Translations under genes and position numbers: made by a program
Notes under the pieces: generated by a model
Seen by the model: only the letters and a program-made list of their open reading frames with translations
Told to the model about the DNA's origin: nothing
Databases searched by the model: none
In this document: positions 1 through 36,407 of the stretch, in pieces
Position numbering within the stretch: position 1 is the stretch's first letter
Layout: each line of letters starts with the position of its first letter
Assembly (NCBI GenBank): GCA_030040935.1
Contig: JASHSG010000134.1
Coordinates: forward strand, 1 to 36,407
Reading direction: 5' to 3'
From: Acidobacteriaceae bacterium
Lineage (GTDB): Bacteria; Acidobacteriota; Terriglobia; Terriglobales; Acidobacteriaceae
Length of the DNA stretch: 36,407 nucleotides

Positions 1-250
1 CGCCAAAAGCGTAGTGGATGAAGCGCGCCATCTTCCGCGCTTCCTTCTTGTCCACAAATTGCAGGGGATCGAAGTTCTTTACCTCGGCGGCGAACGTCAC
101 CGGGAATCCGGTGGTGTCAAATCCCGTAATCGGCGCCACTCCGCTGGCGCCGCCCAGGATTTGCCGCCATACCTCGGGAGCGGTGTTACCTACACCGCAG
201 ATTAGCCCCAGGCCTGTCACTACCACTCTGCGGTTGATTGCCTGGGTCAA
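1..250 (-). CDS. fabF: Beta-ketoacyl-ACP synthase II, N-terminal part (truncated by window edge)
   Basis: Reverse strand from a TTG at 250 reads LTQAINRRVVVTGLGLICGVGNTAPEVWRQILGGASGVAPITGFDTTGFPVTFAAEVKNFDPLQFVDKKEARKMARFIHYAFG, typical FabF N-terminus; lies 3 nt downstream of acpP. Confidence 0.9.
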   Translation of the reverse strand, partial: MTQAINRRVVVTGLGLICGVGNTAPEVWRQILGGASGVAPITGFDTTGFPVTFAAEVKNFDPLQFVDKKEARKMARFIHYAFG

Positions 251-253
251 CGC

Positions 254-496
254 TTACTTGCCGCCTTTCGCGTTCTTCTCGATGTAGTCCATCGCGTCTT
301 TCACCGTCTTGATCTTCTCGGCGTCCTCGTCGGGAATCTCCATGTCGAACGCCTCTTCGAACTGCATCACCAGTTCGACCACGTCCAGCGAATCGGCGCC
401 CAGATCTTCCTGAAAGCTGGCGCCGGGCGTCACTTCGGCTTCGTCCACCTGTAACTGCTCGACGATGATCTGCTTCACTTTTTCTTCAACAGCCAT
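254..496 (-). CDS. acpP: Acyl carrier protein (80 aa)
   Basis: [50 protein letters not shown]...; contains the DSL phosphopantetheine site (GADSLD). Start trimmed from the longer ORF 254..751. Confidence 0.97.
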
Positions 497-793
497 GCGT
501 ACCTCTCCTCGTGTTGTTGGGAACTTAAGAATTCGCTTCGGGATTTGGAAACAACGCCCTGCGTGCCTACCATACTGGCCCGCGGCGGGAAATGACAACC
601 ATCGCGCCAACAAATCTGCGCATGGCCCCGAATCTTCAAGTCTACCGGCAGGAACCGGGGGTGTAAAGGCGTCTGTCCCGGGGGAAACGATTGAAGAAAC
701 AGGAAATAGGAAGAAGGGAATAGGGAACAGAACGACTGCCCGGAAATGCACAGGCGCAAAGCGTATATTTGGCGAAGAGGGGATCCACTATCG

Positions 794-2200
794 ATGGTCG
801 AAATTGCGCTCGGAGTTTGTATCGTTCTGGCATTTGTGATCGGGCTCCTCTTCGGACGCTCTTCAGGTCAGGCATCCGCGAAAGCCGAAAGCGAAGCTCA
901 AGCCGAAACCATCGACGTCCTCAAAGGGGATAAAACGCGGCTTGATTCGCTCTGTGAATCGCAGGCTGCCGAGAACCAGCAACTTCGCGAGAGAATCGCG
1001 CGTGCCGAAGAGCGCCAGGCGGCTCAGGAGCAGAAATTTACACAGATGAAGGCGGACCTCGACACTGCGTTCGCCGATCTGGCCGCCAAAGCTCTCCGAG
1101 ACAATAATGAAAGCTTCCTTAGCCTGGCCAATCAAAAACTCGGCGCGCAAAGCAACGAAGCAAAGCAAACGCTTGAGGCCAAAGAACTCGCGATCAAAAA
1201 TCTCGTGGATCCGCTGACCCAAACGCTCGCTAACCTCGACCAACAGACCCGCGCGATGGAGACCGCGCGCGCGGGGGCCTATGCAGGTATGACGACTCTC
1301 GTCACCAACCTGCAGAATTCGATTCCCACCTCGCTCGAATCCCTGAAAAATGAAACCGCCCAGCTCATCAGCGCTTTGCGTGCGCCCAAAACCCGCGGCA
1401 ACTGGGGCGAACTCCAATTGCGCCGTTGCGTCGAATACGCCGGGATGATCGAGTACTGCTCGTTCTCTGAGCAGGTGTCGGCCCGCAATGAAGATGACCA
1501 GTTGCTGCGCCCCGATCTTTCGATCCTGCTTCCCAACGGGCGCGAAATCGTTGTCGATGCAAAAACCCCGCTCGATGCATTTCTTGACGCAACGGGGAAT
1601 GACGACCCCGCGACTCAGAAGCTGCGCCTGGATGCCCACGCACAGCGAGTTCGCACCCACCTTAAGGAGCTATCGGGTAAAGCGTATTGGAAACAGTTCG
1701 AGAAAGCCCCCGACTTTGTCGTCTGCTTCCTTCCCGGTGAGGCGCTCTTCAGCGCAGCACTCGAAGCCGATCCTTCGCTCATAGAATTCGGAGCGCAAAG
1801 CCACGTCGTCCTCGCTACGCCTACTACGCTCATCGCACTGCTGCGCGCGATTGACTTCGGCTGGCAGCAATCGAAAATTACGGAGAATGCGAAGGCAATT
1901 CATGAGTTGGGCCGCCGCATATACGAGAAGCTCGTGGTAGCGCAGTCCCACGTCACGAGGCTTGGCAATGCTCTTACCAACAGCGTCGACACCTACAACA
2001 AGTTTCTCGGCTCAATCGAAGGCAAGCAGGGTGGAAGTGTCTTCTTTCTAGGACGTCAGCTCGGAGAGCTCGTCCATTCCGATCAGGAGCTCGCCGAAAT
2101 CAAGCAGCTCCAGCCGGATTCGCGCGACATGGAATCGCCCGAGTGGTCGCAGCCGCTGCTCGCTGGCGCCCCTCAGGACACCTCCAAAACTGGGCAGTAG
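794..2200 (+). CDS. rmuC: DNA recombination protein RmuC family
   Basis: N-terminal TM segment (MVEIALGVCIVLAFVIGLLFGR), coiled coil, then RmuC core (RGNWGELQLRRCVEYAGM, VDAKTPLDAFLDA, PDFVVCFLPGEALFSAAL, TPTTLIALLRAIDFGWQQ). Confidence 0.93.
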   Translation: MVEIALGVCIVLAFVIGLLFGRSSGQASAKAESEAQAETIDVLKGDKTRLDSLCESQAAENQQLRERIARAEERQAAQEQKFTQMKADLDTAFADLAAKALRDNNESFLSLANQKLGAQSNEAKQTLEAKELAIKNLVDPLTQTLANLDQQTRAMETARAGAYAGMTTLVTNLQNSIPTSLESLKNETAQLISALRAPKTRGNWGELQLRRCVEYAGMIEYCSFSEQVSARNEDDQLLRPDLSILLPNGREIVVDAKTPLDAFLDATGNDDPATQKLRLDAHAQRVRTHLKELSGKAYWKQFEKAPDFVVCFLPGEALFSAALEADPSLIEFGAQSHVVLATPTTLIALLRAIDFGWQQSKITENAKAIHELGRRIYEKLVVAQSHVTRLGNALTNSVDTYNKFLGSIEGKQGGSVFFLGRQLGELVHSDQELAEIKQLQPDSRDMESPEWSQPLLAGAPQDTSKTGQ

Positions 2201-2257
2201 TCCTGGAGACCTTCGAATTGGAGTGTCGCCGACTCGCTGACTTCTAACTCGCCCCAC

Positions 2258-2692
2258 CTACCGCTGCGGCGCCGGCGGCGTTGCAGGCGCCGCAGGCTGG
2301 CTCGGCGCTGCCGGCGCTGGCGTATCCTTCACCCTGGTCAGCGTCAAGTCCATCCCGGGGAAATCGGCCGAATCGGACTTCGTCGTCATCTTGATCGTGT
2401 CCCCGTCCACTGTACAGTCGTGGTGGATGGTGATCCCGTTAAACGAATCGTCAAACGTGAACTTATCTCCGTCCACCTTGCCGTTGCTGATCGCCGTGGG
2501 GTCGCCCTGCGGCAGCTGCACCGTGCCCGTCAGCGTAGCGCCATCCTGCTTAAAGGTGAAGGTAATCTGGATGCTCGTGCCATCCGGAGTCTTCACGTCT
2601 CCCGTCCAGGTTCCCGTCACGTCCGCGGCCATTGCCGTCGCCGCGCTCAATGTCATCGCCAGTCCAGCGAAAATTGATAGCATCTTCCCCAT
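2258..2692 (-). CDS. Secreted conserved hypothetical protein (signal peptide, beta-rich, Pro/Ala-rich tail)
   Basis: MGKMLSIFAGLAMTLSAATAMAADVTGTWTGDVKTPDGTSIQITFTFKQDGATLTGTVQLPQGDP...; start chosen at internal Met before signal peptide. Confidence 0.75.
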   Translation of the reverse strand: MGKMLSIFAGLAMTLSAATAMAADVTGTWTGDVKTPDGTSIQITFTFKQDGATLTGTVQLPQGDPTAISNGKVDGDKFTFDDSFNGITIHHDCTVDGDTIKMTTKSDSADFPGMDLTLTRVKDTPAPAAPSQPAAPATPPAPQR

Positions 2693-2875
2693 TGGTCCCT
2701 CGAAGCCAACTTCACCGCGCACCCATCATACAGAGGAAATGTGAAAATTGAAAAGTAGCCTCCATGAGTAACCAATCAAGCATTCGCGATCTGAAGGGCA
2801 GGACTCGAGCAGAGAGCCTCCAGACACTTCACATCTGGCGCTTCGCCGTGCGTCGGTATTGGATAAAGCGCGGCG

Positions 2876-4258
2876 CTAGCTGGCGACGGAGGCGGCGCTG
2901 CGGCCGCGGCGGCGGGCAAGTGGCAGCGCTGTGAACCAGTAGAGCGGTGGCCCCAGTAGGGCGATCCCCGAGGCAAAAAGAAGAGATGAGACGTTGGCGA
3001 GGGCTGTGCCCGGATCACCCAGCTTCTCGCTCCGCGAGGCGTAGAGTGCGTACGCGATGAGGACGCTGGGGCCGATTGCGAGCAGGCAAACGAAGACAAA
3101 GTTGCCGGCACGGAACGGCCTCAGAAGCTGCGGCTCACGGACGCGAAGAGCTATAAGGGTGAGGAACTCAAGGATGAGACTCGTGCCGTAGAGAATGAGG
3201 TCGATGGAGATAAGGCGCTCGAAGGGAAGGCTGAGAGCGAGCGCCCAGCCCAGCCCGCAGAAGAGCACGCTAACCCAGGGAACACCGCGGCGGTTGCGGC
3301 GCTCGAAGATGCGCGGCAACATGCCATCGGCGGCCATGGCGATGGGCAGACGAGTATAGCTCATCATGAGCGCATTGAACATGCCAACGCCGCAGACGAC
3401 GCCTCCGGCAACGACAGCTATGGAAAGCGGAGTACCGCCGAGCTGGCCTGCGGCGACGGCCCACGAACCGGTGGTAAAGCCATCAGGCGAAAGTCCTCCC
3501 AAGGCCATTGCAGCAAGCGGCAGGACGTAAGTGATCGTTGTGATGATGGCAGCGCCAATGATTGCACGCGGGTAATTGCGCTGAGGGTGATCGACGTCGC
3601 GCGCGACGGTGGAGGCATTATCCCAGCCCATGTAGTTCCATAAACCAACGAGAATTGCGGTGGAGAGGCCCCCATCGGCATCGGACGGATGAGCGGGACG
3701 ACCCCATTCGATGGCAGGATGAAGTGTGAGGCCGCGCCAGAAGCCGAGAAAAACAAAGACAACAAAGGGCGCGAGGAGAAGCGCGGACATCCAAACAGAG
3801 TCTGCGCCGACGCGGGGCGCACCACGCAGGTTCCACGCGCAACATAAAACGACGACCGCCAGCGACCAGAGGTAATCACGCGGAGGGGTAGTTAGAGGGG
3901 AGCTGAATCTTCCCAGATAGAGGACAAAGATGCTGGGGTAGAGCGCCATGTCGAAAATGCTCGCCGAGAGCGAGAGCCAGCTTTCCTGGTAGCCCCAGAA
4001 GGACCCGAGGCCGCGACGCACCCAAATGTAAAAGCCGCCTTCATCGGGTATGGCGGCCGCGAGCTCGCCAATCATCAGAGCAGTTGGTAGGCTCCAGACG
4101 AGCGGTAGAACAAGCAGAATGGCGATGGCCCAGGCATAGCCGGCGCCACCGAGAACATCCTCCATCCCGTAAGGGCCTCCGGATACCATAAAAAAAGTAG
4201 CGGCGATGAGCGGCAGAAGGAGGAGCTTTCTGGGCGCGAAGTCAAAGATGGCGCGCAT
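2876..4258 (-). CDS. APC superfamily amino acid/polyamine permease
   Basis: 460 aa, about 12 hydrophobic segments; APC-like GGPYGMEDVLGGAGYAWAI, IPDEGGFYIWVRRGLGSFWGYQESWLS. Confidence 0.88.
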   Translation of the reverse strand: MRAIFDFAPRKLLLLPLIAATFFMVSGGPYGMEDVLGGAGYAWAIAILLVLPLVWSLPTALMIGELAAAIPDEGGFYIWVRRGLGSFWGYQESWLSLSASIFDMALYPSIFVLYLGRFSSPLTTPPRDYLWSLAVVVLCCAWNLRGAPRVGADSVWMSALLLAPFVVFVFLGFWRGLTLHPAIEWGRPAHPSDADGGLSTAILVGLWNYMGWDNASTVARDVDHPQRNYPRAIIGAAIITTITYVLPLAAMALGGLSPDGFTTGSWAVAAGQLGGTPLSIAVVAGGVVCGVGMFNALMMSYTRLPIAMAADGMLPRIFERRNRRGVPWVSVLFCGLGWALALSLPFERLISIDLILYGTSLILEFLTLIALRVREPQLLRPFRAGNFVFVCLLAIGPSVLIAYALYASRSEKLGDPGTALANVSSLLFASGIALLGPPLYWFTALPLARRRGRSAASVAS

Positions 4259-4334
4259 ACAAATGAATGTAACTGTGGGCGCGCGAAAGGGAAAGCGTCA
4301 CGAATGCGAGTTCCGGTATAATCCATTGAAGATC

Positions 4335-4427
<93 letters not shown>

Positions 4428-4745
4428 GAAAACTAGAATCAGCAACTTAGCGATCGTTTACCAGAGCTTCGGCTAAAGCTTATCCCATCGCCAGCTTCTC
4501 GGCATTTCGTAACGGAGAAGAAGCACGGGAAACTGTACCTCGTCGCTTTACATTGGACGGAACCTGACTTTCGGGAACCCTGAGCGGATGAACAACTTAG
4601 AGCTCTCATGCATCGAAGCTCAAGGCGCGTTCTCTAGATGTGAGGGGTCCAGTTCGATCGGACGGCGTGCACTGCGGCGGAAAAGCGCGAGCGTTGATCT
4701 TTTCGCGTTTACCAGGTGCTGCTAAACTATGATTTGCCACTCGAC

Positions 4746-4822
4746 AGGCGCGTAGCTCAGTTGGTTAGAGCGCTTCCTTGACACGGAAGAGGTCGTTGGT
4801 TCGAATCCAATCGTGCCTACCA
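4746..4822 (+). tRNA. tRNA-Val (anticodon GAC)
   Basis: Acceptor AGGCGCG/CGTGCCT, D-arm GCTCAGTTGGTTAGAGC, anticodon stem CTTCC/GGAAG with loop TTGACAC, T-loop TTCGAATC, encoded CCA. Confidence 0.96.
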
Positions 4823-4835
4823 ATCTCCTCTAACT

Positions 4836-5001
4836 TCAATTGATTAAAGGCTTTACCTCTTGATAAGGTGGCTCAGTCGGTGCCGAATGGTGCTGGTTTT
4901 TGTGCCCTATTTTCTCCTCGGGAAGCAGTAACGATGCAACTCTTGCATTCGCGTCCTTCTTGTGGCGAGAAACGGTCTGAGAGTAGAGCCTCAGCGTAGC
5001 G
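4836..5001 (-). pseudogene. Probable C-terminal remnant of a tyrosine-type phage/island integrase
   Basis: Reverse frame after the gadB stop reads [55 protein letters not shown]; resembles the post-catalytic-Tyr tail of tyrosine recombinases (TLxxYxxxVSxxKxxAxxKV); ends 13 nt from the tRNA-Val 3' end. Confidence 0.5.
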
Positions 5002-6399
5002 TTACCTGCCCGAATGATTGTGTGTACCGGATCCAGCGTCGGGTCGGAGAGCCCCGTGTGAGCGATGCTGCAAATGCTCAATGGTGCGTCCCATCTCAAG
5101 CAGAAGCTCCCGGGCCATTTCACGCGTGAAGCCGTGGCGAATGAGAATACGCTGGATGACGAGATCCTCGCGGTTGGGCGGCATGGAGTAAGCGGGAACG
5201 AGCCAGCCACGATCGCGCAATCGATCGGCGACGTCATAGAGCGTGAACGGCGTGCGTGCTGGGTCTCTAAGTTTCCAACAAACGCCCGGAATGCCGCCCA
5301 CGCCGTCATAGATGATTTCGAATGGTCCGAACGCGGCGATTTGGACGGCAAGCTCTCTGCCGATGTCCGAGCACTCGGATTGGATTCGGCGATAGCCTGC
5401 CTTGCCGAGGCGGAGGAAATTGTAATACTGGCAGATGATTTCGCCGCCGGGCCGCGAGAAGTTGAGCGCGAAGGTGGGAATGTTGCCGCCGAGATAATTG
5501 ACGTCGAAGATCAGCTCATCAGGCAGGTCAAGCTTTTCGCGCCAGAGCGCCCAGCCGACTCCCAGAGGCGCCAGCCCGAACTTGTGGCCTGAGGCATTGA
5601 TAGATCGGACGCGCGGCAAACGAAAATCCCAGAGCAAATTAGGCTCGAGAAAGGGTGCAAGAAAAGCGCCGCTCGCGCCGTCGACGTGAATCGGAATATC
5701 GAGGCCCGTCTCGGCGTGAAGCTTATCGAGGGCCATGCTGATCTCGTGGACGGGCTCGAATTGCAAAGTGAAGGTGACGCCCAGGGTGACGACAACGCCG
5801 ATAGTGTTTTCGTCGCAACGCTTCAACACTTCATCGGGCGTGAGCAAAAGGCGCTCGTTTTCCATGGGAACTTCGCGAATGTTGACATCGAAATAACGGC
5901 AGAACTTGTGCCAGCAGACCTGAACCGGGCCCATGACCAGGTTGGGGGAATCTGTTCGCTTGCCGAGGGCATTTTGCCGCTTGCGCCAGTTCCACTTCAT
6001 CGCCAGGCCTCCAAGCATCGCGGCTTCGCTGGAGCCTGTGGTGGAGCAGCCCATGGTGCTCGCTGATTCGGGGGAGTTCCAAAGATCGGCAAGCATGTGA
6101 ACGCAGCGCTCTTCTATCGCTGCGGTCTGTGGGTATTCATCCTTGTCGATCATGTTCTTGTCGGCCGATTCATCCATGAGGAGACCGACTTCGGGCTCGA
6201 TCCATGTAGTGCAGAAAGTGGCCAGATTGTGCTGGGAGTTTCCATCGAGAACGAGCTGCGCGTGGATCGTGCGATAGACGGCTTGCGGGTCGTGCGAGAT
6301 TTCAGGAAATATATACGTCTGGCCGCTGCGATGCAGAGCGTCCGATTCGATGGCATTCGTCGGGCGGGCGCTCAGTTGGCGAGTGTTGTGAAGTGGCAT
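5002..6399 (-). CDS. gadB: Glutamate decarboxylase (PLP-dependent, group II)
   Basis: 465 aa; [36 protein letters not shown] (PLP-Lys), [20 protein letters not shown]. Confidence 0.95.
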
Positions 6400-6465
6400 A
6401 AGCTCTCCTACTTGCGGAATTCATTCGAGGAGCGTGGACACCGGCAGAAAGCCATCATCCTTGAG

Positions 6466-9400
6466 TTAATCTGAAGTTTTAACTCTAACTGCAAACAGCG
6501 AGTGCTGAGCGAGGATGAACAGCGTACCGCGGTCCGCGCCGCCGAAGATAATATCAATCGGACGCTCGGGGACATCGATTTGACCGATTAGTCTTCCCGC
6601 CGGGTTGTAGACGAAGATCTCCCCGTTGGCAACGTACACGTTGCCCTGGATGTCGACGGCGACGCTTTCACCGCCGCGCTCGGTGAAAGGCTGCAGACTG
6701 TGCAGCGTGCCGTCGGCAGCGACGCGCGCGTTATAGGTGCGGTCTTCCGATTCGCTGCTGACATAAATTCGCTGGCCCGGCAGAGCGGTGATGAAACCGT
6801 ACGTATCAAGATTGTCGGAGAATCGCCAGCCAGTGGAGTCGGGAGGACCCTGCTGAAAGACGCGTCCTGCGGGCAGGATGACGCTGCCATCGAGCGAGAC
6901 ATACTCCCTTGTTTTCGGCGTGGATACATCGTCCGCAAACATTTCGGCGAGCGACTTGTAAGTGAGCGTCGAGAAGTCGAGCTGGTTTCGGAATTCGCCG
7001 TTGTTCCAATAGTTGACCGGAAAAATCTCTGCGGCTCCTGGATGGGGGGCCGATGGCTCCGGCGTGAGAATCGAAATCTGATCCTCCGCCGAGCCGGGGC
7101 GGAATGAATAGACAGTTCCTTCCGGACCAGCAGAAGAGACCACGAGCAGGTTGCCCGATCTATCGAAAGCGAGATTGACCGGATCGAGAGCGTTGTCACG
7201 TTCGATGGTTAGACCTTCGGCAGCCGACCAGCCATAAATGCGCTGCTCGTGGTGATCGACAAAATATAGCTTGCCGGCAGCGTCGACTGCAGCGCCGGAG
7301 ATGAAGAAGAAGCCGTCTTCGAGTCTCTCAACCTTCGTGCTGGACGCGAGGATGGCGGAGGCATGGGTGGTGTGCGGGGCTGGCGGGTTCTCGGGAATAT
7401 CGAGCATTGCAAATTCGCGCTCGCGGACTTCAAGGTGATGCGTCATATCCTGAATTGCGTTTTCATAGGGATATTTGCTGGCGCGAAGATACGTGCCACA
7501 ACCATTGTCATCGCAGGTGGGATAGCCGCTTTCGGCATTGATGTGCACGTTGCGGAAGTGAATGTCTCCGGAATGATAAAGGCGAACCGCAGCCGGAAAG
7601 GACGCCCGAGATCGCGTTACGCGATAGCCGTGATAATTGGCGATAGTGATGTTGCGCGACCACCTGAATTCGAGCGATAACGATTCGGGACTTTCTCCGG
7701 CCTCTTCCTCGGTCTGAGGCGCGTTGACGTCCCAATTTTCGACGTGGTCGAATATGACTTCGTTACGCACGTGATGTTCGGTCGAAAGCTCGTAAACGTG
7801 GCCGGGAGTCTTCGTGTCTGAAACGTAAAAACCGGCTTGGGCGAAGGTGTCGGGAGTCCAGATGTCTGCGAACGTTCCGCCACCACCATGAGTGATCCAA
7901 AGGCTGGGGTATTGCCCGTCCCAGCGCTTCGCGAGTACGGAATCAGCGGTGTGATTATTGTTGTAGGGATTGAAGCCGGTGCCGTGGCCGCCGAGAAAAC
8001 GTACATCGTCGATGAGGGAACGTTCGCCGGATTGCCACAGCACGCCGACAGCGCGGGGGTTGATGCCGCCGGTGTAGACTCCGAAACCGCTGATGATGTT
8101 GGACCCGCCGACGGGCGACCTGATCACTGGCCGTGGCGCACCGACACCCTGAAATCCCGGCGCGGAATCATCGAGGTCGAATTGAGTCAGCGTGGGATGC
8201 AGGCCGATTAGAATTGTGTCATGCTTCAAGGTCAGCGTGTCGCTGACGCGGTAGTGGCCGCTGGGAAAATAGAGCACGCGATGCGCGGCGATGGCGTTCT
8301 GGATTGCCGATGTGTCGTCGGTGGTTCCATCGCCCACAACGCCGAGGTTGTGAACGTTGACCCATTCGGATGTGGGCGGCAGGGCCGGAATCGCAGGCGG
8401 AAGTGGGGCGGGAAGCGCGCTGAGCGCCACGGCATCGTAGCGCTGGCCGATTGCGCCGGTCATTCCTTCGCCCGGCACGATGAGCCCATAGTTGAAACTT
8501 CTCACCTGGTAGATCGCAGCCTTTGCGGGAATCGATTTTCCGCTTTCGCGAAAAAGAACGAATGTGGGGACATCGTCGAGCGTGGCGCTTTCAAAGCCGA
8601 TTTCAGTCAGCGGGCTTTTTTCATTGCTGATGATGACGGCGGCTTTTGCGACATGCTCGAAGCGGCAGTCTTTCGCCCACATCTCGTCGGAATAGTGCGG
8701 GTCAATGTCGATGGCCACAGGAAGGTTGCGGAAGGTGTCGCGGATGAGGGTGAGGCCTACTTCGTGCTCGCGAACCGCCGCCTCGCGCTGGCCGTCGAAG
8801 ACCGAATCGATCAGCGTGAATTGCCAGGCGGGAGAGGTTTTATCGGTCAGAATTCCGTAGCGGCCGCCGTAGAAATGGAGATCCTCGGCCTCGTTGCCGA
8901 CCTCTGTGAGCGCAGCCAGGCCGGAGCCGACATGAAAATCCATGTGGCTGAGATACGCATGCTGCGCGACATGAAAGCGAATGGCGATCGCGGCCGGGTT
9001 GCCATCGCCGATCTCGAAGTCGATGTTGCTGATCGCGGAATAGAAAGTGTCTTCGTCCGCGTCGGCCACATTGTCGTTGGGCGGCACGCTGCCGGGCGGA
9101 GGAAACGGAACGCGCCTGGCGGATCGCTGAATGGCGGCAGGGCTTGCGCCGGTGAACATGAGCATGACGCCTTCGCCGGATTGAAATCCCGGCGTGTTGT
9201 CAGCGAGCGCGAAAACGGGGCGCGTGGCGCCATAGCCGATGAGGCGCACGCCCGGCCAAAGATAGACGGTGCGCGTGATGCGGTAGCGACCGGAGGGGAC
9301 GAAGACAAGTCCCTCGCGAACGCCGCCTTCTGCTTTGTCGATTGCCGCCTGAATCGCCGCCGTGTCGTCTGCTGCGCCGTCGGCATGCGCGCCGAACTCC

Positions 9401-9516
9401 TGCGCGGTGAGATAGACGGCTTTCGGGTCGTCGAGCCGCGTTGTAAAGACGGAGGATGCCGAAGAGACAGAAGTGATGCCCAGCAAAAGCGCGGAGCACA
9501 GCAGAGCTTTCTTCAT
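6466..9516 (-). CDS. Secreted tandem pectate-lyase-3-like (right-handed beta-helix) protein with C-terminal propeller-like region
   Basis: Signal peptide; two units starting EFGAHADGAADDTAAIQAAID and NLGVVGDGTTDDTSAIQNAIA; C-terminal repeats AAGKLYFVDHHEQRIYGW, DIQGNVYVANGEIFVYNPAGRLI. Confidence 0.85.
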   Translation of the reverse strand: MKKALLCSALLLGITSVSSASSVFTTRLDDPKAVYLTAQEFGAHADGAADDTAAIQAAIDKAEGGVREGLVFVPSGRYRITRTVYLWPGVRLIGYGATRPVFALADNTPGFQSGEGVMLMFTGASPAAIQRSARRVPFPPPGSVPPNDNVADADEDTFYSAISNIDFEIGDGNPAAIAIRFHVAQHAYLSHMDFHVGSGLAALTEVGNEAEDLHFYGGRYGILTDKTSPAWQFTLIDSVFDGQREAAVREHEVGLTLIRDTFRNLPVAIDIDPHYSDEMWAKDCRFEHVAKAAVIISNEKSPLTEIGFESATLDDVPTFVLFRESGKSIPAKAAIYQVRSFNYGLIVPGEGMTGAIGQRYDAVALSALPAPLPPAIPALPPTSEWVNVHNLGVVGDGTTDDTSAIQNAIAAHRVLYFPSGHYRVSDTLTLKHDTILIGLHPTLTQFDLDDSAPGFQGVGAPRPVIRSPVGGSNIISGFGVYTGGINPRAVGVLWQSGERSLIDDVRFLGGHGTGFNPYNNNHTADSVLAKRWDGQYPSLWITHGGGGTFADIWTPDTFAQAGFYVSDTKTPGHVYELSTEHHVRNEVIFDHVENWDVNAPQTEEEAGESPESLSLEFRWSRNITIANYHGYRVTRSRASFPAAVRLYHSGDIHFRNVHINAESGYPTCDDNGCGTYLRASKYPYENAIQDMTHHLEVREREFAMLDIPENPPAPHTTHASAILASSTKVERLEDGFFFISGAAVDAAGKLYFVDHHEQRIYGWSAAEGLTIERDNALDPVNLAFDRSGNLLVVSSAGPEGTVYSFRPGSAEDQISILTPEPSAPHPGAAEIFPVNYWNNGEFRNQLDFSTLTYKSLAEMFADDVSTPKTREYVSLDGSVILPAGRVFQQGPPDSTGWRFSDNLDTYGFITALPGQRIYVSSESEDRTYNARVAADGTLHSLQPFTERGGESVAVDIQGNVYVANGEIFVYNPAGRLIGQIDVPERPIDIIFGGADRGTLFILAQHSLFAVRVKTSD

Positions 9517-9555
9517 GAGTGCGTTCCTTGCAAGCGTCTTGTTTTACGAGCGGCG

Positions 9556-10386
9556 CTACGAGCGCTCGGCGGCGTGGTACTCGCGGCGAATGCGCCCGAT
9601 GTTGACCGTCGGTTTCGGATACTTCATGCGCAGCGATTCCAGGTGCTCGACAACGATGCGCGCGATGGCGAGATTGCGGAACCACTTGTGATTCGATGGA
9701 ATGATGAACCACGGCGATTGGGACGTGCTGCAACGGGAGAGCGCTTCTTCATACGCCGCGATGTAATCCTTCCAAAACGCGCGTTCCTTGTAGTCGGCTT
9801 CGCTGATTTTCCAATGCTTGGTGGGGTCGTCGAGGCGCTCCTTGAAGCGCTTCAGTTGTTCTTCCTTCGAAATGTGCAGAAAGAACTTGAGAATGTGGGT
9901 CTGGTGCGCGACCAGCTCCTTCTCAAAGCTGTTGATCTGATCGTAACGGCGGGACCAGACGTCCTTGGGAACGAGATTATGAACCCGCACCACGAGGACG
10001 TCCTCGTAATGCGAGCGGTTGAAGATGACGACTTCGCCGCAAGCGGGTGCGGCTTTGTGTGCGCGCCACAGAAAATCGTGTGCAGCCTCTTCGGCAGAGG
10101 GTTGTTTGAAAGGCGCGACACGGCAGCCCTGCGGGTTCATGGCGCCGAGAACATGGTTGATGACACCGTCTTTGCCGCCGGTGTCGACGGCCTGCAGGCA
10201 GATGAGGAGAGAGTGCCGGTGCTCGGCGTAGAGCTGGTCTTGCAATTCGCGGAGCTTGTTCTGATAGTGCTCGACCTCATCGGCCACAGACCTTGGGCTT
10301 TTGTGGCCGCCTGTGAACGATGGGTCAAAATCTCTGAGCTTAACCTTGCTTTCCGGCTCGACTTTGAGTTTTTTCAGGTAACTCAT
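9556..10386 (-). CDS. ppk2: Polyphosphate kinase 2 family protein (PPK2)
   Basis: 276 aa; Walker-A-like QAVDTGGKDGVINHV, FNRSHYEDVLVVRVHNL, STSQSPWFIIPSNHKWFRN. Confidence 0.93.
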   Translation of the reverse strand: MSYLKKLKVEPESKVKLRDFDPSFTGGHKSPRSVADEVEHYQNKLRELQDQLYAEHRHSLLICLQAVDTGGKDGVINHVLGAMNPQGCRVAPFKQPSAEEAAHDFLWRAHKAAPACGEVVIFNRSHYEDVLVVRVHNLVPKDVWSRRYDQINSFEKELVAHQTHILKFFLHISKEEQLKRFKERLDDPTKHWKISEADYKERAFWKDYIAAYEEALSRCSTSQSPWFIIPSNHKWFRNLAIARIVVEHLESLRMKYPKPTVNIGRIRREYHAAERS

Positions 10387-10532
10387 TTCGGTTCTCCACT
10401 ATGAGAATCGCGTTTCCGGCTGATCGAAACCGCAGGCATGCGCGAGGCGGGTTGGCTCTGCAAATGCTGGCAGGCAAAGCAACACTCGTGACGGCAACAG
10501 AAGAAATGCTAACAGCCCGGGAAGCCTGGCAG

Positions 10533-10551
10533 TTTCCGTCTCCGACGGAAA
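10533..10551. promoter_or_regulatory. Perfect 8-bp stem-loop in divergent ppk2/phosphoketolase intergenic region
   Basis: TTTCCGTC-TCC-GACGGAAA. Confidence 0.5.
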
Positions 10552-10688
10552 TCCGCGGGAAACCGTAACAGAAGCGTAAACAGAACTAGACTATAGTCAA
10601 GAGGCAAATGTGAAGGGCAGAGTGCCTCAAGAATCGACCGGGTTCGATGCGGCGCGGACGACACGCCCGCAGAAAGGAGAGATGAATC

Positions 10689-13058
10689 GTGGAAGCGACC
10701 CTATCGCCGGATTTATTGCAGAATATGGATGCCTACTGGAGAGCGTCAAATTATCTCTCAGTTGGCCAGATTTATCTCTATGACAACCCATTGCTCAAGC
10801 GCCCGCTTGAGATCGGGGATGTGAAGCAAATGCTTCTCGGCCACTGGGGAACGACCCCAGGGCAGAACTTCATTTATACGCATTTGAATCGAATAATCAA
10901 GAAATACGATCTCGACATGATTTACGTTTCCGGCCCCGGACATGGAGGTCCGGCTGTGGTGAGCCACACCTACTTAGAGGGAACTTACACCGAAATCTAT
11001 CCCGATATTAGCCGAGACGAAGAGGGTCTTAGGAAGCTATTCATTCAGTTTTCATTTCCAGGCGGTATTCCGAGCCACGCATCGCCGGAAACTCCAGGAT
11101 CGATCCACGAGGGAGGTGAGCTGGGCTATTCGCTCAGCCATTCGTTCGGCGCAGTGATGGACAATCGAGAGTTGATTGTGGCGTGCGTCGTGGGTGATGG
11201 AGAGGCGGAGACCGGACCACTGGCGACTGCATGGCACTCGAACAAGTTTATCGATGCTGCCTCTGATGGGGCGGTGCTACCGATTCTACATCTGAATGGT
11301 TACAAGATCGCGAATCCTACTGTACTCGCGCGCATTTCGCACGAGGAGTTGGAGCAATTGTTCCACGGCTACGGCTGGCAGCCCTATTTTGTGGAGGGGC
11401 ACGAGCCGGCGCCAATGCACGAGGCGATGGCGACGGCACTCGATCGCGCGGTGGAGGAGATCAGGAAAATTCAGCGGCGCGCTCGCGTCCACGGGAACAC
11501 GGAGCGCGCGAGATGGCCGATGATCGTGCTCAACTCTCCCAAGGGGTGGACGGGGCCGAAGGTTGTCGATGGATTGCAAGTGGAAGGAACATTCCGCTCG
11601 CATCAGGTGCCGTTGTCGGATCCCCGAACAAATCCAAAGCACCTGAAGCAACTGGAGGAATGGCTGAAAAGCTATCGGGCGGAAGAGCTCTTCGACGATG
11701 GAGGCCAGCTGCGGCCAGAACTGGCGGAGCTTGCGCCGGTTGGCGCTCGACGGATGGGGTCCAATCCTCATGCCAATGGTGGAATTTTCTTGCGCGACTT
11801 GAGGATGCCCGATTTTCGAGACTATGGCACGAACGTGCCTGCGGCCGGGTCGCCAGGCATCGGGGACACGCGCGTGCTTGCCCCGTTTCTGCGCGATGTG
11901 GTGAAGCTGAATGCGGAACCAAGGATCTTCAGAATCTTCGGACCCGATGAAACCATCTCCAACGGGCTGAAGGCAGTATTCGAAACGACCAATCGACAAT
12001 GGGATGCGGAGATGATGGCCAACGACGAGTTTCTTGCACCCGAGGGACGCGTGATGGAGATGCTGAGCGAACATCAGTGCGAAGGATGGCTGGAGGGATA
12101 TCTGCTTACCGGGCGTCATGGGTTATTCAATTGCTATGAGGCGTTCATTCATATTGTCGACTCCATGTTCAACCAGCATGCCAAATGGCTTAAGGTAACA
12201 AACGGGCTGCCGTGGAGACGAAAGATCTCTTCTCTCAATTACCTGCTGGCGTCGCACGTATGGCGACAGGATCACAACGGATTTACACACCAGGATCCGG
12301 GATTCATCGATCACGTGGTAAATAAGAAAGCCGAGGTTGTGCGTGTATATCTTCCGCCCGATGCCAATTGCCTTCTTTCGGTAATGGACCACTGCCTGCG
12401 CAGCCAGCAATACGTCAACGTTGTGGTTGCGGGGAAACATCCTGCGCCGCAGTGGCTGACCATGGACGCGGCGATCAAACACTGTACAGAGGGCATCGGC
12501 ATCTGGCAATGGGCCAGCAACGATCAGGGAGGTGCGCCCGACGCAGTGATGGCTTGTTGCGGCGACGTGCCCACGCTGGAGACGCTGGCCGCGGTGAGCA
12601 TTCTACGCGAGCATTTGCCTGAGCTAAAACTGCGGGTAGTGAACGTCGTCGACCTGATGAAACTGCAGCCGCAAACAGAGCATCCGCACGGACTGAGCGA
12701 CGCGGATTTTGACACGCTCTTCACAAAAGATAAGCCGGTGATCTTCGCATTCCACGCCTATCCGTGGCTAATCCACCGCCTCACTTACCGCCGCGCCAAC
12801 CACAACAACATTCATGTGCGCGGCTACAAGGAGGAGGGAACCATCACAACACCATTTGACATGACAGTGATGAACGACCTGGACCGCTTTCACCTGGCCA
12901 TGGACACAATTGACCGCATTCCGCGTATTTGGGAGAAGGGCGCATACCTGAAACAGACGCTCAAAGACAAATTGGTGGAACACAAGCAATACATCAGAAA
13001 AAATGGAATGGACCTTCCTGAGGTTCGAGACTGGAAGTGGAAGAGCCCCCAGGGTTAA
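10689..13058 (+). CDS. xfp: Xylulose-5-phosphate/fructose-6-phosphate phosphoketolase
   Basis: 789 aa with GTG start; [117 protein letters not shown]. Confidence 0.97.
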
Positions 13059-13110
13059 GCGTAACTGTGAGAAGCGCAGCACCCGACGCCGCCTCCAATC
13101 AATGACGGAA

Positions 13111-13668
13111 TCATCGATGCTGGATAGGCGACGATTCGATGATCCCGTCTCCCGTACCTTTCACTTCGAACTCGAAGCGCGCAAAAATGCGCCCAAACTC
13201 GCGCAATGCCTGTTCGCGTATGGAGCCCGTGGATACGTAACGATATTCCTTGGAGCTCGAGTGTGCCTTAGCTGTGGCATCGGCATCACGCAATAGTGTC
13301 TCGAGCGTGATTTTCTCGGACAGCCAAAGCGGCTGTGGATGGAACGCAGGACTGCATCCAGCGCTTGCGTCAACTCGTTGTATCTGAGAATCATTCATCG
13401 TTCGGGTGAGGTCCTGTCAATGACCTCGAGCGGATGTTCGCACCGACATTTTGTCCGAGCCAGAATCTCATTGCAATGGGATACTTTTCGGGAGATCGCT
13501 CAACAAGTGCCCATGAAGCCAAACAGCGAAATCGAGGAAGGCAGCATCTCAGTCGGACTTCGGACCAGATTGATGATGTGCGCCTCTGGAAAGGTCTCGA
13601 GGAGAGATTCGATTCTAGCGCTGGCGGCACGTAAACGATTGGGCGACGTTTGACACTTGGACTTTCAC
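13111..13668 (-). pseudogene. Sulfotransferase (Sulfotransfer_3-like) gene remnant, N-terminus missing, stops and a frameshift
   Basis: One reverse frame: SPNRLRAASARIESLLETFPEAHIINLVRSPTEMLPSSISLFGFMGTC*AISRKVSHCNEILARTKCRCEHPLEVIDRTSPER*MILRYNELTQALDAVLRSIHSRFGC; homology then shifts frame to LWLSEKITLETLLRDADATAKAHSSSKEYRYVSTGSIREQALREFGRIFARFEFE. Confidence 0.6.
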
Positions 13669-13778
13669 CGTGGCCGCGGCTGCAAGCAAATTAGCAAATG
13701 CTCATGATCGAGAGGAATACAGGTCTTCCCACCGGCATGTTAGTCTTGCGCCAGTGCGGTTTTGTCGACCAAACCATC

Positions 13779-16487
13779 ATGAGAACTCAACCAATTCTTC
13801 TTGCAATAGTCTCCATCGTCAACCTAGCTTCCACCGCTCTATTCGCGCAACAAGCTGCGGATGAGAAGCAGAATCTGTGCCGTGCTCAAAGGTGTTCATA
13901 CTTGAATCCGGCGCTAACGCCGCGAGAGCGCGCCAAGGACCTAGTGAGCCGCATGACGCTCGAAGAGAAGGTGAGCCAGATGCAGGACATGGCGCCAGCG
14001 ATTCCGAGGTTGGGGGTTCCCGCGTACAACTGGTGGAACGAGGCACTGCACGGCGTGGCGCGTAACGGATTTGCGACGAATTTTCCGCAATCGATCGGGC
14101 TGGCGGCGACCTGGGATCCGGCGCTGATGCACCGGATTGCCACGACGATAGCCGTTGAAGGTCGGGCTAAGTATAACTACGCGATACGCAACGGCGATCA
14201 CAGCAGGTTTGCGGGACTTACGTTCTGGTCGCCGAATATAAACATCGATCGCGATCCGCGATGGGGCCGCGGCATGGAAACCTTCGGTGAGGATCCGTTC
14301 CTGACGGCGAGCATGGGAGTGGAGTTCGTCAAGGGGCTCCAGGGCGACAATCCGAAGTATCTCGAGCTAGTGTCGACGCCGAAACACTATGCCGTGCATA
14401 GTGGTCCGGAACCATCGAGGCACGGATTCAACGTGGATATCTCGGAGCACGATTTAGAGGACACGTATCTGCCCGCATTTCGCGCGACGATCGTGGAGGG
14501 ACACGCCGACTCGATCATGTGCGCCTACAACGCAATCGACGGCGCACCGGCCTGTGCGAATACAGAGCTCCTGCAACAGCATCTGCGCGAAGATTGGGGG
14601 TTCGACGGGTACACGGTCTCGGACTGCGACGCGGTGGGCGACATTCAGCGCGGGCATCACTTTGCGGCGAACCCCGAAGAGGCCGCTGCCTTGGCAGTAA
14701 AGGCAGGCACGGATCTGGATTGCGGCCGGACCTATGCGGCTCTGACCAACGCTGTGAGTGAGCACCTTTTGACTGAAAGCGACATCGATGCGGCCGTGGT
14801 ACAACTTTTCACCGCGCGCATGCGGCTTGGGATGTTTGACCCTCCGTCGCTGGTGCCATTCAACGCAATTCCGTACTCCGAAGTGAATTCGGCAGAGCAC
14901 CGCGAACTGGCGCTCGAGGCAGCGCGCAAATCGATTGTGCTTCTGAAGAATCGCAACGAGACGCTCCCGCTGAACAGGTCGATCCGGAAGATCGCGGTGG
15001 TGGGCCCGACGGCCGATTTGCTCGAATCTATTGAAGGCAATTACAACGGAACCGCGCCCGATCCCGTTTCGCCGCTGAATGGATTGCGGAAGGAATTTGG
15101 AAGCCAGAATGTGCTGTTTGCACCCGGATCGATTCTCGCCGATGGATCGCCTGCACCGATTCCGTCGGCGTACTTGCGAACGGACGAGTCGTTGAAGACG
15201 TCGGGGTTGAAAGGTGAGTACTTCGAAGATACGGAGCTGACAGGCACGCCGAAGATGGTCCGGGTAGACGCAAAGATCAACTTCGACTGGAATCGCGTCA
15301 CGCCAGCTGCAGGTTTCCCGACTGAAACATTTGCAGTGCGATGGACTGGCGAACTTCTTCCGCCGGCGGCAGGAGATTATGTGCTGAGTGTGCGCGGTCC
15401 GCGGCCATTCGTGGCGTCGGTTTTGACCGGCGAGGCGGGTGGAACTCAGACACCAGCGGCCAAGATCCCGGTTCGTGTCCGGCTTTATATTGACAACAAG
15501 CTTGTGATGGATGGCTCGAGCAATGCAGCCGAAGCGCGGTTGAATTTTGCTGATACAAGCCCGCACGCGATTCGTGTGGAGTATATACATCTTCCCAACG
15601 ATCGCAATGTCAGTCTCGTTTGGGACCCTCCGGCGAACAGCCTGCTGGGCCAGGCGGTCGATGCGGCGAGGAAATCGGACGCCGTTATCGCATTCGTGGG
15701 ACTCTCTCCGAACCTGGAGGGCGAGGAGATGAACGTACACGTGGATGGATTCGAGGGCGGCGACCGGACGACAATTGAACTGCCCGCGGCACAGGAACAT
15801 CTGCTGGAGGCGATGGGCGAGACTGGCAGACCGCTCATTGTGGTAGTGACTTCCGGCAGCGCACTTGCGGTTCCGTGGGCCAAGGAGCACGCCGACGCAT
15901 TGCTTGAGGCTTGGTATCCAGGCGAGGAGGGCGGAGACGCGATTGCCGAGACGCTGAATGGCAAAAACAACCCCGCGGGACGGCTACCAGTCACGTTCTA
16001 TGCGTCTACAAGCGATTTACCCCCGTTTACCGACTACTCAATGAAGAACAGGACTTACCGCTATTACCGCGGCGATGTGTTGTACCCGTTCGGATACGGC
16101 CTGAGCTATTCACGCTTTAGCTATGGCGCTCCGAGCGTGAACGCAAGAAAAATCATGGCCGGCGCGCCGGTGGTCGTGACGACGACAGTACGCAATACGA
16201 GCGAGCGCGATGGAGACGAAGTGGCCGAACTTTACATAAAGGCTCCGCAGACGGTGGTCTCCCCCGCGTTGGAGCTGGAAGGATTCAAGAGAATCCATTT
16301 GCAGGCAGGTGAAGCGAGGCGAGTCGAGTTCACACTATCGCCGCGCCAGCTGAGCGAAGTAGACGAGAAGGGAAATCGTGCGGTTGTACCGGGCGAATAC
16401 GCAATCTACATCTCGGGCATGCAGCCGAAGCCGGGCACACCCGCGGCGATGATTCGCATTTCCGGCACGATGGTGCTTCCGAAATGA
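13779..16487 (+). CDS. GH3 beta-glucosidase/beta-xylosidase with PA14-like insert, secreted
   Basis: Signal peptide MRTQPILLAIVSIVNLASTALFAQ; NWWNEALHGVAR, WSPNINIDRDPRWGRGMETFGEDPFL, VSDCDAVGDI; PA14-like LKGEYFEDTELTGTP...; FnIII-like C-terminus. Confidence 0.94.
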   Translation: MRTQPILLAIVSIVNLASTALFAQQAADEKQNLCRAQRCSYLNPALTPRERAKDLVSRMTLEEKVSQMQDMAPAIPRLGVPAYNWWNEALHGVARNGFATNFPQSIGLAATWDPALMHRIATTIAVEGRAKYNYAIRNGDHSRFAGLTFWSPNINIDRDPRWGRGMETFGEDPFLTASMGVEFVKGLQGDNPKYLELVSTPKHYAVHSGPEPSRHGFNVDISEHDLEDTYLPAFRATIVEGHADSIMCAYNAIDGAPACANTELLQQHLREDWGFDGYTVSDCDAVGDIQRGHHFAANPEEAAALAVKAGTDLDCGRTYAALTNAVSEHLLTESDIDAAVVQLFTARMRLGMFDPPSLVPFNAIPYSEVNSAEHRELALEAARKSIVLLKNRNETLPLNRSIRKIAVVGPTADLLESIEGNYNGTAPDPVSPLNGLRKEFGSQNVLFAPGSILADGSPAPIPSAYLRTDESLKTSGLKGEYFEDTELTGTPKMVRVDAKINFDWNRVTPAAGFPTETFAVRWTGELLPPAAGDYVLSVRGPRPFVASVLTGEAGGTQTPAAKIPVRVRLYIDNKLVMDGSSNAAEARLNFADTSPHAIRVEYIHLPNDRNVSLVWDPPANSLLGQAVDAARKSDAVIAFVGLSPNLEGEEMNVHVDGFEGGDRTTIELPAAQEHLLEAMGETGRPLIVVVTSGSALAVPWAKEHADALLEAWYPGEEGGDAIAETLNGKNNPAGRLPVTFYASTSDLPPFTDYSMKNRTYRYYRGDVLYPFGYGLSYSRFSYGAPSVNARKIMAGAPVVVTTTVRNTSERDGDEVAELYIKAPQTVVSPALELEGFKRIHLQAGEARRVEFTLSPRQLSEVDEKGNRAVVPGEYAIYISGMQPKPGTPAAMIRISGTMVLPK

Positions 16488-16519
16488 AATCTGGCACGGG
16501 ACGAAGTGGGTTTCGCAGA

Positions 16520-18016
16520 CTAACGGGCGAGAGCCTGAATTTGCGACGCGACAAAATCATGGACAAACATCAGGCTGGTGGGAGATGACACTGTTGCCGC
16601 GCTGGTTTGTCCTGCTGCGTGAATAATGAGCAAAGGGCGCGGATCCCACTCTCCACCATGAGAAACACGCTCGTCTTCGGCGCTCCATCCAGGAGTTGTA
16701 CGCCAGATCTTCGTGCGCCAGGAATGATCTCCCTGAACAATCAGGGTCGTTTCGGGCCAGCGCGGCTGCGACTCAAGGACGTCGAGTATCTGGCCCAGGA
16801 AGCGATCGGCATAATCCAGCGAGTCGAGATAGGAACCACCAACGCCGAAGTTCTGCGCGCGACGATCCCAAAAGGCAGGCGGATGAGGCACGGGGAGGTG
16901 AAGATAGATAACATCCGCTTCGCTGTTAGCCAGCGCTGCGAGGGCGTGCTGACTCATGTCCTTCACCGTCGCCACATGGCTCAGCGATTCCCAGTGAGCG
17001 ACGTCAGTCACGGCAGCGCGGGGTGCAACAAGTTGCTCGAGGGCGATGCGCAGTGGGAACCAGACGTCTTCAGCAAAACTGGCATTGATTGAAGGCGGAG
17101 CGCCGTCCTCAGTGTCGTCGTTGCTCCAATAGCACTCGGTGGCTGTACCTACGAAGACCGGGCAATAAGCCAAATACCAGCCGACGATTGAAGTCGAAAC
17201 GCCGCGCTGCCTAGCCAGGCCGAACAACGATGCGCTCGAGTCAAAAGGTTCCCAATGTGTATCGTCAGCCGTCCGAACCATGAGCTGATTTTCCGGGGTA
17301 AAGGTGGAACTGGTTACGATACGGCCTAGGAGCAAACTCGGCACAACCAGGTTGGTGTGATATCCAATCGGCGTCACATCGGTGTAAACCGTACTTTGCA
17401 GGCGTAACCGATCGAAGTTGGGAAGATCGAGCGAGCGCTCGCGAACCTCGAACACCGGCCTAAATGCCAACTCGTCGAAGATGATCCACACCGTGCGGGG
17501 TTTGCCGGCGGGCTGGGCAGGAATTGGGTTCGCAAATGCCTGAATGCCGGGGCGCCAGAATGCGGCGCTTATCAGTTGAGCGGTCATGACGAGTGCAAAC
17601 ACTACAGCACCGGTGAGCACGGCAACGCCGACGCGATAGAGTTTCAGCGCAAGACCAGGAGCGCGAATAACAAGAAACGCGAGAACAGCGACCCACCCGG
17701 CGGCGGCTATGGCAACGGAGGAATACGGAACGCGAAATGGAAGGATTCTGAGATTACAAACAAGCAGGTAGATGGGAAGCAAGGCCAAGGCGAACCACCG
17801 GATTCGCGGCCATGACTTTAGGTTGCGAAGGATCGCCAGCAAACCCGCGAAAACCAGGCCCGCAATCGAAAGATCGGCAAGCTGCGCAAGAACTAACCGG
17901 GTAAGCGGCCAGGGAACGCGCATTCGTTCGTCGCCCAGAGTTGAGGTGAGGTCAACATAGCCTGGGAGAAGGAGAATGGCTGCAAAGCCCCAAGCTTGGG
18001 CAATGCGCTTAATCAT
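16520..18016 (-). CDS. Membrane-anchored alkaline phosphatase/sulfatase superfamily protein
   Basis: N-terminal TM helices, then VWIIFDELAFRPVF...LDLPNFDRLRLQSTVYTDVTPIGYHTNLVVPSLLLGR ... TTLIVQGDHSWRTKIW, sulfatase-like metal-site pattern. Confidence 0.78.
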   Translation of the reverse strand: MIKRIAQAWGFAAILLLPGYVDLTSTLGDERMRVPWPLTRLVLAQLADLSIAGLVFAGLLAILRNLKSWPRIRWFALALLPIYLLVCNLRILPFRVPYSSVAIAAAGWVAVLAFLVIRAPGLALKLYRVGVAVLTGAVVFALVMTAQLISAAFWRPGIQAFANPIPAQPAGKPRTVWIIFDELAFRPVFEVRERSLDLPNFDRLRLQSTVYTDVTPIGYHTNLVVPSLLLGRIVTSSTFTPENQLMVRTADDTHWEPFDSSASLFGLARQRGVSTSIVGWYLAYCPVFVGTATECYWSNDDTEDGAPPSINASFAEDVWFPLRIALEQLVAPRAAVTDVAHWESLSHVATVKDMSQHALAALANSEADVIYLHLPVPHPPAFWDRRAQNFGVGGSYLDSLDYADRFLGQILDVLESQPRWPETTLIVQGDHSWRTKIWRTTPGWSAEDERVSHGGEWDPRPLLIIHAAGQTSAATVSSPTSLMFVHDFVASQIQALAR

Positions 18017-19515
18017 TCCGTACCCTCGCTCACGCGTTGAAATTCAGCGACAACGCCCGTGCTGTTCTGGCCCAAACGCCGGTCAAGGAGGAGAAGAGCG
18101 CGCCTGTTACCCAGCTGGAAGCGGTCCACCACCGCAAAATGCGGTGCGAATGCAAAGGTGAGATCAACCTCGGTTAAGTGCCCATAGAGATCGTCGCGGC
18201 CACGCAGCCACTCCTGAAACATGGGGTCAGCTGGCGGGACCCATTCCAAGAGCAGCCAACGGCGCGTAAGGCCGGCACAGAGGCCGGCGATGTGAGTGAG
18301 CGGTAGCTGATGGCGCAGGATTAGGTGATGAATGACAGCGAGCATCAAAACCAGGTCAAATTGGCCGGTCAGGCGGTCGAGAAGGGAGAGATGCTCACGA
18401 TTGCGCCATCCTGCAGCTGGTGTCGGTCGGGCGATGTCCGCGACCAGAGCAGTAATCGGCCTATTCTGATTAGAGGCAGCACGCCAGAGCTTCTCGAGAG
18501 CCGTGGCGTCGCTGTCGAGCGCGACAACCTTCGCGCCGGCATCGGCAGCGAGCAACGAATAGGTGCCGGCATTCGCGCCGATATCGAGGACACCTTCGGG
18601 CTGACATCGGGCGAGCACGCTCTTGACGAATTGTTTCTTTTCTTCAACGTCAACGGGCTGATAGTGGCCAGCTGTTTGCTCGTACTCGCTCCATTGGCTT
18701 TGGCCGCCATCGCCGGCGGCGTGACGAATCTGCTTGCCGAGACGCGCGATCCGCTTTTGGAGAACGTGCTTGGCAAGAGCAGCATCGGTGATGGAGGAAG
18801 TCCTTTTCGGCACGGCATTCTGCCGCTCCGGACGCTCAAAGACTGTGGCCAGCGTGACAACGTCAAGCAGATTGGGATTCAGCCTACGCCAGCGCGGCAA
18901 CGCTTCATAGATCTGGCGCGGCTCATAGCCGTCTCGCGCAAACAGGGTTGTGTAGAGGGGCCAGCTTAAATACTTTGCCGCCACAAGAGGCAGCAGAAAC
19001 GTGCGCACGAATTGGCCATAAGCCAGCCAAACACTGGAATGAGGGTCGCGGCGCTCGAAGGACAAAACATCCACGAGAATTGGACGCGGACCGGAGAAGA
19101 GGATGTTGAGCGGCGTCGCATCCTTCAGGTTCCAGCCGGAGTCAAGCGCCCGGCTGGCAACGCGCAGAGTGAGTTCAGCGGCAGCGCGCCACTGCCCGGT
19201 GGTCCACTCCCACGGATAGCTGATGGGATCGATGCGTGGATGTTCAAGCCAAAGCTCGCCAGAAGCGATGCATTGATGCGCAGCAGGCTCAGCGATTCGG
19301 CTGGGAACCAGATCGCCACTTTGTTCAAGCGCCTTGCACAGTGGTGAGGTGAGAAACGCTCGGGTACCTTCCTCGGCCGCCGGGCGAATCCGCCGCAAAG
19401 CTGAACCCAGTGCGAGCCGGAGCTCGCCAGCCGGATCGCGAAAGGTCAATTCCAGTTCAGTGTCTACGGCTGGGAGCGCCGACTCCCCGTGAAAAGACCT
19501 CTCGGGCTCGCTCAC
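18013..19515 (-). CDS. Class I SAM-dependent methyltransferase with N-terminal kinase-like region
   Basis: C-terminal Rossmann motif VLDIGANAGTYSLLAADAGAKVVALDSD and FDLVLMLAVIHHL; N-terminal LKDATPLNILFSGPRPILVDVLSFERRDPHSSVWLAYGQFVRTFLLPL. GTG start overlaps upstream stop by 4 nt. Confidence 0.85.
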   Translation of the reverse strand: MSEPERSFHGESALPAVDTELELTFRDPAGELRLALGSALRRIRPAAEEGTRAFLTSPLCKALEQSGDLVPSRIAEPAAHQCIASGELWLEHPRIDPISYPWEWTTGQWRAAAELTLRVASRALDSGWNLKDATPLNILFSGPRPILVDVLSFERRDPHSSVWLAYGQFVRTFLLPLVAAKYLSWPLYTTLFARDGYEPRQIYEALPRWRRLNPNLLDVVTLATVFERPERQNAVPKRTSSITDAALAKHVLQKRIARLGKQIRHAAGDGGQSQWSEYEQTAGHYQPVDVEEKKQFVKSVLARCQPEGVLDIGANAGTYSLLAADAGAKVVALDSDATALEKLWRAASNQNRPITALVADIARPTPAAGWRNREHLSLLDRLTGQFDLVLMLAVIHHLILRHQLPLTHIAGLCAGLTRRWLLLEWVPPADPMFQEWLRGRDDLYGHLTEVDLTFAFAPHFAVVDRFQLGNRRALLLLDRRLGQNSTGVVAEFQRVSEGTE

Positions 19516-19775
19516 GGATTTGGCGATTCCTCACCTTCGGCGGTCACGTGCCGCTCATCCGATTCGCGCGCGGGATCGTCGCCAGAACGGAAGAGCGAAT
19601 AGATCTTCCGGCGCAGGTACCACCCGGTGGCAACCAATGCGGACCCTGCGGCCTGAACTGCCAAGAGCCCTGTGCCGGGGTCGGCATAACCGTATGCGGA
19701 GCGCTCACACACCAACAGCGCACCCACGAGAATCAAGACAACGGGAAGAATCTGAAGCAGTTTCACGCGGCTCAC
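19512..19775 (-). CDS. Small membrane protein with YADPGTG motif (87 aa)
   Basis: GTG start with upstream GGAG; VSRVKLLQILPVVLILVGALLVCERSAYGYADPGTGLLAVQAAGSALVATGWYLRRKIYSLFRSG; two hydrophobic segments; 4-nt overlap with next gene. Confidence 0.75.
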   Translation of the reverse strand: MSRVKLLQILPVVLILVGALLVCERSAYGYADPGTGLLAVQAAGSALVATGWYLRRKIYSLFRSGDDPARESDERHVTAEGEESPNP

Positions 19776-19973
19776 AGGCGACTCCAAGATGGGATGGCAG
19801 TTTCGTTCTGATACTCGACGAACGGAGATCCAAACTCGAAATCGAGCAGCCATCTGATATTGAATAGACGGCCAAGTCCGCGTCCGCGTTTACAGAATCG
19901 CAAACATTCTACCCTGAAAGAAATGTAACTTTTGAATGAGTTGAATCTTTTTGTGAAATACCACTTTCGCGCC

Positions 19974-20016
19974 ACAGGATTTGCGAGCGTGAGCAACCCG
20001 TCGCCGGGTCTCCTGC
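19974..20016 (-). ncRNA. Candidate structured leader/UTR RNA (three-way-junction-like)
   Basis: Reverse strand GCAGGA-GA-CCCG-GCGA-CGGG-TTGC-TCACGCTC-GCAA-A-TCCTGT: closing stem GCAGGA/TCCTGT (one G.U), GNRA-capped hairpin CCCG(GCGA)CGGG, and TTGC/GCAA hairpin. Confidence 0.3.
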
Positions 20017-20050
20017 ATCAAAGGGGCACACAGCAGCCACCGATCTGCCT

Positions 20051-20680
20051 TTAAGCTTGGGCGGACGGAGCAGAGGAATCTGGTCGAGACTTGGGCGCGT
20101 CCTTGCGCCCGGGGGCGAGAATGGCGTGGAGAATCGTGCCTTCCATGCGCGGCATGAATTCGACCACACCAGCGTTGCCGATGTCCTGGATCAGGCGGTT
20201 GATGATGTTGTAGCCGAGTTCGCGATGAGCCATCTGGCGGCCACGGAAACGCAGGCTCGCTTTCACTTTGTCGCCCTCTGTCAGAAAGCGGACGGCCTGA
20301 TTCTTCTTGGTCTGGTAGTCGTGCTCGTCGACGGTCACGGAAAACTTGACTTCCTTGACCGTGATAACCTTCTGACGCTTGCGTGCGGCGCGCTCGCTCT
20401 TTTCCTTTTCGTACAGATAGCGGCCATAGTCCTGAATTCTACAAACGGGCGGGACGGCATTCGGCGAAACTTCGACCAGGTCGAGGCCGCGCTCGCGGGC
20501 GATGCGGAGCGCCTCAAAGGGCTGGAGGATCCCAAGTTGCTCACCGTTTTCGTCGATGACGCGGATTTCGCGCGCGCGAATCCGATCGTTAATGCGAATG
20601 AAGGACTTTGCCGAACGTTTATCGAATGCGATGGTACTCCTCCGAATGGGCGTCAGACGGGCCTTAGGCAGGGCGCCCAT
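20051..20680 (-). CDS. infC: Translation initiation factor IF-3
   Basis: INDRIRAREIRVIDENGEQLGILQPFEALRIARERGLDLVEVSPNAVPPVCRIQDYGRYLYEKEK; KASLRFRGRQMAHRELG. Confidence 0.97.
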   Translation of the reverse strand: MGALPKARLTPIRRSTIAFDKRSAKSFIRINDRIRAREIRVIDENGEQLGILQPFEALRIARERGLDLVEVSPNAVPPVCRIQDYGRYLYEKEKSERAARKRQKVITVKEVKFSVTVDEHDYQTKKNQAVRFLTEGDKVKASLRFRGRQMAHRELGYNIINRLIQDIGNAGVVEFMPRMEGTILHAILAPGRKDAPKSRPDSSAPSAQA

Positions 20681-20764
20681 TGAGCCGCGCTCGAGCGACG
20701 CAAACTGAGTATAGCATTGGCTTGGCCCTCAGAAAAAAGAGGTTATTCGATGGGAAGTCGGCGG

Positions 20765-22153
20765 TTACCGGATAGGAATGCCGATCAGGAAGCCGTCCGA
20801 TTCAACGCGTGCGATACGCACTTCGAGCAGTTGATTGGCCGGGTATTGGCCGAAGAGATCGATGGGCAGGAAGTTTTCGGAAAGAGCAGTGGTGCGGTTC
20901 GGCGCAGCGATTGCTTGCGCTGTATGGAGCGTGATGACCGCGAGGTCGCGGCTGACAAAACGGCGGCGGTGAGCGAGTGATTTTTCATGAGCGACGGATC
21001 GAAGCGCGGCGATGCGCTCATCGACTGCGGCCGGCGGAACCGGTGAAGCCCGGTGGAGGGCCCAGCCCGGCGTGCCCGGGCGCGGCGAAAAGGGAAACAG
21101 ATGGAGATAGCCGAAAGGCAGGGAGCGCACGAACGTGAGTGTCTCCTCGAACTCGCGATCGGACTCCCCGGGAAAGCCGACCATGACGTCGGCGCCCAGG
21201 GTAAGATCGGGGCCGGCGGCGGAGAGGAGCGCGGAGATCCTGTCGGCGTAGTGCCATGGGCGGTAGCGGCGGTGCATGCGGCGCAGAACGGCGTCGGAGC
21301 CGGACTGGAGAGGGAGATGGGCGTGGCGGGCCAGACGCTTGCCGCCGTATTCGCGCAGGAGATCGACCAGATCGTTGTTCCAGTCCATGGGCTCGATGGA
21401 ACTGAGCCGGAGACGAGCAAGGGATGTCTCGGTGAGGATGGTTTGAACCAGCCCTGCGAGCGACTCCCGACCGGGGCCCGATGAAGGATTCCGGCCCCAG
21501 CGGCCGAGGTTGATGCCCGACAGCACGAGTTCCTTGCCGCCAGAGGAGATAAATTCCCGAACCTGGCGAAGGACTGCTGCGCGGGGCAGACTCCTGGATG
21601 GTCCGCGTGTAAACGGAATGACGCAGAAGGTACAGCGATTGCCGCATCCCTCCTGAACTTTCAGGTTGGGGCGCGTCTGCGCTCCGGGCGCGATCACGGC
21701 GTCTTCGAGGAAGGAGTGGGCAAAGCGATCGTCAGCCCAAACGGGAGCCGAATGCGGAGCGGGTCTGGATAAGAGTGAAGAAACGGAGACGAGCGAGGGC
21801 GGAGCGATTGCGGCGGAACTGCGCGCCAGGCTGGAAATGATCTCGGGAGCCAGGGCCTTATGGCTGTTGCCAACGACGGCGGCGACGCCGGGCATGCGCG
21901 CCAATTCATCTGGCGCCCGCTGCGCGTAACAGCCGGTGACGACGATTCTTGCCGCCGGATTTCTCCGGTGCGCGCGGCGGATGAAGGCACGGGCCGCGCG
22001 GTCTGCTTCAGCCGTCACGCTGCAGGTGTTGACGACTACGACGTCGGAAGCGAAAGCCTGGCGTTCGGCGGACGCCCGAAGGCGGCTGGCAATGGCCTCA
22101 CCGTCAGCGCGCGCTGCGCGGCAGCCGAAGTTCTCAACGAGGAATTCCGCCAT
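20765..22153 (-). CDS. mtaB: MiaB/MtaB-type tRNA methylthiotransferase (radical SAM)
   Basis: N-terminal MTTase domain (VVNTCSVTAEADRAARAFIRRAHRRNP), radical-SAM EGCGNRCTFCVIPFTRGPSRS, VMVGFPGESDREFEETLTFVRSLPFGYLHLFPFSPRPGTP. Confidence 0.92.
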   Translation of the reverse strand: MAEFLVENFGCRAARADGEAIASRLRASAERQAFASDVVVVNTCSVTAEADRAARAFIRRAHRRNPAARIVVTGCYAQRAPDELARMPGVAAVVGNSHKALAPEIISSLARSSAAIAPPSLVSVSSLLSRPAPHSAPVWADDRFAHSFLEDAVIAPGAQTRPNLKVQEGCGNRCTFCVIPFTRGPSRSLPRAAVLRQVREFISSGGKELVLSGINLGRWGRNPSSGPGRESLAGLVQTILTETSLARLRLSSIEPMDWNNDLVDLLREYGGKRLARHAHLPLQSGSDAVLRRMHRRYRPWHYADRISALLSAAGPDLTLGADVMVGFPGESDREFEETLTFVRSLPFGYLHLFPFSPRPGTPGWALHRASPVPPAAVDERIAALRSVAHEKSLAHRRRFVSRDLAVITLHTAQAIAAPNRTTALSENFLPIDLFGQYPANQLLEVRIARVESDGFLIGIPIR

Positions 22154-22322
22154 CGTTCCAGTGTAGATAGTTTCCGGCCGGGGTGCTCAATGCGATCACC
22201 AAGGACGGGATTCCGTGGGCAATGAAATGGCCTCGAAGAGGGGCCAAGTCTGAGGCGCAGTAAAGCGATTATTCGGTATACTGTGGGGGAACAGGCATTA
22301 TCCGTCGCTTTTGTTCGACCCT

Positions 22323-23528
22323 ATGTCGTACTCCTCGACTGCCTATGTTCCGGTTTCTGTCCGGTCTGCCGCGCGGGGCCGGACGTGGCGTCTGGCCGGA
22401 TACGTTTACTTTACGTTTATCTGCTATATTTCCATAGGCTTGCCTCTGGCGGTGCTGCCGCCGTTCGTACACCTGCGGATGGGCTACAGCGCGGTTCTTG
22501 CGGGGCTGGCGATCAGCATCCAGTACATTGCCACGCTACTGAGCCGGCCATGGGCCGGACGCATCTCCGACCACATGGGAGCCAAGGTTTCGGTGATGTG
22601 GGGCATGGCCAGCTGCACGGCGAGCGGCGCGTTGCTGGTGGGCGCGGCGGCCTTGCATGAGGTCCACTGGCTGAGCTTTGCGATTCTGATCGTGAGCCGG
22701 CTGTCGCTGGGAGTGGGCGAGAGCCTGGGCTCGACTGGATCGACGCTGTGGGGCATTACGAGCGCGGGCCAGGAGCATACCGCGAAGGTAATCGGGCTGA
22801 ACGGCATCAGCACCTATGGCGGCATGGCGTTGGCTGCGCCGCTGGGCGTGATCCTGGATCAGCAGTGGGGCCTGGGGTCGATTGGATTGCTGACGATTCT
22901 GATCGGCTCTGTGAGCTTTGTGATTGCGTGGCGGAAGGCGCCCGCGGCAGTGGAACCGGGCGAGCACATGCCCTTCGCGCACGTGCTGGGGCGGGTTGCG
23001 CCGCACGGGATGGGACTCGCGCTGGGCGGCGTGAGCTACGCTGTGCTGGCCACGTTCGTCACGCTGTTTTATGTCAGCCGACACTGGAGTGGAGCGGCTC
23101 TCTGCCTCACGGTATTCGGGATCGGGTTCATCGCCGTGCGCCTGATTTTCATCAAGACGATTAATCGATTCGGCGGCTTCCCGGTGGCGATTGCCTCCCT
23201 CATCACCGAGGCTGTTGGCATGATCCTGCTATGGCAGGCGGCGGCGCCATGGATGGCAATGGCAGGAGCAGCGGTGGGCGGATTGGGCCTTTCGCTCATC
23301 TTTCCCGCTATCGGCGTAGAAGCCGTGAAGCGTGTTCCGGAGTACAACCGCGGCACCGCGCTGGGCGTCTACACCGCATTCTCCGACGTTTCGTTCTTTC
23401 TGGTGGGCCCGATCGCCGGGGCGATCATCGGCTGGTTTGGCTACGCGAGCGTGTTCCTGTTTGCGCTGATCAGCGTAATGGCGGCGCTGGGGATCATCGT
23501 GGTGCTGAAAGCCGCCAGCAGCCGGTAG
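22323..23528 (+). CDS. MFS transporter (YhhS/YfcJ-like)
   Basis: Around 12 hydrophobic segments; SRPWAGRISDHMGAKVSVMWG and GVGESLGSTGSTLWGI; start at ATG after in-frame TTG. Confidence 0.87.
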   Translation: MSYSSTAYVPVSVRSAARGRTWRLAGYVYFTFICYISIGLPLAVLPPFVHLRMGYSAVLAGLAISIQYIATLLSRPWAGRISDHMGAKVSVMWGMASCTASGALLVGAAALHEVHWLSFAILIVSRLSLGVGESLGSTGSTLWGITSAGQEHTAKVIGLNGISTYGGMALAAPLGVILDQQWGLGSIGLLTILIGSVSFVIAWRKAPAAVEPGEHMPFAHVLGRVAPHGMGLALGGVSYAVLATFVTLFYVSRHWSGAALCLTVFGIGFIAVRLIFIKTINRFGGFPVAIASLITEAVGMILLWQAAAPWMAMAGAAVGGLGLSLIFPAIGVEAVKRVPEYNRGTALGVYTAFSDVSFFLVGPIAGAIIGWFGYASVFLFALISVMAALGIIVVLKAASSR

Positions 23529-23572
23529 CGCGCAGCTATCGGCCCTCACAGGCTGCGGAATAGGTCACTCGA

Positions 23573-23595
23573 GCTGAGGGAATCCTTCTCTCAGC
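23573..23595. terminator. Stem-loop after the MFS gene, possible terminator
   Basis: GCTGAGGGAA-TCC-TTCTCTCAGC, 10-bp arms with one G.U pair. Confidence 0.4.
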
Positions 23596-23795
23596 GGATC
23601 ATGCCGCACTCAGTTTGGAGAACTTACGGCACGCGACCCATGCACGCAAACGGATCCCCCGCCCGCGCCCTCTTAAAACGATGTGTTTTTCGGCGGCCTG
23701 TTCAGGCCAGTTCAAGCAAACGGTTGAGAGGAGACAGCGGGCAGCGGCGGCCAGCCTATGGCCCGCGGCCGATGGCGATGAGGGGGCGGTCCCTG

Positions 23796-24347
23796 TCAAC
23801 GATTGGGATTGTCGAGATAACGTAGCAGCTTCTCGTTGCCGATCAGAAGTTGCTCCGACTTGATGCTTCCCACGATTTTGGCGCGGGCAGTCTCAAGCGT
23901 GGCAAGGTTTGCGGCGGCGCCGGCAGGATCGAATCCGGCATGGGAGGGCAAGGCTTTTTCGCAGCTCGCGGTTTCGAGCGCCGGGGAAGAAATCTCGAGC
24001 GGCGGAGCCAGCTCGTCGCCCCTTTTGGACAGCGTGACCTCCTGGACCGAGTCTGTTGGGGGAGTGGGCTCGCGACGGATTGTCTGCAATGCGATCTGAA
24101 GTCCCCAGAGAATGCGGGACGACTGCGTGGGTTCGATGCGGTCGTTGACGATGCAGTCGAAGACCTTGGCGATGGATTCCTGGATGGCGGCGAAGTCCTC
24201 GGGCACGGGGAAGTTGAGCACACGGGGATTGTGGAGTGTGGTGCGCCGGTGGTCCCGAGCGTGGAAATAGCAGAAAGAATGGCCGCGAATGGCGGGCGAC
24301 TTGCAGCGTTCGCCGCTCGGTTTGATGTGCCTGCATGCCTGATACAT
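23796..24347 (-). CDS. Hypothetical protein with N-terminal C-x9-C-x10-C-x2-H putative zinc-binding motif
   Basis: MYQACRHIKPSGERCKSPAIRGHSFCYFHARDHRRTTLHNPRVLNFPVPEDFAAIQESIAKVFDCIVNDRIEP...; purine-rich GGGGGAGGGGGGG just before ATG. Confidence 0.75.
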   Translation of the reverse strand: MYQACRHIKPSGERCKSPAIRGHSFCYFHARDHRRTTLHNPRVLNFPVPEDFAAIQESIAKVFDCIVNDRIEPTQSSRILWGLQIALQTIRREPTPPTDSVQEVTLSKRGDELAPPLEISSPALETASCEKALPSHAGFDPAGAAANLATLETARAKIVGSIKSEQLLIGNEKLLRYLDNPNR

Positions 24348-24792
24348 GGGTACCCCCCCTCCCCCTTTTGCTTAGGGTTAAGTGATTTAGAATGAGCGGC
24401 TTATACCTCGGATCATTTGCTGTAACCCATTGAAAGCAAAGAGGTTAGCAAGCAAAATATCTGGAATCAACCACTTAGAAGCGCAATTTTGGAGCTTTGC
24501 GCCGTTTTATGGCGCTGGTTCCCGCGGAAAAGCATGGGCGACCGCAGAGACTTTGGCCGTAGAAGCCTCCGCTGTGCCGCCCGGTCCTCCACCGTTCCTC
24601 GATAGGAGGTCCTTTTTGAGCCTGAGATAAGGATAAGGATTTTGCGGAATTAGCCTGCAAACTTCGGGAAATTTTTTGTGCTTGCGTTATCAACGGGTTA
24701 GGCGGGAGTGGCAGGCTGCGATCTCTTGACAGGAGAAAACGCGGAACGGAAAGCGGACGAGGGGGAACAGGAATCCCGGGACCTAACGGGGG

Positions 24793-25656
24793 CTATTTGC
24801 CTTTCGGCCTTTCGATGGGATTGGTTTCGTGAAGCACCGTTCTGCGTACAAGCCTGTACCTGCCGTCTTTGAAGGAATAGATCTCGGTCCAATTCTCTGG
24901 TTTCACGGGGTGGTTGTAGTCCGGCATTGACGACCCTCGGGAGATAACCTCGATGTCGTAATAGGTGCTATTAGCCCTATTGACATCTTTAGGCGCAAAG
25001 AATCGAATAGCGGCCGATGAGTGATAGAGCGGAGGGTTATTACTCTTATCGTCTGGGTCGATAGCATCGAAATCGTCGTCCTCGTCCTGAATGCTCCAAA
25101 CATTTTCGACGCTCTTTCCGATGGGGATCAGCAGTACCTTAAATGACGACGAGAACCCTTGGCCCTCGTCGTCCGAAGACAGAAGCAGTCCATGCTTGTC
25201 TGGACCAACCTGAATGAAATTGACGGACGGTGGGTCTCCCCAACCGCCCAAGAATCCTGCCGAAATGTTTGCGCTCTCTGTGATCCATCGCTGGTCTTGC
25301 CAAACGAAAACAGCTACGCCGATCGCGGGGGCGCAGGCGTGGCAGTTGTATTCTCCTTCCGGGTCATGCGCAGGTTTTGCGCTCGTGAAGAGGTAAACTC
25401 GGTCGGCTTCATCCTCGACGACCCGAGCGGTGAGGATGGTCGAAACCGAAACGGTTTCGTTCTCTTTGGTGCATGGCCAGCCAGCGTGCATTCCTTTCGA
25501 TTGTTGCTCTTTCGTGCAAAGCCACTGGGCGGTTTTGTCTGCCGGATTGTAGTTGTGATAGAGCTGTTTCAATGCATCATCGGTCGAAAACGACGCCTGG
25601 GCAGGCAGACGAACTGATGCCAAGACAATGAGAATGCATAGGAGAGGGGCTTTCAT
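24793..25656 (-). CDS. Secreted hypothetical protein
   Basis: MKAPLLCILIVLASVRLPAQASFSTDDALKQLYHNYNPADKTAQWLCTKEQ...; signal peptide; start trimmed from ORF at 25683. Confidence 0.7.
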   Translation of the reverse strand: MKAPLLCILIVLASVRLPAQASFSTDDALKQLYHNYNPADKTAQWLCTKEQQSKGMHAGWPCTKENETVSVSTILTARVVEDEADRVYLFTSAKPAHDPEGEYNCHACAPAIGVAVFVWQDQRWITESANISAGFLGGWGDPPSVNFIQVGPDKHGLLLSSDDEGQGFSSSFKVLLIPIGKSVENVWSIQDEDDDFDAIDPDDKSNNPPLYHSSAAIRFFAPKDVNRANSTYYDIEVISRGSSMPDYNHPVKPENWTEIYSFKDGRYRLVRRTVLHETNPIERPKGK

Positions 25657-25699
25657 TTTGCAGACCGTCCCGCCGACTGTCACCAGCGCGCAAAAATCG

Positions 25700-26045
25700 T
25701 AGCACGGATTTGCTTCGCCCCGATGGGGCTGAAGGTCTCTGGAGCCCTGTTCCCAAGACTGCGTCCGCAGTTGCGGACTTGTCCTGGGCTAATGTCTTGC
25801 GATCCCTACGGGAGCTTGTGCCGTTCCGGGCGGGAATCTGGCGCTCCTTTTGGGAAATTGCGAGGCGGGCGTGCGATCCCCGGTCTCAGAAGCGAGACCG
25901 GGGGCACCCATTTTTTCGTGGTGGGTGGGGCAGATATCTGGGTGATGGGCTCAACGAATGCTGGCCCAGGGACTAAAGCCCCTTAGCTTTGTTGATCGTG
26001 TTTGGCGGTCGGGGATAAATCCCCGACCTACCGGCCATGCTCTAA
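25700..26045. repeat. Cluster of palindromic intergenic repeat units
   Basis: Inverted repeats: 25714-25733 TTCGCCCCGATGGGGCTGAA; 25763-25778 GTCCGCA-GT-TGCGGAC; 25878-25903 CCCCGGTCTC-AGAAGC-GAGACCGGGG; 26007-26028 GGTCGGGGAT-AA-ATCCCCGACC; also GGGACTAAAGCCCC near 25971. Confidence 0.8.
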
Positions 26046-26061
26046 TACAAGACCCGCGCGC

Positions 26062-28107
26062 CTAGCGCTCGCTCTTACGCCAGTTGACCAGGTCGCCGAG
26101 CGTAGTGGTGGAGCTGGAGACGGGCGGCTTGTGCGGCTGGTCCCGCCTGGGGCTGGGAGCTTCAGGGGCAGGGCGAGCGGCTTCGCGAGTGGCGGCCGCG
26201 CGCAGACTGAGCCCAACTTTCTTCTCCTCGACGTTGATCTTGATGATCTTGAAGTCGTGCTCCAGTCCCTGCTCGAGCGGGGAATGGCCGTCGACCGGAT
26301 CACCGGCTTCGGAGATGTGGCAAAGGCCCTCAACGCCCTCGGCAATCTCGACGAACGCGCCGAATTGCGCGGTGCGCAGAATTTTGCCGTGAACGACGTC
26401 GCCGACGCGATGCGTGGCGAAGAAGCTCTCCCACACATCAGGCTGCAGCTGCTTGATGCCGAGCGAGAGGCGGCGATTCTGCGGCTCGACGCCGAGAACG
26501 ACGGCCTTGACTTTCTCGCCTTTCTTGACAATTTCAGACGGGTGCTTGACGCGCTTGGTCCAGCTGAGATTGGAGACATGGACGAGTCCGTCGATACCAT
26601 CTTCGATTTCGACGAAGGCGCCGAAGTCAGTGAGGTTGCGCACCCGGCCCTCGACGATAGCGCCAACGGGATATTTTTCGGTGAGGCTTTCCCAGGGATT
26701 CTCGAGGAGCTGCTTCATGCCGAGAGAGATGCGGCGGTCGGCGGGGTTGACGCTGAGAACGACGGTGTCGACTTCGTCGCCGGGCTTGACGAGCTTGGAG
26801 GGATGCTTGAGCCGCTTCGACCATGTCATCTCAGAGAGGTGAACCAGGCCTTCGATACCCTGCTCAAGCTCGACGAAAGCGCCGTAATCGGTGACAGAAA
26901 GGACACGCCCGTGCACCTTGGCGCCGACGGGATAACGGTCGGTGGCGTCGAGCCAGGGGTCCGGCGTCAACTGCTTGAACCCGAGCGAGACACGCTGCTT
27001 TTCCTTGTCGAATTTGAGAACCTTGACCTGGATTTCATCGCCGACGTTGACCAGGTCGCGAGGATGCGTGAGGCGTCCCCAACTCATGTCGGTGATGTGG
27101 AGAAGGCCGTCGATGCCGCCGAGGTCGACAAACGCGCCGTAGTCGGTGAGGTTCTTTACGGTGCCGGTGAGGACCGCGCCTTCTTCGAGGTGCTCCATGG
27201 TGGCGGAGCGCCTGGAATTCTGCGCTTCTTCGAGGATCTCCTTGCGGCTGACGACGACGTTCCCGCGCTTCTTGTTGAGCTTGATGACACGGACTTCGAT
27301 CTGCTGGCCGAGATAGGTGTCGAGATTTCGGACGGGGCGGATTTCAAGCTGTGAGCCGGGCAGGAAAGCCTTCATGCCGATATCGACGGTGAGCCCGCCC
27401 TTGACGCGGCTTACGACAGTTCCGGTGACGGGCGTTTTTTCGTTGGCCGCTTTCTCAATCGTGTCCCAGATGCGGAGGCGCTGAGCGCGCTCAAAGCTGA
27501 CCAGGTAGCCGCCTTCGGGCTCCTCGCGCTCGATGACGACGTCAATCATATCGCCCGGCTGGAACCTGACGGCGCCGGTGTGGTCGACAACCTGCTCCAG
27601 GGGCACGAGGCCCTCAGACTTGAGGCCGACATCGATGACCAGATATTTTTCGGTCTGCTTTTCGACCTTGCCGGGGACAATCTTGTCTCCATAAGCCTCG
27701 ACGGCGGCGGCCTCGGCGGCCTGCTCGCGTTCAAAGGCAGCCAGGGCCTCGGAGAAGTCGTCGGCCGGCTCGGCAGGATGAGGTTTGACGGCTGGGGCCT
27801 GTGGGGGCCCGGCGAGCGACGCAGCCGGCGGCGCGACGGCCACAGCAGGTTGCCCGGGCGCGGCGGGAGAAACCAGTGGTGTTGGCAGCTCGGATGGCGC
27901 AGCCTGAGCGGCAGGCTCGGTTAAGGCATCGGCGTCCAGCGTGGTTGCTTCGATAACAGAGGTGTTCTCGGGGTTGGACGTGGATTCAGGCGACGACTGG
28001 TCAATCCCCGGTAGAGGATCCAGATCGGTCGCAGGGTCAAGCGTTGGGCTTTCCAATTCGGTGTTCAGGGTTATGCTCTCAGTTTCGGGATTGAGGACGT
28101 TTGCCAT
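26062..28107 (-). CDS. rpsA: 30S ribosomal protein S1 with long Pro/Ala/Thr-rich N-terminal extension
   Basis: Six S1/OB repeats (e.g. GTVKNLTDYGAFVDLGGIDGLLHITDMSWGRLTHP, GRVLSVTDYGAFVELEQGIEGLVHLSEM) preceded by about 110 aa of low-complexity sequence. Confidence 0.93.
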   Translation of the reverse strand: MANVLNPETESITLNTELESPTLDPATDLDPLPGIDQSSPESTSNPENTSVIEATTLDADALTEPAAQAAPSELPTPLVSPAAPGQPAVAVAPPAASLAGPPQAPAVKPHPAEPADDFSEALAAFEREQAAEAAAVEAYGDKIVPGKVEKQTEKYLVIDVGLKSEGLVPLEQVVDHTGAVRFQPGDMIDVVIEREEPEGGYLVSFERAQRLRIWDTIEKAANEKTPVTGTVVSRVKGGLTVDIGMKAFLPGSQLEIRPVRNLDTYLGQQIEVRVIKLNKKRGNVVVSRKEILEEAQNSRRSATMEHLEEGAVLTGTVKNLTDYGAFVDLGGIDGLLHITDMSWGRLTHPRDLVNVGDEIQVKVLKFDKEKQRVSLGFKQLTPDPWLDATDRYPVGAKVHGRVLSVTDYGAFVELEQGIEGLVHLSEMTWSKRLKHPSKLVKPGDEVDTVVLSVNPADRRISLGMKQLLENPWESLTEKYPVGAIVEGRVRNLTDFGAFVEIEDGIDGLVHVSNLSWTKRVKHPSEIVKKGEKVKAVVLGVEPQNRRLSLGIKQLQPDVWESFFATHRVGDVVHGKILRTAQFGAFVEIAEGVEGLCHISEAGDPVDGHSPLEQGLEHDFKIIKINVEEKKVGLSLRAAATREAARPAPEAPSPRRDQPHKPPVSSSTTTLGDLVNWRKSER

Positions 28108-28578
28108 TACAGCCTGCTCCGGGACTGCGTGCTCCAGCGACAGATTGCTCCAGCCGCTGGGTGGCTCCCGCGCCGCCTTCCACGTTCCGGTCGCCTTCGG
28201 TTCCTTGACTTACCCCCGCGCCGCTTGACGCGCCGGTAATGTCATCCGCAGGAAAAGCCGCCCCCAACGTGTTGCACAGGGTGAACTGCGGCTGGTTTCC
28301 TTGGGAAACGCCGGCAGGCAACGGCTTGCTGGGAGTGCGGCCGCAACTCACTGCAGGAATCCGCGCAGGAAGCTACGCCTTGAGTGTAGCAATCTCCGCA
28401 ATCGAGCGTCAATCGAGGTGGTCACAACAAATGAGTTAGGGGCAAACGGGTCAGGTGCGGCGCATGGAGACGAGAGACACGAGCCGGCGCGGGCAGAGGC
28501 GGGGAGGCCCCCTAAATCGAACGCGCGGGCAGCAGCAAAGCTCAGGCCGGAAATCCCTCTATACTGAAACGAACGGCG

Positions 28579-29160
28579 ATGGATTACCTATTGACTCCGT
28601 GGCGTTATGCCTACGTTACTTCGGCGGAGAGAGCGGAGCGGCGCGGCGTGCCCGAGGCGCTGGAAGGCTGGCCGGGCGACCTGGGTTGCGTGTTTTGCAA
28701 CCTGATCGCCGCGATTGACTACGCGATTGCGAATGGGATGGATCGCGACAAGGCAGAAGCCGCCGGCGGCCTGGTTCTGCGGGCGAAGAGCTGTTTCATC
28801 TGCCTGAACGCGTTTCCGTACACGTCAGGACACGTGTTGGTAATGCCCTATGCCCACCTGGACCGGCTGGCCGCGCTGCCTGCGGGGACAGCGCACGAAC
28901 TGATGGACCTTGCGCAGCTCACCGAAGCCGTGCTCGAGCGAGTCTACACGCCGCACGGGTTGAACTTCGGAATGAATTTAGGCCAGGCAGCAGGAGCGGG
29001 CGTAGCCGGACACCTGCATTTGCACGCCATGCCGCGCTGGATGGGCGACACCAGCTTTATCACCACCGTGGCAGAGACGCGCGTACTGCCAGAAGACCTT
29101 GAGACGACCTGGAAGAGGCTGCGGGAAGCGTATGGAGAAATACAGAAGAGGGAGCCTTGA
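28579..29160 (+). CDS. HIT family protein (nucleotide hydrolase/phosphorylase)
   Basis: CVFCNLIAAID, FPYTSGHVLVMPYAHL, histidine triad GHLHLHAMPRW. Confidence 0.93.
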   Translation: MDYLLTPWRYAYVTSAERAERRGVPEALEGWPGDLGCVFCNLIAAIDYAIANGMDRDKAEAAGGLVLRAKSCFICLNAFPYTSGHVLVMPYAHLDRLAALPAGTAHELMDLAQLTEAVLERVYTPHGLNFGMNLGQAAGAGVAGHLHLHAMPRWMGDTSFITTVAETRVLPEDLETTWKRLREAYGEIQKREP

Positions 29161-29342
29161 CTAAGACCGGCCGCATAAATCGCGTGTTGAAGGGCCACGG
29201 CCTGAGCGCCTGTCGAGCGGGTAAGCGGCATGCCGCGAAATCGGAATAAACGTTGCGGCTTTCCGCGGCTGAAGGACGTGCGATCATCGCATCAGAGTGC
29301 TTATGCGACCAGCTTCGGTCCGAGCTCTTATAATTGGGGACC

Positions 29343-29591
29343 ATGAAAGCGCATGTCTATGTCACGCTGAAGACATCGGTCCTCGACCCGCAGGGCCAGA
29401 CGATCCACAACGCTCTTCGCAAGATCGGATTTGCCGAGGTTACGTCTGTGCGTCAGGGCAAGTACTTCGCGCTTTCCCTCGCCGACGGTCTCGAATCGGA
29501 GGCCGCTCGCACTGAAGTCGAGCGCATCGCCCGCGAGGTCCTGACCAACCCAGTCATTGAGGAATACACCTACCGCATCGAGGAGCAGTAA
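29343..29591 (+). CDS. purS: Phosphoribosylformylglycinamidine synthase subunit PurS
   Basis: MKAHVYVTLKTSVLDPQGQTIHNALRKIGFAEVTSVRQGKYFALSL...VLTNPVIEEYTYRIEEQ. Confidence 0.93.
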   Translation: MKAHVYVTLKTSVLDPQGQTIHNALRKIGFAEVTSVRQGKYFALSLADGLESEAARTEVERIAREVLTNPVIEEYTYRIEEQ

Positions 29592-30042
29592 GGCGCGCCA
29601 GGAACACCGGATTCTGCCGCTCGCCATCTGCCCCAGGCCCACGATTCGATGGCCCTCGCTGCGGCGTGCCGGATTCGAAGCCGGTGCGGCGGGATCCATA
29701 GGCTCGCGAGGCGCCGCAAGCGACGGGAACGGCGGCCTGCGCACTGACCAGTGCGTTACACCGATTTCCAGTCCCGCCTGATTTCAGGAAAAAGTCGCGA
29801 AAAGTTTACGCTGCCGGAGAAAAATTACACACTCCAGCCGGGCCTGAAACGGTCCAGATTTCCAAAGTTGAGACGATTTCCACACCGTAATATCTCCCCT
29901 TTGAGCGTGATAATGGTGTCGACTGCGACGCCGCCTTTTTGGCAGGATGATTGCTTCACGTTAGCGAAGAAGTTCTCCTCGAAGCCGACCGGAGAGTTGG
30001 TTTTCGGGCGCACCGCACTTCAGCGACGCTCGGGGGTTCTCA

Positions 30043-30297
30043 ATGTCAGATCGAAAGGTTCGCCGATGGCGCCTCGCAGCCGCTTCGCCGGCGCTGCCGG
30101 CGACGCTTCTCCCTTTGAATGGCTATGCGGCTGAGTCCGCCAAGCTCAGTGCTCCTGAAGCGCCCCGCGCAGAATGGGCCGCCGAGGCAATTGTCAATCT
30201 CAGGCACGTGGTCGCTGGCATCACGATTGCGCTCGTGATTGAAGGTGCGATCGCGTTCGCAATCATTGCCACCTGGAATCTCTGGCACATTCGCTAG
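30043..30297 (+). CDS. Small putative membrane protein (84 aa)
   Basis: Single C-terminal hydrophobic helix HVVAGITIALVIEGAIAFAIIATWNLWHIR; G-rich RBS-like sequence (CGGGGG) before ATG. Confidence 0.4.
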   Translation: MSDRKVRRWRLAAASPALPATLLPLNGYAAESAKLSAPEAPRAEWAAEAIVNLRHVVAGITIALVIEGAIAFAIIATWNLWHIR

Positions 30298-30424
30298 CCA
30301 GCGTAGATCACCAGCTAAAGTCTCAGACTGCCGCGAGACAGGCGCTTTCGCGCTCGACTCAATCGCTTCCTTCCACTTCCGTGGAGTTTTCCTGAAGCTC
30401 CTGGTCCGAAGCAATCGTCATGCC

Positions 30425-31099
30425 CTAGCCATCAACCGGATACTGTGGATCGAACGGAAAGACGATTTCCGCCACAGTCGCAACCGCCTTGCCATTCACC
30501 GTCGCCGGCTGAAATCGCCACGTCTTCACCGTGTCCAGCACAATCTGGTCGAGGCGATTCCCCAAGCCTTTCATCAGGGCTTCGCTGACGACGGCACCCT
30601 CTTCATCCACCTTCACATCCACCACAATCTTCATCTCGACCGGCGGCAAGAGCGCGCCATCGGTTACAGTCGGCCTGGGCGCGAATATGGGAAACGCGGG
30701 CCTCGCATTTTGGTTGTCGATCCCATTCCCATTCGCAGCGCTGCCGCGTCCCTCGCCGGCTCGCGGTGTCGAGGGAGCGCCGCCCCCCGCATCGTTTTGC
30801 GGGCGCAGCTGTCTCATCGTCAGCGCAGGGGGGACGGCCGCATCCGCGTACCGCTCCGGCTTTTCCACATCCGCCGCGGTCTGCCTGGCTGGCAGGGGAA
30901 CTTTAACCGCATGCGCCCCGCCCGCAACTTCAAGCGCTGCGACGGTCACATCGTCAGAACTCTCCCGGAGCCTGAATCCGGCCAGCGCGCCCATCAGAAC
31001 TACCAGCGCCAGCCCGCACAGGTGAACCGCCAGCGACATCGCGACGATCCGCAGTTCGCGCGCGGCGTGATTTCTATCAATTCGCAACTGGCTCCTCAC
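30425..31099 (-). CDS. tonB: Energy transducer TonB family protein
   Basis: N-terminal TM helix, Pro-rich linker, TonB C-terminal MKIVVDVKVDEEGAVVSEALMKGLGNRLDQIVLDTVKTWRFQPATVNGKAVATVAEIVFPFDP. Confidence 0.85.
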   Translation of the reverse strand: MRSQLRIDRNHAARELRIVAMSLAVHLCGLALVVLMGALAGFRLRESSDDVTVAALEVAGGAHAVKVPLPARQTAADVEKPERYADAAVPPALTMRQLRPQNDAGGGAPSTPRAGEGRGSAANGNGIDNQNARPAFPIFAPRPTVTDGALLPPVEMKIVVDVKVDEEGAVVSEALMKGLGNRLDQIVLDTVKTWRFQPATVNGKAVATVAEIVFPFDPQYPVDG

Positions 31100-31181
31100 A
31101 TGGGCAACGAACGATCGGTGCGATTATTTTCGCACAGATCCGATTCCGTCATCATCGACCCGTTGCGGCGCGGATGGAGCA

Positions 31182-31754
31182 ATGAAATGGAGTAAATTGA
31201 AGGTTTACAGGATGCTCCAGTCGACCGAAAAATCGAGCCTCGCGGGCGGCCTAGAAATGTTTCATACCGAAACGGGCCGATCGCTACTCGACCTCGTAGA
31301 TGAATCGCCCGTATTGCTTATCTTTCTTCGCCATTTTGCCTGTGCATTTTGCGCGCAGACTCTGGACCGGGTCTCCCAGTTGCTGCCGCAAATCGCGGCC
31401 AAGGGAGTGCGGCCTGTATTCGTCCATCTCGGCTCTCGTGAGCGCGCAAAACCCTATTTCGACTACTACAATTTGTCCGACATTGAAAGGATCAGCAATC
31501 CCGATGCTACTCTCTATCGGCTTCCCGCCTTTGGCTTGTCGCGCACCAACCCTTATCTGCACTTTTTCAATCTCACTGTCTGGAAGGGCTGGCTCAAGGG
31601 CGCGATGTTCAAGTACGGAATCGGCATGATCAAGGAAGACGCGGAGCAGATGCCAGGAGTCTTCTTCCTGAAGGACCGGAAGATTGTGCGCGCTTTTCGC
31701 CATCGCACAATAGCCGATGAGCCGGACTACCTGAAGCTGATCGGTGCGGGGTAA
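31182..31754 (+). CDS. Peroxiredoxin-like / SelL-related redox protein
   Basis: VLLIFLRHFACAFCAQTLDRVSQLLPQIAAKGVRPVFVHLG...NPDATLYRLPAFG, thioredoxin-like fold with CxxC. Confidence 0.8.
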   Translation: MKWSKLKVYRMLQSTEKSSLAGGLEMFHTETGRSLLDLVDESPVLLIFLRHFACAFCAQTLDRVSQLLPQIAAKGVRPVFVHLGSRERAKPYFDYYNLSDIERISNPDATLYRLPAFGLSRTNPYLHFFNLTVWKGWLKGAMFKYGIGMIKEDAEQMPGVFFLKDRKIVRAFRHRTIADEPDYLKLIGAG

Positions 31755-31776
31755 GGCCCACCGGCGCGCGATGCGA

Positions 31777-33123
31777 TCACCGAGAGCCGGGCGCAGGGAG
31801 CGGCACAGGCAGCTGAAACACCTGAATGGCGCCCGCATCGACGATGGCCACGCGCTGCCCTGACGGCGAAATTGCAACATTGCCGCCGCCATCGAACATC
31901 GGCGTCGAAGGCGACTCCAGCACGATCTTGCCATCGGCCGCATCAAAGACCTTGACCACCTGACCTTGAAAATCCCGCGCGCCGATCAAGCGCTTATAAC
32001 GGTCGACGGGATGCTTAAGGAGGAGCGTTTCCCGCGCCACGCGCGAACCGTTTGGCGCAATGACCAGCAGCGGAAAGATCGCATTCATGGCGATCCTCGA
32101 CTCCCAAAGCGAAACGCCGTAGCTCAACATCGCCCTGAGTATCCATCCATTTTGCGGATCGCACGCGCTAAGCAGCAATTCCGTTTCGGAGAGAAAGCCA
32201 TACTGCGGAGAGCATGTCGACTCGACGCGAGCCAGCTCTCTCTCACCGCCCGAAAAGCCAATCAGCTTGAGAAGCCATCGATTGGCTCCGTCTCGCGAAT
32301 CCTCAACATAACCTTCGGAATTCATAGGCCAATCTGAGGCCTGAGATGTCCACTGCGTCCGACTGACGAGCATCACCTGGCCCGATGCGACCTTGGCGGT
32401 GCGCGCGACAAGAACGCTTGGCTCGCCGAGCTTACGTTGATCAGTTGCCGCCGCCGGCGGCTCTGTAACGATTGGTCCCGAGTGGTTGGGCAGCTGCGAT
32501 AAACTTGCGGGCTCGAGCGCGTTGGTGATCATCACCTGTTTTCCGGGATCCATCTCGATCCAGAGCAGCCGGCCCGGGAGACGCAAGTACGGTTTCATCT
32601 GCAGCTGCTCATCTCCTTCATCCAGTCCATCAGGAACACGCAGCAAGAAATGTCGATTGTTGAGCATCCATAAGTAGCGCGAACGATCAGGCACGATCCA
32701 AGTGGCCCGGGACTCGACTTTGCCGCTCGAAAGCGACAGCACGAGAGCCTGAATCTGTTGCTTTTTGTCACCTGAATTTTCATCGGCATCGCGCTGCAAG
32801 AGCCCCGACACCCGAAAAGTGAATAGAATTCGATCTTCGTCGAGGAAATCAAGGCTCACCAGGCTCTGGTGGCGCAGAAAGTAGTTCTTCCCGGGAATGG
32901 AAAAGCCCAGCGGGCCTAGACCAATCGTGAAAGAGGGCGGCGAGCTGGGATTGTCTGGATACCTTTCAAAGATCCTTGGCGGCGGGCCGACGCCGGACGG
33001 CATCGGAGGAAGCCGGAAACCGGACTGCGCGCGGACGCAGGATCCGCCGGCCAGCAGGAGGCACAAAGCCGATAAACCTGAGAGAATGCGCACTTGACCA
33101 ACGATGAATTCAATCTCCGGCAT
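31777..33123 (-). CDS. Secreted hypothetical protein, WD40/beta-propeller-like
   Basis: MPEIEFIVGQVRILSGLSALCLLLAGGSCVRAQSG...; C-terminal VKVFDAADGKIVLESPSTPMFDGGGNVAISPSGQRVAIVDAGAIQVFQLP. Start uncertain. Confidence 0.7.
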   Translation of the reverse strand: MPEIEFIVGQVRILSGLSALCLLLAGGSCVRAQSGFRLPPMPSGVGPPPRIFERYPDNPSSPPSFTIGLGPLGFSIPGKNYFLRHQSLVSLDFLDEDRILFTFRVSGLLQRDADENSGDKKQQIQALVLSLSSGKVESRATWIVPDRSRYLWMLNNRHFLLRVPDGLDEGDEQLQMKPYLRLPGRLLWIEMDPGKQVMITNALEPASLSQLPNHSGPIVTEPPAAATDQRKLGEPSVLVARTAKVASGQVMLVSRTQWTSQASDWPMNSEGYVEDSRDGANRWLLKLIGFSGGERELARVESTCSPQYGFLSETELLLSACDPQNGWILRAMLSYGVSLWESRIAMNAIFPLLVIAPNGSRVARETLLLKHPVDRYKRLIGARDFQGQVVKVFDAADGKIVLESPSTPMFDGGGNVAISPSGQRVAIVDAGAIQVFQLPVPLPAPGSR

Positions 33124-33379
33124 GCCTGGCGCGCGAAGAGGGGGACGCTTCGTAAGCACTGTTATACGCCCTTAAAACGGACTATGTTTTTGCGGCAGGC
33201 GCGGACGGAGTTCGCGGCTATTCATTCCACCCGTGAAACAGAGACGAGTCTCCACATGCACGAATCGGGATCGGGCGCCTCACGGACCGCCTTGAGGAGC
33301 CGATCGTGAGCAGAGCCGGGATCCAGGTTCCACCTTTGGGGAACAGCGGAGGCGGGCTCAAGTCGCATAAAATCATAGA

Positions 33380-35263
33380 ATGTGCGGGATCGTTGGCTAC
33401 GTCGGTAAAAAGAAAGTCGTTCCGGTGATCATCGAGGGGCTAAGGCGCCTCGAATACCGGGGTTACGACTCGGCAGGCATTGCTGTCGGCGCTCCCGGCC
33501 ACAAGAAGCTGGAGCTTCGGCGCGCCGCGGGCAAGCTGGGGAATCTCGAAGAGGTTCTGCGCGAGCATTCGCTCGAGGGCACCTTCGGAATCGGGCACAC
33601 GCGCTGGGCTACGCACGGACGACCAACCGAAGAGAACGCACATCCCCACCGCGACTGCACGGGCCGCATCGTAGTGGTTCATAACGGCATTGTCGAAAAC
33701 TATCTTGAGTTGAAGCGCGGGCTCACCGCGCAGGGGCACAAGTTCGTCACCGAGACCGACACCGAGATCATTGCGCACCTGATCGAACAAGTTCAGAAGG
33801 ATGCGGATGCGGCGGGCAAACCAGTTCCTCTTGAGGCTGCCGTGCGTTGCGCCGTTAAGCGGCTAACGGGCGCGTTTGCACTTGGCGTTCTCTCGGCCGC
33901 TGAGCCCGACAAGATCGTCGCCGCACGGCTCGGCCCTCCGGTGATCGTCGGCGTGGGCGAGGGCGAGTCGTTTGTCGCCAGCGACGTTCCCGGGATTCTG
34001 CACCACACGCGCAAAGTCTACTTCCTCGCCGATGGCGACGTCGCGGTGCTCAAGCCGGAAGGCGTCACGCTGACGGATTTCGATGGCAGGCCGATTGAGC
34101 GCGAGCTGCAACACATTCAATGGGATCCTATCCAGGCGGAAAAGGGCGGCTACAAGCATTTCATGCTCAAGGAAATCTGGGAACAGCCGCGCGCCGTCAC
34201 TGACACCACGCTCGGCCGCGTCTCGCTCGACTCCGGCAAAGTTTTTCTCGGCGAAATGGAGATTGCAGACGAGGAGCTCGCCCGCGCGAGGAGCATCAGC
34301 ATCGCCGCCTGCGGCACCAGCTGGCACGCGGGGCTCACCGGCAAATACATGATCGAGCGGCTGGCCCGCCTGCCGGTTGATGTTGATTACGCAAGCGAGT
34401 ACCGCTATCGCGATCCCATCGCGGGGCCGAACACGCTCGGCCTGCTCATCACTCAGTCGGGAGAAACCGCCGACACGCTCGCCGCGCAGCGCGAAATGAA
34501 GGCCCTGGGCTCGAAGACCGTGGCCATTTGCAACGTGGTCGGCGCCATGGTTGCGCGCGAAGCTCACGGCGCGATCTATACACACGCGGGACCGGAGATC
34601 GGCGTGGCCTCGACCAAAGCGTTTACCTCGCAACTTACAGCGCTGTTCCTGCTGGCGATGAAGCTCGGGCAGTTGCGCGGCCACCTCGACATCGAGCAAT
34701 CTGTGATGCTGATCGAGGAATTGAGCCGTATTCCGGTCAAGATTGAAGAAGTGCTTCGCGGCTGCTCGGGGCAGTGCGAGGCGCTGGCGAAGGATTTCTC
34801 GACGGCGCGCGACTTCCTCTATCTGGGGCGCGGCATTCACTTCCCCATCGCGCTCGAGGGCGCGCTCAAGCTCAAGGAAATCTCGTACATTCACGCCGAG
34901 GGCTACCCGGCAGGCGAAATGAAGCACGGACCCAATGCGCTGATTGACGAAACGCTGCCCGTGGTCGTGCTGGCGACCCGCGATGAAGCCGATCCGGCGT
35001 CAGTGCTTCGCTACGAGAAGACTCTCTCAAATATTCAGGAAGTGACTGCGCGCAGCGGGCGCGTGATTGCGGTGGCGACCCAGGGCGATGAGACGATCGG
35101 CGGATTGGTAGAGCACGTCATTGCGATTCCGCCGGCGCCGGAGCTGCTCTCGCCGCTGATCGAGATTGTCCCGCTTCAGCTGCTGGCGTATTACATCGCC
35201 GTTCGGCGCGGCTGCGACGTGGACCAGCCGCGGAATCTGGCGAAGAGCGTGACGGTGGAGTAG
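33380..35263 (+). CDS. glmS: Glutamine-fructose-6-phosphate aminotransferase (isomerizing)
   Basis: [54 protein letters not shown], tandem SIS domains, C-terminal [13 protein letters not shown]. Confidence 0.98.
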
Positions 35264-35317
35264 CGAAACCGGCGACGCCAATGAACGGGATAAGCGCTCC
35301 GGAGGCCTCCTATTCAA

Positions 35318-35845
35318 ATGAAGCTTGCATCTTTGATTTCTGGCCTATCGATTCCGTTACTGTTTGGCGCTTCATGCCTGAAATGCGAAGGCGCTAGCGC
35401 TTGTACCGCAGGTCTCTTACATACGAAGTTGATAGGACTTGAGGGCGGATCGGGACATGCAGGCTGGGCACTTCAAGTTACAGACGGAAGCAATAGACGT
35501 TGCTTACTGGGCACTATATCCAAAATTCAATTCCTCGATTCGGAACAAAGGTTGCTGCATTACACAATATGTCTCAATTGTGCCGATTATTTGTTTCGGG
35601 CAACAACATCCCCGCGCGAAATGATTCTCAAACCCCAGACTTCGTCATTCTTGCTGATAGGCGGTGAGCTAACTCAATTCGGCGAAGTCGGGGCTGCCAC
35701 CTTACTGGACCTGCGACTCTCGGACGGAAACACATTGCGATTTCGAGCCCCGAATAAGTTTGGTTTCTCGCTGGGCGGCACGATAGACGTATCGGCCTGG
35801 CATCAGGGCACGTATTCGGACTCCCTATGCCTAACCTGCGAGTAA
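35318..35845 (+). CDS. Secreted hypothetical protein with three CxxC motifs
   Basis: MKLASLISGLSIPLLFGASCLKCEGASAC...YTICLNCADYLFRA...YSDSLCLTCE*; signal-peptide-like N-terminus. Confidence 0.6.
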   Translation: MKLASLISGLSIPLLFGASCLKCEGASACTAGLLHTKLIGLEGGSGHAGWALQVTDGSNRRCLLGTISKIQFLDSEQRLLHYTICLNCADYLFRATTSPREMILKPQTSSFLLIGGELTQFGEVGAATLLDLRLSDGNTLRFRAPNKFGFSLGGTIDVSAWHQGTYSDSLCLTCE

Positions 35846-35884
35846 TCGATTTTTAAGATTTCATTTGAAGCCGGTCCTAAACGC

Positions 35885-35914
35885 AAAAAGCCCTGCCATG
35901 TTCGGCAGGGCTTT
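35885..35914 (-). terminator. Intrinsic terminator downstream of 5S rRNA
   Basis: AAAGCCCTGCC-ATGTTC-GGCAGGGCTTT; on minus strand the stem is followed by a T-rich run (GGCAGGGCTTTTTGCG). Confidence 0.88.
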
Positions 35915-35926
35915 GTTGTGAATTTA

Positions 35927-36045
<119 letters not shown>

Positions 36046-36364
36046 AGTGACCGAGGCGAGAACCGCAGATCCTTCGTGCTACGCACTCGGGATTTCGGCT
36101 CGGGGCTGACGCCCCGAATACGCCTCAACTTGGATGGCGCTTGGCAGGTTGGTTTTCCTACAGCTCGCCGCAACGTCTGCAACTCCGGATTTGTTTCGCC
36201 CGGATCTGAGCAGGAATGCGGCACGCAATCTGGCGCCAACAAATTTTGCCGGGCGCGCAAAAAGGCGCGCCCGAGAAACGAAATGGATTGGGATACAAGG
36301 CTTGTTGAAGAGCATCCGCGATCAGCATTTTCGCTTCTGCCATCCACCGAAACCACGATGTTCA

Positions 36365-36391
36365 GTGGATTTTTCCTCAAGAAAAATCCAC
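36365..36391. repeat. Perfect 11-bp inverted repeat upstream of 5S
   Basis: GTGGATTTTTC-CTCAA-GAAAAATCCAC. Confidence 0.85.
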
Positions 36392-36407
36392 CTTGCAACT
36401 ACGTTTC

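Follow-up and report, generated by a model that had tools for sequence, protein, structure and literature searches.

A predicted noeA-noeB-type operon in an Acidobacteriaceae bacterium and the pairing of NoeA-family proteins with a small YxDPGTGS membrane protein

Three overlapping genes and their surroundings

The analyzed stretch of DNA (36,407 nucleotides, contig JASHSG010000134.1 of an Acidobacteriaceae bacterium, in the following called the window) carries three genes on the minus strand, and the 4-nt overlaps at both junctions lie exactly where the original prediction had placed them (GTGA at 19512..19515 between the small gene and the noeA-like gene, ATGA at 18013..18016 between the noeA-like gene and the AlkP gene). 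The first gene (19512..19775, minus strand, GTG start) encodes an 87-aa membrane protein, which was assigned to the YxDPGTGS family on the basis of its open reading frame and a match to profile A10 (2.5e-15). An alternative reading of 113 aa would begin with an ATG at 19853, but we prefer the GTG at 19775 because the SD-like sequence TTGGAG is located about 8 nt upstream of it. The second gene (18013..19515, minus strand, GTG start) encodes a 500-aa protein of the NoeA/Lani_1194 family with a kinase-like and a class I methyltransferase part, as judged from Pfam, homology and an AF2 model with a pLDDT of 89. The third gene (16520..18016, minus strand, ATG start) encodes a 498-aa membrane protein of the AlkP superfamily and takes the position of noeB. 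The starts of genes 2 and 3 are preceded by GAGG and GAGGG, respectively. Downstream of the trio a convergent GH3 gene ends at 16487, and infC and an mtaB-like radical-SAM gene are located upstream. Judging from the open reading frames of the window and their Pfam matches, the trio is not part of a recognisable cluster for glycan biosynthesis, and neither nodL nor a nod box was seen at the operon.

Elsewhere in the window, two long open reading frames overlap on opposite strands. The one at 6466-9516 (minus) contains pectate-lyase-like and SGL domains and the one at 8221-10404 (plus) has no Pfam match, therefore the latter is probably spurious. Open reading frames of 300-460 aa at 31777-33159 (minus), 30239-31195 (plus) and 24793-25683 (minus) also lack a Pfam match. 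An amino-acid permease gene is found beside a pyridoxal-dependent decarboxylase gene at 2876-6399, possibly an acid-resistance pair based on amino-acid decarboxylation, and the XFP gene (xylulose-5-phosphate/fructose-6-phosphate phosphoketolase) at 10689-13058 is complete.

The NoeA-family protein

By sequence comparison the middle protein was shown to be a full-length homologue of NoeA and a member of the NoeA family. Direct comparison with NoeA of Sinorhizobium meliloti gave 27% identity over 461 aa (4e-44) covering both domains, and a tblastn search against plasmids likewise returned full-length matches of S. meliloti noeA to gene 2. The original prediction of a SAM methyltransferase with an extra N-terminal domain held up well, as gene 2 matches PF08242 (2.7e-07) and related methyltransferase families, and no Pfam family covers its first 235 residues. 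The class I methyltransferase domain comprises about residues 278-480 (18076..18684, minus strand) and is supported by Pfam, by PDB profiles including WbdD and by Foldseek. Among the PDB profiles this domain matches WbdD best (5.9e-5), and a Foldseek search with full-length NoeA returned only matches to the methyltransferase part, with WbdD at rank 3. No membrane segment is evident in the AF2 model of NoeA (pLDDT 89).

The N-terminal domain (about residues 24-235; 18811..19446, minus strand) is kinase-like. All of the 45 highly diverged NoeA-family sequences compared share R41, D132, N137 and D149, where R41 takes the position of K72 in PKA, and D132-x4-N137 together with D149 correspond to D166, N171 and D184. 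In the AF2 model of NoeA a helix (106-125) is followed by a strand (128-130), the D/N loop, two further strands (138-141 and 144-147) and D149, and this modelled order of residues and secondary structure fits a kinase C-lobe. This is in line with a survey in Legionella, in which the kinase assignment was likewise reached for the N-terminal domain of the homologue Lani_1194, with an arginine instead of the usual beta-3 lysine and an ion-pair (alpha-C) glutamate that was not identified (PMC9758233). Comparison of the N-terminal domain with APH kinases by hhalign gave a motif-register alignment, which is not significant (probability 0.8%). Both the exchanged lysine together with the elusive glutamate of Lani_1194 (PMC9758233) and the insignificant APH match would suit a pseudokinase that only binds nucleotides or serves as a scaffold, so that NoeA would merely methylate a glycan or lipid. 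We regard this reading as rather doubtful, because an invariant set of D132, N137 and D149 across such diverged sequences is unusual for dead kinases. A kinase-like domain that is active and fused to the methyltransferase is the reading that we prefer in the following.

The small YxDPGTGS protein and its pairing with NoeA

The small protein is tiny, mostly without annotation across genomes, and the copy in the window has no model at cut-off in Pfam and NCBIfam. It fits the YxDPGTGS family in its motif, in one TM segment, in a tail that is first basic and then acidic, and in the presence of a noeA gene, which is adjacent or in the same genome. It had been described as a protein with two TM helices; the size and the YADPGTG motif at residues 30-36 (19668..19688, minus strand) stand, whereas the protein may rather consist of a signal peptide and one TM segment, because the motif comes straight after AYG, which resembles a signal peptidase I site. 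The second hydrophobic stretch is moderately hydrophobic in this copy (peak 1.27). Where the N-terminal extension is 14 residues or longer (61 copies), alanine or glycine immediately precedes the tyrosine of the motif in 52 copies and an A-x-A pattern precedes the motif in 29, and 13 of 74 small proteins have almost no N-terminal extension (e.g., MYLDPGSGS in L122). Therefore, hydropathy, site pattern and charge suggest for the mature or minimal protein an N-terminal Y-x-D-P-G-[TS]-G-S on the outside, a single passage through the membrane and a cytoplasmic tail, first basic and then acidic, which is the part with the least conservation. The motif itself varies (YLDPASGS, YIDAGTGS, YLDGGSGS and YIGAGTGS).

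The pairing was assessed in a sample of 199 Acidobacteriota genomes, where full-length relatives with E below 1e-18 were scored as NoeA and profile matches below E 1e-7 as small protein. Both proteins are present in the same 38 genomes and both are missing in the other 161, as comparison of the lists by hand revealed; an exact 38/38 overlap by chance would have a probability of 1/C(199,38), or about 1e-41, if shared ancestry is ignored. Five of these genomes (G094, G103, G155, G163 and G028) have the two genes on separate contigs or at a large distance from each other. Among 201 Chloroflexota genomes all 25 NoeA carriers also have the small protein, and in one further genome (G243) the small protein occurs without NoeA. 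The match score of the latter is similarly low as that of a second, diverged paralogue of the small protein (MYIDPGSGGMLFQ...), which is found away from NoeA in some Chloroflexota (L237:7057-7242 of genome G199; G279).

A recount with the profile placed the small gene directly upstream of NoeA at 96 of 113 non-redundant loci and within 2 kb at 10 more. One of the remaining loci is at a contig end, and six (L032, L033, L034, L063, L056 and L128) have the small gene elsewhere in the genome, so that all 112 judgeable loci are accompanied by a small protein, nearby or elsewhere in the genome. Genomes which seemed to lack a small neighbour were searched as a whole and all have one, mostly adjacent. 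In 1.43 Mb of loci a plain motif regex had picked up 84 short ORFs with the motif, of which 83 are genuine and near NoeA and one is spurious (L047); as a counter it was abandoned, since it undercounts because of the motif variants. As the profile was trained on NoeA-linked copies, it may miss some of the small proteins that occur without NoeA, and the statement that every NoeA has a small protein is free of this bias. In the family of the window bacterium, four genomes (G094, G155, G163 and G103) carry NoeA without either neighbour and have small-protein and AlkP relatives elsewhere; in G103 and G028 the small gene has an AlkP gene as its neighbour, at a distance from NoeA. In several relatives within this family, NoeA is found alone between nadD and rsfS (L032-L034 and L063) and the full trio occupies the same gap in L035, showing loss, gain or relocation of both partners at one site.

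The original prediction had proposed a dedicated envelope-modification module, and the search across phyla revealed co-occurrence far beyond close relatives, which is near absolute for NoeA and the small protein. According to labels that mostly stem from metagenome bins, so that individual assignments may be wrong, NoeA loci are found in Chloroflexota, Zixibacteria, Omnitrophota, Krumholzibacteriota, Deltaproteobacteria-type bins, Armatimonadota, Planctomycetota, Bacteroidota, Gammaproteobacteria, Riflebacteria and candidate phyla such as Daviesbacteria and Saccharibacteria, and archaea have also been listed among the holders of the family (PMC9758233). Because of its presence in Chloroflexota, candidate-phylum bacteria and archaea (PMC9758233), LPS as the only substrate is unlikely, and the distribution argues for a more general substrate of the module, be it a glycan or a lipid. 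A Pfam tally of the neighbours across loci showed scattered glycosyltransferases, topA and others, with no single glycan pathway. Thus the proposed module is real, dedicated and conserved, and its wide distribution fits a role at the envelope or on glycans with the small protein as a membrane partner, which may act as the proposed substrate adaptor; the sulfate chemistry that was part of the proposal did not stand.

The same arrangement can be recognised in the nodulation genes of S. meliloti. On pSymA of strain ml47 the order is nodL, an unnamed 71-aa ORF, noeA and noeB, and the 71-aa ORF reads ...IVPAHA-YLDPGTGSMLVQ..., carries YLDPGTGS and by its sequence belongs to the same family as gene 1 of the window. 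In S. meliloti 1021 the 71-aa ORF is located at about 419091-419303 of NC_003037. ORFs of this type occur on 61 rhizobial plasmids, which equals the number of rhizobial plasmid records with noeA. Because of the NoeA homology and the YLDPGTGS ORF between nodL and noeA, we classify the trio, on sequence grounds, as a noeA-noeB-type operon. The nod-box n5 operon agrees with the window in the order of small gene, NoeA and AlkP, in the overlap of the small gene with noeA, in YLDPGTGS and in a NoeA of 27% identity, but differs by nodL and the nod box, and the window bacterium is not known to make Nod factors. NoeA is required for host-specific nodulation. The description of the nodL-noeA-noeB operon goes back to Ardourel 1995, as cited in PMC9758233, PMC9048898 and PMC4053727, and noeA and noeB are regarded as host-range genes for which Nod factor modification has been hypothesised (PMC9048898). 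A second described system is Lani_1193-1194-1195 of Legionella, which has a kinase-methyltransferase of the same family and an AlkP-fold neighbour, but was read as possible effectors (PMC9758233). That survey covered 816 neighbourhoods, and neighbours of Lani_1194 are conserved in 65% and 38% of them (PMC9758233). From position and frequency we infer that Lani_1193, the neighbour found in 65%, corresponds to the YxDPGTGS protein. The trio had been put forward as a candidate for an undescribed system, which is contradicted by both operons (PMC9758233): the operon type is real, widespread and already described, and what appears to be new is how strictly the small protein is paired with NoeA. This pairing and the unnamed small ORF of the nod-box n5 operon are the aspects that deserve further attention.

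Co-occurrence strongly supports the small protein as an obligate partner of NoeA. We consider it probable that the YxDPGTGS micro-protein is the unrecognised obligate partner of all NoeA-type kinase-methyltransferases in many phyla and hence an overlooked fourth gene of the nod-box n5 operon, which would be needed for NoeA at the membrane. The strict one-to-one pairing, the small size and the conserved N-terminal motif also resemble a modifier and its substrate, in which case NoeA would phosphorylate or methylate the peptide and the AlkP protein would process it. We assume that this is unlikely, as the motif is predicted to be extracytoplasmic and NoeA has neither an export signal nor a TM segment, and the tail, which would be within reach of NoeA, shows the least conservation.

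The AlkP-superfamily protein and a possible modification module

Gene 3 matches PF00884 (Sulfatase, 1.2e-11), and the AF2 secondary structure predicts five N-terminal membrane helices within residues 1-153 (17558..18016, minus strand; helices 2-24, 38-63, 69-88, 98-118 and 120-153), followed by the AlkP domain. The multi-TM AlkP fold of the original prediction could thus be recovered, in contrast to the sulfate chemistry implied by the term sulfatase-like. The PF00884 match, which is found in 37 of 44 AlkP members scanned individually, and sulfatases as the best Foldseek and profile matches would be expected from a sulfate-handling envelope module with a true sulfatase. On the other hand, Thr221 at the nucleophile position (17354..17356, minus strand) is invariant in all 44 relatives, together with D181, H373, H378 and D430 (H431 in 40/44), and the C-x-P-x-R formylglycine signature was found near this position in none of the 44. 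Therefore, a true sulfatase identity was rejected and a sulfate-handling module is highly improbable; these residues and the five TM helices suggest a phosphotransferase or phosphodiesterase, and phosphoester chemistry is likelier than sulfate chemistry. LtaS and EptA have five TM helices and an AlkP domain on the outer face of the membrane. Gene 3 resembles them in the five helices, the AlkP domain, the Thr nucleophile and the Asp-His metal ligands, but is very distant in sequence, and sulfatases outscore both (E 1.8e-7 and 2.9e-5 for LtaS and EptA).

An AlkP-superfamily gene follows directly downstream of NoeA in the window, as is the case for noeB. The window protein and NoeB share 21% identity over 112 aa only, and an AlkP profile built without NoeB retrieves NoeB at 1e-24; both have only superfamily and position in common, and gene 3 is at most a putative orthologue of NoeB. 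Some loci have much longer AlkP partners of about 985-1030 aa with extra regions (L039:6526-9492, L127 and L223). The AlkP gene is directly downstream of NoeA in 46 of 96 loci with sufficient sequence and within 2.5 kb in 63 of 96. Of the 199 Acidobacteriota genomes, 22 have a close relative of the AlkP protein (E below about 1e-38), and 19 of these are NoeA-positive. With the genomes used for profile training left out, 10 of 29 NoeA-positive genomes have the gene versus 3 of 161 NoeA-negative ones (p 3e-7). The AlkP protein is thus common as a third member but optional; the small protein is regarded as obligate, since it co-occurs even when unlinked. That the trio is a set of unrelated neighbours on one transcript, as the adjacent housekeeping genes infC and mtaB might suggest, is hardly credible given the conservation in many phyla and the AlkP enrichment, and for the small protein and NoeA it is already refuted by co-occurrence of unlinked genes.

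The best explanation of these data, which we hold with about even confidence, is a NoeA-NoeB-type module for the modification of glycans or glycolipids that is membrane-anchored and works like WbdD. In E. coli O9a, WbdD adds a phosphate and subsequently a methyl group to the end of a glycan carried on a lipid, and its C-terminal part is a coiled coil (PMC3482155). It resembles NoeA in that a kinase and a SAM methyltransferase are combined in one protein at a membrane-bound glycan, and its methyltransferase is the closest solved structure, but the order is methyltransferase, kinase and coiled coil, whereas NoeA has the reversed order, no coiled coil and an N-terminal domain without sequence match. 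Lcin_0519, a member of a different family, has also been likened to WbdD and was even so termed remote (PMC9758233). In the mechanism that we infer, from the chemistry of NoeA and its substrate class to the topology of the small protein, NoeA would be a cytoplasmic two-step enzyme, which at the inner membrane would first phosphorylate and then methylate a glycolipid or lipid-linked glycan, in analogy to WbdD. The small protein would be its bitopic anchor or partner in the membrane, because NoeA has no membrane segment of its own and its strict partner is predicted to have a cytoplasmic basic tail. The YxDPGTGS motif would be exposed outside after removal of the signal peptide, or as the bare N-terminus in the short forms, the single TM segment would follow, and the basic amphipathic tail would hold NoeA on the inside. 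Where present, the five-TM AlkP protein would act on the product at the outer face as a phosphotransferase or phosphodiesterase with a threonine nucleophile.

S. meliloti could have recruited such a general module for its nodulation signals, and the nodulation genes would then be one branch of a module that is also present in bacteria not known for Nod factors. NoeA and NoeB have been known as host-range genes since 1995 (Ardourel et al., cited in PMC9758233). That NoeA is almost always paired, genome-wide, with a peptide of about 60-90 aa, which is also located between nodL and noeA, predicts a missing subunit, and the small protein is probably an overlooked essential partner of NoeA. This question is directly testable in a genetically tractable symbiont. 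S. meliloti M162, which has a truncated noeA, formed no nodules on 17 out of 27 genotypes of M. truncatula (PMC4053727).
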